DNA of 64,000 bases from Pseudomonas sp. P818 (GTDB lineage: Bacteria; Pseudomonadota; Gammaproteobacteria; Pseudomonadales; Pseudomonadaceae), in NCBI RefSeq assembly GCF_000418555.1, contig NZ_ATKM01000001.1, forward strand, positions 62,001 through 126,000. The letters are read 5' to 3'. Under the pieces are notes generated by a model. It did no database searches. It saw only the letters and a program-made list of their open reading frames with translations, and had not been told where the DNA came from. Below are positions 1 through 64,000 of this stretch, in pieces. Position 1 is the first letter of the stretch; the number at the start of each line of letters is the position of its first letter. The position numbers and the translations under genes are program-made.

Positions 1-1308
1 CTCCACGAACTGCTGCCAGCACTGCGCCTGGCGCGAGCCCGGCAGCAGGCTGGCCAGCCCGCCTCCCTTGCCCATGCGTGCTTCCAGTGTCTGCGGTTCG
101 AAACGCGCCAGCAGGTGACGGATGGCGGCCTGTACACCGGCCATGACGGCCAGTTGATGGGCGCGCAGGTCCTCGAAACCGTCCTGTACGGCCTGGTCGG
201 CCGGCATGAATGCCGAGTTGCCGCCACGCAGCAACAGCAGCAGGGCTTCTTCGGCGTTGGGCGCGAACTTCAGCGGGTTGTTTTCCACCGGCTGAACCAT
301 GGTCTGCTGCAGGCGGAACTCGCCCTTGAGGCTGCTGCGCGCCCGCAGTACATCGATCAGGCCCTCGACCATCAGGCGGTAGCTGCGTCCGATGCTTTCC
401 ATCTGCGCGGCGGCCTGCTGGCCATCCAGACGCAGCTGATCCAGCCCGGCACCGCGCAGGAAGGCCTGTAGCAGTGCATCGTCCGGCTGTGCAGTCTGCG
501 GCTGGGTGGCTGGAGCCTGAGTGACCGGCGCCGCGACGGGTGCAGGTGTGGGGCTCGTTACCGGCGGGGTTGGTTCCGGTCGCGGGGCATGTTCCGGCAA
601 GGGGGCAGCTGGGGCGGCTGCCGGCGCGATGTCATCGAACAGGTTCCAGTCATCCGGGATCAGTCCCGGAGCACTTGGGGTGGGTTGGGGTTCGATGGGA
701 GCGGCAGGCGCCTTGAATTCCGGCGGTCGGAAATCATGCTGCTGCGCTGGCACATGGTCGGCAACGGGGGCCGGTGCGGCGGCTGTGCTCGGGCCAAGAA
801 AATCGAACAGATCGGGCAGCGTCTCGTGCGGAGCGACGCGTTGCAGGTGGGCGCTGGCCGAGGCATCGAAGGGGTTGGCCGGTGCATCGAAAGGGCTGCT
901 CGGAGCGACCTGTTGGTTGGCCATCAGGGCTTCGAAACTGTTTGCGGACGCGGCACTGGAAAACGGCGCGGAGCCTTCTGCAATGGAACTTTCCAGCGTC
1001 ACTTCAATTTCGTATTCACCGATTCGAATAACTTCGCCGTGCTGCAGAAGTTCGCTGTTGCCGCGTTGCATGCGAATACCGGCCTTGACCAGCTCGACGC
1101 CGTTGGTGCTGTTGTCGGTGATGTAGTAGCGACCATCCTTGTTTTGCACAAGGCAATGTTTCGAGGAAACCAGGCGCGCCGGGTCAGGTAATACCCAGTC
1201 ATTATCCGGGCCGCGGCCAATTGCCATCACGCCATATTCCAAGGTTTTCTCGGGACATTGGCCGGGGGTGATCTTGTGATAGCTGGTGATGGTCAAGCGC
1301 AGCGCCAT
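1..1308 (-). CDS. tagH: FHA-domain type VI secretion protein TagH/Fha (3' end cut by window edge)
   Basis: The frame is open from the ATG at 1308 down to base 1, giving 436 codons without a stop. Residues about 1-105 form an FHA domain: IGRGPDNDWVLPD, then SSKHC and DNSTNGV, the usual phosphothreonine-binding loops. A Pro/Ala-rich linker follows (about 110-260), and then a conserved C-terminal region containing GKGGGLASLLPGSRQAQ, typical of TagH/Fha proteins. In characterised Pseudomonas systems Fha is phosphorylated by the PpkA kinase and promotes T6SS assembly. The start is backed by a GGGAGG ribosome site just upstream (1312-1318). It is divergent from tssA, and other T6SS membrane-complex genes probably continue off the left edge. 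Only the last few residues seem to be missing. Confidence 0.9.
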   Translation of the reverse strand, partial: MALRLTITSYHKITPGQCPEKTLEYGVMAIGRGPDNDWVLPDPARLVSSKHCLVQNKDGRYYITDNSTNGVELVKAGIRMQRGNSELLQHGEVIRIGEYEIEVTLESSIAEGSAPFSSAASANSFEALMANQQVAPSSPFDAPANPFDASASAHLQRVAPHETLPDLFDFLGPSTAAAPAPVADHVPAQQHDFRPPEFKAPAAPIEPQPTPSAPGLIPDDWNLFDDIAPAAAPAAPLPEHAPRPEPTPPVTSPTPAPVAAPVTQAPATQPQTAQPDDALLQAFLRGAGLDQLRLDGQQAAAQMESIGRSYRLMVEGLIDVLRARSSLKGEFRLQQTMVQPVENNPLKFAPNAEEALLLLLRGGNSAFMPADQAVQDGFEDLRAHQLAVMAGVQAAIRHLLARFEPQTLEARMGKGGGLASLLPGSRQAQCWQQFVE

Positions 1309-1689
1309 GTGGCCTCCCTGCCCGGCTCCTGGTAACACCTTGAAAGCCGTGAAAGCCTTTATTCATGAGGCTTTCAGGCCGATGTGAGCCCTGGTGAAAC
1401 GTCCGTCAACGGTGCTCTGCAGCGCGGAAGCACGCGATCTTACCTATTGTTCCCAGATTCCAGTACGTGTTCAAGCTCGCAACTTGGCGAAACTTTGCCC
1501 AAGTTCACAAAGGCCTTGGGCGGTCGCCATAGTACCTTGACTTTGTATATTTTTAAGTTAAAAAATGCGCGACACAATCGACATTGCGTAGTGGCCAATT
1601 AACATCGATCGTTAATTGGCGAAGTGCCATCCAGGATGAAGTTATGGCATTTATGTGACGCAGTTCAAATCGATAAGGAGATCGAATCC
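1309..1689. promoter_or_regulatory. Divergent intergenic region between tagH and tssA
   Basis: This 381-base gap separates the two divergent T6SS transcription units and must hold both promoters. It turns AT-rich from about 1530. It contains a TGAAAGCC unit present twice in direct orientation (1341 and 1350) and once inverted (1370-1377), which makes a possible hairpin, and a perfect palindrome listed separately. TTGACT at 1537 could be a -35 element followed by an A-rich stretch near 1559, but the spacing is poor. No convincing sigma-54 (-24/-12) site was found. Confidence 0.5.
1594..1620. promoter_or_regulatory. Perfect 10-bp inverted repeat, candidate operator upstream of tssA
   Basis: GCCAATTAAC, seven bases (ATCGATC), then GTTAATTGGC: the arms match perfectly. 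It is AT-rich and lacks a T tract, so it looks like a protein-binding site rather than a terminator. It ends 69 bases before the tssA start codon. The bound regulator is unknown. Confidence 0.55.
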
Positions 1690-2709
1690 GTGGAGACTTC
1701 GCTGTTGCTCGCCGCCGTTTCGGATACTTCGCCCTGTGGTGAAGATCTGGAATACGACAGCGACTTTCTCCAGCTCGAGCGCGATGCGCTGGGGCGTCCC
1801 GAGCGCAGCATGGGCGATGCCATTCAGGCCGCTGAGCCACCGCAATGGCGCCAGTTGGAACAGGCCTGTCACGCCCTTCTGCAGCGCAGCAAGGATTTGC
1901 GCATCACTCATTACCTACTGCAGAGCCGCCTGGCTTTGCACGGTGTCGAAGGCCTGGCCGACAGCCTGGAATTGATCCTCGAACTGCTCACGCGCTACTG
2001 GCCCGAGATCCACCCTCAGCTCGACGCCGACGACGACAACGATCCCACCGTTCGCATCAACACGCTCTCAGGCCTCACCTGCGAAACCAACCTCGGTTTG
2101 CTGCGCAACGCCGTGCTGGTGCGTTCGCGGGTGTTCGGCAATATCACCTTGCGCGCGGCGCTGAATGCCGCCGGTCTGCACCCGGCCAGCAGCGAAAGCC
2201 TCAGTGTCGAAGAGCTTGGCGGCGCGCTGCAGGACGCCGACAGCGACGCCCTGCAGCTCACTCACGAAGCCCTGAAGCGTGCCGTGCACAGCTTGAACGC
2301 TATCGAGCGACTGGTCAGCGAGCAAGTCGGTTCCGCTCAGGGCGTGGACCTCTCGGCGCTGCAGCAACCGCTCAAGCTTGCCCTGCAGGTGCTCGGCGAC
2401 AGCCCGGCAGGGGTAAGTTCAGAGGATTACCCGGCAGGCGGCGAAGCTGCGCAAGAGCAGCTGGCGCCGCACGCGTCGGTGCCTGCCGTGGCGCGCGCCA
2501 GCGGCGAAATCGCCAATCGCGATGACGTGCTCAGGAGCCTGGAGCGGATTCTCACCTACTACGCCCGCCACGAGCCTTCCAGCCCGTTGCCGGTGCTGCT
2601 CAACCGGGCTCGCAGCCTGGTCAACGCCGACTTCGCGACCATCGTGCGCAACCTCATACCCGATGGCATGAGCCAGTTCGAAAACCTGCGCGGCCCCGAC
2701 GAGTACTAG
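1690..2709 (+). CDS. tssA: Type VI secretion protein TssA
   Basis: A 339-residue ImpA/TssA-family protein, a cap or starter component that links baseplate and sheath during T6SS assembly. The N-terminus carries the family motif PCGEDLEYDSDFLQLE at about residues 16-31, inside the ImpA_N domain. The C-terminus (HEPSSPLPVLLNRARSLV) matches the short C-terminal segment of TssA proteins. I chose the GTG at 1690 because AAGGAG ends nine bases upstream; an ATG at 1639 would add residues outside the conserved domain and lacks a ribosome site. It is the first gene of the main plus-strand T6SS unit. Confidence 0.9.
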   Translation: METSLLLAAVSDTSPCGEDLEYDSDFLQLERDALGRPERSMGDAIQAAEPPQWRQLEQACHALLQRSKDLRITHYLLQSRLALHGVEGLADSLELILELLTRYWPEIHPQLDADDDNDPTVRINTLSGLTCETNLGLLRNAVLVRSRVFGNITLRAALNAAGLHPASSESLSVEELGGALQDADSDALQLTHEALKRAVHSLNAIERLVSEQVGSAQGVDLSALQQPLKLALQVLGDSPAGVSSEDYPAGGEAAQEQLAPHASVPAVARASGEIANRDDVLRSLERILTYYARHEPSSPLPVLLNRARSLVNADFATIVRNLIPDGMSQFENLRGPDEY

Positions 2710-2800
2710 GCCGACTGGCCCAGGTATGCGGGATCACGCTTTACCGTAGACGGCCGGTGGCCGACACGCCGCGTCGCGTCAGGCGACCAGGAGAGAAAGC

Positions 2801-3316
2801 ATGGCGAACAGCAGTTCTCAGAAGTTCATCGCGCGCAATCGCGCGCCCCGTGTGCAGATCGAATACGACGTCGAACTCTACGGCGCCGAGAAAAAGGTCC
2901 AGCTGCCCTTCGTCATGGGCGTCATGTCCGACCTCACCGGCAAGCCGGCCGAGCCGCTGCCGGCGGTGGCCGATCGCAAGTTCCTGGAAATCGATGTCGA
3001 CAACTTCGACTCGCGCCTCAAGGCGATGAAGCCGCGTGTGGCGTTCAACGTGCCCAACGAGCTGACCGGCGAAGGCAACCTGAGCATCGACATGACCTTC
3101 CAGAGCATGGACGACTTCAGCCCGGCCGCCGTGGCGCGCCAGGTCGACGCCCTCAACCAGCTGCTGGAGGCCCGTACCCAGCTGGCCAACCTGCTGACCT
3201 ACATGGACGGCAAGACCGGCGCCGAGGACGTGATCATGAAGGCGATCAAGGACCCTGCATTGCTGCAGGCCCTGGCCAGCGCGCCGAAACCCCAGGACAA
3301 CGAGCCCCAGGCCTGA
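2801..3316 (+). CDS. tssB: T6SS contractile sheath small subunit TssB (VipA)
   Basis: A 171-residue protein starting MANSSSQKFIARNRAPRVQIEY, of full TssB length. It pairs with TssC to form the cytoplasmic sheath whose contraction drives the Hcp tube. Conserved pieces include the GAEKKVQLPFVMGVMSDL region and the C-terminal DGKTGAEDVIMKAIKDP segment. AGGAGAG lies just before the ATG. The downstream gap to tssC is only 14 bases, so the two are translated from the same message. Confidence 0.95.
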   Translation: MANSSSQKFIARNRAPRVQIEYDVELYGAEKKVQLPFVMGVMSDLTGKPAEPLPAVADRKFLEIDVDNFDSRLKAMKPRVAFNVPNELTGEGNLSIDMTFQSMDDFSPAAVARQVDALNQLLEARTQLANLLTYMDGKTGAEDVIMKAIKDPALLQALASAPKPQDNEPQA

Positions 3317-3330
3317 TTCGGAAGACCACC

Positions 3331-4824
3331 ATGAGCGAACAGTTGCAACACGACCAGGCCGCACTGGCCAGCACCGAGCAGACCAGCGAGTTCGCCTCGC
3401 TGCTGATGCAGGAATTCAAACCCAAGACCGAGCGCGCCAAGGAAGCGGTGGAAACGGCCGTGCGTACCCTGGCTGAACAGGCCCTGGCACAGACCGATCT
3501 GATCTCCAACGATGCGATCAAGTCCATCGAGTCGATCATCGCCGCCATCGACGCCAAGCTCACCGCACAGGTCAACCAGATCATCCACCACAGCGACTTC
3601 CAGCAGGTGGAAAGCGCCTGGCGTGGCCTGCACTACCTGGTGAACAACACCGAGAGCGACGAGCAGCTGAAGATCCGCGTGCTCAACATCTCCAAGCCGG
3701 AGCTGCACAAGACCCTGAAGAAATTCAAGGGTACCGCCTGGGACCAGAGCCCGGTGTTCAAGAAGCTCTACGAAGAGGAATACGGCCAGTTCGGTGGCGA
3801 GCCATACGGCTGCCTGGTCGGTGATTACTACTTCGATCAGTCGCCGCCCGACGTCGAGCTGCTTGGCGAGCTGTCCAAGGTCTGCGCGGCGATGCACGCG
3901 CCGTTCATCGCGGCTGCTTCGCCGACGGTGATGGGCATGGGCTCCTGGCAGGAGCTGTCCAACCCGCGTGACCTGACCAAGATCTTCACCACCCCGGAAT
4001 ACGCCGGCTGGCGCTCGCTGCGCGAGTCCGAGGATTCGCGCTACATCGGCCTGACCATGCCGCGCTTCCTCGCCCGTCTGCCTTATGGCGCCAAGACCGA
4101 TCCGGTGGAGGCCTTCGCCTTCGAGGAAAACACCGACGGCGCCGACAGCAGCAAGTACACCTGGGCCAACGCCGCCTACGCCATGGCGGTGAACATCAAT
4201 CGCTCGTTCAAGCTCTACGGCTGGTGCTCGCGCATCCGTGGCGTGGAGTCCGGCGGCGAAGTGCCGAACCTGCCGGCGCACACCTTCCCCACCGACGATG
4301 GTGGCGTGGACATGAAGTGCCCGACCGAGATCGCCATCTCCGACCGCCGCGAGGCCGAGCTGGCGAAGAACGGTTTCATGCCGCTGCTGCACAAGAAGAA
4401 CACCGACTTCGCCGCCTTCATCGGTGCGCAGTCGCTGCAAAAGCCGGCCGAGTACGACGATCCGGACGCCACCGCCAACGCCAACCTGGCCGCGCGCCTG
4501 CCGTACCTGTTCGCTACCTGCCGTTTCGCGCATTACCTCAAGTGCATCGTTCGCGACAAGATCGGTTCGTTCAAGGAACGCGACGAGATGCAGCTGTGGC
4601 TGCAGGACTGGATCCTCAAGTACGTCGACGGTGACCCGGCGCACTCCACCGAAACCACCAAGGCGCAGCACCCGCTGGCCGCCGCCGAAGTGGTCGTGGA
4701 AGAGGTGGAGGGCAACCCGGGTTACTACAACTCGAAGTTCTACCTGCGCCCGCACTACCAGCTCGAAGGGCTGACGGTGTCGCTGCGGCTGGTTTCCAAG
4801 CTGCCGTCGGCCAAGGGCGCATAA
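3331..4824 (+). CDS. tssC: T6SS contractile sheath large subunit TssC (VipB)
   Basis: A 497-residue protein, full length for TssC/VipB. Diagnostic stretches include FQQVESAWRGLHYLV (about residue 90), PRFLARLPYGAKTDPVE, and the C-terminal NPGYYNSKFYLRPHYQLEG. With TssB it makes the contractile sheath, which ClpV disassembles. The open frame on the opposite strand (3199-4941) is a composition shadow. Gene order tssB-tssC-hcp is standard. Confidence 0.96.
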   Translation: MSEQLQHDQAALASTEQTSEFASLLMQEFKPKTERAKEAVETAVRTLAEQALAQTDLISNDAIKSIESIIAAIDAKLTAQVNQIIHHSDFQQVESAWRGLHYLVNNTESDEQLKIRVLNISKPELHKTLKKFKGTAWDQSPVFKKLYEEEYGQFGGEPYGCLVGDYYFDQSPPDVELLGELSKVCAAMHAPFIAAASPTVMGMGSWQELSNPRDLTKIFTTPEYAGWRSLRESEDSRYIGLTMPRFLARLPYGAKTDPVEAFAFEENTDGADSSKYTWANAAYAMAVNINRSFKLYGWCSRIRGVESGGEVPNLPAHTFPTDDGGVDMKCPTEIAISDRREAELAKNGFMPLLHKKNTDFAAFIGAQSLQKPAEYDDPDATANANLAARLPYLFATCRFAHYLKCIVRDKIGSFKERDEMQLWLQDWILKYVDGDPAHSTETTKAQHPLAAAEVVVEEVEGNPGYYNSKFYLRPHYQLEGLTVSLRLVSKLPSAKGA

Positions 4825-4837
4825 CCGCCTTGTAACC

Positions 4838-4889
4838 GTGGGAGCGGCTTCAGCCGCGAATGCGTCTTCGCGGCCTTCGTCGCTCCCGC
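4838..4889. repeat. REP-type palindrome between tssC and hcp
   Basis: Begins GTGGGAGCGGCTTCAGCCGC and closes with CGCTCCC after a short interior, the common Pseudomonas REP pattern. It sits in the 153-base tssC-hcp gap, where it could form an mRNA hairpin that protects the upstream message or uncouples hcp expression. Confidence 0.75.
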
Positions 4890-4977
4890 GGCACATCCAA
4901 TGGATGCGCAAGGCGAGTGAGATTACCGGGGGCATCCCCACCTATACGCAGTGGCCCATGCCACCTCAGGAGAAAAC

Positions 4978-5466
4978 ATGGCTGTCGATATCTTCATCAA
5001 GATCGGTGACATCAAGGGCGAGTCTCAGGACAAGACCCACAAGGACGAAATCGAAGTGCTCAACTGGAGCTGGGGCATGTCCCAGTCCGGCAACATGCAC
5101 ACCGGCACCGGTGGCGGCGCGGGCAAGGTGAGCATTCAGGATCTGTCGCTGACCAAGTACGTCGACAAGGCTACCCCCAACCTGATGATGCATTGCTCCA
5201 GCGGCAAGCACGTGCCCAAGGTCACCCTGACCGTGCGCAAGGCGGGCGGTGATACCCAGGTCGAATACCTGATCATCAACCTCGAAGAAGTGCTGATCTC
5301 CTCGCTGAGCACCGGCGGTTCGGGCAACGACGATCGCCTGATCGAGAACATCACCCTGAACTTCGCCAAGGTCACGGTCGACTACCAGCCGCAGAAAGCC
5401 GACGGCACCAAGGAAGGCGGCCCGATCAAGTACGGCTGGAACATCCGTTCCAACGTCAAGATCTGA
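4978..5466 (+). CDS. hcp: T6SS tube protein Hcp
   Basis: A 162-residue Hcp-family protein starting MAVDIFIKIGDIKGES, with the family features WSWGMSQSGNMHTGTGGGAGKV and ENITLNFAKVTVDYQPQ. Hcp hexamers stack to form the inner tube pushed out by the sheath and can carry small effectors in their lumen. An in-frame upstream ATG (4951) exists, but AGGAG at 4968-4972 fixes the start at 4978. A small effector gene follows directly, consistent with an Hcp-delivered cargo. Confidence 0.96.
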   Translation: MAVDIFIKIGDIKGESQDKTHKDEIEVLNWSWGMSQSGNMHTGTGGGAGKVSIQDLSLTKYVDKATPNLMMHCSSGKHVPKVTLTVRKAGGDTQVEYLIINLEEVLISSLSTGGSGNDDRLIENITLNFAKVTVDYQPQKADGTKEGGPIKYGWNIRSNVKI

Positions 5467-5522
5467 TGCGGTTCGCCCTCGGTGCCATGTGCCGGGGGCG
5501 GGCGTAACAGGGAGACTCAGTT

Positions 5523-5978
5523 GTGGCAAAGCCTTCGTTTATCAATTTGTGGAAAGCCTATGAGGATATGTTGGTTGAATATCCTCAAGGCAATCCGTGC
5601 GATGGCCCCTGGGCCAACCAATGTGCCATTCGCATGAGTGTGGCGCTTAACAGCGAACGGACCCTGCAAGTCAACACTTCGACTTACAGTGAGCCTCGCT
5701 GTGCACACGGGCATGCCCGAGGAGCAGAGTCACTGGCCAATTGGTTATGGAAAAGGCCTCAGTTAGGCCCTCCCAAGGTCTACGGCAACAGTGCCGCAGA
5801 AAGGACCAGCCTGCTCGGTAAGACCGGTATTATTTTTTACAAGGATTTTTACCGTCAGCCTAACGATCCGGAAAACCGCCCCACCGGTGACCATATCGAC
5901 CTGTGGAATCGTGGCCAGACCCAAACCGGTGACTATTTCTATCGGGCCAAGGCAGTCTGGTTCTGGGAGCTGACGTGA
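5523..5978 (+). CDS. tae4: T6SS peptidoglycan amidase effector, Tae4 family
   Basis: A 151-residue protein matching Tae4 amidases (NlpC/P60-like fold), which cut the gamma-D-glutamyl-meso-DAP bond in the periplasm of rival cells. Cys34 lies in NQCAIRMS and His124 with Asp126 in TGDHIDLWN, the catalytic set known for this family. There is no signal peptide, as expected for a T6SS cargo. GTG start, with AGGGAG at 5509-5514. It is inserted between hcp and tssE and is followed by a one-base overlap with a periplasm-directed protein, the usual effector-immunity arrangement. Confidence 0.9.
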   Translation: MAKPSFINLWKAYEDMLVEYPQGNPCDGPWANQCAIRMSVALNSERTLQVNTSTYSEPRCAHGHARGAESLANWLWKRPQLGPPKVYGNSAAERTSLLGKTGIIFYKDFYRQPNDPENRPTGDHIDLWNRGQTQTGDYFYRAKAVWFWELT

Positions 5979-6433
5979 TGTACAGAGTTTCTTTTGTAGT
6001 ACTGCTGGGCACGTTGCTATTTACGGTCAATGCCTGCGCCACACAACCTCATCCATCATCACCGCCCGCAACCGAACCGACCATGCCAACCCATGCGACG
6101 TTCGCAGGACAGCCAATCAGTCTCAGCGATAGCGAGGGACGCTGCGCCTTGACCTATGGCAACCGGCCGGCACTGATAATGGATATGCAATGGCCTTGTC
6201 GGTTCAGCGAAGATCTGCAGAAGAACCTGCGAGTGGAATACTTCGAGCAAACACCGATCCTAATGGTCGAGCGAAGTGAACATCTCCCTGCCCCCAGCAA
6301 AGGCTGCAAGACCGACAGACAGCCTGTACGCCTGCATCATGACCGACTTGAGCCAGCCATGGTGGGCAGGATCGCTGCATGTGGACCTGCGCAATGGGAC
6401 CAGAAAGCATTTATCGGGATGTTCGACTGGTAA
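5978..6433 (+). CDS. Putative immunity lipoprotein for the Tae4 effector
   Basis: A 151-residue protein whose ATG shares its first base with the tae4 stop codon (TGATG). Residues 1-20 are a lipoprotein-like signal peptide ending in VNAC, with Cys20 as the predicted lipidated residue, followed by a Ser/Pro/Thr-rich linker. The mature part has several cysteines (GRCAL, WPCRF, KGCK, AACG). Position and predicted periplasmic location support a role protecting the producer from Tae4. I do not see clear similarity to the classical Tai4 fold, so the function is inferred from context. Confidence 0.65.
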
Positions 6434-6441
6434 ACCTGCGC

Positions 6442-6957
6442 ATGACCAGCCCCATGACCCCGCGCGAGCGCCTGCAGCCATCGCTGCTCGACCGCCTGAC
6501 CGACGATGACCCCAGCAATCCGCAGGAAAGCGCGGAGCGCCGCGTGCTGTCGCTAAACCAGCTCAAGGCCTCGGTGCTGCGAGACCTGACCTGGCTGTTC
6601 AACACCATCGCCCTGCTCGATGCCGATGCCACGCGGCACACGCCAGCCGGCACCTCGGTGATCAACTATGGCCTGCCGGCATTGGCCGGCAGCAGTGTGT
6701 CCGGGATCGACATCGCCGCCCTGGAAAGCCTGATCCAGCGCGCCATCGTCACTTTCGAGCCGCGCATCCTCGCCCATAGCGTGCGGGTGCGAGCGCATGT
6801 CGGTCACGAACAGATGAACCACAACGCGCTGAGCTTCGAGATCCAGGGCGACCTGTGGGCGCAGCCGGCGCCCCTGCCCTTGCTGCTGCGCACCGAGCTG
6901 GACCTGGAGTCCGGCCATGTGCAGGTGCTGCCCGCCGCGCAGCGGAGACGCTCATGA
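6442..6957 (+). CDS. tssE: T6SS baseplate protein TssE (gp25-like)
   Basis: A 171-residue gp25/TssE-family protein. It begins [19 protein letters not shown] and contains [25 protein letters not shown] and [15 protein letters not shown], the conserved EPR-containing core of gp25-like lysozyme-fold baseplate proteins. The ribosome site is weak; the ATG at 6454 (MTPRERLQ) is a possible alternative start. The stop overlaps the tssF start (ATGA), so the two genes are translationally coupled. Confidence 0.88.
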
Positions 6958-8749
6958 ACCCGCGTTTGCTGGAACTGTATAACCAGGAGCTGCAACACAT
7001 TCGCGATGGCGCGGCCGAGTTCGCCCGCGAATATCCGAAGATCGCCAGCCGCCTCAGCCTGTCCGGCCTGGAGTGCACCGACCCCTACGTCGAGCGCCTG
7101 CTGGAGGGCTTCGCCTGGCTGACCGCGCGCGTGCAGCTCAAGCTCGACGCCGAGTACCCGGTGTTCACCCACAATCTGCTGGAAATCGCCTACCCGCATT
7201 ATCTGGCGCCGACGCCGTCGATGACCGTGGTACAGCTGCACATCGATGCCAACGACGGCGCGCTCAATGGCAGCTTCAACCTGCCGCGCGACAGCGTGCT
7301 GCGCGCCACTCTCGGCAAGGACAGCCAGACCCCCTGCGAATATCGCACCGCACACCCGGTGACCCTGTGGCCGCTGCAGGTGGCGGACGCCGAATACATC
7401 AGCAATCCTGCCGCGACGCTTGGCCGTCTTGCCGCCAGCGAGCCGCGTGCCAAGGCTGCCCTGCGCATCACCCTGCGCAGCGGTGCCGAAATACCCTTCG
7501 CCAGCCTGGATCTGGACAACCTGCCGCTGTACCTCAACGGCCTCGACGAACTGCCGTTTCGTCTCTACGAGCAACTGCTGGGCAACCGCGTCGCGGTGTT
7601 CGCCCGCCAGCCGGGGCGCGACTGGGTCGAACGGCTGCCGGCCGACGCCTTGCGCCCGTGCGGCTTCGATGATGCCGAGGCGGCGCTGCCGGTAGTACCG
7701 CAGGCCTTCCAGGGCTATCGCCTGCTGCAGGAGTACTTCGCCCTCCCGCAGCGTTTTCTGTTCGTCGACTTCTGCAATCTGCGCCGCGCCGTGCGCCAGT
7801 GCAGCGGCAACGAGCTGGAGCTGATCGTGCTGTTCGATCGCCTCGACAGCCACCTGCAGAACCAGGTCGACGCCACCCAGTTCCTGCCGTTCTGCACCCC
7901 GGCGATCAAGCCGACCGCACACGGCCCATGGACTTCGAGATCCATTCGCTGCGCAGCGTCAGCGGCCATGGCAGTGGCCCGGAGCAGACTTTCCTGCCCT
8001 TCTATGCCGTGCGTGACCCCGCGCGCTATGGGCGCGATCAGGCCTACTACATCGTGCGCCGCGAGCCGCGCGTACTGTCGGCCGAACAGCGCCGCAACGG
8101 CACGCGATCTAGCTATGTGGGCAGCGAAACCTTCATCAGTCTGGTCGACAGCCACCAGGCTCCGTATCGCCATGACCTGCGCCAGCTCGGTCTCAGCGCC
8201 CTGTGCACCAACCGCGACCTGCCGCTGTTCATGAGCGTCGGCAGCGGCAAGAGCGACTTCACCCTGGCCGACAGTGCGCCGGTGCAGAGCGTGCGCTGCG
8301 TGGCCGGGCCGAGCCGTCCGCGCCCCAGCCCGGCGCACGACAACCAGGCCTGGCGGCTGATCAGCCAGCTGTCACTGAACTACCTGTCACTGGCCGAGCA
8401 GGGCCAGGGCGCCGCTGCCCTGCGCGAGATGCTGCGGCTGTATGGCGATGTGCAGAATCCGGCGTTGCAGCTGCAGATCGAAGGCCTGCGCGAAGTCAGC
8501 GCCAAACCCTGCACGCGGCGCCTGCCGATGCCCGGACCGATCGTCTTCGGTCGGGGTCTGGAAATCACCCTGGAGTTCGACGAGAACGCCTTCCGCGGTA
8601 CCGGGGTGTTTCTCCTCGGCGCAGTGTTCGAGCGTTTCCTGGCGCGCTACGTGTCCCTCAACAGCTTTACCGAGACGGTGCTGCGCAGCACCGAGCGCGG
8701 CGAGATCATGCGATGGAAAGCCCGGCCCGGCCGTCGTCCGAACCTCTAG
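6954..8749 (+). pseudogene. tssF: tssF (T6SS baseplate protein), broken by an out-of-frame deletion
   Basis: The reading frame from ATG 6954 encodes a normal TssF N-terminal half ([19 protein letters not shown] through FLPFCTPAI, about 318 residues) up to about base 7907. The matching C-terminal half (ADRTRPMDFEIHSLRSVSGHG onward, about 279 residues) continues from about 7910 in another frame to a stop at 8747-8749. In TssF proteins the stretch between CTPAI and DRTRPxDFE normally holds about 20 more residues (NLFxKRxDRI...), which are absent here. That points to a deletion of roughly 60-70 bases with a frame change. As written, the first frame would give a 426-residue hybrid ending at 8234. 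Start and end positions are normal. Confidence 0.85.
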
Positions 8750-9765
8750 ACACGCTTGCACAGATGCAGGCGCAGCCTTGGGAGTACGACTTCTTCCAGG
8801 CCTTGCGACGCATCGAGAACGAGCACCCGCATCTGCCGCGCCTGGGGCGTTCCCGACGCCTGGCAGACGATCCGCTGCGCCTCGGGCAGCGCCAGGAGGG
8901 CACTTTCGCCCCGGCCACCCTGGCCGCTGTGACCCCAGCCAGCGACGAGCGACCGGCACGTCTGGAACAGTATTTCTTCGGCCTCGGTGGGCCCAACGGG
9001 CCGCTGCCACTGCACCTGACCGAGTACGTGCGCGAGCGCCAGCGCAACCACGCCGACAGCACCAGCAAGCACTTCCTCGACCTGTTCCATCATCGCCTGC
9101 TGACCCTGTTCTATCGTGCCTGGGCCGAGGCCCGGCCGACCGTCAGCCATGACCGTCCCGACGATGATTACTGGTCGGCTCGCCTGGCCGCCTTCAGCGG
9201 TCGCGGTATGCCCAGCCTGCGCCAGCGGGGCTTGCTGGACGATGCGGCGAAGCTGCACTACAGCGGTCACCTGGCCGCGCAGACGCGTTACCCCGATGGC
9301 CTCAAGGCGATCCTCGCCGATTACTTCGGCGTGCCGGTGCAGATCGAGGAATACGCCGGCAGCTGGCTCAGCCTGCCCGAGCGCACGCGCCTGGGCGTGG
9401 AGTCCAGCCAGTTGGGCGTGGACTTCTGCCTGGGCAGCCAGGTCTGGGACCGCCAGCACAGCTTCCGCATCTGCTTCGGTCCGCTGACGCTCGAGCAGTA
9501 CAACGCCATGCTGCCCGATGGCGACTCGTTCGCCGCGCTGGTGGCCTGGGTCGCCGAATACCAGGGCGACGAACTGGACTGGCAACTGAATCTCGTACTG
9601 CAGCGCGAGGAAATCCCCGCGCTGCGCCTCAACGGCCAGGCTCGCCTGGGCTACACCACCTGGCTCGGCCAGCCACAGCACGACGCCAGGGACCTGGTGC
9701 TGGCCCGCCATCACGCCACAGCGACCCCGCCGGCGGATCAATCAAGGAGAACTTCACATGGGTGA
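8713..9765 (+). CDS. tssG: T6SS baseplate protein TssG
   Basis: A 350-residue TssG-family protein starting MESPARPSSEPLDTLAQM, with the characteristic PWEYDFFQALRRIE and YFFGLGGPNGPLPLHLTEY segments near the N-terminus. TssG forms the TssF-TssG wedge with TssE and TssK. The ATG at 8713 overlaps the end of tssF, so normal expression would depend on coupling to tssF translation; the downstream tssF frame reaches this overlap only if translated separately. The last residues overlap the clpV start. Confidence 0.92.
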   Translation: MESPARPSSEPLDTLAQMQAQPWEYDFFQALRRIENEHPHLPRLGRSRRLADDPLRLGQRQEGTFAPATLAAVTPASDERPARLEQYFFGLGGPNGPLPLHLTEYVRERQRNHADSTSKHFLDLFHHRLLTLFYRAWAEARPTVSHDRPDDDYWSARLAAFSGRGMPSLRQRGLLDDAAKLHYSGHLAAQTRYPDGLKAILADYFGVPVQIEEYAGSWLSLPERTRLGVESSQLGVDFCLGSQVWDRQHSFRICFGPLTLEQYNAMLPDGDSFAALVAWVAEYQGDELDWQLNLVLQREEIPALRLNGQARLGYTTWLGQPQHDARDLVLARHHATATPPADQSRRTSHG

Positions 9766-12430
9766 AATCAGTCGTACCGCGCTGTTCGGCAAGCTCAACA
9801 GCGTCGGCTACAAGGCCATCGAGGCCGCCACCGTGTTCTGCAAGCTGCGTGGCAACCCCTACGTCGAGCTGGCGCACTGGTTTCACCAGCTCCTGCAGCT
9901 GCAGGACTCCGACCTGCACCGCATCATCCGCCAGTTCAGCCTGGAGCCGGCACGCCTGGCGCGTGACCTGACCGACGCACTCGACCGCCTGCCACGCGGC
10001 TCGACCTCGATCACCGACCTGTCCTCGCACGTCGAGGAAGCGGTCGAGCGTGGCTGGGTCTACGGCAGCCTGATGTTCGGCGAGCACCAGGTGCGCACCG
10101 GCTACCTGATCATCGGCATCCTCAAGACGCCGAGCCTGCGCCAGGTGCTGCTGGGCCTGTCGGGCGAGTTCGCCAAGATCAAGGTGGAAACCCTCAGCGA
10201 GCGTTTCGACGAGTACGTCGGCGATTCGCCGGAGAACAACCTGGCCGCCAGCGACGGTTTCGCCGCCGCCGCACCGGGCGAGGCCAGTGGCGCCATGGCG
10301 CCGGCGGCGATGGGCAAGCAGGAGGCGCTCAAGCGCTTCACCATCGACCTCACCGAGCAGGCGCGCAAGGGTGAGCTCGACCCCATCGTTGGCCGCGACG
10401 AAGAGATCCGCCAACTGGTCGATATCCTCATGCGTCGCCGGCAGAACAACCCGATCCTCACCGGCGAGGCGGGCGTCGGCAAGACTGCCGTGGTCGAAGG
10501 CTTCGCCCTGCGTATCGCCGCCGGTGACGTGCCGCCTTCGCTCAAGGATGTCGAGCTGCGCAGCCTCGACGTCGGCCTGCTGCAGGCCGGCGCCAGCATG
10601 AAGGGCGAGTTCGAGCAGCGCCTGCGTCAGGTCATCGAAGATGTGCAGGCCTCGCCCAAGCCGATCATCCTGTTCATCGACGAAGCCCACACCCTGGTCG
10701 GCGCCGGTGGCGCGGCTGGTACCGGCGACGCGGCCAACCTGCTCAAGCCGGCGCTGGCGCGCGGCAGCCTGCGTACCGTGGCCGCCACCACCTGGGCCGA
10801 GTACAAGAAGCACATCGAGAAGGACCCGGCGCTGACCCGCCGCTTCCAGGTGGTGCAGGTGCCCGAGCCGTCCGAGGACAAGGCGCTGTTGATGATGCGC
10901 GGCGTGGCCTCGACCATGGAGAAGCACCATCAGGTGCAGATCCTCGACGAGGCCCTGGACGCCGCGGTCAAGCTCTCGCACCGCTACATCCCGGCGCGCC
11001 AACTGCCGGACAAGTCGGTCAGCCTGCTCGACACCGCCTGCGCCCGCGTGGCCATCAGCCTGCACGCCGTGCCGGCCGAGGTGGACGACAGCCGCCGGCG
11101 CATCGAAGCGCTGGAAACCGAACTGCAGATCATTGCCCGCGAACACGCCATCGGCATCGACGTCAGCCTGCGCCAGGCCAACAGCGAGAGCCTGCTCGCC
11201 ACCGAGCGCGAGCGCCTGGCCGAGCTGGAAAGCCGCTGGGCCGAAGAGAAGCAGCTGGTCGATGAACTGCTGGCCACCCGCGCCAGCCTGCGCGAAAGCG
11301 CCGGCGTGGTCGATCAGGACAGCGGCACCGATCACCAGGCCCTGCGCGCGCGGCTGGTCGAATTGCAGCAGCGCCTGAGCCAGCTGCAGGGCGAAGCCCC
11401 GCTGATTCTGCCGACCGTCGATTACCAGGCGGTGGCCTCGGTGGTGGCCGACTGGACCGGCATCCCGGTCGGGCGCATGGCGCGCAACGAGGTCGAGACC
11501 GTGCTCAACCTCGACAGCCTGCTGGGCAAGCGCATCATCGGCCAGGACCACGCGCTGAAGATGATCGCCAAGCGCATCCAGACTTCTCGCGCCGGCCTCG
11601 ACAACCCCAACAAGCCGATCGGCGTGTTCATGCTCGCCGGCACCTCCGGCGTCGGCAAGACCGAAACCGCGCTGGCGCTGGCCGAGGCGCTGTATGGCGG
11701 TGAGCAGAACCTGATCACCATCAACATGAGCGAATTCCAGGAAGCGCACACCGTCTCCACCCTCAAGGGTGCACCGCCCGGCTACGTCGGCTACGGCGAA
11801 GGTGGCGTGCTGACCGAGGCAGTGCGTCGCCGGCCGTACAGCGTGGTGCTGCTCGACGAGGTGGAAAAGGCCCACCCGGACGTGCACGAGATCTTCTTCC
11901 AGGTGTTCGACAAGGGCGTGATGGAAGACGGCGAAGGGCGCCTGATCGACTTCAAGAACACCCTGATCCTGCTCACCACCAACGCCGGTACCGAACAGGT
12001 GGCGCGCCTGTGCCAGGACCCGGACAACCTGCCCGACCCGGAAAGCATCGCCCGCGACCTGCGGCAGCCGTTGCTGGAGATCTTCCCGCCGGCGCTGCTC
12101 GGCCGTCTGGTAACCATCCCCTATTACCCGCTCAGCGACGCCATGCTCAAGGCCATCACCCGCCTGCAGCTGGGGCGCATCAAGAAGCGCATCGAAAGCA
12201 CCCACAAGGTGCCCTTCGACTACGACGAGGCGGTGGTCGACCTGGTGGTTTCGCGCTGCACCGAGAGCGAGAGTGGCGGCCGGCAGATCGACGCCATTCT
12301 CACCAACGGCATGCTGCCGGACATGAGCCGCGAGTTCCTTACCCGCATGATGGAAGGCAAGCCGCTGGCCGGTGTGCGCGTCAGTGTGGCCGACAACGAC
12401 CTGAACTACAGCTTCGCCGACAACGCCTGA
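9758..12430 (+). CDS. clpV: T6SS sheath-recycling AAA+ ATPase ClpV (TssH)
   Basis: An 890-residue ClpB/ClpV-type ATPase. The N-terminal domain starts MGEISRTALFGKLNSVGYKAIE. The first AAA+ module has Walker A GEAGVGKT and Walker B LFIDEAHTLVGAGG. A coiled-coil middle region follows (about 410-540), then the second module with GTSGVGKTE and VVLLDEVEKAHPDVHEIF. ClpV extracts TssC from contracted sheaths so the machine can be reused. AAGGAGA at 9744-9750 supports the start. The large frame on the opposite strand is a shadow. Confidence 0.97.
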   Translation: MGEISRTALFGKLNSVGYKAIEAATVFCKLRGNPYVELAHWFHQLLQLQDSDLHRIIRQFSLEPARLARDLTDALDRLPRGSTSITDLSSHVEEAVERGWVYGSLMFGEHQVRTGYLIIGILKTPSLRQVLLGLSGEFAKIKVETLSERFDEYVGDSPENNLAASDGFAAAAPGEASGAMAPAAMGKQEALKRFTIDLTEQARKGELDPIVGRDEEIRQLVDILMRRRQNNPILTGEAGVGKTAVVEGFALRIAAGDVPPSLKDVELRSLDVGLLQAGASMKGEFEQRLRQVIEDVQASPKPIILFIDEAHTLVGAGGAAGTGDAANLLKPALARGSLRTVAATTWAEYKKHIEKDPALTRRFQVVQVPEPSEDKALLMMRGVASTMEKHHQVQILDEALDAAVKLSHRYIPARQLPDKSVSLLDTACARVAISLHAVPAEVDDSRRRIEALETELQIIAREHAIGIDVSLRQANSESLLATERERLAELESRWAEEKQLVDELLATRASLRESAGVVDQDSGTDHQALRARLVELQQRLSQLQGEAPLILPTVDYQAVASVVADWTGIPVGRMARNEVETVLNLDSLLGKRIIGQDHALKMIAKRIQTSRAGLDNPNKPIGVFMLAGTSGVGKTETALALAEALYGGEQNLITINMSEFQEAHTVSTLKGAPPGYVGYGEGGVLTEAVRRRPYSVVLLDEVEKAHPDVHEIFFQVFDKGVMEDGEGRLIDFKNTLILLTTNAGTEQVARLCQDPDNLPDPESIARDLRQPLLEIFPPALLGRLVTIPYYPLSDAMLKAITRLQLGRIKKRIESTHKVPFDYDEAVVDLVVSRCTESESGGRQIDAILTNGMLPDMSREFLTRMMEGKPLAGVRVSVADNDLNYSFADNA

Positions 12431-12435
12431 GCCCG

Positions 12436-12465
12436 AGCGCGGGTCGGCTAGTGCCGGCCCGCGCT
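12436..12465. other. GC-rich hairpin between clpV and vgrG
   Basis: A 13-base stem with one G-U pair (AGCGCGGGTCGGC / GCCGGCCCGCGCT) and loop TAGT. No T tract follows, so it is not a simple intrinsic terminator; it may stabilise the clpV 3' end. Confidence 0.5.
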
Positions 12466-12488
12466 ATGGCAGGCCGGAACCCCGACCT

Positions 12489-14429
12489 ATGTTCTTCGCC
12501 CAATCTTCCCGCTTTGCCCGCATTACCAGCCCGCTCGGGCCGGACGTTCTGCTGCTGCGCTCGATGCACGGCAGCGACGAGCTGGGCCGCCTGTTCGAGT
12601 ACGAGCTGCAACTGGTGTCCCACGATGCCAACCTCGATCTCAACCAGTTGCTCGGCAAGCCGCTGACGCTCTCGGTGCAGCAGCATGGCGGTGGCGACCG
12701 GCACTTCCACGGCATCGTCGCCGCCTGCGGGCAAAGCGTCGACCGTGGCCAGTTCGCGGCTTATCGGGTCACCCTGCGGCCCTGGCTATGGCTGCTCAGC
12801 CGCACCTCCGACTGCCGCATCTTCCAGCACATGAGCGTGCCGCAGATCATCAAGCAGGTGTTCCGCGACCTGGGGTTCTCCGATTTCGAAGACGCACTCA
12901 GCCGCCCGTACCGCGAGTGGGAGTACTGCGTGCAGTACCGCGAAACCAGCTTCGATTTCGTCAGCCGGCTGATGGAGAAGGAGGGCATCTACTACTACTT
13001 CCGCCACGAGGCCGATCGCCACGTGCTGGTGCTGGCCGATGCCTACGGCGCCCACGTGCCTGCGCCCGGTTACGCCAGCGTGCCCTACTACCCGCCGGAC
13101 GGTCAGCACCGCGAGCGCGACCACATCAACGACTGGCAGCTGGCCCAGCATGTGCAGCCGGGCTCGATGGAACTCAACGACTACGACTTCCAGCGCCCCA
13201 GCGCGCGCATCGACGTGCGCTCGGTCATGCCGCGCCCGCACAGTGCCGGCGACTATCCGCTGTACGACTACCCGGGCGCCTACGTGCAGAGCAGTGACGG
13301 CGAGCAGTACGCGCGCAATCGCATCGAGGCCCTGCAGAGTCTGCACGAGCGCGTCGAGCTCGGCGGCAGCGTGCGCGGCATCGCCTCGGGCAACCTGTTC
13401 AGCCTCACCGGCTTCGGTCGCGCCGACCAGAACCGTGAATATCTGGTGGTCTGCGCGCGTTATCACGTCCTGCAGGAGTCCCTGGAGAGTGGCAGTGGCG
13501 GCGGTGGCCAGTTCGAGTGCCAACTCACCTGCACCGACGCCCAGCAGACTTTCCGCCCGCTGTGCGGCACGCCCAAACCAATGGTACAGGGGCCGCAGAC
13601 CGCCGTGGTGGTCGGCCCCGCCGGCGAGGAGATCTGGACCGACCAGTACGGCCGGGTCAAGGTGCACTTCCACTGGGACCGCCACGACCAGTCCAACGAG
13701 AACAGCTCCTGCTGGATTCGCGTCTCGCAGAACTGGGCCGGCAAGAACTGGGGTGCGATCCAGATTCCACGCATCGGCCAGGAGGTCATCGTCAGCTTCC
13801 TGGAGGGTGATCCCGACCAGCCGATCATCACCGGCCGCGTCTACAACGCCGAACAGACCGTGCCCTACGACCTGCCCGCCAACGCTACCCAGAGCGGCAT
13901 CAAGAGCCGCTCCAGCAAGGGCGGCACGCCGGCCAACTTCAACGAAATCCGCATGGAGGACAAGAAGGGCGCCGAGCAGCTGTACATCCACGCCGAGCGC
14001 AACCAGGACATCGTCGTCGAGGTGGATGAAACCCACTCGGTGGGCAACAACCGGGTCAAGAGCATCGGCATGAACGAGACCGTCACCATCGGCAACAACC
14101 GCCTGCGTGCGGTGAAGCTCGATGACGTGCTGCTGGTGGGCTCGACCAAGACCGACAGCATCAGCCAGAGCTACCTCATCGAGGTCGGCCAGAACCTGCG
14201 CCTGGTCTGCGGCAAGAGCATTCTCGAACTCAACGCCAGCGGCCAGATCAACCTCAGCGGCGTGGCGATCAACTTCCACGCCAGCGGCGACGCTGAATTC
14301 AACACCGGCGGCGTGCTCAACCTGAACATCGGCGGCGGCCCTGGCGCCACCCCCGATGGTCAGGGTGATCAGGGCAGCATCGATGCAGCCGTCAAATCCA
14401 TGTTCGGGCAAGACAAAGGAAACGTCTGA
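12489..14429 (+). CDS. vgrG: T6SS spike protein VgrG (TssI)
   Basis: A 646-residue VgrG. The gp27-like part is at about residues 1-370 (FAQSSRFARITSPLG, YRETSFDFVSRLMEKEGIYYYF). The gp5/OB domain holds the signature QTAVVVGPAGEEIWTDQYGRVKVHFHWDR. The repeat-rich beta-helix follows (HSVGNNRVKSIGMNETVTIGNN). No extra C-terminal effector domain is visible. It is the trimeric spike onto which the PAAR-Rhs protein encoded two genes downstream should dock. Start at ATG 12489; the ribosome site is weak. The last base is shared with the next start codon. Confidence 0.96.
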   Translation: MFFAQSSRFARITSPLGPDVLLLRSMHGSDELGRLFEYELQLVSHDANLDLNQLLGKPLTLSVQQHGGGDRHFHGIVAACGQSVDRGQFAAYRVTLRPWLWLLSRTSDCRIFQHMSVPQIIKQVFRDLGFSDFEDALSRPYREWEYCVQYRETSFDFVSRLMEKEGIYYYFRHEADRHVLVLADAYGAHVPAPGYASVPYYPPDGQHRERDHINDWQLAQHVQPGSMELNDYDFQRPSARIDVRSVMPRPHSAGDYPLYDYPGAYVQSSDGEQYARNRIEALQSLHERVELGGSVRGIASGNLFSLTGFGRADQNREYLVVCARYHVLQESLESGSGGGGQFECQLTCTDAQQTFRPLCGTPKPMVQGPQTAVVVGPAGEEIWTDQYGRVKVHFHWDRHDQSNENSSCWIRVSQNWAGKNWGAIQIPRIGQEVIVSFLEGDPDQPIITGRVYNAEQTVPYDLPANATQSGIKSRSSKGGTPANFNEIRMEDKKGAEQLYIHAERNQDIVVEVDETHSVGNNRVKSIGMNETVTIGNNRLRAVKLDDVLLVGSTKTDSISQSYLIEVGQNLRLVCGKSILELNASGQINLSGVAINFHASGDAEFNTGGVLNLNIGGGPGATPDGQGDQGSIDAAVKSMFGQDKGNV

Positions 14430-14857
14430 TGAGCTACACCACTCAAGAACTGAGCCTGCAACTGCCCGGCAAGGACCTGCTGGACAGCAGCATCAACATC
14501 CTGCGCCTCAATGACCTCGGTACCTCACTGGTGATCACCCGTGGTGCATTGGGCGACGGTGAAACCCTGCGCAGCCACTTCGAGGCCCAGGTCGCCAAGC
14601 TCGCTAAACAGGTCAAGGATCTGCGTTGCAGCGCCGTGCAGGATGTCCAGGTCGGCCCGGCGCAGGCCATCGTCGGCGTCGAGCTGCGCAGCCAGTTCAG
14701 CAAGGGGCCGGAGCAGGTCTACCAGTTCCAGCTCGGCGTGTTGCTGGCCGATGGTCGCCGCCTGCTCGCCCTCAGCTACGTCAAACCGACGCCGCTCGAT
14801 GATGCCGACGCCGCGCACTGGGCGCAGATCAAGCACAGCCTCAGCCTCAACGGATGA
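14429..14857 (+). CDS. DUF1795/DcrB-like Eag-type T6SS effector chaperone
   Basis: A 142-residue DUF1795-family protein (SLQLPGKDLLDSSINILRL, FQLGVLLADGRRLLALSYVKP). Proteins of this family (EagR/EagT) bind the N-terminal transmembrane helices of prePAAR effectors, shield them before secretion and help load the effector on VgrG. The position exactly between vgrG and a prePAAR-Rhs gene, with one-base overlap with vgrG and a six-base gap to rhs, fits that role. No signal peptide is seen, consistent with a cytoplasmic chaperone. Confidence 0.88.
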   Translation: MSYTTQELSLQLPGKDLLDSSINILRLNDLGTSLVITRGALGDGETLRSHFEAQVAKLAKQVKDLRCSAVQDVQVGPAQAIVGVELRSQFSKGPEQVYQFQLGVLLADGRRLLALSYVKPTPLDDADAAHWAQIKHSLSLNG

Positions 14858-14863
14858 CCTGCG

Positions 14864-17800
14864 ATGTCTGATGCGCTCTGGGCCGCCCGGCTCGGCGACG
14901 ATCTGCTGCACACCACATTGCTCGCCGACATCGTCGGCGGCGTGCTGGAAGTGGCTGCCTATGCCGCCATCACCGCTGTGGCCTGTGCTGCGGTGGTCGC
15001 CGCCACCGGCCTGACCGTCCTCACCTTTGGTCTCGGTGGATTTGCCCTCGCCGCAGTAGTGGGTATCGCCGTGGGGGTCGGCATGAACAAAACCGGCTGG
15101 GACAAGGGGCTCACGACCTTCTGCGAAGGCCTGGGCAACGCCATCTCCCCGCCCAATGTCCAGGCCAAGATTCTCACCGGCGCCAACAAGACCAAAACCA
15201 ACGGCCTGCCTTCCGCGCGCGCCGCTGGCAAGTTGGGCAGCGCCGCCGCGCCGGCAGGCACCGAGCTGGAGCAGGCACCGCCCGCCGAGGAGCCTGAGCC
15301 CAGCTTCCTCGACATGGCCAAGAGCTTCTTCAGTGAGATGTGGCAGCCGACGGTTGCCCAGCCGGCACCTGGCGTCATCCCCTGCCCGCTGGATTCCATC
15401 GAGTGCAAGAAGCACCCGCCGATGCCGGTGCAGCTGCTCGCCGAAGGCTCGATCAAGGTCAGCATCGAAGGCCAGCCGGCAGTGCGCAGCGGTGATCGCA
15501 GCACCTGCGAAGCCACGGTGGTGGAAAGCGGCAACATCTCGCCGAACGTGCGCATCGGTGGTGACGCCGTGGTGGTGCAGCCGATTCGCAGCGGCAAGAC
15601 CCCCGGCATCGGCCTGGCCCTGACTGTGCTCATGGCGCTACGTGGCAACCCACGCAAGCTGTGCAGCAAGCTGCCCTGCCTGGTCGCCGGTTTCGCCGGC
15701 AACATGGCCATGGGCGGCGCGACCGCCTATGCCACCAACTCCATCGTCAACGCCCTTGGTTCGGCCAGCAGCGGTGCACCCAATCCGGTGCATGCCAGCA
15801 CCGGGGCCAAGGTGCTCGGTGAAGACGATGACCTCGACTTCGTCCTGCCGGGGCTGATGCCCATCGAGTGGCAGCGCTTCTACAGCAGCCGTGACGAGCG
15901 CCGTGACGGTTTGCTGGGTGCTGGCTGGAGCCTGCCGTTCGAGATCGCCGTGCAGGTGCGCGCCCACCCGCAGGGTGGCGAAGCGCTGACCTATATCGAC
16001 GAGCAGGGCCGCCCCATCGAGATTGGCAGCCTGCCACCGGGCGATGCCTGCTACAGCCCGGGTGAAGGTTTGAGCTTCCGCCGCGATGAAGGCGGCGCGC
16101 TGCTGGTGGAAAGCGTCGATGGCCTCTACCGCCTGTTCGAGCCGTTGCCCGAGTCACCTGACCGTCTGCGCCTGAGCAAGCTCGGCGACCGCAACGACAA
16201 TCGCCTGCTGCTCGAATACGACGCCACTGGCCGGCTGCGCGCCGTGCGCGATGGCCATAACCAGCTGTGCATCGAACTGATTGCCGACGCCCGCCACCCG
16301 CAGCGCCTTGGCCGGGTCGAGCGCCTGTTCGCCGATGAGCGGCGCGAGGTGCTGGTCGCCTACGCCTATGACGCGCAGGGTGATCTCAGCGAAGTCCGCG
16401 ACGACAAGGGCCAACTGCTGTGTCGCTTCGTCTACGACAGTGGCCGTCGTCTGATCGAACATCAGCGTCCCACCGGTCTGCGCTGCTTCTATGAGTGGGG
16501 TGAGTTTCAGGGTGCCGATGGCCGCGAATGGCGGGTGACACGGCACTGGACCGACGACGGCGACGAATACCGGCTGCAGTACGATCTGGATGCGGGGATC
16601 ACCCGGGTCACCGACGGCCTTGGTCGCACCAGCGAACGCCACTGGAACAGCCAGTACCAGATCACCCGCTATCGCGACGCCCTCGGCCAGCTCTGGCTGT
16701 TCGAATGGAACGACGAGCGCCAGCTGCTGGCCGCCGTCGCACCGGACGGCGCGCGTTGGCAATTCGCCTATGACGAATCCGGCAACCTCTGCGAAACCCT
16801 CGACCCGCTGGGGCGTCGCGACTTCACTCAGTGGCTCGGCCACTGGTCGCTGCCGCAAGCCGAGACCGACGCTGCCGGCAATGCCTGGCAGTACCGCTAT
16901 GACAAGCGCGGCAACTGCATCGCCGAGATCGACCCGCTGGGCCATGTCACCCGCTACCGCTACGACACCAGCGGCCTGCCGGTGGAGATCATCGACGCCA
17001 GCGGCAAGCGCAAGACCCTGCGCTGGAACGCCCTCGGACAGCTCACCGAGCAGGTCGACTGTTCCGGCTACCCCACGCGCTTCGCCTACGACGAGCGCGG
17101 CAACCTGGTGCAGATCACCGACGCCCTCGGCGAGATCACCCGCTACCACTACGACAGCCAGGGACGCCTGCTGCAGACGCAACTCGCCGACGGCCGCTGC
17201 GAGGAGTTTCAACGCGACGCCATCGGCCAGCTCAGCGCCTACCTCGATCCTGCCGGCAAGCCCGTGCGCTATCGCTATGACCGCCGTGGCCAGGTGCGTC
17301 AGCGCATCGATGCCCTGGGCCGCAGCGTCGGCTTCGAATACGACGCCTATGGTCGCCTGCTCGCCCTGAGCAACGAGAACGACGAACGCTACCGCTTCAC
17401 CTGGGACGTGCTCGACCGTCTCACCGCCCAGCATGACCTAGACGACAGTGCCCGCCATTATCGCTATGACCCGCAGGGCAACCTCATCGGCCTGGCCTAT
17501 ACCCCGGCGCCCCACGGCACCGGCCTGGGTAGTGTCCCCGAGGCGCCGCCGGCACCGATCATCCACCGCTTCGAGCGTGATGCCGTTGGTCGGATGATCG
17601 CCAAGCACACCGATGACGGTCGCACCGAGTACGCCTATGACCCGCTCGACCGCCTGCTCAGCATCGACCTCACCGCCGTCGACGGCCAGGTGCAGTCGTT
17701 GGCCTTCGCCTACGACGCTCTTGGCCAGCTGCTCAGCGAGCAGAGCGCTGCTGGTACCCTGCAGCATGCCTACGACGAGCTCGGCAACCTGCTGGAAACG

Positions 17801-19333
17801 CAACTGCCTGACCAGCGCCGTATCCGCCGCCTGTACTACGGCAGCGGCCACTTGCAGTTGCTCCACCTGGATGATCAACTGGTCAGCCGCTTCGAGCGTG
17901 ACCGCCTGCATCGCGAGGTGCTGCGCACCCAGGGGCAGCTCGTTACCCGTAGCCAGTACGACCGAACCGGACGCCTCACCGCACGCCTGCGTCGGCGCCT
18001 GGAGCAACCCGTGCAGCTGCCGGCCGAAGCCGAGCGGCGCTACGCCTACGATCCCAGCGACAACCTGATCGGCCGCCTCGACCGTGACCCGGCCAGCCAG
18101 CGCGAACAGAAGCAGCAGCTGCACTACGATGCCAGCGGGCGCATCATCGCCAGCCAGGACCTGATTCGCGGCAATCTGGAAACCTACAGCTACGACGCGG
18201 CCGCCAACCTGCTGCACCCGGTCGGTGGTGATGCCGCCAGCAGCGGCTGGGTGCGCCACAACAAACTGCTCACCTACCAGGACAAGCGCTACCGCTACGA
18301 CGCCTTCGGCCGCCTGGTGGAAAAACGCAGCGGTCGTCACCAGGTGCAACGGCTGAGCTACGACGCTGAACACCGCGTGCGGGAAGTCACCAACAACGAC
18401 GGCAGCCGCGTGGTCATGCACTACGACCCGCTCGGCCGGCGTATCGGCAAAAGCCACTACGACGCCCATGGCGTGCTGCTCGGCCAGTCCGACTTCACCT
18501 GGGACGGCCTGCGCCTGCTCAGCGAAACCCGCAACGGCCGGCACAGCCTCTACCTCTACGACGAAGGCAGCTACGACCCGTTGGCGCGCGTCGACGGCCA
18601 GGGCGAACACGCCCGCCTGCGCTATTACCACACCGATCCGAACGGGTTACCGCAGCAACTCACCGAAGACGACGGCCGCTGCATCTGGCAGGCCCGCTAC
18701 CAGGTCTGGGGCAACACCCTGGCCGAACAGCAGGAAAGCTTTTTTGTCGAAGAGCAGAACCTGCGCTTCCAGGGCCAGTACCTGGACCGCGAAACCGGGC
18801 TGCACTACAACACCTTCAGGTTCTACGATCCGGATATCGGACGGTTTATCAGCCCGGATCCGATAGGGTTGCTGGGAGGTGCCAATCTCTATCAATACGC
18901 TCCTAACCCGCTGGCGTGGTCAGACCCGTTAGGGTGGGCTCCATGGGCTCGTGGAAAATTTGATGACTGGTTCAACGCAGCATCTATAAACGATATCAAT
19001 AGTAATAAAGCGGCAGTCTCTGAAGCTCTGCGAGGCGCAGGGAAAATGCATGAAATGTTCCCAGTATCACTCGCAGCCAAAGCTAAAGAGCTCGGCTTTA
19101 CTGCTCAGGAGCTAAAAAAATATGTTGTTGAGACCAAGAGGATTACCTTTGTTAATGTCACCGATTCAAAGGGAAGGCCTGTTCCCGATGGTTCACACCA
19201 TGGAAGCCGTGCGGGTAGACATTTCCATAATAAATTAATTGCAGATTTGGAAGGTTCTACCAGCAAAAGAGAGGCTAAGATGATTATTGCCAAGCATCAT
19301 AGAGCTCATATGAAACTAAGTAGGTGCACATAA
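14864..19333 (+). CDS. rhs: PAAR-Rhs T6SS effector with C-terminal toxin tip
   Basis: A 1489-residue polymorphic effector. Residues about 15-75 hold two hydrophobic helices (AAYAAITAVACAAVVAATG, then GGFALAAVVGIAVGVG), the prePAAR/Eag-binding region. A PAAR domain lies at about 165-250 (IECKKHPPMPVQ, SGDRSTCEATVVESG, VRIGGDAVVVQP). Many YD repeats (RYRYDTSG, RYHYDSQG, RYRYDAFG) form the Rhs shell. The core ends at about residue 1360 with PDPIGLLGGANLYQYAPNPL and SDPLGW, where Rhs proteins are normally cleaved. The last about 130 residues are encoded by visibly AT-rich DNA and are His-rich (MHEMF, GSHHGSRAGRHFHNK, KHHRAHM). I infer a metal-dependent nuclease-like toxin but cannot name its family. 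Confidence 0.93.
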   Translation: MSDALWAARLGDDLLHTTLLADIVGGVLEVAAYAAITAVACAAVVAATGLTVLTFGLGGFALAAVVGIAVGVGMNKTGWDKGLTTFCEGLGNAISPPNVQAKILTGANKTKTNGLPSARAAGKLGSAAAPAGTELEQAPPAEEPEPSFLDMAKSFFSEMWQPTVAQPAPGVIPCPLDSIECKKHPPMPVQLLAEGSIKVSIEGQPAVRSGDRSTCEATVVESGNISPNVRIGGDAVVVQPIRSGKTPGIGLALTVLMALRGNPRKLCSKLPCLVAGFAGNMAMGGATAYATNSIVNALGSASSGAPNPVHASTGAKVLGEDDDLDFVLPGLMPIEWQRFYSSRDERRDGLLGAGWSLPFEIAVQVRAHPQGGEALTYIDEQGRPIEIGSLPPGDACYSPGEGLSFRRDEGGALLVESVDGLYRLFEPLPESPDRLRLSKLGDRNDNRLLLEYDATGRLRAVRDGHNQLCIELIADARHPQRLGRVERLFADERREVLVAYAYDAQGDLSEVRDDKGQLLCRFVYDSGRRLIEHQRPTGLRCFYEWGEFQGADGREWRVTRHWTDDGDEYRLQYDLDAGITRVTDGLGRTSERHWNSQYQITRYRDALGQLWLFEWNDERQLLAAVAPDGARWQFAYDESGNLCETLDPLGRRDFTQWLGHWSLPQAETDAAGNAWQYRYDKRGNCIAEIDPLGHVTRYRYDTSGLPVEIIDASGKRKTLRWNALGQLTEQVDCSGYPTRFAYDERGNLVQITDALGEITRYHYDSQGRLLQTQLADGRCEEFQRDAIGQLSAYLDPAGKPVRYRYDRRGQVRQRIDALGRSVGFEYDAYGRLLALSNENDERYRFTWDVLDRLTAQHDLDDSARHYRYDPQGNLIGLAYTPAPHGTGLGSVPEAPPAPIIHRFERDAVGRMIAKHTDDGRTEYAYDPLDRLLSIDLTAVDGQVQSLAFAYDALGQLLSEQSAAGTLQHAYDELGNLLETQLPDQRRIRRLYYGSGHLQLLHLDDQLVSRFERDRLHREVLRTQGQLVTRSQYDRTGRLTARLRRRLEQPVQLPAEAERRYAYDPSDNLIGRLDRDPASQREQKQQLHYDASGRIIASQDLIRGNLETYSYDAAANLLHPVGGDAASSGWVRHNKLLTYQDKRYRYDAFGRLVEKRSGRHQVQRLSYDAEHRVREVTNNDGSRVVMHYDPLGRRIGKSHYDAHGVLLGQSDFTWDGLRLLSETRNGRHSLYLYDEGSYDPLARVDGQGEHARLRYYHTDPNGLPQQLTEDDGRCIWQARYQVWGNTLAEQQESFFVEEQNLRFQGQYLDRETGLHYNTFRFYDPDIGRFISPDPIGLLGGANLYQYAPNPLAWSDPLGWAPWARGKFDDWFNAASINDINSNKAAVSEALRGAGKMHEMFPVSLAAKAKELGFTAQELKKYVVETKRITFVNVTDSKGRPVPDGSHHGSRAGRHFHNKLIADLEGSTSKREAKMIIAKHHRAHMKLSRCT

Positions 19334-19738
19334 ATGTCAAGTGAAATTAAAAATGTTCATGTATGGGTAGGTAGTAATTTCTCGCAAGAGGACGAATACA
19401 TGAGCTATTTCGAGATAGATCACTCTACCGAAGGTGATTTTGATGATCCAAACTACAAACTTTGTGGCTTCTGCAGAGATATTGGTATTGTTTGGTATGA
19501 CGAAGATTTCATTGGTATTATTCCCCGTTGCGAGCATGAGGTTTCGCTAGATGAAATTCTGACCGAAGCCGCTGTAGATGAAGATGAACTGCCGTTGGTC
19601 AAGGCGCGTTGTGAGGCGCTTGGAATCAAGAAAGCCAATGCGATTTTTTGGTACCAAGACGCAGATCTGACTCTCAAACAGCCTATTAAAGATAGTTATA
19701 ACGGTCTGAAATACATAGGCGTATTTCAAGGAGATTAA
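19334..19738 (+). CDS. Imm22-family immunity protein
   Basis: A 134-residue acidic cytoplasmic protein starting directly after the rhs TAA. It fits the immunity-22 family: an N-terminal VHVWVGSNFSQEDEY, the core STEGDFDDPNYKLCGFCRDIG, then YDEDFIGIIPRCEHEV, NAIFWYQDADL and C-terminal GLKYIGVFQGD. Imm22 proteins are known as neighbours of polymorphic toxins. It should neutralise the Rhs C-terminal toxin in the producing cell, and the lack of a signal peptide implies a cytoplasmic target. The DNA is AT-rich like the toxin tip, suggesting the two moved together. Confidence 0.88.
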   Translation: MSSEIKNVHVWVGSNFSQEDEYMSYFEIDHSTEGDFDDPNYKLCGFCRDIGIVWYDEDFIGIIPRCEHEVSLDEILTEAAVDEDELPLVKARCEALGIKKANAIFWYQDADLTLKQPIKDSYNGLKYIGVFQGD

Positions 19739-19770
19739 GCGAAAAAGGAACAGGTTTATTGTTAGGAATT

Positions 19771-20136
19771 ATGAGTGCTTTTGTTAAAAATAAAAAGCTA
19801 CTATTCAATGGTGCTGAAAGCGATTTCTACGTGTTCAGCTCAATATTGGATACGCCAGATTTTGGACAAGTGCTCTTCGACAACCGGCAGGTCCAGTATT
19901 TATGGGAACTGGGTGAGCGGCAGGCAGATGCGCTGGTAGGTCTGATTCCTGGCGCAAGAAAACATATGGATTTTCCAGGCGATACGCCCGCGTATAAGCA
20001 GGGAAACCTTGCGCTCTACGTGCAGCGCGTTACTGGTCGAGACGACAACCACTCGGTACTCATCGTCGTAGCTGCAGGCGAATCGCAACCTGCGCGCTTC
20101 GTGATCGATTTGTGTGGCGTGTTTGTGGACGAGTAA
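19771..20136 (+). CDS. Small protein of unknown function beside the Rhs toxin-immunity pair
   Basis: A 121-residue protein (MSAFVKNKKLLFNGAESDFY...) that I do not recognise. AGGA lies five bases before ATG 19771; a TTG at 19759 would add four residues. There are no membrane segments or signal peptide. The first half is encoded by AT-rich DNA like imm22, the second half by more ordinary DNA. It lies 32 bases after imm22 on the same strand. It could be a second immunity protein, an orphan left by an earlier toxin exchange, or unrelated. Confidence 0.7.
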   Translation: MSAFVKNKKLLFNGAESDFYVFSSILDTPDFGQVLFDNRQVQYLWELGERQADALVGLIPGARKHMDFPGDTPAYKQGNLALYVQRVTGRDDNHSVLIVVAAGESQPARFVIDLCGVFVDE

Positions 20137-20202
20137 AGCTGCCCTCTGATTAGCGTCAGGCTCAAATCATGGTTTTTTTGCGATTGCTGCTATGGCAAAA
20201 GG

Positions 20203-20258
20203 CTTACACGTCGAAGCGCAATGAGCCTCTCCCGTCGCATGCGTAGGCTGGCTAATCT
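20203..20258 (+). promoter_or_regulatory. Promoter of the Rsm-type RNA, with a GacA-like half-site
   Basis: TAATCT at 20253-20258 is a plausible -10 for a start near 20265. CTTACA at 20203-20208 matches the right half of the known GacA upstream element (TGTAAG-N6-CTTACA). The 18-base window ending there is centred about 65 bases upstream of the predicted start, where GacA sites of rsm RNAs usually lie. The left half (TATGGC) is poorly conserved. Confidence 0.5.
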
Positions 20259-20264
20259 ACTCAC

Positions 20265-20370
20265 ACCTACCGGGAACTGGATGTCCCGAGTCACGGAAGA
20301 CAGACCGCGCCAGGATGGCAAACGACAGGATGTCGGAAGGTCATGAAAAACCCGCTTCGGCGGGTTTTTT
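20265..20370 (+). ncRNA. RsmX/RsmY/RsmZ-type small RNA that sequesters RsmA/CsrA
   Basis: About 106 bases with no open frame but six GGA motifs, several displayed in hairpin loops. CGGGA/TCCCG encloses a loop with TGGAT (20271-20288). GCCA-GGA-TGGC is at 20309-20319. CGACA-GGA-TGTCG is at 20323-20335; its ACAGGATGT core closely matches the best known CsrA/RsmA ligand. Single-stranded GGA copies lie at 20295 and 20335. It ends in a strong intrinsic terminator. RNAs of this design titrate RsmA/CsrA and are switched on by GacS/GacA. The ends are estimates, and I cannot tell which of the X, Y or Z types it is. Confidence 0.82.
20346..20370 (+). terminator. Intrinsic terminator of the Rsm-type RNA
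   Basis: AAAAACCCGC-TTCG-GCGGGTTTTTT: a GC stem with a TTCG tetraloop and a run of six T. It ends the small RNA on the plus strand; the A tract on the other side could also help stop leftward transcripts. Confidence 0.92.
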
Positions 20371-20453
20371 GTTGCCTGCAGAAAAGTCAGGCGACGCTGA
20401 ACGCTGGTAGCCAGGCATGACTCAGGTCTGCAAGTAAATCCGAGCCCTTCCTG

Positions 20454-21605
20454 TCAGTCCGCCGTGGCCAGAACCTGTGTATTACGCCCGGCGTGCTTGG
20501 CGCGATAGAGCGCGGTGTCGGCTTTGAGCAGCATGCCGGTGACGTCCTCGGCGACGGGGCTGGTGCTGCCGTAAACACCGGCGCTGAAGCTCAAGGCGAT
20601 GGTCTTGTCGTCAACCTGCGCCGCGTGCTGGCTGAGGGATTGGCGAAGCTGATCGACCAGTTCCAGCGCGCCACTGGCGCCGGTGCCGGGCAGAATCAGC
20701 AAAAACTCCTCACCACCATAACGGCCGATGCTGTCGTTACGCCGCAGCCGTTGCTGGAGATGGTCCGCGCAGTGCCTGAGCACGGCATCGCCGACCAGGT
20801 GGCCGTGGCTGTCGTTGATCTGCTTGAAGTGATCCAGATCGAGCATGGCGATGGACAGCGGCGTGCGTTGGCGGCGGGCACGCTCCAGCTCGTCGGTGAG
20901 TTGTTCGAGTATCGCCAGGCGATTGGGCAATCCGGTAAGCGTGTCGCGCAGAGCGGTCTGGCGCAGCTCCGATTCGATGCGCTCGCGCGACAGCAGCACC
21001 AGACCGAAAGAGAACATGATGATGGTGGCGGCGCCGAGGGCGACCGATACGCTCTGTTTCAGGTTGCTGACGTCGTAATGCATCTCCGCCGGCGCACCGC
21101 TGAGGATCACTACCACGCGGATGCCCAGGCCGAACAGGCTGATGCCTGCACCGATCATCAGGATTCGGTGGGCGCGCCCGCCGAGCACGGCATGAAGGCG
21201 GCTCAGGTGCAGAATCACCAGACATTGGCTGAACAGCAGCAGGCAGGCGACCAGTTGGCGGGGTTCCTGGGTGTCGATCAGCAGGCTGAGTAGCACGCCC
21301 AGCAGCAGTGGGAAGGCAAAGGCCAGCCGCCATGGTGGGCGGCGGCCGTGGATCAGCGGCAGGCTGACCGTGTAGAACGCCAGAGCGGTGGACAGCAGCG
21401 TGTTGGCCAGCACGTAGCTGATCCACATCGACACCTGACCGAACAGGGTGAAGCCGATGTAGGCCAGCGAGTGGGACAGCATGCCCAGGCCGGTGGTGAG
21501 CATGCCGTCGCGATGACGCAATTGGCCCACCAGGATCAGACAGCTGCCCATGATCACGGCGACCAGTGCGACGGCTCCGAACAGTGTCTGAGTGTGGGCG
21601 ATCAT
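20454..21605 (-). CDS. Membrane-anchored diguanylate cyclase (GGDEF)
   Basis: A 383-residue protein with about seven hydrophobic segments in residues 1-205 and a GGDEF domain at about 215-380. The active-site motif is GGEEF (catalytically competent type), and RRND five residues before it is the RxxD inhibitory site for product feedback. DTLTGLPNR and MLDLDHFKQINDSHGH are standard domain motifs. It should make cyclic di-GMP at the inner membrane in response to an unknown signal. Start at the ATG at 21605 (MIAHTQTLFG) with AAGAAGG upstream; a longer frame adds 14 residues. Confidence 0.93.
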   Translation of the reverse strand: MIAHTQTLFGAVALVAVIMGSCLILVGQLRHRDGMLTTGLGMLSHSLAYIGFTLFGQVSMWISYVLANTLLSTALAFYTVSLPLIHGRRPPWRLAFAFPLLLGVLLSLLIDTQEPRQLVACLLLFSQCLVILHLSRLHAVLGGRAHRILMIGAGISLFGLGIRVVVILSGAPAEMHYDVSNLKQSVSVALGAATIIMFSFGLVLLSRERIESELRQTALRDTLTGLPNRLAILEQLTDELERARRQRTPLSIAMLDLDHFKQINDSHGHLVGDAVLRHCADHLQQRLRRNDSIGRYGGEEFLLILPGTGASGALELVDQLRQSLSQHAAQVDDKTIALSFSAGVYGSTSPVAEDVTGMLLKADTALYRAKHAGRNTQVLATAD

Positions 21606-21661
21606 GTCAGCCTTCTTGTTTTCTGATCTGCGTTGACTCTGGGGCAATTCCCCTCACGGGC

Positions 21662-22594
21662 TCAGGCCCACCAGTAGCGCACCATATGGAAGAACACGGG
21701 GGCAGCGAAGCACACCGAATCCAGGCGGTCGAGCATGCCGCCGTGGCCTTCGATCATATGGCCCCAGTCCTTCACGCCACGATCACGCTTGATCGCCGAC
21801 ATCACCAGGCCGCCGGCAAAGCCGAGCATGCACACCAGCAGGGCGAACAGCCCGGCCTGCCAGAAGGCGAAGGGGGTGATCCAGCACAGCATGGCGCCGA
21901 TCAGGGTAGCCAGTGCCACGCCGCCGATAAATCCTTCGATGGTCTTGGATGGCGAGAGATTGGGGGCGATCTTGTGTTTGCCGAACAGCTTGCCGCACAC
22001 GTACTGCAGCACGTCGGAGAGCTGCACGACGATGATCAGCCAGGCGATCAGCAGCAGGTTGCGGCCCTCGTAACCGGGGATGTCCAGGGTCAGCAGCGCC
22101 GGTACCGAGGAAATGCAGTAAACGGCGATCATCAAGCCCCACTGCACCTTGGCCGCGCGCTCGAGATAGCGCGTGGTATCACCGCCCAGCGAGGCGAGGA
22201 TCGGCAGCAGCAGGAACAGATAGACCGGGATGAAGATGGCGAACAGGCCGTACCAGCCGAAGGCGATCAGCAGGTACTGCATCGGCAGGGCGAAGTAGAA
22301 GGCTGCCACCAGTGCCGGGTAGTCGCTGCGCCGGGTCGGTGCCAGGGTCATGAATTCGCGCAAGGCGTAGAAGGACACGAAGTAGAACAGCACGACGACG
22401 CCGATGTTGCCGAACAGGAAGGCGATGCCGATCACCAGCACCATCACCCACCAGGCATTGATCCGCGCGTTGAGGTTGTCGATCACCGGGTTGGGTTGAT
22501 CACCACTGCGCCGCTTGAGGACGAAGCCGACCAGGCTGGCCAGCAGGAGCAGGGCACCGATACCGGCGAACAGCAGCAAAGTGTTGTTATCCAT
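21662..22594 (-). CDS. ynbB: CdsA-like phosphatidate cytidylyltransferase (YnbB-like)
   Basis: A 310-residue polytopic membrane protein of the CDP-diglyceride synthase family, which makes CDP-diacylglycerol from phosphatidate and CTP. The C-terminal family signature is intact: SPSKTIEGFIGG, then KRDRGVKDWGHMIEGHGGML ending in DRLDS. It is the last gene of a minus-strand operon that also holds a CDP-alcohol phosphatidyltransferase, an acyltransferase, a hydrolase-methyltransferase and a lipid/protein phosphatase, so I take it as the accessory YnbB-type enzyme rather than the essential CdsA. One base separates it from the gene upstream. Confidence 0.85.
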   Translation of the reverse strand: MDNNTLLLFAGIGALLLLASLVGFVLKRRSGDQPNPVIDNLNARINAWWVMVLVIGIAFLFGNIGVVVLFYFVSFYALREFMTLAPTRRSDYPALVAAFYFALPMQYLLIAFGWYGLFAIFIPVYLFLLLPILASLGGDTTRYLERAAKVQWGLMIAVYCISSVPALLTLDIPGYEGRNLLLIAWLIIVVQLSDVLQYVCGKLFGKHKIAPNLSPSKTIEGFIGGVALATLIGAMLCWITPFAFWQAGLFALLVCMLGFAGGLVMSAIKRDRGVKDWGHMIEGHGGMLDRLDSVCFAAPVFFHMVRYWWA

Positions 22595-22595
22595 C

Positions 22596-23216
22596 TCAGG
22601 CCTCCTCGGGTGCCAGTGCCAGCAGGGCGTTACGTGCGCGTTCCAGGAAGGCGTCCTTGCTCTCGCCCTCGATGCGCTCCAGCGCTGCGCCGAAACTCAG
22701 GGTGCACAGCAGAGGCAGCGGCAGCGCCCTGCCCTTGGGCATCACCCGGTTGAGGTTGGCGATCCACACCGGTACCAGCTCTATGTCGGGGCGTGCCTTG
22801 GCCAGGTGATAGAGACCACTCTTGAACGGCAGCAGCGGTTCGTCGCCGAGATTGCGTGTGCCCTCGGGGAAGATGATCAGCGAATCGCCGCCGTCCAGCG
22901 CATCGAGCATCGCCTGCAGTGGGTTGGCGCCTTCCTTGCGCTCGCGGTCGACCAGCACGCCGTTGAATACGTTATTGATCAGGAAGCTGCGCACGCCTGG
23001 CTTCTGCCAGTAGTCGGCACCGGCCACCGGCCGGGTGCGCTTGCGCAGCTCCGGCGGCAGCGACGCCCAGAGCAGGACGAAGTCGCCATGGCTGCTGTGG
23101 TTGGCGTAGTACAGGCGCTGCGTCGCCTGCGCGGTGCTGCCGAGCCACAAGGCTCGGGCACCGGTCAGCAGGCGAGCTGCCGAGGTGATGGCGAAAGCGG
23201 TCAATGCGGCGAGCAT
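22596..23216 (-). CDS. 1-acyl-sn-glycerol-3-phosphate acyltransferase family protein
   Basis: A 206-residue PlsC-family acyltransferase. The catalytic HX4D motif appears as NHSSHGDFVLLW (about residue 40) and the substrate motif as IIFPEGTRN (about residue 120). An N-terminal hydrophobic helix probably anchors it to the inner membrane. It would supply phosphatidate, the substrate of the CdsA-like enzyme encoded next. An acyltransferase gene at this place is, as far as I recall, not part of the E. coli ynbABCD cluster. A second, separate PlsC homologue lies at 27617-28384. Confidence 0.85.
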   Translation of the reverse strand: MLAALTAFAITSAARLLTGARALWLGSTAQATQRLYYANHSSHGDFVLLWASLPPELRKRTRPVAGADYWQKPGVRSFLINNVFNGVLVDRERKEGANPLQAMLDALDGGDSLIIFPEGTRNLGDEPLLPFKSGLYHLAKARPDIELVPVWIANLNRVMPKGRALPLPLLCTLSFGAALERIEGESKDAFLERARNALLALAPEEA

Positions 23217-23225
23217 GGCGACTCC

Positions 23226-23660
23226 TTAAGCGAAGACGATGAAGAATCCGATTACGACGATGACGTTCTGTAGCAGCAGGCACAGCGCCTGTTTACGTAG
23301 CAGGCCGAGCGCACCCTGAGCGCGCAGGCTCCAGTCGCGACCAGCCTGCTGCGCATTCTGCAGCCTCAGCTTCTGCAGCGCCTGATCCAGCGCATGAGTC
23401 TGGCTGTCGAGCTGTTCGCCGGCCTCCGCCAGACGCTGGAACAGTTCGGCATCCAGCGTCACGCGCAGCGCCCAGTATTTTTCGGCCAGGCCGGCGAACA
23501 GCAGCGCTGCGCAGAGCAGCGCCAGGATCAGGCTTGGCGGTGCACCCAGCCATGGCGCCAGGCCGAAGAGCACGGCAACCAAACTCAGCGCGCTGGAAAA
23601 ATGGTCGAGGCTACGCCCACGGCGCAACAAGGCCGCAACCAATAGCAGATCAGCCTGCAT
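23226..23660 (-). CDS. Small membrane protein of unknown function in the ynb-like operon
   Basis: A 144-residue protein starting MQADLLLVAALLRRG. Two hydrophobic segments lie at about residues 22-55 (SALSLVAVLFGLAPWLG, LILALLCAALLFAGLA) and one near the C-terminus (LLLQNVIVVIGFFIVFA), separated by a Gln/Leu-rich helical stretch. I do not recognise the family. The start overlaps the end of the upstream phosphatase gene by 11 bases, so it is translationally linked to the operon. It may be an assembly or substrate-handling partner of the lipid enzymes. Confidence 0.75.
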   Translation of the reverse strand: MQADLLLVAALLRRGRSLDHFSSALSLVAVLFGLAPWLGAPPSLILALLCAALLFAGLAEKYWALRVTLDAELFQRLAEAGEQLDSQTHALDQALQKLRLQNAQQAGRDWSLRAQGALGLLRKQALCLLLQNVIVVIGFFIVFA

Positions 23661-24987
23661 GAGCGACCTCCAGGGCCGGGCTGGCAACGAGCATGCCCTG
23701 CAGTGCGGCCAGGTGCTGCGGGCCAAGCACGACCTGTGGTCGGGCCTGGCGGATCAGCGCCACGGCCGCTTCCACGCTCTGGCAGCGGCCGCTATGCAGC
23801 AGCCAGGCCGCCACGGCGGTGGCACTGCGCGAGTAGCCCAGGGCGCAGCACATCAGCAGCGGGCCGTTATGACGCAGGCGTTCGATGGCCTCGGCGGCGC
23901 GTTGGCAGGTCAGCGCATCCGGCGCCACCAGGTCCAGTGACGGCAGGCTGCAGTAGGCGCTCGGTGTGCGCAGCAGCGGCAGTTCGGCGCACAGGTCGAC
24001 CACGGCGGCGTAGCCATCGAGATCACCCGTGCCCGGCAGGCGGCCGAGGTAAATGCCCTCTGCCACCTGGCTGGGCACCGGCTGTCGAAACGTCCACAAC
24101 CGCGAATTGATCCAGGCGCCAAGCAGATAGGGTGCGAGCAACACCGTCGCGGCCGGGCTGAGGCGCCCGTCGGCCTGCTTCTGGAAGCCGCCAGCGCCGA
24201 ACAGCAGGTAGTTGAGCGCGACCATGGCCAGGGCAACGAACGGCCAGAACAGCCACAGCCAGGCGTTGCTCAGCTTGACGGCCAGCACGGCGCACAGCGT
24301 TGCGCCAAGCCCATAGCGCAGCGCCAGGCGCCAACGCCGTGGATCGCTGGTGAGGCGCATCTGCCGCAGCGGCGTAGCACCCTGCAGAGGCAGCAGCCAC
24401 AGACAGAAGAAGCCCGCCAGCGCCCCGGTGGGCAGGTCGATGAAGTGATGCTGCCAGGTGGTCAGCACGGAAATGCCGATCAGCGCCATCCACCCGTGCA
24501 GCAGGCCACGCCACAACAGTCCGCGGGTGTGATTGGCGAACATTGCCCAGATGATCACCAGCAGGGTGATATGCAGCGACGGCGCCTGGTTGAAGGGTTT
24601 GTCGAAGCCCATCAGCACGTCGAACATCAGGCCGAAGGTGCCGTCCAGCGGTGGTCGCTCGAAGGTGAAGCGCAGCGGCCAGAGCAGGAAGCAGGCGACG
24701 CAGATCACCTGCGCGGCGAGCAGGCGCTGGGCGTGGCGATCCATCTCGCGGCGGCAGACCGGCAACAGGAAGGACAGGCCGTAGAGCAGGTCGATCGACC
24801 AGTACGGCACGATGGTCCAGGGCCAGAGCGGGATCTGCGGCTCCCAGGCGAAGACCAGGCTGCCGACATCATCGCGCTGCCCGGTGAACCAGTTGGCGAT
24901 GCCGTAGCTGGCGAAGAACAGCGGGCCGAGCAACAGCAGCCAGAGTACGCCGCGCTTCCACAATCCCTGTTCGCGCGTGTGGTCCAT
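23650..24987 (-). CDS. ynbD: PAP2 phosphatase / dual-specificity phosphatase fusion (YnbD-like)
   Basis: A 445-residue protein with an N-terminal polytopic PAP2-like domain: ERPPLDGTF, APSLHITLLVI and QHHFIDLPTGALAG supply the phosphatase histidines. A C-terminal cytoplasmic dual-specificity phosphatase domain follows at about 300-440, with active site CALGYSR (CX5R). The same domain pair occurs in E. coli YnbD. Such a protein could remove phosphate from a phosphatidylglycerophosphate- or inositol-phosphate-like intermediate; the substrate is unknown. The ATG at 24987 overlaps the stop of the upstream gene (ATGA); a longer frame to 25029 is unlikely. Confidence 0.85.
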   Translation of the reverse strand: MDHTREQGLWKRGVLWLLLLGPLFFASYGIANWFTGQRDDVGSLVFAWEPQIPLWPWTIVPYWSIDLLYGLSFLLPVCRREMDRHAQRLLAAQVICVACFLLWPLRFTFERPPLDGTFGLMFDVLMGFDKPFNQAPSLHITLLVIIWAMFANHTRGLLWRGLLHGWMALIGISVLTTWQHHFIDLPTGALAGFFCLWLLPLQGATPLRQMRLTSDPRRWRLALRYGLGATLCAVLAVKLSNAWLWLFWPFVALAMVALNYLLFGAGGFQKQADGRLSPAATVLLAPYLLGAWINSRLWTFRQPVPSQVAEGIYLGRLPGTGDLDGYAAVVDLCAELPLLRTPSAYCSLPSLDLVAPDALTCQRAAEAIERLRHNGPLLMCCALGYSRSATAVAAWLLHSGRCQSVEAAVALIRQARPQVVLGPQHLAALQGMLVASPALEVAHAG

Positions 24988-26741
24988 CACTTCACCCGTT
25001 GTGCCAGGGACACGCTGAAGATGCCCCACTGGTCGATGCGCTGCGCCACCTTGCGAAAGCCCGCCGCTTCCACCAGCTGATCCATCTCCGCCTGGCTGCG
25101 CCGGCGCATGACCCAGGCCTGGCCGCCGCGGTGGCTGGTCAGGGCGCGGGCGATCAGCTCCAGCTGCGGGTGCCAGGGCTGGCCGGTGTAGACCAGGTAA
25201 CCGCCCTCCTCGACCGCTGCGGCCAGCCCGGCCAGCGAGTCGCCGACCATCTGGTTGCTGCCGAACAGCTCGTACAGGCCGGAGACCACTGCCAGGGTCG
25301 GCTTCGGCTCGAGCGCAGCGAGATCGTCACGGTCGAAGGCATCGCCTTTGACGAAGCGGGCGATGTCGCCCAGGCCCTTCTGCTGGATCAGGGCATTGCC
25401 GTCACGCACGTTGATGTCGCTGTAGTCGCGCAGCAGGATCGAATCAGGGCGCTGCTGTTGGCCCTCCAGCGATTCGAGGATGTAGCGGCCGTGGCCGGCG
25501 GCGATATCGACGATGCGCACCGCCCTGCCCGTCTCACGCAGCCGGGCCATGGCCAGGCGCAGCAGTTCCTCGGCGTGCAGCTTGCGTTGGCGGATGCCAC
25601 GCCAACCGATGGAATCCAGGTAGTTCGCATCGATCAGGCGGCCCAGCGCGCCCTTGCCGGTGGGCTGGTTGCGGTAGACGTAATCGAGGGTGCTGCCGGA
25701 ATCGAAGCCGGTGTCGAAGCCCAGTTTCACCCCGGCCGACAGCGTGCTGCCCAGGCGCATGCCGGCGCGGGTGGCGCGCCAGTAGAGGTCGCGCAGCGAG
25801 TTTCTCGGCAGCGGCGCGGCCAGTTCCTCGGCTTCGGCGCAGGTGGCGCCCAGACGATCGGCATCGAGCAGCGAGGGCCGCGTCACCGGCTCCTCGAAGT
25901 TGCGCAGGATAAAGCGTCGCGCGCGGCTCAGGGCATGGGCGCGGTCGCGCTCGCCAAGAGTGTCGTGGAAGAAGCCGGGCAGCAGGTGCTTTTCCTTGCG
26001 CAGGCTGCCGAGGCGCTCGAAGAAGTCTTCCTGCGGTTTGCGATGGACGACGAAGTCGGCGCCGGAGATCAGCAGCTGGGTCGGCACCTGAATCGCCTGA
26101 GCGTCGGCGACGACGCGCTCGGCCGCCTCGTACAGGCCGAGCAGCATGGTCACCGAGATTGGCCGGGCGATCAGCGAGTCGTTCTCGAAGGAGGCGATGC
26201 GCTCGGGATCGTGGCTGAGAAAGCGCGCCTTCACGTAGCTGTTGACGAAGAAGTTGCCGCGCCAGGCGTGCAGCAGCTTCAGCCCAGGCCGGGCGAAGGG
26301 CACATAGAGTTTGACCTTGAAGGCCGGCGAGGCGAGTACCAGGCAGCGCACCTTCGGCGCGTAGTCATGAGCCCAGGTGGAGACGATCACCGCGCCGACG
26401 CTTTGCGCCACCACCGCCAGGTCCTCTTCGGCGATGCCGTGTGCGCTGCCGATATGCTCGATAAAGGTCTGCACGTCGCGCACGCTGGTGGCGAAGCTCG
26501 GGCTGTCGCCGCGCGCGCCAGGCGAGAGGCCATGGCCACGGGCATCCCAGGCGAAGAAGTCGCAGTGCGGCAGTTCCAGCTCGTCTACCAGGTGGCCCAT
26601 GCGCCCACCATGCTCATGGCCGCGATGGAACAGCACCACGGCCTGACGTGAGCCGTCCGCCGGCACGGTTGCCGGCCAATGGCGATAGCTCAGTTCGACG
26701 CCGTCATGGGTGGTGAAGGTGTGCAGTTGTACGGGGCGCAT
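24987..26741 (-). CDS. ynbC: Alpha/beta hydrolase fused to SAM-dependent methyltransferase (YnbC-like)
   Basis: A 584-residue two-domain protein. Residues about 1-290 are an alpha/beta hydrolase of the monoglyceride-lipase type (VVLFHRGHEHGGRM, FAWDARGHGLSPG, nucleophile region VVAQSVGAVIV, late histidine in LPGFFHDTLGE). Residues about 330-584 are a class I methyltransferase-like domain (VRIVDIAAGHGRYILESL for SAM binding). The arrangement matches E. coli YnbC. The proposed role is modification or removal of acyl groups and methylation of a lipid product, but no substrate is known. Starts at the ATG at 26741. Confidence 0.85.
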   Translation of the reverse strand: MRPVQLHTFTTHDGVELSYRHWPATVPADGSRQAVVLFHRGHEHGGRMGHLVDELELPHCDFFAWDARGHGLSPGARGDSPSFATSVRDVQTFIEHIGSAHGIAEEDLAVVAQSVGAVIVSTWAHDYAPKVRCLVLASPAFKVKLYVPFARPGLKLLHAWRGNFFVNSYVKARFLSHDPERIASFENDSLIARPISVTMLLGLYEAAERVVADAQAIQVPTQLLISGADFVVHRKPQEDFFERLGSLRKEKHLLPGFFHDTLGERDRAHALSRARRFILRNFEEPVTRPSLLDADRLGATCAEAEELAAPLPRNSLRDLYWRATRAGMRLGSTLSAGVKLGFDTGFDSGSTLDYVYRNQPTGKGALGRLIDANYLDSIGWRGIRQRKLHAEELLRLAMARLRETGRAVRIVDIAAGHGRYILESLEGQQQRPDSILLRDYSDINVRDGNALIQQKGLGDIARFVKGDAFDRDDLAALEPKPTLAVVSGLYELFGSNQMVGDSLAGLAAAVEEGGYLVYTGQPWHPQLELIARALTSHRGGQAWVMRRRSQAEMDQLVEAAGFRKVAQRIDQWGIFSVSLAQRVK

Positions 26742-26766
26742 GGAATCTCCTTATTCCTGGAATGGG

Positions 26767-27372
26767 TCAGGCCGCTTCGGCCAACCCCTGGCGAACTCGG
26801 TTATAGAGCGTGTAGAGCAGCAGGGCCAGGATCAGTGCCAGCGCCAGGTTGATCCACAAGGCAGGCAGCAGGCCCGTGGCGACGCCTGCACCGATCACGC
26901 CGAAGCAGAAGGCGCGGTCGCTCTTGCCCATCGGCCCGTCATAGCGGCGTGAGGCGCCGACCATGGGGCCGAGCACGCCGGCGTACTCGCTGATCACCGC
27001 CATCACCACCGCCAGGACCACAAGCAGCGGCGAGACGCCGGGCAGCAGGGCGAAAGGCAGATACAGGGCACTGTCGGCAATCACGTCGCACAGTTCGTTG
27101 AGGTAGGCGCCGAGCTTCGACTGCTGGCCGAACTCGCGCGCAAGCATGCCGTCGACGGCATTGAGCGCCATGCGCAGCAGCATCCACAGGGGGATCAGGG
27201 CGAACAGCCAGGTGATATGACTGAAAGCAGCGAGCAGGGCGCCGAGCAGCACGGAGACCACGGCCGCGGCCAGGGTCACCTGGTTGGCGGTGACGCCGCG
27301 TGCATGAAGACGCTCGACGCCGGGGCGCAGCAGGTTCTGGAAGGCGGGTTTGAGCTGGTAAATCGACGGCAT
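26767..27372 (-). CDS. ynbA: CDP-alcohol phosphatidyltransferase (YnbA-like)
   Basis: A 201-residue membrane protein with the CDP-alcohol phosphotransferase motif DGMLAR, eight residues, then GAYLNELCDVIAD. The usual pattern is DG-x2-AR-x8-G-x3-D-x3-D; here the third acidic position is Asn, which I believe is also the case in E. coli YnbA. It would join a CDP-diacylglycerol donor to an alcohol, making a phospholipid of unknown head group. It is the first gene of the six-gene operon, so the promoter should lie in 27373-27616. Confidence 0.88.
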   Translation of the reverse strand: MPSIYQLKPAFQNLLRPGVERLHARGVTANQVTLAAAVVSVLLGALLAAFSHITWLFALIPLWMLLRMALNAVDGMLAREFGQQSKLGAYLNELCDVIADSALYLPFALLPGVSPLLVVLAVVMAVISEYAGVLGPMVGASRRYDGPMGKSDRAFCFGVIGAGVATGLLPALWINLALALILALLLYTLYNRVRQGLAEAA

Positions 27373-27480
27373 GGCAGTGAATTCCCTTTACTGATCCAAT
27401 CATCGGCCATCGCAGCGGGCGAGACTGTGCGCTCGTCGAGGCTTGTATCAACGCGCGTCGGTGACGAGCCCCGAGGCTCG

Positions 27481-27504
27481 TTGTGGCGAAGCGCCTCGCC
27501 ACAA
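27481..27504. repeat. Short inverted repeat upstream of the ynb-like operon
   Basis: TTGTGGCGA-AGCGCC-TCGCCACAA, a perfect 9-bp inverted repeat. It lies 110 bases upstream of ynbA in the 244-base gap 27373-27616. It may be a regulator site or a stray repeat. TATAAG just beside it on the minus strand (27505-27510) is a possible -10. Confidence 0.45.
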
Positions 27505-27604
27505 CTTATACCCTGTTACGAGATTTGCCTAGCGTGGCTGAATCGCCCGGTAAATCAGCTAGATAGAAGCAATGATGGCGCTTTGATTGCATTTTGCGCA
27601 CAGC

Positions 27605-27613
27605 TTATCCACA
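27605..27613 (+). other. Perfect DnaA-box 9-mer
   Basis: TTATCCACA, identical to the high-affinity DnaA box, in a gap of the conserved oriC-proximal gene block. Only one copy was seen, so it is not an origin by itself. Confidence 0.35.
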
Positions 27614-27616
27614 GAA

Positions 27617-28384
27617 TCAGGCCGGCTCACCCAGGCGGCTCAGCTGCGGCTCTTCACCGCGCAGCTCGGTCTGTTGCTGGCAGACCCATTGGAAGGCGCG
27701 TTCGTTGAGTTCGGCGATGGCGCGTGGGCCCTCACCTTCGGCATACATCGGCGCGCCGATGATCACCTGAATGGTGCCTGAGCGCTTGCCCCAGCCCGCC
27801 TTGGGCCAGAACTCGCCGGCATTGTGCGCGATGGGCAGTACCGGCAGGCCGGCATTCACCGCCAGGGCCGTGCCGCCACGGGAAAACTTGCCGATCTGCC
27901 CTGGGGGAATGCGTGTACCTTCGGGGAATACCAGTACCCAGGCGCCCTGCTTGAGGCGTTCGTCGCCCTGCTTGGCCAGTTGTTTGAGCGCCGCCTTGGG
28001 GTTGCTGCGGTCGATGGCGATGGGCTTGAGCAGCGCCATGCCCCAGCCGAAGAAGGGCACGCGCAGCAGCTCGCGCTTGACTACCTGGCTGAGCGGCTCG
28101 AAATAGGCGGAGAGGAAGAAGGTCTCCCAGGTGCTCTGGTGGTTGGCGAGGATCACGCAGGGGCGCTGCGGGATGTTCTCCAGCCCGCGCACTTCATAGC
28201 GGATGCCGACGATCACCCTGGCCAGCCACACGGCGCAGCTGCACCAGGCCTGGATGACGAAACGATAGCGCTGGCGATACGGCAGCAAAGGCGCGACCAC
28301 CAGGCTGATCAGGCACCAGAAGAACGAGCTGGACGACAGCAGCAGGTAGAAAAGCGTGACTCTGAAAGCCTGCAGGATCGCCAT
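27617..28384 (-). CDS. plsC: 1-acyl-sn-glycerol-3-phosphate acyltransferase
   Basis: A 255-residue PlsC-family enzyme that acylates lysophosphatidate at the inner membrane. The motifs are complete: ANHQSTWET (HX4D), FGWGMALLKPIAIDR, and VFPEGTRIPPG. A hydrophobic N-terminus precedes them. It corresponds to the gene next to gmhB near oriC in P. aeruginosa. The GTG at 28396 would add four residues, but AAGG before ATG 28384 favours the shorter form. Thirteen bases separate it from gmhB. Confidence 0.92.
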   Translation of the reverse strand: MAILQAFRVTLFYLLLSSSSFFWCLISLVVAPLLPYRQRYRFVIQAWCSCAVWLARVIVGIRYEVRGLENIPQRPCVILANHQSTWETFFLSAYFEPLSQVVKRELLRVPFFGWGMALLKPIAIDRSNPKAALKQLAKQGDERLKQGAWVLVFPEGTRIPPGQIGKFSRGGTALAVNAGLPVLPIAHNAGEFWPKAGWGKRSGTIQVIIGAPMYAEGEGPRAIAELNERAFQWVCQQQTELRGEEPQLSRLGEPA

Positions 28385-28397
28385 GAAGCTTCGCACC

Positions 28398-28928
28398 TTA
28401 TGAGAGCAGTCGATCGGCGACGGCCGCCAGATCGTCGAATACCAGGGTTCCTGGCGGCAATGGCTTGGCCAGGGTACGTTCGCCCTTGCCGGTTTTCACC
28501 AGCACAGGCTGACAATCGACGGCCAGCGCAGCCTGCAGGTCACCGCTGGTATCGCCGACGAACCAGATTCCTGTCAGATCCGTGGCGTAATGCGCGGCGA
28601 TCTGTTTGAGCATGCCCGGTTTCGGCTTGCGGCAGTCACAGCCGTCGTCAGGCCCGTGCGGGCAGTGAACGATCAGGCCGACTTCGCCGCCCTGCTCGGC
28701 CACCAGCTCGCGCAGGCGCGCGTGCATCGACTCCAGCGTCGCCAGATCGTAATAGCCACGGGCAATGCCGGACTGGTTGGTAGCCACGGCCACCGTCCAG
28801 CCGGCTTGCGACAGGCGCGCGATGGCGGCGATCGACGAGGGGATCGGAATCCACTCGTCGAGCGTCTTGATATAGGCGTCGGAGTCTTCGTTGATGACGC
28901 CGTCGCGGTCGAGGATCAGTAATTTCAT
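28398..28928 (-). CDS. gmhB: D-glycero-beta-D-manno-heptose-1,7-bisphosphate 7-phosphatase
   Basis: A 176-residue HAD-family phosphatase in the ADP-heptose pathway for lipopolysaccharide inner core. LLILDRDGVINED is the DxD catalytic motif, ATNQSGIARG the second motif, CPHGPDDGCDCRKPKPGML the zinc-binding insertion typical of GmhB, and WFVGDTSGDLQAA the Mg-binding acidic motif. The length is normal. It is encoded upstream of plsC on the same strand. Confidence 0.95.
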   Translation of the reverse strand: MKLLILDRDGVINEDSDAYIKTLDEWIPIPSSIAAIARLSQAGWTVAVATNQSGIARGYYDLATLESMHARLRELVAEQGGEVGLIVHCPHGPDDGCDCRKPKPGMLKQIAAHYATDLTGIWFVGDTSGDLQAALAVDCQPVLVKTGKGERTLAKPLPPGTLVFDDLAAVADRLLS

Positions 28929-28929
28929 T

Positions 28930-29000
28930 AACAGGCCTTAGGCTGCAAGCCACAGGCCGCAGGCCCGGCTGCATTGCCTGCAGCCTGTGGCCTGAAGCCT
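28930..29000. repeat. Imperfect inverted repeat between glyS and gmhB
   Basis: AGGCTGCAAGCCACAGGC on the left faces GCCTGTGGCCTGAAGCCT on the right; the arms of about 25 bases pair with few mismatches around a GC-rich loop. There is no T tract. It may act as an mRNA-stabilising or REP-like element between the two minus-strand genes. Confidence 0.65.
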
Positions 29001-29014
29001 GTAGCCACTGGGCA

Positions 29015-31069
29015 TCAGCCCAGTACCGAGATATCCGCCACGCCGAGGAACAGCCCGCGCAGACGGGCCAGCAGGGCGTAACGGTTGGCGCGCACGCGCG
29101 CGTCCTCGGCGTTGACCAGCACCGCCTCGAAGAAGGCGTCCACCGGCTCGCGCAGGCTGGCCAGCTTGGCCAGGGCCTCACTGTACTGACGCGCAGCGGC
29201 CAGCGGTTGTACCGCATGGTCGGCCTGCTGGATGGCGGCGTGCAGGGCGAACTCGCTGGGGTTGTCGAAGTAGTGCGCCTCGACCTGGGCGGCGACGCCG
29301 CCTTCGGCCTTGCTCAGCAGGTTCGACACGCGCTTGTTGGCGGCGGCCAGGGCAGCGGCCTGCGGCAGCGTGCGGAAGGCCTGCACGGCCTGTACGCGCT
29401 GGTCGAAGTCCAGCGGCGAGGTCGGATTGACCGCGCGCACGGCCTGGTACACGGCCACTTCGATACCTTCGTCTTCGTAGCGCGCGCGCAGGCGATCGAA
29501 GATGAACTCCAGCACCTGAGCGGACAAGCCCGCGGCCTTGATCTTGCCGGCGTACTGGGCGACGGCGAAGTCGACCGCAGCAGCGAGGTCCAGGTCCAGG
29601 CCCTTCTCGATCAGGATGCGCAGCACGCCGAGGGCGGCACGGCGCAGGGCGTAGGGGTCCTTCGAGCCGGTCGGCAGCATGCCGATGCCGAAGATGCCGA
29701 CCAGGGTGTCGAGCTTGTCAGCCACGGCCACGGCGGCACCGGTCAGAGTGCTTGGCAGTTCGGCGCCGGCACCGCGCGGCATGTACTGCTCGTTCAGGGC
29801 CAGGGCGACATCTTCCGGCTCACCGTCGTTGAGCGCGTAGTAGTAACCGGCGATGCCCTGCATCTCGGGGAACTCGCCGACCATCTCGGTGGCCAGGTCG
29901 CACTTGCTCAGCAGGCCGGCACGAGCGGCGCGCTGGGCGTCGCCACCGACTTCGCGAGCGATGAAACCGGCCAGGGCAGAGACGCGCTGAGCCTTGTCGA
30001 ATACCGAACCGAGCTGGGCCTGGAACACCACGTTGGCCAGGCGCTGGTTGAAGCCTTCGAGCTTCTGCTTCTTGTCCTGCTTGAAGAAGAACTCGGCGTC
30101 GGTCAGGCGCGGACGCACGACCTTCTCGTTGCCGGAGACGATCTGCGCCGGGTCCTTGCTTTCAATGTTCGCCACGGTGATGAAGCGCGGCAGCAGCTTG
30201 CCGTTGGCATCGAGCAGGCAGAAGTACTTCTGGTTGTCCTGCATGGTGCTGATCAGCGCCTCCTGCGGCACCTCGAGGAAGCGCTCCTCGAACGAGCAGA
30301 CCAGCGGCACCGGCCATTCGACCAGGGCGGTCACTTCATCCAGCAGCGCCGGCGGCACGATGGCCGAGCCCTGCTCGGCGGCAGCCAGCTCGTCGACGCG
30401 GCGGGCGATGATCTCGCGACGTTCGGCGAAGTCGGCCAGCACGTAGGCGCTGCGCAGGTCCTCTGCATAGCTCGCCGGGCTGCTGATGCGCACGTCACGG
30501 TTGGCGTGGAAGCGGTGGCCCCGGGATACGCGGCCGGCCTTCTGGGTGAGGATTTCGCAGTCGACCACGGTGTCGCCGAACAGCATCACCAGCCACTGGG
30601 TCGGACGCACGAACTCGTCGCGACGGGCGGCCCAGCGCATACGCTTGGGAATCGGCAGATCGTTCAGCGAGTCCTGCACGATGGTCGGCAGCAGGTTCAC
30701 CGCCGGCTGGCCGGGGATGTGCTGGGCGAAACGCAGTTTCGCGCCGCTGCGGTCGATCTCGGCGATGTCCACGCCGCACTTGCGGGCGAAGCCCAGGGCG
30801 GCCTGGGTCGGGTTGCCGTCGGCGTCGAAGGCGGCCTGGATCGGCGGGCCGTCGAGGTTCATGCTGCGGTCGGCCTGCTGCTCCTCGAGCTGCTCGACCA
30901 GCACGGCCAGGCGCCGTGGCGCGGCATAGGCGCGGGCGCTGGCGTAGTTCAGACCGGCGGCCTTGAGGCCTTTCTCGATACCGGCGAGGAAGGCGTCACC
31001 GAGGCTTTTCAGCGCTTTAGGTGGCAGCTCTTCGGTGCCCAGTTCGACCAGGAAATCTTTCGCACTCAT
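29015..31069 (-). CDS. glyS: Glycyl-tRNA synthetase beta subunit
   Basis: A 684-residue protein of standard GlyS length. It begins [20 protein letters not shown], the universal GlyS N-terminus, and contains [17 protein letters not shown], the HD-like region and the C-terminal anticodon-binding domain (about 560-680). It forms the alpha2beta2 enzyme with GlyQ that charges tRNA-Gly. The start codon overlaps the glyQ stop by four bases, so the subunits are translationally coupled. Confidence 0.97.
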
Positions 31070-32013
31070 GCTTGTGCCTCCAGCTTGGCCAGTACTTCGT
31101 CACGCAGTTCGGGGGTGGCCATGGGGAAGCCGAGCTTGGCGCGCGCCTGCAGGTAGCTCTGCGCCACCGCGCGGGCCAGGGTGCGCACGCGCAGGATGTA
31201 CTGCTGGCGCGCGGTCACCGAAATGGCGCGGCGGGCGTCCAGCAGGTTGAAGGTGTGCGAGGCCTTGAGCACCATCTCGTAGGTCGGCAGTGGCAGCTCC
31301 AGCTCGATCAGGCGGTTGGCTTCGCTCTCGTAGAAATCGAACAGCTCGAACAGCTTCTCGACGTTGGCGTGCTCGAAGTTGTAGGTGGACTGCTCCACTT
31401 CGTTCTGGTGGAACACGTCTCCATAGGTCACGGTGCCGAACGGGCCGTCGGTCCAGATCAGGTCGTAGACCGAGTCGACGCCCTGCAGGTACATGGCCAG
31501 GCGCTCCAGGCCGTAGGTGATCTCGCCGGTCACCGGGTAGCACTCGATGCCACCGACCTGCTGGAAGTAGGTGAACTGGGTGACTTCCATGCCGTTGAGC
31601 CAGATTTCCCAGCCCAGGCCCCAGGCGCCGAGGGTCGGCGATTCCCAGTTGTCTTCGACGAAGCGAATGTCGTGCACTTCCGGGTCGAGACCGATGGCCT
31701 TCAGCGAGCCCAGGTACAGCTCCTGGAAGTTCTCCGGGTTGGGCTTCAAGACCACCTGGAACTGGTAGTAGTGCTGCAGGCGGTTGGGGTTCTCGCCGTA
31801 GCGGCCGTCGGTCGGGCGGCGGGACGGCTGCACGTAGGCGGCGTTCCAGGTCTCGGGGCCGACGGCGCGCAGGAAGGTGGCGGTGTGGAAGGTACCGGCG
31901 CCCACTTCCATGTCGTAGGGTTGCAGCACCACGCAGCCCTGCTCGGCCCAGTAGTTCTGCAGGGCCAGGATCAGGTCCTGGAAGGTGCGCACGGCAGGCT
32001 TGTTCTGGCTCAC
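31066..32013 (-). CDS. glyQ: Glycyl-tRNA synthetase alpha subunit
   Basis: A 315-residue class II synthetase alpha subunit ([44 protein letters not shown]). The usual length is restored by choosing GTG at 32013, preceded by AGGTGA with seven-base spacing; the longer frame to 32100 adds 29 unconserved residues. Its upstream gap (32014-32186) is shared with the divergent tag gene. Confidence 0.96.
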
Positions 32014-32186
32014 GAAAAAATCACCTGTGGAGGCTTGCGAGGGAAAGCCGGGGAGTATATCGAAACTCGGCGCAGGCCGCAGGGTACGGCACATAGGCAT
32101 CGCCGATCGCCGATAATGACTGTATTTATATCCAGTTACTTTGCCGCTATAGTCAGCGCTTCGCCCCCTGACCGAGGCCTTCCAAC

Positions 32187-32741
32187 ATGCCCCGTTGCTT
32201 CTGGTGTACCGACGATCCGCTGTATCAGGCCTACCACGACGAAGAATGGGGCGTACCGCAGCGCGATGCCCGGCAACTCTTCGAGATGCTGCTGCTCGAA
32301 GGCGCGCAGGCCGGCCTGTCGTGGATTACCGTGCTGAAAAAGCGCGAGCGTTATCGGCAGGTGTTGCACGGCTTCGATCCGCAGCGCCTGGCCCGCCTCA
32401 CTGACGAAGAAATCGAATTGCTGATGCAGGACCCCGGGATCATCCGCAACCGCCTCAAGCTCAAGGCCGTGCGGCAGAACGCCCAGGCCTGGCTGAAGCT
32501 GGAAGACCCGGTAGCCTGGCTCTGGTCGTTCGTCGGTGGCGCGCCGAAGATCAACCATTTCAGCGACCGCAGCCAGATGCTGGCGGTGACGCCCGAGGCC
32601 GAGGCGATGAGCAAGGCGTTGCGCAAGGCCGGCTTCAACTTCGTCGGGCCGACCATCTGCTATGCCTTCATGCAGGCCACGGGTATGGTGATGGACCACA
32701 CCACCGACTGCGACCGCTACGCGCAACTGAAGGGCTCATGA
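32187..32741 (+). CDS. tag: DNA-3-methyladenine glycosylase I
   Basis: A 184-residue Tag enzyme that excises 3-methyladenine from alkylated [23 protein letters not shown] carries the N-terminal Cys/His zinc residues; [19 protein letters not shown] and [13 protein letters not shown] are family hallmarks; the C-terminal HTTDCDRY supplies the remaining zinc ligands. TATAGT about 40 bases upstream is a possible -10. The stop overlaps the next start by four bases. Confidence 0.96.
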
Positions 32742-33346
32742 CCACCATCACCACCCTGGACGAACTGCAGGCCGTTTACGGCGAAAGCCATGAGCGCTCG
32801 CGGCGCAAGGAACTGCCGCGGTTGATCGAACCCTACCGCGCGCTGATCCAGGCTTCGCCCTTCGTGGTGCTGGCCAGCGCCGGCCCGGATGGCCTGGACT
32901 GTTCGCCGCGGGGTGATGCGCCGGGCTTCGTGCACATCCTCGATGACCAGACCCTGTTGTTGCCGGATCGCCCCGGCAACAACCGCATCGACAGCCTGCG
33001 CAACATCGTGCTCAACCCGCAGGTGGCATTGTTGTTTATGATTCCGGGCGTCGGCGAAAGCCTGCGAGTCAATGGTCGGGCGGAAATCACCCTCGATCCC
33101 GAGTTGCTGGAGCTGGGTCGTGCCCAGGGCAAGCTCCCGCGCAGCGCGCTGCGTATCCATATAGAGACCTGCTACTTCCAGTGCTCCAAGGCGGCGGTGC
33201 GCTCAGGGCTGTGGGATGTCTCGCGTCAGGTCGAACGCGCCAGCCTGCCGAGTGCCGGCGATATTTTTCGCCACATCTACGACGAGTTCGATGTCGAAGC
33301 CTACGAGCGTGACCTGCAGCAGCGGCTTCGGACGAGCCTTTACTGA
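32738..33346 (+). CDS. Pyridoxamine 5'-phosphate oxidase-like flavoprotein
   Basis: A 202-residue protein of the PNPOx-like split-barrel family that binds FMN. Recognisable parts are PFVVLASAGPDGLDCSPRGD (about residue 45), LLLPDRPGNNRIDSLRNI and the barrel strand VALLFMIPGVGESLRVNG. These proteins are FMN-dependent oxidoreductases of mostly unknown substrate. It overlaps tag by four bases, so both are made from one message. Confidence 0.85.
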   Translation: MTTITTLDELQAVYGESHERSRRKELPRLIEPYRALIQASPFVVLASAGPDGLDCSPRGDAPGFVHILDDQTLLLPDRPGNNRIDSLRNIVLNPQVALLFMIPGVGESLRVNGRAEITLDPELLELGRAQGKLPRSALRIHIETCYFQCSKAAVRSGLWDVSRQVERASLPSAGDIFRHIYDEFDVEAYERDLQQRLRTSLY

Positions 33347-33401
33347 CTGCGCGGTCGCCCAACGGTACAATTGGCGCTTTTGTGAGCGGTTGGAGTCTGT
33401 C

Positions 33402-34289
33402 GTGGAAAAACTCAAGGGCGCCCTGGTGGTGGGTTTCCTGCGCCTGTTCGCACTGCTGCCCTGGCGCGCCGTGCAGGCCGTGGGCAACACCATCGGCTGG
33501 CTGATGTGGAAGCTGCCGAATGGCTCGCGCGACGTGGTGCGCATCAACCTGAGCAAGTGCTTCCCCGAGCTTAACCAGGCCGAGCTGGACAAACTGGTCG
33601 GGCAGAGCCTCAAGGACATCGGCAAGACCCTTACAGAGAGCGCGTGCGCCTGGATCTGGCCGGCGCAGAAATCGCTCAAGCTGATTCGCGAGGTAGAAGG
33701 CCTGGAGGTGCTGCAGCAGGCCCTGGCCTCGGGCAAGGGCGTGGTCGGCATCACCAGCCACCTGGGCAACTGGGAAGTGCTCAACCATTTCTACTGCAAC
33801 CAGTGCAAACCGATCATTTTCTATCGCCCGCCCAAGCTCAAGGCGGTCGACGAGCTGCTGCAGCAGCAGCGCGTACAGATGGGCAATCGCGTCGCGCCGT
33901 CGACCAAGGAAGGCATCCTCAGCGTCATCAAGGAAGTGCGCAAGGGCGGCGCCGTGGGTATTCCGGCTGACCCGGAGCCGAGCCGTTCGTCGGGTGTTTT
34001 CGTTCCCTTCCTAGGCACCACGGCGCTGACCAGCAAGTTCGTCCCCGGCATGCTCACCGGTGGCAAGGCGGTCGGTGTGTTCCTGCATGCGCTGCGTCTG
34101 CCGGATGGCAGCGGCTACAAGGTGATCCTCGAGGCGGCACCCGAAGGCATGTACAGCGAGAACGTCGAAGAAGGCGTGGCGGCGATGAGCGAAGTGGTGT
34201 CGCGCTACGTGCGTAATTACCCGAGCCAGTACATGTGGAGCATGAAGCGCTTCAAGAAGCGCCCGGACGGTGAGGCCAAGTGGTACTGA
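33402..34289 (+). CDS. lpxL: Lipid A late acyltransferase (LpxL/HtrB family)
   Basis: A 295-residue membrane-associated acyltransferase that adds a secondary acyl chain (laurate in Pseudomonas homologues) to lipid A. An N-terminal hydrophobic anchor is followed by the catalytic HX4E motif in GITSHLGNWEVLN (about residue 120); PADPEPSRSSGVFVPFLG is the second conserved block. GTG start at 33402 chosen for the GGAG at 33392; the longer frame reads through the previous gene. A terminator follows. Confidence 0.9.
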   Translation: MEKLKGALVVGFLRLFALLPWRAVQAVGNTIGWLMWKLPNGSRDVVRINLSKCFPELNQAELDKLVGQSLKDIGKTLTESACAWIWPAQKSLKLIREVEGLEVLQQALASGKGVVGITSHLGNWEVLNHFYCNQCKPIIFYRPPKLKAVDELLQQQRVQMGNRVAPSTKEGILSVIKEVRKGGAVGIPADPEPSRSSGVFVPFLGTTALTSKFVPGMLTGGKAVGVFLHALRLPDGSGYKVILEAAPEGMYSENVEEGVAAMSEVVSRYVRNYPSQYMWSMKRFKKRPDGEAKWY

Positions 34290-34318
34290 CGTACCGTCAC
34301 TGAGCAAGATGCAAGTAA

Positions 34319-34341
34319 GGCGCCTCGATGGCGCCTTTTTT
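34319..34341 (+). terminator. Intrinsic terminator after lpxL
   Basis: GGCGCC-TCGAT-GGCGCC followed by six T. It separates lpxL from the pilZ gene. Confidence 0.9.
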
Positions 34342-34415
34342 CTGCCGCCTGCTGGGCGCCAACGCGCGAATAGGCTATTAAAGGCGACATTGCTCGCCCA
34401 ATCCTCGGAGTTCTC

Positions 34416-34682
34416 ATGTCGAACAAGCGCCAGCAGGTGCGTACCCCGATGAAGTGTCGGATCAAGATCAGCCACCCCAGCTTTGGTGAGTTGCTGGCGC
34501 AAACCCGTGATCTGTCCGATAGCGGTGTCTATGTGAAGCACCCGGACATCACCGCCCTGGCAGTCGGCACCGAGGTCATCGGCCAGGTGCAGGATCTGCC
34601 TTTTCCCGCCCCGGTGTTGAAAATGGAAGTGATGCGTGTGGACGCCGAGGGAGCCGGCCTGCGGTTTCTCGGCGAGGCCTGA
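34416..34682 (+). CDS. PilZ-domain cyclic di-GMP-binding protein
   Basis: An 88-residue single-domain PilZ protein. An N-terminal RxxxR-type arginine motif (QQVRTPMKCR) and DLSDSGVYV (the D/NxSxxG motif) are the two c-di-GMP-binding elements. It corresponds to the stand-alone PilZ gene at this place in P. aeruginosa. It probably senses c-di-GMP such as that made by the GGDEF enzyme at 20.4-21.6 kb, though no direct link is shown. Confidence 0.9.
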   Translation: MSNKRQQVRTPMKCRIKISHPSFGELLAQTRDLSDSGVYVKHPDITALAVGTEVIGQVQDLPFPAPVLKMEVMRVDAEGAGLRFLGEA

Positions 34683-34802
34683 GCGATTCGCCTCGGTTCA
34701 ACCTTCGCCAATAAATGTTTCGGATCCATGGAACATTTTGTTACATCTGTGCTCTGATCAAGACCTCACTCCGAGGTGGCGTCCATCAGAGGCGTTTTCG
34801 AC

Positions 34803-37439
34803 ATGAGTCGAGCGGTACCCGAACTTCCCGCCCAGGGCGCTGATGCGCCTGATCTGCTTTCTTCCTCTCAACCTGGCTGGCTACAACGCAACCGCCACCT
34901 GATCGGCCTTGGTCTCTCGCTGCTGTTGTTCGGCCTTGCGCTGGTTGCCTGCTGGCACCTGGTGCGCGAGATCAACCCGGATCAGGTCCGTGAATCCCTG
35001 GCGGCGGTGTCGCCGCAGGCGCTGTTCGGGGCCCTGCTGGCCACTGTGCTGGGCTTTGCGGTGATGCTCGCCTACGAGTGGTCGGCCAGCCGCTACGCGA
35101 ATGTCCAGCTACCGCCGCCGACCCTGGCGCTGGGCGGCTTCTGTGCGTTCGCCATCGGCAATGCCGTGGGTCTGTCGGCGCTGTCCGGCGGTTCGGTGCG
35201 CTATCGGCTGTATGGGCGCAATGGCCTCGGTGCAGGCGATGTGGCGCGCATGAGCCTGTTCGCCAGTCTGTCGCTGGGCGTCAGCCTGCCGATTCTCGCG
35301 GCGCTGGCAGCCCTGTTCGACCTTGAAGATGCCTCGGCCGCGCTGCGTTTGTCCGAACCCGTGCTGGCAGGGCTGGCCGTTGCCGTGTTGGCCACGGCGC
35401 TGACCCTGGCGCTGCTGGTCAGCCGCAAGCGTCTGGCCGAGCGCCCCGCGCCCGGCTGCTGGCAGGTCGATCTGGGGCGCTTCAGCCTGCGTCTGCCCGG
35501 CCTGCGCATGAGTCTGACACAGCTGCTGATCAGCAGCCTCGACGTGCTGATCGCCGCCAGCGTGCTGTACCTGCTGCTGCCCGAGGCGCCGCCTTTCTCC
35601 TCCTTCGTGCTGATCTACATGCTGGCCCTGGCCGCTGGCGTGCTGAGCCATGTGCCGGGTGGCGTCGGGGTGTTCGAGGCGGTATTGCTGGCGGCTTTTT
35701 CCTCGCGTATCGACCCGGCCGGTCTGGTCGCGGCCATGCTGCTGTACCGCCTGCTCTATGTGATCCTGCCGCTGGTGGCGGCCGGGCTCCTGCTGCTGGC
35801 TGCCGAAGCGCGTCGCCTGTGGTTTCCGCGCCAGGTGGCGCGCATGGCCAGCGGCATGGCGGCGCCGCTACTGGCGCTGTTGGTGTTCTGCGCCGGCGCG
35901 GTACTGCTGTTCTCCGGGGTGACGCCGACAGTGGACGAGCATCTGGAGGCGCTTGGCTTTCTCATGCCACCGCAACTGATCGCCGCCTCGCACCTGGCGG
36001 CCAGCCTGGTGGGCACGCTCTGTCTGCTACTGGCGCAAGGACTGCGCCGGCGTCTGTCGGCGGCCTGGGCACTGACGCTGGTGCTGCTTTGCCTGGGGGT
36101 GGTGCTGTCACTGCTCAAAGGCTTCGACTGGCCGGAGGCTTTGGCCCTGGCAGCCATCGCCGGCTTGCTGGCGCTGTTTCGCCGCGAGTTCTACCGACGT
36201 AGCCGGCTGATGGACGTACCGGCCTCGGGACTGGTGCTGGCGGCCACGGCGGGTGTGATCGCCGCATCGGTGTGGCTGCTGCTGTTCGCCTATCAGGATG
36301 TCGCCTACAGCCATCAGCTGTGGTGGCAGTTCGAACTGGACGCCAATGCCCCGCGTGGCCTGCGAGCGGCGCTGGGCAGCGCGCTGGTGCTGCTGGCGGT
36401 CGGCTTGACCTGGCTGCTGCGCGCCACACCGCCGAATATCAGCCTGCCGGACCGGGATGCGCTGCTGCGCGCGCGGGCCATCGTCCAGGCCTCGCGTCAG
36501 CCTGAGGGCGGCCTGGCACTGAGTGGCGACAAGGCGCTGCTGTTCCACCCTGATGGTGACGCCTTCCTCATGTACGCCCGCCGCGGGCGCAGCCTGGTGG
36601 CACTGTTCGACCCTATCGGCCCGGCGGCGGCGCGTGCCGAGCTGATCTGGCAGTTTCGCGACCTGTGCGACCGCCACCATGCGCGGCCGGTTTTCTATCA
36701 GGTGCGCGCGGAGAATCTGCCCGGCTATATCGACATCGGCCTGACCGCGCTGAAGCTCGGCGAAGAGGCGCTGGTGGACCTGAAAACCTTCGACCTGGCC
36801 AGCAACGGCAAGGAGATGAAGGCGCTGCGTTACACCTGGAATCGTGGCCAGCGCGACGGCCTGAGCCTGGAATTCCATGCCCCTGGCCAGGTGCCGATGG
36901 AAGAGCTGCAGGCGATTTCCGATGCCTGGTTGCAGGGCAAGAACGTACGCGAGAAGGGCTTTTCCCTGGGCCGTTTCAGTCCCGAATACCTGGCGCACTT
37001 CCGCGTCGTGGTGGTGCGTTTCGAAGGGCGTGCGGTGGCCTTCGCCAACCTGCTGGAATGTGAGACGCGCGCTGTGGCCAGCCTCGATCTGATGCGCGTA
37101 CTGCCGGATGCGCCGAAATCGACCATGGAGTTCCTCATGCTCGGTCTGATTCAGCAGTTCCAGGGTGAGGGTTACGCGCGCTTCAGCCTCGGCATGGTGC
37201 CCCTGGCCGGTCTGCAGACGCGCAAGGGGGCGCCTCTGCCCCTGCGCCTCGGTGCACTGGTGTTCGACCGCGGCGAGAATTTCTACAACTTCCAGGGCCT
37301 GCGCCGCTTCAAGGACAAGTTCCTGCCGCAGTGGGAGCCGCGCTACCTGGCCGTGCCGGCCGGGCTCGATCCCTGGGTGGCATTGGCCGATACCGCCGCG
37401 CTGATCGCCGGCGGCCTGGGTGGACTGGTGAGGCGCTGA
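34803..37439 (+). CDS. mprF: Aminoacyl-phosphatidylglycerol synthase/flippase MprF
   Basis: An 878-residue MprF. Residues about 30-520 contain some 14 hydrophobic segments (flippase; includes GGSVRYRLYGRNGLG and HVPGGVGVFEAVLL). Residues about 540-870 are the DUF2156 aminoacyl transferase (GDKALLFHPDGDAFLMYARR, LKTFDLASNGKEMKALR, YARFSLGMVPLAG). The P. aeruginosa homologue makes alanyl-phosphatidylglycerol from alanyl-tRNA, lowering membrane negative charge. ATG 34803 preferred, with AGAGG upstream. It is one base from the hydrolase gene that follows. Confidence 0.95.
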   Translation: MSRAVPELPAQGADAPDLLSSSQPGWLQRNRHLIGLGLSLLLFGLALVACWHLVREINPDQVRESLAAVSPQALFGALLATVLGFAVMLAYEWSASRYANVQLPPPTLALGGFCAFAIGNAVGLSALSGGSVRYRLYGRNGLGAGDVARMSLFASLSLGVSLPILAALAALFDLEDASAALRLSEPVLAGLAVAVLATALTLALLVSRKRLAERPAPGCWQVDLGRFSLRLPGLRMSLTQLLISSLDVLIAASVLYLLLPEAPPFSSFVLIYMLALAAGVLSHVPGGVGVFEAVLLAAFSSRIDPAGLVAAMLLYRLLYVILPLVAAGLLLLAAEARRLWFPRQVARMASGMAAPLLALLVFCAGAVLLFSGVTPTVDEHLEALGFLMPPQLIAASHLAASLVGTLCLLLAQGLRRRLSAAWALTLVLLCLGVVLSLLKGFDWPEALALAAIAGLLALFRREFYRRSRLMDVPASGLVLAATAGVIAASVWLLLFAYQDVAYSHQLWWQFELDANAPRGLRAALGSALVLLAVGLTWLLRATPPNISLPDRDALLRARAIVQASRQPEGGLALSGDKALLFHPDGDAFLMYARRGRSLVALFDPIGPAAARAELIWQFRDLCDRHHARPVFYQVRAENLPGYIDIGLTALKLGEEALVDLKTFDLASNGKEMKALRYTWNRGQRDGLSLEFHAPGQVPMEELQAISDAWLQGKNVREKGFSLGRFSPEYLAHFRVVVVRFEGRAVAFANLLECETRAVASLDLMRVLPDAPKSTMEFLMLGLIQQFQGEGYARFSLGMVPLAGLQTRKGAPLPLRLGALVFDRGENFYNFQGLRRFKDKFLPQWEPRYLAVPAGLDPWVALADTAALIAGGLGGLVRR

Positions 37440-37440
37440 G

Positions 37441-38742
37441 ATGAGCAGGATGACAAGGAGGCTGGGTGCGCTGTTGCTGGTCGTGGCGCTGGCCGCGGGG
37501 GCGGCGGGCTGGTGGTGGTCGATGCGCGCGGCCGTGCATCTGCAGAGGGTGCAGATCCAGGGTAAATCGGCGCAGTTGCTCAGCCAGGGCGAGGCGCGTC
37601 AGCGTGTACTGCTGATCGCACCGACCGAGCAGGCGCTGGATGAATCCACGCTGCACCGTCTCGCCGAAGCTGGCGATCTGCGCCTGTTGCAACTGCCCTT
37701 CTCGCCTGGTGACTGCAAGGCGCAACGGCAACTGATCAGTCAGGCCAGCGAGGAGCTGGGCGGCGCGCCGACCCTGGTCGCCGGCATCGGCCCGGCAGCC
37801 ACCTCGGCGTGGCGCTGGCTGGCGGCGCAGCAGGATGACCAGGCACAGGCACTTTCGGTCGGCTTCGACCTGGCAACACCGGACTGCGCCGAGCCCCTGC
37901 CGCAAAAGGCAGAGCACGGTCACTGGATCGCCCTGTGGAACGACAACCCGGGTGACGACAATGCCCGCTTCCTGCGTGAGCAGCAAAATGGCGAGCCGCG
38001 CATCGGCGCGTTGGGCTCGCCGCTGCCAACGCTGCTGGCCGATCAGCTGCAGCACCTGCTTGCCGGCCAGGGTGCGGCGATGCCGGTGATTGAGCATCCG
38101 TCGGCGCAGCCGGCCGAAACCCTGACGCTGTTCTATTCCGGCGATGGCGGTTGGCGCGATCTCGACCGCGCCTCGGCCGAGCACATGGCCGCTGCCGGCT
38201 ATCCGGTGGTGGGCATCGACACCCTGCGCTACTACTGGCAGCACAAGAGCCCGGAGCAGAGCGCCGCCGATCTGTCGCGGCTGATGCAGCAGTACCGCGA
38301 CAAGTGGCATGTGAAACGCTTCGTACTCGCCGGCTACTCCTTCGGCGCCGATGTGCTGCCGGCGATCTACAATCGCCTGCCGGCCAGTGATCAGCAGCAG
38401 ATCGACGCGATGCTGCTGCTGGCCTTTGCCCGCAGCGGCAGTTTCGAGATCGCCGTCAGTGGCTGGCTTGGCAAGGATGGCGCGGAGGCGCCGACCGGAC
38501 CGGAACTGCGCAAGGTGCCGGCGGCCAAGGTGTACTGCATCTACGGTAGCGAGGAAGCGCCCGAGAGCGGCTGCACCGAAGCCGGCGCCCCGGGGGAGCA
38601 CCTGATGATCGAGGGCGGTCATCACTTCGATGGTGATTACGCCGCGCTGGCGCAGAAGATGCTGGCGGCGGTCAAGGCGCGTCAGCAGCCTCAAGAGTAC
38701 GGTTTTGTAGGAGCGGATTCATCCGCAAAAGATCGCGGCTAA
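37441..38742 (+). CDS. VirJ/AcvB-type periplasmic aminoacyl-phosphatidylglycerol hydrolase
   Basis: A 433-residue protein with an N-terminal signal or anchor (LGALLLVVALAAGAAGWWW) and a C-terminal alpha/beta-hydrolase domain of the VirJ type (about 220-420): LFYSGDGGWRDLD, nucleophile elbow LAGYSFGADVLP, and late GGHHFDGDY. The P. aeruginosa homologue downstream of mprF hydrolyses alanyl-phosphatidylglycerol in the periplasm, and the order here is the same. The last about 15 residues (from GFVGADSSAK) and the TAA are read from a REP palindrome, so the C-terminus may be extended relative to its relatives. Confidence 0.88.
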   Translation: MSRMTRRLGALLLVVALAAGAAGWWWSMRAAVHLQRVQIQGKSAQLLSQGEARQRVLLIAPTEQALDESTLHRLAEAGDLRLLQLPFSPGDCKAQRQLISQASEELGGAPTLVAGIGPAATSAWRWLAAQQDDQAQALSVGFDLATPDCAEPLPQKAEHGHWIALWNDNPGDDNARFLREQQNGEPRIGALGSPLPTLLADQLQHLLAGQGAAMPVIEHPSAQPAETLTLFYSGDGGWRDLDRASAEHMAAAGYPVVGIDTLRYYWQHKSPEQSAADLSRLMQQYRDKWHVKRFVLAGYSFGADVLPAIYNRLPASDQQQIDAMLLLAFARSGSFEIAVSGWLGKDGAEAPTGPELRKVPAAKVYCIYGSEEAPESGCTEAGAPGEHLMIEGGHHFDGDYAALAQKMLAAVKARQQPQEYGFVGADSSAKDRG

Positions 38743-38754
38743 AGCCGCTCCTAC
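38707..38754. repeat. REP palindrome overlapping the 3' end of the virJ-like gene
   Basis: GTAGGAGCGGATTCATCCGC at the left and GCGGCTAAAGCCGCTCCTAC at the right form the classic Pseudomonas REP pair. The gene's stop codon (38740-38742) lies inside the right half. Confidence 0.85.
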
Positions 38755-39056
38755 TAAGCGGGACGCGGAGGCATGCCGGTCAGTTGAGCGGCGAGGCCGC
38801 GTATGTGTGAAGACGGCTCCTGCGCAAGGCTGCCTTGGCAGCTATCTGAGCAGGGTTCTGAGCACAAGCGGAGGCGATCTGGCGGCAATTCGTCGTGATC
38901 AGCGGGAAACCGTTCGTCGACTCGTAGTGCAGCAAAATGAACCAAAGTCTTCTCCAGTCGGTCCGTCACCGGGACGGGCAGGAGGCTCGTTTCCGATGCA
39001 ATGCCTTGATTCGGAAGGGCTTCCGCGCAAAGGCCGGTCACCAAAGGTCACTGGGT
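38755..39056. other. Long 5' region of the NlpC/P60 gene
   Basis: About 300 bases without a gene I can support. An in-frame ATG at 38937 would extend the NlpC/P60 gene, but the extra residues are not signal-peptide-like. I see no clear promoter, riboswitch or terminator; an untranslated leader is possible. Confidence 0.4.
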
Positions 39057-39563
39057 TTGAAAAAGTTTTTCATGTCATTTTGCCTGGGAGGCGCTCTTTT
39101 ACTGGGAATTTGTACCCAAGCCTCCGCCACCTTTCGCGTCTACACCGTTCCTGCCACTTCGCAAACGGCCGAGCCGCAGCCGGCCCGAGAAGTGATCGAC
39201 CGCGCGCTTGGCGCGCTGGGCACGCCTTACCGTTGGGGTGGCACCAGCCCGCGGCACGGCTTCGACTGCAGCGGGCTGGTGCAATACGCGTTCAAGACCC
39301 AGGACGACCTCGAACTGCCGCGTACCTCCCGTGATCTGTCGCGTGTGGATGCGCCTTCGGTGAAGCGCAGCGACCTGCAGCCGGGTGATCTGCTGTTCTT
39401 CCGCATCCGCAGCCGTTCGGTGGACCACGTGGCCATCTACATTGGTGAGGGTCGCTTCGTTCACGCTCCGCGCCGTGGCACCAAGGTACGCATCGACCGC
39501 CTCAACGATGCTTACTGGGCGCGTCATTTCCAGTTGGCCAAGCGGGTGGTGCCGCAAGCCTGA
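39057..39563 (+). CDS. NlpC/P60-family cell-wall peptidase
   Basis: About 168 residues with an N-terminal signal peptide (KKFFMSFCLGGALLLGICTQ, then ASA) and one NlpC/P60 domain. The catalytic Cys is in HGFDCSGLVQYAF; His residues are in SVDHVAIYIGEG and RFVHAPRRG. Such enzymes cut peptide stems of peptidoglycan in the periplasm. The start is uncertain: TTG 39057 gives the usual LKKFF-type signal peptide and has AAAGG ten bases upstream; ATG 39072 is the alternative; ATG 38937 would place 40 non-hydrophobic residues in front. Confidence 0.85.
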   Translation: MKKFFMSFCLGGALLLGICTQASATFRVYTVPATSQTAEPQPAREVIDRALGALGTPYRWGGTSPRHGFDCSGLVQYAFKTQDDLELPRTSRDLSRVDAPSVKRSDLQPGDLLFFRIRSRSVDHVAIYIGEGRFVHAPRRGTKVRIDRLNDAYWARHFQLAKRVVPQA

Positions 39564-39750
39564 CGGCCGAGTACTTCCCGGTTGGCTATCTGATCAGGCA
39601 CACCTCATTCCGTGATGCTGCGTAACGCCGTTCACTCGAAGAGCCAATCACGCGGGCCTGAAGTGAGCAGCATCGCGTGAATGCACGACCTTTCATCCGA
39701 GTGGCATTGGCCGGCTGCGACAAAACCTATCCCGCGAGTCAAGCAGGCGC

Positions 39751-39756
39751 TAGAAT
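39751..39756 (+). promoter_or_regulatory. Possible -10 element for yhhQ
   Basis: TAGAAT, 32 bases before the predicted riboswitch. No good -35 is visible at 16-18 bases upstream, so this is tentative. Confidence 0.35.
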
Positions 39757-39787
39757 GCGCGCCGCTCGCGGCCACGTCGGCAGCGGC

Positions 39788-39822
39788 AGTGGGTTCCCTA
39801 ACCCCACTCTATGAAAAAGGAC
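39788..39822 (+). promoter_or_regulatory. PreQ1-I-type riboswitch containing the yhhQ ribosome binding site
   Basis: Stem AGTGGG (39788-39793) pairs with CCCACT (39803-39808) around loop TTCCCTAAC, followed by an A-rich tail ending AAAAAGGA (to 39822). Stem, C-rich loop, TAAC end of the loop and A-rich tail ending in the Shine-Dalgarno AAGGA match the tiny preQ1-I aptamer, in which ligand binding pairs loop C residues with the tail and hides the ribosome site. It precedes a COG1738/YhhQ transporter gene, a known target of preQ1 riboswitches. preQ1 should lower translation. Confidence 0.75.
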
Positions 39823-39828
39823 ATCGAC

Positions 39829-40479
39829 ATGACCCTGATTCCCGCGTCGGTCAGTCGGCCCGTGCTGGCCGGCCTGATCGCCTTTCACATTCTCATCATC
39901 ATCGCCAGCAACTACCTGGTGCAGCTGCCGATCACCCTGTTCGGCTGGCATACCACCTGGGGTGCATTCAGTTTCCCGTTCATCTTCCTGGCCACCGACC
40001 TCACCGTGCGTCTGATCGGCAAGCACGCCGCACGCGTGGTCATTGCCCGCGTCATGCTGCCGGCGTTGGTGGCCTCGTATGTGGTGTCGGTGCTGTTCCA
40101 CGAGGGCGTCTTTGGCGGCCTGGCGGCGTTGGGTGAATTCAACCTGTTCGTCTTCCGCATCGCCGTGGCCAGCTTCCTCGCTTACGCCTTCGGCCAGATG
40201 CTCGATATCCAGGTGTTCGACCGCCTGCGCAAGATGCGCCAGTGGTGGATCGCGCCAACCGCTTCGACCATCTTCGGCAACCTGCTCGATACCTTCCTGT
40301 TCTTCTCAGTGGCGTTCTGGCGCAGCGACGACCCGTTCATGGCGGCCAACTGGGTGGAGATCGCCACGGTGGACTACGTGATCAAGCTGGCCATCAGCCT
40401 GATGCTCTTCGTGCCGCTGTACGGCATGCTGCTCAGTGCCATCGTGCGGGCGTTGCCGCAGCGTACTGCCACCGCCTGA
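39829..40479 (+). CDS. yhhQ: Queuosine precursor (preQ0/preQ1) transporter YhhQ
   Basis: A 216-residue membrane protein of the COG1738/QueT-like family with about six hydrophobic segments (LAGLIAFHILIIIASNYLV, FPFIFLATDLTVRLIGK, PTASTIFGNLLDTFLFF). It imports 7-cyano- or 7-aminomethyl-7-deazaguanine for queuosine synthesis. ATG 39829 is chosen; the in-frame ATG at 39811 lies inside the riboswitch tail and upstream of the ribosome site, so it should not be used. Confidence 0.92.
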   Translation: MTLIPASVSRPVLAGLIAFHILIIIASNYLVQLPITLFGWHTTWGAFSFPFIFLATDLTVRLIGKHAARVVIARVMLPALVASYVVSVLFHEGVFGGLAALGEFNLFVFRIAVASFLAYAFGQMLDIQVFDRLRKMRQWWIAPTASTIFGNLLDTFLFFSVAFWRSDDPFMAANWVEIATVDYVIKLAISLMLFVPLYGMLLSAIVRALPQRTATA

Positions 40480-40495
40480 GTCGCATCGCACCTGC

Positions 40496-40556
40496 GTAGC
40501 CCGGATGTAGTCCGGGGGCAGACTGCAGAAACTTTCCCGGATTGCATCCGGGCTAC
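40496..40556. repeat. REP palindrome after yhhQ
   Basis: GTAGCCCGGATGTAGTCCGG faces CCGGATTGCATCCGGGCTAC. The same REP type recurs at 50414 and 57755. Confidence 0.85.
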
Positions 40557-40580
40557 GCTGCTGAGTCGGCCGAAGAGCTC

Positions 40581-40640
40581 GCCGCTGAAGCGCCTCCCAC
40601 GGTGGTCGGTGTTGAGTGTGTGGGAGGGGCTTTAGCCGCG
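40581..40640. repeat. Second REP-type inverted repeat after yhhQ
   Basis: GCCGCTGAAGCGCCTCCCAC faces GTGGGAGGGGCTTTAGCCGC, a 17 of 20 match. It belongs to the same type as the single unit at 59770. Its right arm overlaps the 3' end of the TPR gene. Confidence 0.75.
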
Positions 40641-40958
40641 ATGGCTACCCTGCTTGTCCAGCTTGCGCAGAAACACGCTCATTTCCTTCTCGGCCTGCTT
40701 GTCGCCCTTGGCCTGGGCGGCAGCGATGCCCTGCTGCCAGGCCTGGCGTGCAGCCTCGATGTCGCCTTCGGCCTGCAGCGCCTTGCCCAGCAGCTTCCAG
40801 GCCGCGGAATAGCCGGGGTCGAACGCCACGCAGCGCTGCAGGTGCTCGGCCGCCTGCGCAGCATTGCCGGCATCTAAGTGGGCCTTGCCCAGGCCGAAGC
40901 GTAGCAGGGCGTTGTCCATGCCCTTGGCCAGCATCTTTTCCAGTGCCTCGGTGCTTAT
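40632..40958 (-). CDS. TPR-repeat protein with a likely non-standard ATA start
   Basis: A small tetratricopeptide-repeat protein (LLRFGLGKAHLDAGNAAQAA, HLQRCVAFDPGYSAAWKLLG, then KALQAEGDIEAARQAWQQG), probably a scaffold; it corresponds to the gene upstream of trkA in P. aeruginosa. The first ATG in frame (40934) lies 29 bases after the ribosome site and would give 100 residues. AAGGAGG (40964-40970) is instead followed, five bases on, by ATA AGC ACC GAG GCA CTG GAA AAG ATG, the expected xSTEALEKM N-terminus. So the authentic start seems to be ATA at 40958 (108 residues), perhaps a mutated ATG. Confidence 0.8.
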   Translation of the reverse strand: MSTEALEKMLAKGMDNALLRFGLGKAHLDAGNAAQAAEHLQRCVAFDPGYSAAWKLLGKALQAEGDIEAARQAWQQGIAAAQAKGDKQAEKEMSVFLRKLDKQGSHRG

Positions 40959-40994
40959 GGGAGCCTCCTTCGTCAGCCACGCTCGTGTCGATTT

Positions 40995-41057
40995 TAGGAG
41001 CGAGCTCTGCTCGCGAATCTCTGGCGCGAAACGCTTCGCGAGCAGAGCTCGCTCCTA
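40995..41057. repeat. Long REP palindrome between trkA and the TPR gene
   Basis: TAGGAGCGAGCTCTGCTCGC, extended to 23 bases, faces its exact complement ending GAGCTCGCTCCTA. It is nearly identical to the repeat at 48305-48369. Confidence 0.88.
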
Positions 41058-41078
41058 CGAGATGCGCCTTCTCCAGCT

Positions 41079-42452
41079 TCAGAAGAACGTCAGCCCGGCC
41101 TGGAACAGGCGCTCGACGTCGCGGATGTACTTCTTGTCGACCAGGAACAGGATCACGTGGTCGCCAGACTCGATCACCGTGTCGTCGTGGGCGATCAGCA
41201 CCTGTTCGTCGCGGATGATGGCGCCGATGGTGGTGCTCGGCGGCAGGGCGATCTCCTCGATCATGCGGCCGATGACCTTGCTCGATTTGGCATCGCCATG
41301 AGCGATCACCTCCAGGGCCTCGGCAGCGCCGCGGCGCAGGCTGTGCACGCTTTCGATGTCACCGCGGCGCACGTGGGTCAGCAGGGTGCCGATGGTGGCC
41401 AGCTGAGGGCTGATGGCGATGTCGATCTCTCCACCCTGCACCAGGTCGACGTAGGCCGGATTGTTGATGATGGTCATCACCTTGCGCGCGCCGAGACGCT
41501 TGGCCAGCAAGGACGACATGATGTTGGCCTCGTCGTCGTTGGTCAGGGCAAGGAAGATGTCGGCGTCGTTGATGTTCTCTTCCACCAGCAGGTCGCGATC
41601 GGAGGCGCTGCCCTGCAGCACGATGGTGCTGTCGAGACTTTCCGAGAGGTAGCGGCAGCGCGCCGGGTTCATCTCGATGATCTTCACCTGATAGCGACTC
41701 TCGATGGCCTCGGCCAAACGCTCGCCGATATTGCCGCCGCCGGCGATCACCACGCGCTTGTAGCTGTCTTCCAGACGACGCATCTCGCTCATCACCGCGC
41801 GGATGTGCGCCTTGGCGGCGATGAAGAACACCTCGTCGTCGGCTTCGATCACCGTGTCGCCCTGCGGCATGATCGGCCGGTTGCGGCGGAAGATGGCCGC
41901 CACTCGGGTGTCGACGTTGGGCATGTGCTGACGCAGCTGGCGCAGTTGCTGGCCCACCAGCGGGCCGCCGTAGTAGGCCTTGACCGCGACCAGCTGCGCC
42001 TTGCCTTCGGCGAAGTCGATCACCTGCAGAGCGCCGGGATATTCGATCAGGCGCTTGATGTAGTTGGTCACCACCTGTTCGGGGCTGATCAGCACGTCGA
42101 CCGGGATCGCTTCGTTGTCGAACAACGCCTCGCGGGTCAGGTAGGCCGATTCGCGCACCCGGGCGATCTTCGTCGGGGTGTGGAACAGGGTGTAGGCCAC
42201 CTGGCAGGCGATCATGTTGACTTCGTCGCTGTTGGTCACCGCCACCAGCATGTCGGCATCGTCGGCGCCAGCCTGGCGCAGCACGGTGGGAAAGGAGCCC
42301 TTGCCCTGCACGGTGCGGATGTCCAGGCGGTCGCCCAGATCGCGCAGGCGGTCGCCGTCGGTATCGACCACGGTGATGTCGTTGGCCTCGCTGGCGAGGT
42401 GTTCCGCCAGGGTGCCGCCCACCTGGCCGGCGCCGAGAATGATGATTTTCAC
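41079..42452 (-). CDS. trkA: Trk potassium uptake regulatory protein TrkA
   Basis: A 457-residue peripheral protein with two RCK modules. Each starts with a Rossmann NAD-binding motif: [16 protein letters not shown] (residue 3) and [17 protein letters not shown] (about residue 235), each followed by a TrkA-C domain. It gates the TrkH/TrkG potassium channel according to nucleotide state. The GTG at 42452 is chosen ([10 protein letters not shown]) with GGAG upstream; the longer frame to 42704 reads through the rsmB 3' end. It is 11 bases downstream of rsmB. Confidence 0.95.
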
Positions 42453-42463
42453 TGATCGCTCCG

Positions 42464-43777
42464 TTAGCTGTGGCTGGTCACAGCGGTCTTTATCAGCTTG
42501 GCATAGTAGAAGCCGTCGTGGCCGTCCAGCTGCGGCAGCAGCTGGCGACCGTGCGCCGGTTGCAGGCCGAAGCCGCCGTCGATGGCGACCTCCTGCGCAT
42601 CCGGGGTACGAGAGAGGAAGGCGGCGATGGTCTCGCTGTTTTCCGTCGGCAGTACCGAGCAGGTGGCGTAGAGCATGATGCCGCCGGGCGCGAGGGTCGG
42701 CCACAAGGCATCGAGCAGTTCACCCTGCAACTGCGCCAGGGCGGGAATGTCCTCGGGCTTGCGGGTCAGTTTGATATCCGGGTGGCGGCGGATCACGCCG
42801 GTGGCCGAACAGGGCGCATCGAGGAGGATGCGCTGGAACGGCTGGCCGTCCCACCAGGCGCCGGTATCGCGGCCGTCGGCGGCGATCAGGGTGGCTTCGA
42901 GGTGCAGGCGTTCGAGGTTCTCGCGCACCCGCGTCAGGCGCTTGGCTTCCAGATCCACGGCGACCACTTCGCCCAGGCTCGGCTCGACTTCCAGCAGGTG
43001 GCAGGTCTTGCCCCCAGGCGCCGCGCAGGCGTCCAGCACCCGTTGACCCGGGGCCAGCTCGAGCAGATCGGCGGCCAGTTGCGCGGCCTCGTCCTGCACG
43101 CTGACGCGGCCTTCTTTGAAGCCGGGCAGTGCCGTCACGTCGCAGGGCTGCAGCAGGCGCACGCCGTCGCGGCTGAAGGTGCAGGGCTCGGCAGCAAAGC
43201 CGGCGCCGCGCAGCTCCTCGAGGTAGGCGTCGCGGCTGCCATGGCGGCGATTGACCCGCAGGATCAGCGGCGGGTGCGCGTTATTGGCGGCGCAGATGGC
43301 CTGCCAGTGTTCGGGCCAGTGCGCCTTGAGCGTCTTCTGTAGCCAGCGTGGATGCGCGGTGTGCAGCACCGGGTCGCGATCCAGCTCTGCGAAAAGGGCT
43401 TCGTGCTCGCGTTGGGCGCGGCGCAACACTGCGTTGAGCAGGCCCTTGGCCCAGGGCTTTTTCAGCGCGCCGGCGCAGCCGACCGTTTCGCCGATGGCGG
43501 CATGCTCGGGGATGCGGCTGTGCAGCAACTGGTAGAGACCGATCAGCAGCAGCGCCTCGACATCCTTGTCGGCGGCCTTGAAGGACTTTTCCAGCAGCTT
43601 GTCCGCCAGCAGTTGCAGACGCGGTTGCCAGCGTGCGGCGCCGAAGGCCAGGTCCTGCGCCAGGGCGCGGTCGTGGTGTTCGACCTTGTCCAGTTGCGGC
43701 GGCAGGCTGCTGCCCAGCGAGGCCTTGCCGGACAGCACGGCGGTCAGGGCACGCGCCGCAGCCAGGCGTGGGTTCAT
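42464..43777 (-). CDS. rsmB: 16S rRNA m5C967 methyltransferase RsmB
   Basis: A 437-residue RsmB/Sun protein: an N-terminal NusB-like domain (about 1-140) followed by a SAM-dependent cytosine-C5 methyltransferase domain. [17 protein letters not shown] binds [20 protein letters not shown] holds one catalytic Cys and [11 protein letters not shown] the other. It methylates C967 of 16S rRNA. The start overlaps the fmt stop by four bases, so it is coupled to fmt. Confidence 0.95.
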
Positions 43778-44718
43778 TGGCCGAGCACCAGGCCGGGCGC
43801 GAACTGCTCGCGGCGGCTGTTGTACAGGTCGCTGAAGGCCAGCGGCTTACCGCCGGGCAGTTGCAGACGAGTCAGGCGCAGCGCGCCTTCGCCGCAGGCC
43901 ACGGTCAGGCCGCTCTTGTCAGCGGCGAGAATGCTGCCCGGTGCGCCCTTGCCCTCACCGAGCTCGGCGGCATGCACTTTCAGGGCATCACCGTTCAGCG
44001 TGGTGTGGCAGATCGGCCAGGGATGGAAGGCGCGGATCAGGCGTTCCAGCTCGATGGCTGGGCGGCTGAAGTCGAGGCGCGCCTCGTCCTTGTTCAGCTT
44101 GTGCGCGTAGTTGGCCAGCGCATCGTCCTGCACTTCGCCCTTCAGCGTGCCTTTGGCCAGCCCGTCGATGGCTTGCAATACCGCCTGCGGGCCAAGTTGG
44201 GCGAGACGGTCATGCAGGCTGCCGCCGGTGTCTTCCGCCGAGATCGGCGTGCTGACCTTGAGCAGCATCGGCCCGGTGTCCAGGCCCGCTTCCATCTGCA
44301 TCACGGTGACGCCGGACTCGAGGTCGCCGGCCTGCACTGCGCGCTGGATCGGCGCCGCGCCGCGCCAGCGCGGCAGCAAGGAGGCGTGGCTGTTGATGCA
44401 GCCCAGGCGCGGCGTGTCGAGCACCACCTGCGGCAGGATCAGGCCGTAGGCGACCACCACCATCAGGTCCGGCTTGAGTGCCGCCAGCTCGGCCTGGGCC
44501 TCTTCGTTGCGCAGGCTGGCCGGCTGGTAGACGGGTATAGCGTGCTCGACGGCGAGCTGTTTGACCGGACTCGGCATCAGCTTCTGACCACGACCCGCCG
44601 GGCGGTCCGGCTGGGTGTAGACGGCAACGATGTCGTGCTGGCTGGCCAGCAGAGCCTTGAGGTGTTCGGCGGCGAATTCCGGGGTGCCGGCAAAGACGAT
44701 ACGCAATGAGTCAGGCAT
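43774..44718 (-). CDS. fmt: Methionyl-tRNA formyltransferase
   Basis: A 314-residue Fmt, which formylates initiator Met-t[18 protein letters not shown] is the N-terminal formyl-transferase start; [20 protein letters not shown] carries the [12 protein letters not shown] signature; [13 protein letters not shown] follows. Full length. It lies downstream of def, whose product later removes the formyl group; an intrinsic terminator-like hairpin separates the two. Confidence 0.96.
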
Positions 44719-44731
44719 GGGGGCTCGCTAA

Positions 44732-44758
44732 AGAAAAAGGCTTGCCGTGGCAAGCCTT
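44732..44758 (-). terminator. Intrinsic terminator between def and fmt (minus strand)
   Basis: On the minus strand AAGGCTTGCC-AC-GGCAAGCCTT is followed by TTTCTTT. The stem is strong, so part of the def transcripts should end before fmt. Confidence 0.8.
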
Positions 44759-44770
44759 CTGGATGGGGCG

Positions 44771-45277
44771 TCAAGCGCGTTGGCGATGCTGTTTTTCCAG
44801 CTTCTTCTTGATCCGGTCGCGCTTGAGGTTGGACAGATAGTCGACGAACAGCTTGCCGTTGAGGTGATCGCACTCATGCTGGATGCACACGGCTAGCAGG
44901 CCTTCGGCGATCAGCTCGAAGGGCTGGCCATCGCGGTCCAGCGCCTTGATCTTGACCTTCTGCGGGCGATCGACGTTCTCGTAGAAGCCGGGCACCGACA
45001 GGCAGCCTTCCTGATACTGGTCCATCTCGTCGGTCAGCGATTCGAACTCGGGGTTGATGAACACCCGCGGTTCGGACTTGTCCTCGGACAGGTCCATGAC
45101 CACCACGCGCTTGTGCACGTTGACCTGCGTCGCGGCCAGGCCGATACCCGGAGCGTCATACATGGTCTCGAACATGTCGTCGACCAGCTGACGGATCGAG
45201 TCGTCCACGACGTCCACCGGTTTGGCGATGGTACGCAGGCGTGGATCAGGAAATTCGAGGATATTCAGGATCGCCAT
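44771..45277 (-). CDS. def: Peptide deformylase
   Basis: A 168-residue class I deformylase. All three motifs are present: [17 protein letters not shown] (metal Cys) and [12 protein letters not shown] (HExxH). It removes the formyl group from nascent proteins. The 153-base gap to the divergent LysM gene must hold both promoters. Confidence 0.97.
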
Positions 45278-45430
45278 ATGCGTTTGTGATGCACTTGTAG
45301 AATAAAGTCAAAATCCGCTGCTAAGATGATGAACAGCATTGAAAAACGGCTTCACGCCGCGTAATCAGCGGGTTTGGCACGCGGCGCTAGGGCGCTTCAC
45401 GTGAAGGCACATAATAAAGGGATTCACCGT

Positions 45431-46468
45431 ATGAGGAAATCACTACTCGCCCTGCTCTTTGCAGCTGGCGGACTGGCCCTGACCAGCTTGGCTCAGGCCG
45501 AAGTGCAACTCAAGGACGGTCACCCGGACCGCTACACTGTGGTCAAGGGCGATACCCTCTGGGACATTTCCGGCAAGTTCCTGCGCCAGCCGTGGAAATG
45601 GCCGGAGATCTGGCACGCCAACCCGCAGGTGGCCAACCCGCACCTGATCTACCCTGGTGATACCCTCAATCTCGTCTATGTCGACGGCCAGCCACGCCTG
45701 ATGCTCAACCGCGGCGAGTCGCGCGGCACCATCAAGCTGTCGCCGCAAGTGCGCAGCACGCCGATGGCCGAAGCGATCCCGACCATCCCGCTGGAGGCGA
45801 TCAACAGCTTCCTGCTGAGCAACCGTATCGTCGATACCCCGGAAGAGTTCAATGGCAAGCCCTACATCGTCGCCGGCAACGCCGAGCGCGTGGTCAGTGG
45901 CGCTGGTGATCGCGTCTACGCTCGCGGCCAGTTCGACGAAGAGCATCCGGCCTACGGCATCTTCCGTCAGGGCAAGACCTACGTGGATCCTGAGACTCAG
46001 GAATTCCTCGGCATCAACGCCGATGACATCGGTTCCGGCGAGATCGTCGCCGAGGAAGGCGATGTCGGTACCCTGCTGCTGAAGCGCTCGACTCAGGAAG
46101 TACGTCTCGGTGACCGCCTGTTCCCCACCGAAGAGCGGGCGATCAACTCCACCTTCATGCCCAGCGAGCCGGCGGGCGAGATCAAGGGGCTGATCCTCGA
46201 CGTGCCGCGTGGTGTAAGCCAGATCGGCCAGTTCGACGTGGTCACCCTGAACAAGGGCGCGCGCGACGGCCTGGAAATCGGCAACGTGCTTGCGGTGTAC
46301 AAGACCGGCGAGACCGTCCGCGATCGCGTCACTGGCGAGAGCGTGAAGATTCCGGACGAGCGCTCCGGCCTGCTGATGGTGTTCCGCACCTACGACAAGC
46401 TCAGCTACGGCCTGGTGCTGCAGGCCAGCCGGCAGCTGGCAGTGATGGACAAGGTCCGCAACCCGTAA
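45431..46468 (+). CDS. Secreted LysM-domain protein
   Basis: A 345-residue protein with a signal peptide (MRKSLLALLFAAGGLALTSL, then AQA) and one LysM domain at about residues 35-82 (YTVVKGDTLWDISGKFL, PHLIYPGDTLNLVYVDG), which binds peptidoglycan. The rest is a conserved region found in the gene next to dprA in Pseudomonas. The ATG at 45431 is preceded by AAGGGA; an upstream start at 45374 would put 19 residues before the signal peptide. It is followed by a terminator-like hairpin. Confidence 0.92.
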   Translation: MRKSLLALLFAAGGLALTSLAQAEVQLKDGHPDRYTVVKGDTLWDISGKFLRQPWKWPEIWHANPQVANPHLIYPGDTLNLVYVDGQPRLMLNRGESRGTIKLSPQVRSTPMAEAIPTIPLEAINSFLLSNRIVDTPEEFNGKPYIVAGNAERVVSGAGDRVYARGQFDEEHPAYGIFRQGKTYVDPETQEFLGINADDIGSGEIVAEEGDVGTLLLKRSTQEVRLGDRLFPTEERAINSTFMPSEPAGEIKGLILDVPRGVSQIGQFDVVTLNKGARDGLEIGNVLAVYKTGETVRDRVTGESVKIPDERSGLLMVFRTYDKLSYGLVLQASRQLAVMDKVRNP

Positions 46469-46474
46469 TACCCG

Positions 46475-46500
46475 ACGAGCCCCGCAATAGCGGGGCTCGT
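46475..46500 (+). terminator. Terminator-like hairpin between the LysM gene and dprA
   Basis: ACGAGCCCCGC-AATA-GCGGGGCTCGT, a perfect 11-bp stem. The T tract is weak (GCTTTCC), so termination may be partial. Confidence 0.7.
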
Positions 46501-46549
46501 GCTTTCCGGTCGCCAGGATGGCGGCGCCACCGATCAGGGAAGAATCCTC

Positions 46550-47668
46550 ATGTCAGCCTCCTCCTCGTTTTCCTCTGCAATCTCTCCTGCCGAACTCGAA
46601 GCACGCCTGCGCCTGCACTTGCTGCCGGAGCTGGGGCCGCGGCGTTTTCGCAAGCTGCTGAGTGCCTTCGACAGCGCGTCGGCTGCGCTCAGTGCACCGG
46701 CCAGCGCCTGGCGTGCGCTGGGGCTGCCCGCCGCCTGCGCCGAGCCACGGCGCAGTGCGGAAATCCGCGAGCGGGCACGCGCTGCGCTGCAGTGGCTGGA
46801 GGTAACCGATCAGCATGTGCTGATGTGGGACGATCCGCGCTACCCGGCGTTGCTGGCCGAGCTGGCGGATGCTCCACCTCTGCTGTTCTTGGCCGGCGAG
46901 CCAGGCGTACTGGAGGTGCCGCAACTGGCCATGGTCGGCAGCCGGCGTGCCTCGCAGCCGGGCCTGGATAACGCACGGGCCTTTGCTCGCAGTCTGGCCG
47001 GCGGCGGCTTCGTCATCACCAGCGGGCTGGCATTGGGTATCGATGGCGCCGCGCATCAGGGGGCACTGGATGGGGGCGGCAAAACTGTCGCCGTGCTGGG
47101 CACCGGTCTGCAGTGTCTGTATCCGCGGCGACATGTGGGGCTGGCGGCAAGGATCATCGAGCAGGGTGGTGCGCTGGTTTCCGAATTGCCGCTGGATTGT
47201 CCGCCGCAGGCGAGCAATTTCCCGCGGCGTAACAGGATCATCAGTGGTCTGTCGCTGGGCGTGCTGGTGGTCGAGGCCAGCCCTTCGAGTGGCTCGCTGA
47301 TCACTGCGCGGCTGGCCGCGGAGCAGGGGCGCGAGGTCTATGCCATCCCTGGTTCCATCCATCATCCCGGAGCGCGCGGCTGTCATCAGCTGATTCGTGA
47401 CGGCGCCACATTGGTGGAGAGCATCGAGCATATCCTCGAAGCCCTGCGCGGTTGGCAGACGCCAGGTGACCAGCAGGTTTCGGCTGCGCAGCCTGACGCC
47501 GAGCGGCATCCTCTGCTGACGCTGCTGCACGCCGCGCCACACAGTAGCGAGGCCTTGGCGCGTAGCAGCGGCTGGCCGCTGGCGCAGGTGCTGGCTGCAT
47601 TGACCGAACTGGAGCTGGACGGTTTGGTCTGCTGCGAGGGTGGGCGCTGGCTGGCGCGTGGTTCATGA
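46550..47668 (+). CDS. dprA: DNA-processing protein DprA
   Basis: A 372-residue DprA/Smf, which loads RecA on incoming single-stranded DNA during transformation. The Rossmann-like core has MVGSRRASQPGLDNARAFA, ITSGLALGIDGAAHQGAL and FPRRNRIISGLS; a winged-helix-like C-terminal domain follows (about 305-370). ATG 46550 is used with GGGAAG upstream. The usual neighbours lysM and tsaC flank it. Confidence 0.95.
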   Translation: MSASSSFSSAISPAELEARLRLHLLPELGPRRFRKLLSAFDSASAALSAPASAWRALGLPAACAEPRRSAEIRERARAALQWLEVTDQHVLMWDDPRYPALLAELADAPPLLFLAGEPGVLEVPQLAMVGSRRASQPGLDNARAFARSLAGGGFVITSGLALGIDGAAHQGALDGGGKTVAVLGTGLQCLYPRRHVGLAARIIEQGGALVSELPLDCPPQASNFPRRNRIISGLSLGVLVVEASPSSGSLITARLAAEQGREVYAIPGSIHHPGARGCHQLIRDGATLVESIEHILEALRGWQTPGDQQVSAAQPDAERHPLLTLLHAAPHSSEALARSSGWPLAQVLAALTELELDGLVCCEGGRWLARGS

Positions 47669-47734
47669 AGGGTAATGGCCGCAGTGGTCTGGCTTGGATA
47701 GACTGCCGCCCATTCCAATGGCGGGAGACGACCC

Positions 47735-48292
47735 ATGGCCAGCAACTGGCAGGTACAGCAAACGGCGCGTGTGGTGCGTGACGGCGGCGTGATCGCCTAC
47801 CCCACCGAGGCGGTCTGGGGCCTGGGCTGCGATCCCTGGAACGAAGAGGCGGTGGACCGCCTGCTGGCCCTCAAGGAGCGGCCCGTGCACAAGGGCCTGA
47901 TTCTGGTGGCCGACGATATCGAACAGTTCGACTTTCTCCTCGATGATCTGCCGGAGATCTGGCAGGAGCGCCTGGCTGGCAGCTGGCCTGGCCCGAATAC
48001 CTGGCTGGTGCCGCACCAGGGGCTTTTGCCTGAGTGGGTCACCGGCGCGCACGACAGCGTGGCGTTACGTGTCAGTGCTCATCCGCTGGTGCAAGCGCTC
48101 TGTCGTCTGACCGGACCACTGATTTCAACCTCGGCCAATCCAGCCGGGCGCCCTGCTGCGCGTTCGCGTCTGCGCGTCGAGCAGTATTTTCCCGGCGAGC
48201 TGGACAAGGTGCTCGGCGGCGCGTTGGGCGGGCGCAGGAATCCCAGCCTGATTCGCGATTTGCGCACGGGCGATGTGATTCGCCCGTCCTGA
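47735..48292 (+). CDS. tsaC: Threonylcarbamoyl-AMP synthase TsaC
   Basis: A 185-residue YrdC/TsaC protein that makes threonylcarbamoyl-AMP for t6A modification of ANN-reading tRNAs. It starts [40 protein letters not shown] and [14 protein letters not shown] are the nucleotide and bicarbonate/threonine-binding motifs, and [14 protein letters not shown] the late motif. GGGAG precedes the ATG. Confidence 0.95.
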
Positions 48293-48304
48293 TCACCGCG
48301 TCCT

Positions 48305-48369
48305 GTAGGAGCGAGCTCTGCTCGCGAAGCGTTTGCAGGGTCGGCTTCGCGAGCAGAGCTCGCTCCTAC
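48305..48369. repeat. Perfect long inverted repeat between tsaC and qor
   Basis: A 26-base arm beginning GTAGGAGCGAGCTCTGCTCG is perfectly repeated in inverse after a 13-base loop. It lies between converging genes, ends three bases before the qor stop, and may serve as a bidirectional mRNA end. Confidence 0.9.
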
Positions 48370-48371
48370 GC

Positions 48372-50403
<2,032 letters not shown>

Positions 50404-50413
50404 GCTTTTTCGC

Positions 50414-50472
50414 GTAGCCCGGATGCAATCCCGAGCAAATCAGCGACCGCTCCCGGATTTCATCCGGGCTAC
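50414..50472. repeat. REP palindrome between hemF and aroE
   Basis: GTAGCCCGGATGCAATCCCG faces CCCGGATTTCATCCGGGCTAC (ends at 50472). Same type as at 40496 and 57755. Confidence 0.85.
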
Positions 50473-50502
50473 GAATTGGCGCCTCCACAAACAGGACTTT
50501 CC

Positions 50503-51324
50503 ATGGACCGCTACTGCGTCTTCGGCAACCCCATCGGCCACAGCAAGTCACCGCTGATCCACCGGCTGTTCGCCGAGCAGACCGGCCAGGCGCTGACCTA
50601 CGATGCGCGCCTGGCGCCGCTGGATGACTTCGTCGGCGATGCTCGTGCCTTCTTCGTCGAGGGCCTGGGCGGCAACGTCACCGTGCCGTTCAAGGAAGAG
50701 GCCTTTCGCCTGGCCGATGAGCTCACTGAGCGCGCCCGCCGCGCCGGCGCGGTGAATACCCTGAAGAAGCTGGCAGACGGCCGCCTGCTCGGCGACAACA
50801 CCGACGGTGCCGGGCTGACTCGCGACCTGCAGGACAACGCCGGTTTCAGCCTGGCTGGCAAACGCATTCTCGTGCTCGGTGCCGGCGGTGCCGTGCGTGG
50901 TGTGCTCGAACCCTTCCTGGCGCAGCAGCCGGCGGTGCTGGTGATTGCCAACCGAACTGTAAGCAAGGCCGAGCAACTGGTGCGCGAATTCGCCGATCTC
51001 GGCCCGCTGGTCGCCGCTGGTTTCGACTGGATCGATGCGCCGGTCGACCTCATCGTCAACGGCACCTCGGCCAGCCTCGGCGGCGAGTTGCCGCCGATTG
51101 CGCCGGGCCTGATCCAGCCTGGGCATACGCTCTGCTACGACATGATGTATGGCAAGGAGCCCACCGCCTTCAACCGCTGGGCAGCCGAACAGGGCGCCGC
51201 GCGTTGCCTGGATGGCCTCGGCATGCTGGTCGAGCAGGCCGCTGAAGCCTTCGAGCTATGGCGTGGCGTGCGTCCTGATACGGCGCCGGTGCTGGCCGAG
51301 CTGCGCCGTCAGCTGGCGGGGTGA
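50503..51324 (+). CDS. aroE: Shikimate dehydrogenase
   Basis: A 273-residue AroE that reduces 3-dehydroshikimate with NADPH. It begins [20 protein letters not shown] (shikimate-binding SxS); [10 protein letters not shown] holds the catalytic Lys, [11 protein letters not shown] the Asp, and [14 protein letters not shown] the NADP motif. AGGA lies before ATG 50503. Confidence 0.97.
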
Positions 51325-51412
51325 GCACCCCGAAGTCGGTGAAGAGCGCCGCTGCGTAGGGTGAGTTGGGGGCATGGCGCAGGTCCTGATGACCGCGCAA
51401 GTTCCGCGGTGC

Positions 51413-51460
51413 CGTAACCCACCATTGATGTCACGCGGGAAGAGCGCCCGGTGGGTTACG
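51413..51460. repeat. Inverted repeat in the aroE-sulP gap
   Basis: CGTAACCCACC faces GGTGGGTTACG, a perfect 11-bp match around a 26-base loop, between converging genes. Confidence 0.7.
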
Positions 51461-51536
51461 CGACGCGCCATCACCACGCTTCAGGTCGTTCGTGGATGGC
51501 GCCGCTAACCTGCCCTGGGGGTTCGACGCCGCTCAC

Positions 51537-53108
51537 TCAATCCTCGAACTGCACCGGGCAGTGCTCGGCGCCCTCCAGCTTGAGAATCTCTTCCACCACC
51601 TGAGGCCGCGCCTGACGCAACACCAGGCTGCGCTTCAGCGCCTGCAGGCGGCGTGCCTCCTGATGCAGCATCTCCACGCCGGCGTAGTCGATGAAGTTGA
51701 TGTGCCGCGCGTCGATTATCAGGCGTTGGCCGCGGCTGCGCTGCAACAGCTGCTGGATGTACTGGCAGGCGCCGAAGAAGATCGAGCCGTCGATGCGCAG
51801 GACTTCGTCGTCGCCGTCGTGCCACAGGCGCACGCGTGGCTGCGAGGTGCGCTTGAGGTAGAAGAACAGTGAGGCCAGCACACCGGCGTAGATTGCCGTC
51901 TGCAGCTCCAGCACCAGGGTGGCGGCGAAGGTCAGCAGCATCACCACGAACTCGGAGCGACTGACCTTGCGTAGCGCTCGAATCGCCGGCAGATCCACCA
52001 GCCCCCAGCAGATCAGCAGGATACCGGCGGCCATCACCGGCAGCGGGATATGCGTCAGCAGCGCTGCGCCGAACACCGCGAACAGCGCCACCAGCAGGGC
52101 CGAGAACACCCCGGCCAGCGGTGTGCGTGCACCGGCCTGCAGGTTCAGCGCCGAGCGGGTGAAGGAGCCGGCCGACAGCGAGCCGGAGAACCACGGCCCG
52201 ATCATGTTCGACAGGCCCTGGGCGCGCACTTCCTGGTTGGCATCGAGGAACTGGTGCGACTTCACTGCCAGCGCGCGGGCGATGGACAGGCTGGTGACCA
52301 GCCCGAGCATGCCGCAGGCCACCGCTGCCGGTAGCAGGCGCAGCACGTCGTCGAGGTCGAAACTCAGCATGGTCAAAGGCGGCAGGCCTCCTTCGAATGG
52401 CGCCACCAGGGCGATGTCAGCGGTGAAGCGTGCCGGTAGCAGCCAGGTCAGCAGACTGCCGCAGACCAGGCCGATCAGCAGTGCGGGCGCCTTTGGCCAG
52501 AGTTTGCGCACGGCCACGCTGAGCAGCAGGGTAAAGGCCGCCAGCGCCAGACTTGGCCAGTGCGCCTCGGGCAGGTGCTGGCCGATCTGCAGCAGGCTGG
52601 TCAGGGCCGTGGGCTGGCTGGCGACCTCCACGCCGAGCAGATTGGGCATCTGGCCGATGGCGATCACCAGAGCCGCGCCGAGGGTGAAGCCGAGCACCAC
52701 CGACTGCGAGACGAAGTTCACCAGGGCGCCGAAGCGCAACAGGCCGAGCAGCCACTGGAACAGCCCGGCGAGAAAGGTCAGCAGCAGGATCAAGGCGATG
52801 AATTCGTCGCTGCCCATGCGCGCCATGGGCGTGACGCTGGTGAACAGGACGATGGAGATGGCGGCGGTCGGTCCGCAGATCAGGTGCCAGGACGAGCCCC
52901 AGAGGCAGGCGATGATCACCGGTACGATGGCTGCGTACAGGCCGTATTCGGCGGGCAGGCCGGCGATCAGCGCGTAGGCCAGCGACTGCGGCAGGGCCAG
53001 GATGGCGCCGGTCAGGCCCACCAGCAGGTCGTTGCCGAGGGTCTTGCGACTGGTGCCGGGCAACCAGCGGAGAAACGGCAGCAGGGTCTGTCGGTCGGGT
53101 AGGCGCAT
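51537..53108 (-). CDS. SulP-family anion permease with STAS domain (1)
   Basis: A 523-residue membrane transporter of the SulP type. About ten or more hydrophobic segments (LPQSLAYALIAGLPAEYGLY is the signature) are followed by a C-terminal cytoplasmic STAS domain at about 410-520 (RIDGSIFFGACQYIQQLL, DYAGVEMLHQ). It probably takes up sulfate, and the neighbouring choline-sulfatase cluster, which releases sulfate, makes that attractive. ATG 53108 used; TTG 53120 would add four residues. Confidence 0.9.
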   Translation of the reverse strand: MRLPDRQTLLPFLRWLPGTSRKTLGNDLLVGLTGAILALPQSLAYALIAGLPAEYGLYAAIVPVIIACLWGSSWHLICGPTAAISIVLFTSVTPMARMGSDEFIALILLLTFLAGLFQWLLGLLRFGALVNFVSQSVVLGFTLGAALVIAIGQMPNLLGVEVASQPTALTSLLQIGQHLPEAHWPSLALAAFTLLLSVAVRKLWPKAPALLIGLVCGSLLTWLLPARFTADIALVAPFEGGLPPLTMLSFDLDDVLRLLPAAVACGMLGLVTSLSIARALAVKSHQFLDANQEVRAQGLSNMIGPWFSGSLSAGSFTRSALNLQAGARTPLAGVFSALLVALFAVFGAALLTHIPLPVMAAGILLICWGLVDLPAIRALRKVSRSEFVVMLLTFAATLVLELQTAIYAGVLASLFFYLKRTSQPRVRLWHDGDDEVLRIDGSIFFGACQYIQQLLQRSRGQRLIIDARHINFIDYAGVEMLHQEARRLQALKRSLVLRQARPQVVEEILKLEGAEHCPVQFED

Positions 53109-53166
53109 GGTTCGGTTCAAGGGTGGGCCGCAGGCGACTCCACCCTACTCACTTGCGGCGGTTAAT

Positions 53167-54087
53167 TCAAAGTCGCGCCTTCACCGCAGCCAGGCCATCG
53201 CCGCCGTCACGGGTGGTGACGCCCTGCAACCAACCATCGAGCACCTGCGGGTTGGCCTTGAGCCAGGCCTTGATCGCCGCGTCGTTGCTGGCCTGCTTGC
53301 TCAGCACCTGATCCATGATGCTGTTCTCCATGTCCTGGGTGAACTTGAGGTTGGCGAACAGCTTGCCGACGTTCGGGCACTGCGCGGCATAGCCCTTGCG
53401 CGCCAGGGTGTTGACCTGGCCGCTGTCGCCGAAATACTTCTCGCCGCCCTTGAGGTACTTCATGTCGTACTGCACGTTCATCGGATGCGGCGTCCAGCCG
53501 AGAAACACCACGAACTGATCGCGCTTCACCGCACGGCCCACCTGTACCAGCATTGCCTGCTCGCTGGATTCCACCAGTTTCCAGTCGCCGAGGCCGAACT
53601 CGTCGGCGGCGATCATCTGCCTGATCGACTCGTTGGCCGGCGAGCCGGAAGCGATGCCGTAAAGCTTCTTGCCGAATTTGTCGGCGTGCTTGTCGAGGTC
53701 GGCGAAGGTCTTCACCCCGGCCTCATAGGCATAGGTCGGTACGGCCAGGGTGTATTCGGTGCCTTCGAGATTCTGCGCCAGCTTGTCCACCTCACCGCTG
53801 GCGACGAACTTGTCGTAGTTGCTCTGCTGCGCAGGCATCCAGTTGCCGAGGAAGACGTCGACCTGGCCTTTCTGCAGCCCGGCGAAGATGATCGGCACGG
53901 CCAGGGTCTGGCTTTCCGCCCTGTAGCCCAGGCCGTCGAGCAGGAAGCTGGCGATGCCGTTGGTCACGGCGATGTCGCTCCAGCCGGGGTCACCGAGCTT
54001 GACCGTGCTGCAGGCTGCATCCTCGGCCCAGGCATTGCCGGCGCTGCTGAGCGCGGTGGCGAGTAACAGCACACTGAATCGGTTCAT
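53167..54087 (-). CDS. Choline/glycine-betaine-type ABC transporter substrate-binding protein
   Basis: A 306-residue periplasmic binding protein of the OpuAC/ChoX type, with a signal peptide (MNRFSVLLLATALSSAGNAW, then AEDA). The ligand-binding core has LGDPGWSDIAVTNGIASFLL, QVDVFLGNWMPAQQS and VVFLGWTPHPMN, whose tryptophans form the usual aromatic box for quaternary amines. AAGGAGAG supports ATG 54087. No permease or ATPase gene is nearby, so it must work with a transporter encoded elsewhere. It is 50 bases downstream of betC. Confidence 0.88.
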   Translation of the reverse strand: MNRFSVLLLATALSSAGNAWAEDAACSTVKLGDPGWSDIAVTNGIASFLLDGLGYRAESQTLAVPIIFAGLQKGQVDVFLGNWMPAQQSNYDKFVASGEVDKLAQNLEGTEYTLAVPTYAYEAGVKTFADLDKHADKFGKKLYGIASGSPANESIRQMIAADEFGLGDWKLVESSEQAMLVQVGRAVKRDQFVVFLGWTPHPMNVQYDMKYLKGGEKYFGDSGQVNTLARKGYAAQCPNVGKLFANLKFTQDMENSIMDQVLSKQASNDAAIKAWLKANPQVLDGWLQGVTTRDGGDGLAAVKARL

Positions 54088-54137
54088 GGCGTCTCTCCTT
54101 TTTTTCTTCTGTTTTGGGGGCGGCAGTGGGTAAAGGT

Positions 54138-55646
54138 TCACACCTGAGGGAAGCGGGCACGGCGCTCCAGGTCGTCGAGATCGATATGGTTGCGCATGTA
54201 CTGTTGGCTGGCGTCGACCCAGGGCTGGTGATCCCAGCTGGTCAGCTTGCCCTGGCTCAGCGCCTCGGCCACCAGTCGGCGGCGGCGCTGGCTGGCCAGG
54301 GTGGCGACGTGAATCGCCGGGATATCCCAGCGTTCGCGGGCCTCGGCCAGGAAACCGACGAGGATGTCCTTGTGCTCGCTGCAGTTGGCCAGGTTGCGGT
54401 GTTCTTGCGGGTCGCTGTCGAGGTTGAACAGCAGCAGCGGATCCTGCTCGGAATAGACGAACTTCCATGGGCCGCGGCGAATCATCATCAGCGGGCTGAG
54501 CGTGCCTTCGGCCATGTATTCGCCGAGCACTTCGTCATGCCCGCCCTCACCCTTGAGGTGCTGCAGCAGTGAGCGACCTTCCAGTTCCAGGCCCTGCTCG
54601 ACCTGGCCGCCGGCCAGTTCCACCAGGGTAGGCAGCAGATCGAGGGTGGAGACCGACTGGCTGACCCGATGCGCGGCGAAGCGCTTCGGTGCATGGACCA
54701 GCAGCGGCACGCGGGCGGACATCTCGAACCAGTGCATCTTGTACCAGAGGCCGCGCTCGCCGAGCATGTCGCCATGGTCGCCGGAGAAGACGATCAGGGT
54801 GTCTTCGGCCAGGCCGCATTCCTCCAGGGTCCCCAGCAGCTTGCCGATGTTGTCGTCGATATAGCTGCAGGCACCGAAGTAGGCGCGGCGGGCGTCGCGG
54901 ATCTTGTCCTCGGGCAGCGGCTTGTCCCACAGGTCGATGACCTTGAGCAGGCGCTGCGAGTGCGGATCCTGCTCACTCTGCTCGATGTGCTGACGTGGCA
55001 TGGGGATGTCCACGCCCTCGTAGCGATCCCAGTATTCGCGGGGAATGGTGTAGGGGTCGTGCGGGTGGGTCATCGACACGGTCAGGCAGAACGGCTGCTC
55101 CGGCGTCAGGCGCACGTGGTCATAGAGATACTGGCGCGCCTTGAACACCACCTCCTCGTCGAAATCCAGTTGATTGCTGCGCACGCAGGGGCCGGCCTGC
55201 AGCACCGAGGACATGTTGTGGTACCAGCTGGCGCGTACGTCCGGCTCGTCCCAGTTCACCGCCCAGCCGTAGTCGGCCGGGTAGATGTCGCTGGTCAGGC
55301 GCTCCTCATAGCCGTGCAACTGATCCGGGCCGCAGAAGTGCATCTTGCCCGACAGTGCCGTGCGATAGCCGAGGCGGCGCAGGTAGTGGGCGTAGGTGGG
55401 TACGTCGGCGGGGAAGTCGGCGGCGTTGTCGTAGGCGCCGATCTGCGATGGCAGCCGGCCGCTGACCAGGGTGAAGCGCGACGGCGCGCAGAGCGGGCTG
55501 TTGCAGTAGGCCGAGTCGAACACCACGGCCTGCTCGGCCAGCTTCATCAGGTGGGGCATCTGCACCGGCGAGGCGGCATCGTGCAGCGGCAGGATCGGCG
55601 CGGCCATCTGGTCGGCCATGATGAAGAGGATGTTCGGGCGCTTCAT
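54138..55646 (-). CDS. betC: Choline-sulfatase BetC
   Basis: A 502-residue sulfatase that hydrolyses choline-O-sulfate to choline and sulfate. It begins MKRPNILFIMADQMAAPILP; the formylglycine site is CAPSRFTLVSGR (Cys at about residue 54), followed by metal ligands in IVFSGDHGDMLGERGLW. The C-terminus (HQPWVDASQQYMRNHIDLDD) is typical of BetC. ATG 55646 is chosen over a longer frame. It is divergent from the LysR gene at 55760, its likely regulator. Confidence 0.95.
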   Translation of the reverse strand: MKRPNILFIMADQMAAPILPLHDAASPVQMPHLMKLAEQAVVFDSAYCNSPLCAPSRFTLVSGRLPSQIGAYDNAADFPADVPTYAHYLRRLGYRTALSGKMHFCGPDQLHGYEERLTSDIYPADYGWAVNWDEPDVRASWYHNMSSVLQAGPCVRSNQLDFDEEVVFKARQYLYDHVRLTPEQPFCLTVSMTHPHDPYTIPREYWDRYEGVDIPMPRQHIEQSEQDPHSQRLLKVIDLWDKPLPEDKIRDARRAYFGACSYIDDNIGKLLGTLEECGLAEDTLIVFSGDHGDMLGERGLWYKMHWFEMSARVPLLVHAPKRFAAHRVSQSVSTLDLLPTLVELAGGQVEQGLELEGRSLLQHLKGEGGHDEVLGEYMAEGTLSPLMMIRRGPWKFVYSEQDPLLLFNLDSDPQEHRNLANCSEHKDILVGFLAEARERWDIPAIHVATLASQRRRRLVAEALSQGKLTSWDHQPWVDASQQYMRNHIDLDDLERRARFPQV

Positions 55647-55759
55647 GGTGGCGGCTATTCCATATCGTTGATTTATGCGACAGTGCTGGCGCCATGATTC
55701 CGGTAGAACGTCAGCAGGGTAAACCCGGCTGCGACACATGCCTCGGATAAGCAGAGCTT

Positions 55760-56680
55760 ATGTTCAAAGCCATCGATGGGTTGTCGCTCGACGCGCTGCG
55801 GGTGTTCGAGTCGGCGGCGCGCCAGCTCAGTTTCACCGCCGCTGCCAGCGAACTGGGCAGCAGCCAGCCGGCCATCAGCCAGCAGATCAAACGCCTCGAG
55901 CAGCAACTGGCCACGCGCCTGTTCGACCGCGTCTATCGCGGCATCGCCCTGACCGAGGCCGGTGAGCTGCTGCTGGCTCATGTGCAGGAAGGGCTGGCGA
56001 GTCTCGATGCCGGGCTCGTCGCCGTTACCGCGCGTCAGCAGCATGAGGTGCTGCAGGTGGCCACCGACTTCGCCTTCGCCGCCTACTGGCTGATGCCGCG
56101 TCTGCAGCGCTTCAATCGCCTGTACCCGGAGGTGGACGTCAGCCTGATCACCAGCGAGCGCGACCCGGCCACGGTGCCCAGTGACATCGACGTGGCGATC
56201 CGCTTCGGCGATGGCCGTTTCAAGCATGGCGAGGCGCATCTGCTGTTTCGTGAAGAGGTGTTCCCGGTGTGCAGCCCGCGTCTGCTCGGCGAGCGTCAGC
56301 CGCCGCTGCCGGCTCAGGTGCTGACCGAGCTGCCACTGTTGCACCTGCGGCCTGAACACCGTTCGCGCTGGTTCGACTGGGAGGGCTTGTTCCGCGCCCT
56401 CGGCATCGCCCGCCTGCCGACGCCCGGTGCCCTGCGCTTCGACAACTACACCCTGCTGATCCAGGCCGCCATCGCCGGGCAAGGCGTGGCCATCGGCTGG
56501 CGCCATCTGGTGGATGAACTTCTCGCGCAGGGATTGCTCTGTCGTCTGGGCGAGGCCGAAGCGCACTCGGCGCTTGGCTACTACCTGGTACTGCCCGAGC
56601 GCAAGCGCCGCCAGCGCCTGAGCGCGCGTTTCGTCGACTGGTTGCAGGCCGAACTGGATTCGCCAGCGGCGACCGTTTAA
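55760..56680 (+). CDS. LysR-type regulator of choline-sulfate use
   Basis: A 306-residue LysR protein with an N-terminal helix-turn-helix (LRVFESAARQLSFTAAASEL, then GSSQPAISQQIKRLEQQL) and a C-terminal ligand-binding domain. It is divergent from betC across 113 bases, the usual place for the choline-sulfate regulator; homologues next to betC have that annotation. The ligand is presumably choline-sulfate or choline. Confidence 0.9.
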   Translation: MFKAIDGLSLDALRVFESAARQLSFTAAASELGSSQPAISQQIKRLEQQLATRLFDRVYRGIALTEAGELLLAHVQEGLASLDAGLVAVTARQQHEVLQVATDFAFAAYWLMPRLQRFNRLYPEVDVSLITSERDPATVPSDIDVAIRFGDGRFKHGEAHLLFREEVFPVCSPRLLGERQPPLPAQVLTELPLLHLRPEHRSRWFDWEGLFRALGIARLPTPGALRFDNYTLLIQAAIAGQGVAIGWRHLVDELLAQGLLCRLGEAEAHSALGYYLVLPERKRRQRLSARFVDWLQAELDSPAATV

Positions 56681-56791
56681 CCGGGCCATACTGCAATAGC
56701 GGGCGCCGAGTCCCTATACTGAGCGCCGCCGCACACCGCCATCGTGCGAAATGTGCTTGCGGCCCCTCCACTCCAACCGGTGAGCTGAACC

Positions 56792-57694
56792 GTGAAACTC
56801 CGTCATTCGATTTTGGGCCTGCTGCTGTGCGGTAGCCTTGTTGTTTCGAACCTCCAGGCCGCGCCGGCCCAGCCCAAGCAGGAGCTGGCCGCCGGTAGTG
56901 CATTGCTGATCGATCTGAAAACCGGCCAGGAGCTGTATTCCAGCAACCCGGACCTGCGCCTGCCGGTCGCCTCGGTCACCAAACTGATGACCGCCATGGT
57001 GGTGCTCGACGCCAAGCTGCCGCTGGACGAGGTATTGCCGATCACCATCCGTGACACCAAGGAAATGCAGGGCGTGTTCTCCCGCGTGCGCATTGGCAGC
57101 GAGATCAGCCGGCGCGACATGCTGCACCTGGCGCTGATGTCCTCGGAGAACCGTGCCGCCGCCAGCCTCGCGCACCATTATCCGGGCGGCCACGCGGCCT
57201 TTGTCGCGGCGATGAACGCCAAGGCCAGGGCGCTGGGCATGCACAACAGCCACTTCGTCGAACCCACCGGCCTGTCCGAACAGAACGTAGCCACCGCCCG
57301 TGATCTGGCGCTGATGGTCAAGGCGGCCAACCAGTACCCGCTGATCCACCAGTTCAGCACCGATTCCGAAGCCACCGTGGCCTTCCGCAAGCCCAATTAC
57401 ACCCTGGGCTTTCGCAATACCAATGCGCTGGTGCGCAAGGCCGACTGGAACATCAACCTGAGCAAGACCGGCTTCACCAACGCCGCCGGTCGCTGTCTGG
57501 TAATGGCCACCACCATCGCCAACCGTCCGGTGGCTTTCGTGGTGCTCGGCGCCTTCGGCAAGTACACCCATATGGCCGACGCCAACCGCCTCAAACGCTG
57601 GATGGAGACTGGCAAGGTCACCCCGGTGCCGGCCGCCGCACTCAGCTACAAGCAGCAGAAGCTGGCCGAGTGGAGCCTGCAGGCCGCGCAATGA
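56792..57694 (+). CDS. pbpG: D-alanyl-D-alanine endopeptidase (PBP7)
   Basis: A 300-residue low-molecular-weight penicillin-binding protein with a signal peptide ([20 protein letters not shown]). The serine-peptidase motifs are SVTK (SxxK), SEN (SxN) and KTG. It cuts D-Ala-DAP crosslinks in peptidoglycan. GTG start at 56792. A terminator follows at once. Confidence 0.95.
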
Positions 57695-57710
57695 CCTGGC
57701 GCTGATGCAG

Positions 57711-57740
57711 AAAAGGGCGACTCGGTGAGTCGCCCTTTTT
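57711..57740 (+). terminator. Intrinsic terminator after pbpG
   Basis: AAAAGGGCGACTC-GGT-GAGTCGCCCTTTTT: a perfect stem with flanking A and T tracts, so it may work in both directions. Confidence 0.93.
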
Positions 57741-57754
57741 CGTTGTGCCGTCGT

Positions 57755-57812
57755 GTAGCCCGGATGCAATCCGGGGAAACAGTCACAAGGCCCCGGATTG
57801 CATCCGGGCTAC
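57755..57812. repeat. REP palindrome between pbpG and the LysR gene
   Basis: GTAGCCCGGATGCAATCCGG faces CCGGATTGCATCCGGGCTAC, a perfect 20-base inverted match. Confidence 0.9.
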
Positions 57813-57838
57813 GGTCAATCTTCCTCAGTCGTGGTGCG

Positions 57839-58732
57839 TCAGCGCGGGCAGCCCAGCCGTTCGCTGAGGAAATCGAGAAAACAGGTGATGCGCGACGCCA
57901 GCGCGGTGTTGCGGTAGTACACCGCGTTGATTGGCTGGCGCACCTCCACCCGTTGCTCGGCCAGCACCTCCACCAGTGCGCCGCTGGCGCGAGCGGTATC
58001 GGTCATGAAATCCGACAGGCACACCAGCCCCTCGCCGGCCAGGGCCAGCGCGAGAACGGTATCGCCGCTGGAGGCGCGCAGGCTTGGAGTGATGCGCCAG
58101 CGCTCGCCGAGCGCATGCCGCAGAGGCCATTCATTGAGGCTGTCAGGCTCGGTGAAACCGATCAGGCTGTGTCCTGACAGGTCTTCGGTGCGTGCCGGCG
58201 TACCATGCCGGCGCAGGTACTCGGGGCTGGCCAGCACGCGCCGATAGCTATGACACAGGGGCCGCGCGTGCAGGCTGGAGTCCGGCAGATGACCGATGCG
58301 GATGGCCAGGTCTGTGCGTCGTTCCAGTAGGTCGATGATGCGGTCGTCGCTGTTCAGTTCCAGCTCGATCTGCGGATAAAGCGCGCGAAATTCGCCGATC
58401 AGCGGCACGATCGCATGCAGCATGAAGGGCGAGGCGGTGTTTATGCGCAAGCGCCCTGCCGGTGCCTGGCGACGCAGGGTCATCTGCTCCTCGGCTTCCT
58501 CGACGCTGGCGAGGATGCGCCGCGCCTGAGCCAGGAACACCTCGCCCTCTTCGGTCAGCTCCAGGCGTCGCGTGGTGCGGCGCAGCAGGGTAACGCCGAG
58601 CTTTTCCTCCAGGCGACTCAGTGCGCGGCTGACACCCGAGGCGGTTTGTTCCAGCTGCTCGGCCGCGGCGCTGATCGAACCGCTGTCGACCACGCTGACG
58701 AAGGCGAGCATTTCTTCCAGGCTGGTTTTCAT
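57839..58732 (-). CDS. LysR-family regulator beside dkgB (YafC-like)
   Basis: A 297-residue LysR protein: helix-turn-helix at about residues 5-65 (FVSVVDSGSISAAAEQLEQT, SGVSRALSRLEEKLG) and substrate domain (GRLRINTASPFMLHAIVPLI). It is divergent from the aldo/keto reductase gene, the same layout as yafC-dkgB in E. coli, so it probably regulates that gene. The 198-base gap between them should hold its operator. Confidence 0.88.
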   Translation of the reverse strand: MKTSLEEMLAFVSVVDSGSISAAAEQLEQTASGVSRALSRLEEKLGVTLLRRTTRRLELTEEGEVFLAQARRILASVEEAEEQMTLRRQAPAGRLRINTASPFMLHAIVPLIGEFRALYPQIELELNSDDRIIDLLERRTDLAIRIGHLPDSSLHARPLCHSYRRVLASPEYLRRHGTPARTEDLSGHSLIGFTEPDSLNEWPLRHALGERWRITPSLRASSGDTVLALALAGEGLVCLSDFMTDTARASGALVEVLAEQRVEVRQPINAVYYRNTALASRITCFLDFLSERLGCPR

Positions 58733-58930
58733 TGTTGATCTTCAGTCAAAGGTGTTTGCGGAGTTTCCGGCTTTTTCCGCAGGAGTCTGGCGCGGATACT
58801 GCGCCATCTCAACCCCGCGCGCCGCCAGGCAAGGTTCTGCAACTTTTGCGTGATCGATGGTGCCGAATCTTTCGATACCCGTTGCGCCCCGATGCGCGGC
58901 CGGCGTTTCCCGATCTATGAGGAGCTTCTC

Positions 58931-59734
58931 ATGAAATTCATTCCCCCCTTCGGCCTCGGCACCTTCCGTCTCAAGGATCGGGTCGCCGTCGACTCGGTAC
59001 GCACCGGTCTCGAATTGGGCTACCGGCATATCGACACGGCGCAGATCTACGGCAACGAGGCCGAGGTCGGCTAGGCCATTGCCGACAGCGGCGTGGCGCG
59101 TGACGAGCTGTTCGTCACTACCAAGGTGTGGACCGAGAACCTCGGCAGTGGCCGGGTGCTTCCCAGCCTGCGCGAGAGCCTGCAGCGCCTGGGCCTGGAG
59201 CGTGTCGACCTGACCCTGATCCACTGGCCGTCGCCGAATGACGAGATTCCCGTGGCGCAGTATCTGGGCGAGCTGCTCGAGGCCAAGCGCCAGGGTTTGA
59301 CCGCGGCCATCGGTGTGTCCAACTTCACCATCGCCCATTTGCGCCAGGCCATCGAAGCCGTGGGCGTGGACGAGATCGCCACCAACCAGGTGGAAATCCA
59401 TCCGCTGCTGCAGAATCGCAAGCTGGTGGCGTTCGCCCGGCAGCAGGGTATTCATCTGACCGCCTACATGCCGCTGGCCTACGGCAAGGTGCTGGCCGAA
59501 CCGGAGATCCAGCGCATCGCCGCCGCCCATGGCGCCAGCCCGGCACAGGTTGCCCTGGCCTGGTCGCTGCAGCAGGGCTATACGGTGATCCCCTCCTCGA
59601 CCAAGCGCGAGAACCTGGCCGCCAACCTGGCCGCTGCCGAGCTGCGTCTGAGCACCGAGGACATGGCTGCCATCGAAACGCTGGATCGTGGTGAGCGCGT
59701 TGCCAACCCAGGCTTTGCGCCGCGCTGGGATTGA
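58931..59734 (+). pseudogene. dkgB: Aldo/keto reductase (DkgB-like) interrupted by an in-frame amber codon
   Basis: ATG 58931 starts [20 protein letters not shown], a DkgB-type N-terminus. The frame reads [18 protein letters not shown], then TAG at codon 48 (59072-59074), then continues in the same frame as [19 protein letters not shown] to a normal end at 59734. With the amber read as an amino acid, the protein is the usual 267 residues. Homologues have Gln here (EVGQAI), so a single CAG-to-TAG change explains it. The catalytic Asp and Tyr precede the stop and the Lys and His follow it, so no active fragment is expected. Everything else in the frame looks intact, suggesting a recent mutation. 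Confidence 0.9.
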
Positions 59735-59769
59735 GCCGTTGGTTTTGGTGCGCAGGCCTGGCCACGAAT

Positions 59770-59793
59770 GTGTGGGAGGGGCTTTAGCCGCGA
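59770..59793 (+). repeat. Single REP unit
   Basis: GTGTGGGAGGGGCTTTAGCC, then GCGA: one half of the REP type seen at 40581-40640, without its partner. Confidence 0.65.
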
Positions 59794-59802
59794 CTCTGGG
59801 CG

Positions 59803-60546
59803 CTATCGGCCGCCAGCTATATCGATCAGTGCACCGGTGGTGTAGCTGGCCTTGTCATCGAGCAGCCAGATGATCGCTTCCGCGACTTCCTCGGCACGCC
59901 CGGCGCGCCCCAGTGGCGTGGTTCTGCCGAGGCGCTCGGCGCGGTCCGGCTGGCCGCCACTGGCGTGGATCTCGGTATCGATCAGCCCCGGCCGCACGGC
60001 GTTGACCCGCACGCCCTCGCCGCCCAGCTCCTTGGCCAGGCCGCGGGTCAGCACGTCCATGGCGCCTTTCGCCCCGGCATAGTCGACGTACTCGAACGGT
60101 GCGCCAAGGCTGGCGGCAACCGACGACACCAGCACCATCGAGCCACCCTCGCCGCCTCGGCTGCGGGCCATGCGCCGGGCTCCTTCGCGAGCAGTCAGGT
60201 AGCTGCCCAGCACATTGACCTCGAACATCCGTTGCAGGCGCTCGCCGCTCATCTCCAGCAGCGGCAGGGGCGGCGCGACGATGCCGGCATTGACCACCAG
60301 ACCGTGCAGCGGGCCGAACTTGTCCATGGCCGCGAACAGGCGCTGCACATCCTCTTCGACTGCGACATCGCCCGGCAGGGCGACGGCTTGGCCACCCATG
60401 GCCTCGATCTGCGCCACCACCTCATCGGCGGCGGCGCGGTCGCTGCGATAGTTCACTCCGACCGTCCAGCCACCGGCTGCGGCCAGCAGGGCCGTGGCGC
60501 GGCCGATGCCACGACTAGCACCGGTGATCAGCAGGTTCTTGCTCAT
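59803..60546 (-). CDS. Short-chain dehydrogenase/reductase
   Basis: A 247-residue classical SDR. The cofactor motif is ITGASRGIGRATAL (TGxxxGxG), NAG appears in VVNAGIVAPP, and the catalytic Ser and YxxxK are in VLVSSVAASLG and VDYAGAKGAMD. An Arg (NYRSDR) after the second strand suggests NADP(H). The substrate is unknown. It converges on dkgB, so the two are not co-transcribed. Confidence 0.9.
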   Translation of the reverse strand: MSKNLLITGASRGIGRATALLAAAGGWTVGVNYRSDRAAADEVVAQIEAMGGQAVALPGDVAVEEDVQRLFAAMDKFGPLHGLVVNAGIVAPPLPLLEMSGERLQRMFEVNVLGSYLTAREGARRMARSRGGEGGSMVLVSSVAASLGAPFEYVDYAGAKGAMDVLTRGLAKELGGEGVRVNAVRPGLIDTEIHASGGQPDRAERLGRTTPLGRAGRAEEVAEAIIWLLDDKASYTTGALIDIAGGR

Positions 60547-60578
60547 GGGGAGGTCTCCTGTTCGTTGTGGTCATCATG

Positions 60579-60655
60579 CGTAGGGTGGACGATGCGTCAC
60601 CCGTCCACCACCTGACGAGTCCAATGGTGGACAAAAAAGCGTTGTCCACCCTACG
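60579..60655. repeat. Inverted repeat upstream of the second sulP gene
   Basis: CGTAGGGTGGAC faces GTCCACCCTACG with perfect complementarity; a nested GTCCACC/GGTGGAC pair lies inside. It is 95 bases before sulP and could fold the leader mRNA. Confidence 0.75.
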
Positions 60656-60749
60656 GCAGGGGCTCGTCAGTAACCAGTGGGCAGGACGGGTGGCCGCTAG
60701 TGGACTCGGGGGTTACCATGCGCGCCCTTCTAGCGACCCGCACCTGCTC

Positions 60750-62186
60750 ATGAAACCTGCAAGCTTGCGCGCCGACCTGCTGGCCGGCCTGACCTCGTCC
60801 TTCGCCCTGGTGCCCGAGTGCATCGCCTTCGCCCTGGTGGCCCAGCTCAACCCGCTGATGGGCCTGTACGGTGCCTTCATCATCTGCACCCTCACCGCCC
60901 TGTTCGGCGGCCGGCCGGGCATGATTTCCGGTGCGGCCGGCTCGATGGCGGTGGTGATCGTCGCCCTGGTGGTGCAGCACGGCGTGCAGTACCTGCTGGC
61001 CACGGTGCTGCTCGGCGGCCTGATCATGCTGGCGTTCGGCCTGCTGCGCCTGGGCAAGCTGATCCGCATGGTGCCGCACCCGGTGATGCTGGGCTTCGTC
61101 AACGGCCTGGCCATCATCATTGCCCTGGCCCAGCTCGAGCATTTCCAGCATGACGGCCACTGGCTGCACGGCAAGGCGCTGTACCTGATGCTCGGTCTGG
61201 TGGCGCTGACCATGCTCATCGTCTATCTACTACCGCGCCTGACCCGCGCGGTGCCGCCGGCCCTGGTGGCGATCCTCGGCATTGGCGCGCTGGTCTACCT
61301 GCTCGACCTGCCGACCCACACCCTGGGCGATATGGCGCAGATCGCCGGCGGCCTGCCGAGCCTGATGCTGCCGGATATCCCCTGGACCGTGGAAACCCTG
61401 GCCATCATCGCTCCCTACGCCGTGCTGATGGCCCTGGTCGGTCTGCTGGAAACCCTGCTGACGTTGAACCTCACCGACGAGATCACCGCCACGCGCGGCC
61501 ACCCGGATCGCGAATGCGTGGCGCTCGGTGTGGCCAACATGACCTCCGGCCTGATCGGCGGCATGGGCGGCTGCGCGATGATCGGCCAGACCGTGATCAA
61601 CCTCAGCTCAGGCGGGCGTGGTCGGGTCTCCGGCGTTGTCGCCGGGGTGATGATCCTGCTCTTCGTGCTGTTCCTCTCGCCGCTGATCGAACGCATCCCC
61701 CTGGCAGCACTGGTGGGTGTGATGTTCGTGGTGGCGCAGCAGACCTTTGCCTGGGGTTCGCTGCGCGTGGCCGGCAAGGTGCCGGCCAACGACGTGCTGG
61801 TGATAGTCGCCGTGACCGCCATCACCGTGGCCACCGACCTGGCCACCGCCGTGCTCTGCGGCATCGTCATTGCCGCGCTCAACTTCGCCTGGCAGCACGC
61901 CCGCGAACTCTATGCCGACAGCGATATACAGGCCGATGGCAGCAAGCTGTACCGCGCGCACGGCACGCTGTTCTTCGCCTCCTGCACCACCTTCCTAGCG
62001 CAGTTCGAGCCGGTCGACGACCCGCAGCAGGTGACCCTGGACTGCCGCCACCTGAGCTTCGTCGACTACTCGGCCATCGCCGCGCTGAAGACCCTGCGCG
62101 AGCGCTACGAACGCGCCGGCAAGCACCTGCGCGTGGTGCACCTGTCCGAGCGTTGCAAGCAGTTGCTCAAACGCGCGGGCGAATAG
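60750..62186 (+). CDS. SulP-family anion permease with STAS domain (2)
   Basis: A 478-residue SulP transporter starting MKPASLRADLLAGLTSSFAL. The signature region VPECIAFALVAQLNPLMGLY is followed by about ten hydrophobic segments and a C-terminal STAS domain at about 385-475 (GTLFFASCTTFLAQF, DYSAIAALKTL). It is only distantly related to the first SulP protein and lacks the sulfate-cluster context; it may move sulfate, bicarbonate or another anion. ATG 60750 follows the family start; the longer frame runs back through the repeat. Confidence 0.9.
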   Translation: MKPASLRADLLAGLTSSFALVPECIAFALVAQLNPLMGLYGAFIICTLTALFGGRPGMISGAAGSMAVVIVALVVQHGVQYLLATVLLGGLIMLAFGLLRLGKLIRMVPHPVMLGFVNGLAIIIALAQLEHFQHDGHWLHGKALYLMLGLVALTMLIVYLLPRLTRAVPPALVAILGIGALVYLLDLPTHTLGDMAQIAGGLPSLMLPDIPWTVETLAIIAPYAVLMALVGLLETLLTLNLTDEITATRGHPDRECVALGVANMTSGLIGGMGGCAMIGQTVINLSSGGRGRVSGVVAGVMILLFVLFLSPLIERIPLAALVGVMFVVAQQTFAWGSLRVAGKVPANDVLVIVAVTAITVATDLATAVLCGIVIAALNFAWQHARELYADSDIQADGSKLYRAHGTLFFASCTTFLAQFEPVDDPQQVTLDCRHLSFVDYSAIAALKTLRERYERAGKHLRVVHLSERCKQLLKRAGE

Positions 62187-62264
62187 GTCAGTAATGTGAC
62201 TGAGGGCCTTGCCTGTGACTAAGGCAGGCCGCGCGCTCACTCTTTAGCGAAGAGAACATTGTAG

Positions 62265-62303
62265 AGTCCCAAAAAGGGAACTATCGTTCCCATTTTGGGA
62301 CTT
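62265..62303. promoter_or_regulatory. Tandem palindromic operator upstream of the MNT/HEPN pair
   Basis: Two 13-bp palindromes, TCCCAAAAAGGGA (62267-62279) and TCCCATTTTGGGA (62288-62300), start exactly 21 bases apart, two helical turns, and together form a larger inverted repeat around TATC. It ends 13 bases before the start codon of a winged-helix protein, so autorepression is the natural reading. Confidence 0.8.
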
Positions 62304-62315
62304 GCCGGATCGCCA

Positions 62316-62918
62316 ATGCAAACTCTCTCATTAAGTGAAGCGCTGTTCACGGGCACCCAGCGCAAGGTGCTGGGGCTGCTTTACGGCAAGCCGCAGCAGA
62401 GCTTCTACGCCAATGAAATCGCCCGCCATGCGCAGGTCGGCAAAGGCAGCCTGATGCGCGAGCTGGAGCGTCTGCAACAGGTGGGTATCCTGAGCATGAC
62501 CCGTCAGGGCAACCAGACCCATTACCAGGCCAATCCGGACTGCCCGATCTATACCGAGCTGCTGGGCATCGTGCGCAAGACCTTCGGTATCGACGCGCCG
62601 CTACGTGAAGCGCTCACGCCGCTGGCCGGGCAACTGACGTGGGCGTTCGTCTATGGTTCGCTGGCCAAGGGCAGCGAACATGCCGGTAGCGATATCGACC
62701 TGATGCTGATTGGCGACGGCCTCAGCTATGCCGAGGTGATGGAGCGACTGCTGCCGGTCGAGGCGCAACTTGGGCGCACCATCAATCCGACGCTGTACAC
62801 TCCGCACGAGTGGCAAGCCAGGAAGGCCTCTGCCAACAGCTTCGTGCTGCGAGTGGTGCAACAGGACAAGATCGAGCTGATCGGCCACGATCCGGAGGGA
62901 ACCAAGCATGGGCAGTAA
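62316..62918 (+). CDS. Winged-helix/MNT nucleotidyltransferase fusion, antitoxin-like
   Basis: A 200-residue two-domain protein. Residues about 8-80 form a winged helix (GTQRKVLGLLYGKPQQSFY, EIARHAQVGKGSLMRELERL). Residues about 95-200 form a minimal nucleotidyltransferase (MNT) with the active-site motif YGSLAKGSEHAGSDIDLML (GSxxxG plus DxD). In type VII HEPN/MNT systems the MNT protein inactivates the HEPN toxin by AMP transfer. Here the DNA-binding domain is built in, so it probably also represses its own promoter through the palindromes. ATG 62316 used; the upstream TTG lies in the operator. Confidence 0.85.
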   Translation: MQTLSLSEALFTGTQRKVLGLLYGKPQQSFYANEIARHAQVGKGSLMRELERLQQVGILSMTRQGNQTHYQANPDCPIYTELLGIVRKTFGIDAPLREALTPLAGQLTWAFVYGSLAKGSEHAGSDIDLMLIGDGLSYAEVMERLLPVEAQLGRTINPTLYTPHEWQARKASANSFVLRVVQQDKIELIGHDPEGTKHGQ

Positions 62919-63342
62919 CGACAATCTGGACAACCTGGTGCGCACGGGCAACCTCAAGACCGAACCGCCAGATCGCAAGGAATGCGAAGGCCTGCTGCGT
63001 TCGGCCATCGACCGCCTGCAGGACGCCCACAACCCTGCGCTGTCATTCTCCAGCCGCTTCGACCTCGCCTACAACGCCGCACACGCACTGGCTCTGACTG
63101 CATTGCGCCTGCAGGGCTATCGTTCCGACCGCCGCTATCTGGTATTCCAGTGCCTGACGCACACGCTTGCCGTCAGCAAGGCGCAAGTTCGCCTGTTTGC
63201 GTTGTGCCATGAGCGGCGCAATCTGGCGGAATACGAAGGTTATATGGACGTGGATGAGAAGTTGCTGGATGAGTTGATTGCAGCGGCTGACGCGCTTTTG
63301 CCTGAGGTAGAAAAAGCCATGGAAGCGGCATGGCCCGCATGA
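62908..63342 (+). CDS. HEPN-domain protein, candidate toxin partner
   Basis: A 144-residue all-helical protein overlapping the MNT gene by 11 bases. The HEPN-like features are an internal HALALTALRLQGYRSDRRY region and the late motif HERRNLAEYEG (residues 101-111). That gives R104-x4-Y109, with Tyr where active HEPN RNases usually have His (Rx4-6H). It may be an RNase with a variant active site, or a non-catalytic substrate or regulatory subunit of the MNT protein. No other function is suggested by its neighbours. Confidence 0.78.
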   Translation: MGSNDNLDNLVRTGNLKTEPPDRKECEGLLRSAIDRLQDAHNPALSFSSRFDLAYNAAHALALTALRLQGYRSDRRYLVFQCLTHTLAVSKAQVRLFALCHERRNLAEYEGYMDVDEKLLDELIAAADALLPEVEKAMEAAWPA

Positions 63343-63410
63343 GCTCGCAGGGTGGTTCAAGCCTCGGGAAACCCAGGCCATAGGGTCATCGAACTCGACA
63401 GCACCTATGC

Positions 63411-63450
63411 AAAAGCCGCTGACGAATCGCTCCGCCAGCGGCTTTTTTTT
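63411..63450. terminator. Bidirectional intrinsic terminator
   Basis: AAAAGCCGCTG at the left and CAGCGGCTTTTTTTT at the right form a stem with A and T tracts on both flanks. It ends the HEPN unit from the left and trpA from the right. Confidence 0.9.
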
Positions 63451-63468
63451 CGTATGCCTGAGAGGGTG

Positions 63469-64000
63469 TTAGCGCCGCGCGCCGCGCACCCCTTCGGCCA
63501 GCTCGCGGCACAGGCCGAGCACGCCGTCGATGGCTTGCTGCGGGCTTTTCGCCTCGGCGATCTTGTCGATCAGCGCCGAGCCGACCACCGCGCCCTCGGC
63601 GCGCCTGGCCACTTCGGCGGCGTGCTGCGGGGTGCGGATGCCGAAGCCGATGCACACCGGCAGGTCGGTGTGGCGACGCAGGCGCGCCACGGCTTCCTCG
63701 ACATGATCCAGGGTCGCCGCACCGGCGCCAGTCACGCCGGCCACCGACACGTAGTAGACGAAGCCGGAGCTGCCGGCCAGCACGGTGGGCAGGCGGTCGT
63801 CGTCGGTGGTCGGGGTGGTCAGGCGGATGAAGTCCATGCCTGCGCTCTGCGCCGGCTCGCACAGCTCGTCGTTATGCTCCGGCGGCAGGTCGACCACGAT
63901 CAGGCCGTCGACGCCGGCCTCTTTGGCATCGGCGATGAAGCGCTCCACGCCGTAGACGAAGATGGGGTTGTAGTAGCCCATCAGCACCAGCGGCGTGCTC
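63469..64000 (-). CDS. trpA: Tryptophan synthase alpha chain (5' part beyond the window)
   Basis: The frame is open to the right edge and shows the C-terminal about 177 residues of Trp[55 protein letters not shown] and [16 protein letters not shown]. TrpA releases indole from indole-3-glycerol phosphate and passes it to TrpB. The start and the expected trpB lie beyond the window. The ATG at 63987 is internal, not the start. Confidence 0.95.

Follow-up and report, generated by a model that had tools for sequence, protein, structure and literature searches.

A probable second rsmX small RNA gene downstream of gyrB in a close relative of P. chengduensis

The window analysed here is a 64-kb stretch of DNA from a Pseudomonas which, judging by its sequences, is close to P. 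chengduensis. A predicted small RNA gene, hereafter referred to as rsmX-B, lies at 20265-20370 on the forward strand, flanked by the right part of a T6SS cluster (1624-20136, forward strand), which is recognised by family matches and is a neighbour and not a part of the small RNA, and by a convergent gene for a GGDEF diguanylate cyclase (20454-21605, reverse strand; GGDEF, 151.7 bits). The T6SS genes in 1624-20136 are those for TssA, TssC, Hcp, Tae4, TssF, TssG, ClpV, VgrG, a DcrB-like protein, PAAR-RHS and Imm22 and a further small ORF, with TssM, TssJ, TagH/Fha and an ABC-type ATPase, for which no family stood above cut-off among the matches listed, encoded farther upstream. In its gene order and its TagH, the cluster presumably resembles the H1 cluster of P. 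aeruginosa. Located in the T6SS core at 5523-6433, with hcp on one side and the baseplate genes on the other, are a gene for a Tae4-type amidase effector (59.8 bits, cut-off 27) and, after it, a small ORF that has no Pfam match and may be its immunity gene. At 19334-20136, PAAR-RHS is succeeded by an Imm22 (DUF4284) gene and then by a second small ORF that matches nothing in Pfam or NCBIfam; its homologues (87-89%) adjoin rsmX in two other genomes, G085 and G348, both without this T6SS cluster. In the window's genome, the 37.7 kb that separate gyrB from rsmX hold near their left end, just behind gyrB (L200:3631-4536), a gene for a T6SS effector of the Ssp4 family (NF053808, 362 bits, cut-off 300).

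The listed ORF of the cyclase extends to 21647 from a TTG start (397 aa) and probably starts too far upstream. An ATG at its residue 15 yields a protein of 383 aa, which is also the length of the orthologue ORFs, and the longer frame, with its additional stretch at 21606-21647, has a stop codon in 8 of 9 close orthologues, the exception being that of the window itself.

When the whole window was compared with Rfam, a single match reached the gathering score, namely RF02144 (rsmX) at 20265-20370 on the forward strand (69.6 bits, the gathering score being 56, with a window-wide E of 9.8e-11), and the model was spanned from end to end (positions 1-114 of 114). This match is the strongest test of the identity of the RNA, and the stretch very probably encodes RsmX, a known RsmA-sponge small RNA. 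An Rsm-type RNA at 20203-20370 had been proposed in the initial annotation, with a covariance-model search using the Rsm families as a means of checking it; the type is upheld by that search and can be narrowed to RsmX by the full-length match above the gathering score. The proposed start has to be given up, as the RNA begins near 20265, a position set by where the Rfam match starts and not by a mapped 5' end, and 20203 belongs to the CTTACA half of a GacA-type site. With its full-length match, GGA hairpins, GacA-type upstream activating sequence (UAS), intrinsic terminator and length of about 106 nt, the RNA is like the RsmX family, which was matched above cut-off in 234 of 398 genus genomes. 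For a member of the family, it has a fairly low score (69.6 bits, against up to 125.7 among the genus-sample matches listed), and it follows either gyrB or a T6SS cluster. It is also unlike RsmY (RF00195), to which it gives 30.1 bits against a gathering score of 57, and RsmZ (RF00166), among whose matches it does not appear; these are separate families with the same expected function, and both are represented in this genome.

The genome carries two rsmX copies, A on contig C17 (82.6 bits) and B on contig C1 (the window copy, 69.6 bits), as well as one rsmZ (124.1 bits) and one rsmY (114 bits), and both rsmX copies give rsmY matches below the cut-off. One match to RsmA/CsrA and a GacA-family regulator encoded beside uvrC (NF007018, 317.8 bits, cut-off 280) were also identified. 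On these sequence grounds, the window RNA is considered to be an ordinary Gac/Rsm sponge RNA and the second rsmX copy of the genome. In P. mendocina ymp, presumably a related species, the rsmX copies are quite possibly at the same two loci as here. Multiple RsmX copies in that strain are mentioned in the available text of PMC4950607, which cites Moll et al. 2010. P. brassicacearum NFM421 likewise has two rsmX genes in one genome, RsmX-1 and RsmX-2, with a closely similar UAS, and RsmX-2 is made only with GacA as judged by Northern blot; unlike that tandem pair, the copies described here are on separate contigs and are 71.4% identical over aligned positions (PMC7911923, in the passages available). 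A literature search covering titles and the openings of abstracts returned no published account of this rsmX locus, which is a new instance of a curated family and possibly one already listed in print.

The minimum-energy fold of the 106-nt RNA alone comprises four GGA-bearing hairpins, a GACC/GGUC closing stem and a terminator, with a folding energy of -38.8 kcal/mol (z = -2.32; 3 of 200 shuffles were as low). Hairpin 1 (20271-20288; CGGGA-ACUGGAUG-UCCCG, with GGA in the loop) is predicted by the fold and forms in the B copies, not in the A copies as aligned. The remaining hairpins are present both in the fold and in the alignment, namely hairpin 2 (20290-20301; GUC-ACGGAA-GAC, loop ACGGAA), where one G-C to A-U double change separates copy B from copy A and whose GUC/GAC stem is absent from the centroid structure, hairpin 3 (20309-20319; GCCA-GGA-UGGC, with a GGA loop) and hairpin 4 (20323-20335; CGACA-GGA-UGUCG). 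The closing stem (GACC at 20303-20306 with GGUC at 20339-20342) encloses hairpins 3 and 4 and, like the intrinsic terminator stem-loop (20347-20368), is given by the Rfam alignment and the fold. Hairpin 4 is the very hairpin spelled out in the initial annotation, which was right about the presence of GGA hairpins but counted three of them where the fold has four. Its strong terminator is likewise seen in the Rfam alignment and the fold, though a plain sigma-70/terminator scan of 20100-20460 reported none, probably because the T-run pairs into the stem.

Six GGA triplets occur in the window rsmX, one of them in a strict ANGGA context, and four are held in loops whose closing stem has three or more Watson-Crick pairs. 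When both strands of the remainder of the window were taken as background, in 12,686 overlapping stretches of 79 nt, none held as many such loops and 11 held three. The longer stretch 20203-20370 folds no better than its shuffles (z = -0.42) and its opposite strand folds better (z = -2.93), and both of these folds are misleading because promoter DNA is included.

A GacA-type UAS, TATGGCAAAAGGCTTACA, was recognised at 20191-20208 on the forward strand by its likeness to the P. brassicacearum UAS, with which 15 of its 18 letters agree as printed in PMC7911923. A search allowing up to three mismatches returned no other site of the kind in the window (0.02 expected). The UAS pattern was found at two places in the 5.09-Mb genome, one before each rsmX, and at none for a reversed-pattern control; the pattern was built from the window site and the P. 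brassicacearum UAS, and as both rsmX sites were already known, what the search adds is the absence of a third. CTTACA stands 62 bases before the RNA at both rsmX genes (in the window and on C17), rsmY has a perfect TGTAAG-N6-CTTACA at -63, and no CTTACA was seen within 150 bases before rsmZ. The GacA-like half-site noted earlier at about 65 bases upstream is therefore part of a full 18-base site. A -10 had also been noted, and a -10-like hexamer, TAATCT, is indeed present at 20253-20258 on the forward strand and identical in 12 aligned copies of rsmX-B from different genomes, with no -35 hexamer recognised. The plain scan found no consensus sigma-70 promoter in 20100-20460, a result which fits an activator-dependent promoter though it is no evidence for one. 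The UAS shows at most single-base variants in the 12 aligned copies; in the copy of genome G028 it is more changed and the -10 reads TACTCT.

Thirteen copies of rsmX-B were found, one in each of 12 genomes (that of the window among them) and one in P. chengduensis DSM 26382, the nearest named relative met (cyclase 96% identical; the same rsmX, 69.3 bits). The 12 genomes are not a random sample, nine of them (window's own included) having been reached through a search for the cyclase, two through a second rsmX of similar score and the twelfth through the gyrB beside its rsmX. Five of the 80 loci of the comparison that gave P. chengduensis were scanned with Rfam, and rsmX was seen only in P. chengduensis. 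Over aligned positions, identity to the window copy is 92.4-100% for the remaining 12 B copies and 70.5-73.3% for the 12 A copies included in the comparison. Each of the 13 B copies has both a UAS-like and a -10-like site as well as a terminator, and in the alignment of promoter and RNA (12 B copies, all but that of G028) the conserved block runs from the UAS to the terminator, with the sequence before the UAS varying by genome. Two rsmX-A copies about 1.5 kb apart are present in G099 (L162, L170; G099:C1:3724642-3726267), and the copy number of the sponge RNAs therefore varies within the group.

When the named structure was examined on 25 copies (24 distinct), 94.3% of the cells were paired, against 30.7-48.5% for slid versions of it. 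Double changes were counted in 23 cells, where shuffles gave 8.7 and none of 500 reached 23; the double changes fall in only two pairs, each one A/B difference, and that number of pairs was matched by 233 of 500 shuffles, while the number of further pair types was equalled or exceeded by 500 of 500. For hairpin 1 the paired cells amount to only 70%, since as aligned it does not form in copy A, and RNAalifold, on the same alignment, kept one of the two double-change pairs and left hairpin 1 out. With double changes in only two pairs, covariation adds little, and the identification is carried by the family match.

The constant neighbour of rsmX-B, within this group only, is gyrB, which lies upstream on the same contig and strand in 12 of 12 genomes, the RNA being likewise placed downstream of gyrB in P. 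chengduensis. The gap between the two is 77 bases in G084, G099 and G223, like which P. chengduensis is arranged, and 139 bases in G028; it is intermediate (3,725-9,617 bases) in G348, G085, G008 and G012 and large in the window's genome (37,668), G198 (46,898), G269 (45,288) and G390 (38,523), these four gaps holding the T6SS cluster described above. Outside the group, no known rsmX place is near gyrB in the other eight of the 20 genomes compared (G001, G010, G011, G013, G014, G018, G023 and G065), where the two are on other contigs or far apart. In a gyrB tree, whose midpoint root serves for drawing only, G028 is more distant and has rsmX directly behind gyrB, and this arrangement is therefore probably the older one; rsmX-B most likely had its older place right after gyrB. 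The tree has T6SS genomes in two of its parts, the window's genome (G000) and G269 with G008 (support 100/99) and G198 and G390 in the other (support 91/95), a distribution that would fit either a single gain of the T6SS followed by several losses or more than one gain.

A ClpV at least 98% identical to that of the window was found once each in 4 of 13 genomes searched, the next best match (66%) being in the thirteenth, G013, which is without rsmX-B. Distant ClpV matches (46-52%) were obtained in G099, G223, G348, G008 and G028, and these five genomes are therefore not without other ClpV-type genes. The gyrB-rsmX gap of G085 and G348 contains Rhs and immunity-gene remnants, sequences which point to loss of the T6SS there. 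ORFs in the gaps of G012 and G085 are taken by us to resemble an IstA/IstB pair. The initial annotation had seen meaning in the adjacency of the RNA to the T6SS locus, a claim that the comparison does not support, as this cluster is absent from 8 of the 12 genomes with rsmX-B and it is gyrB that is constant. The RNA is thus not linked to this T6SS wherever it occurs, and the T6SS, being present in 4 of the 12, was rejected as its natural partner.

A meaning had similarly been attached to the neighbouring cyclase. A search of 398 genus genomes gave cyclase matches at E <= 1e-80 in 44, and the matches at 91% identity or more, found in nine genomes including the window's own, were used as orthologues. 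In these nine, the distance from rsmX-B to the cyclase is at most 0.2 kb in seven, 1.6 kb in G390 and 43 kb in G223. No cyclase match at E <= 1e-80 was obtained in G008, G012 and G028, all of which have rsmX-B. The cyclase is a frequent but not a fixed neighbour of rsmX-B, and the significance given to its adjacency finds no support, with no match in 3 of the 12 genomes and a distance of 43 kb in another; as a fixed partner it was rejected. About 43 kb of other genes separate the two in G223 (G223:C1:4102030-4144973; L186, L204, L205, L191). ORFs in this stretch presumably resemble efflux and transfer genes.

Since gyrB is constant and the T6SS is present in some genomes only, the neighbourhood provides no evidence of a special link, and as RsmX should work through titration, in trans, the neighbour gains nothing obvious. 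A functional tie between the RNA and the T6SS, through co-inheritance or through a local RNA concentration favouring T6SS messages, would be in keeping with the position of this cluster between gyrB and rsmX-B in all four genomes having it (13 searched), with the location of these four in two parts of the gyrB tree and with the control of T6SSs by RsmA/RsmN in three Pseudomonas species according to the accessible part of PMC10482370. However, such a tie is improbable in view of the eight genomes that have the RNA and no such cluster, the placement of the RNA 77-139 bases behind gyrB in 4 of the 12 genomes and in P. chengduensis, and a sequence that is nearly unchanged without the cluster and identical to the window copy over aligned positions in G223, where this T6SS is absent; titration would, moreover, be expected to work in trans. 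It is also highly unlikely, though conceivable, that the gyrB-rsmX junction is preferred by an H1-like T6SS island because an adjacent Rsm sponge would render the newcomer immediately Gac-responsive; at the edge of the island the rsmX-B promoter stays intact, and the cluster was found only at this place (4 of 4 genomes, 13 searched).

A further reading, of rsmX-B as a decayed and silent extra copy, might appeal to its bit score, which at 69.6 is below the 82.6 of copy A, and to the presence of three other Rsm RNAs that could cover for it. This is very improbable, as the 13 copies are 92.4-100% identical and keep the terminator and the GGA hairpins, and the UAS and TAATCT are kept in the 12 aligned copies, with variants in G028. 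That the locus holds only a terminator and chance GGA triplets after the last gene of the T6SS stretch, with no separate RNA, is hardly credible: any intergenic terminator gives a hairpin and the consensus promoter scan was empty, but the covariance model was matched with E = 9.8e-11, none of the 12,686 background stretches has as many GGA loops, and the unit is conserved directly behind gyrB where this T6SS is missing. We hold with strong confidence that 20265-20370 is a second rsmX gene, specifying a Gac-controlled sponge RNA of about 106 nt.

This reading as a second rsmX draws on the sequence family, the predicted structure, the upstream site, the conservation and the presence of genes for GacA and RsmA; the transcription of the RNA, its dependence on GacA, its binding of RsmA and its targets would follow the Gac/Rsm scheme, in which phosphorylated GacA activates rsmX, GGA hairpins capture RsmA and the repressed messages are translated (as outlined in the available parts of PMC7366521 and PMC10482370). 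Phosphorylated GacA would act through 20191-20208 and turn on transcription from about 20265, the GGA hairpin loops would capture RsmA dimers, and RsmA-repressed mRNAs would thereby be freed anywhere in the cell, quite possibly including those of this T6SS, with the total sponge dose set by rsmX-B together with rsmX-A, rsmY and rsmZ. The H1-, H2- and H3-T6SS of P. aeruginosa, the K1-T6SS of P. putida and the T6SS of P. syringae are given as RsmA/RsmN targets in the accessible text of PMC10482370, and the neighbouring T6SS may therefore well be a target too; its control by rsmX-B may well be exerted through global titration and not through adjacency.

The locus also advises caution in reading function from a neighbourhood, as in this group the RNA is fixed behind gyrB and the surrounding genes vary by genome, comprising the T6SS cluster, insertion-sequence-like genes or other genes. 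For this Pseudomonas, a probable fourth Rsm sponge RNA, with its candidate promoter located, joins the list of the Gac/Rsm parts.
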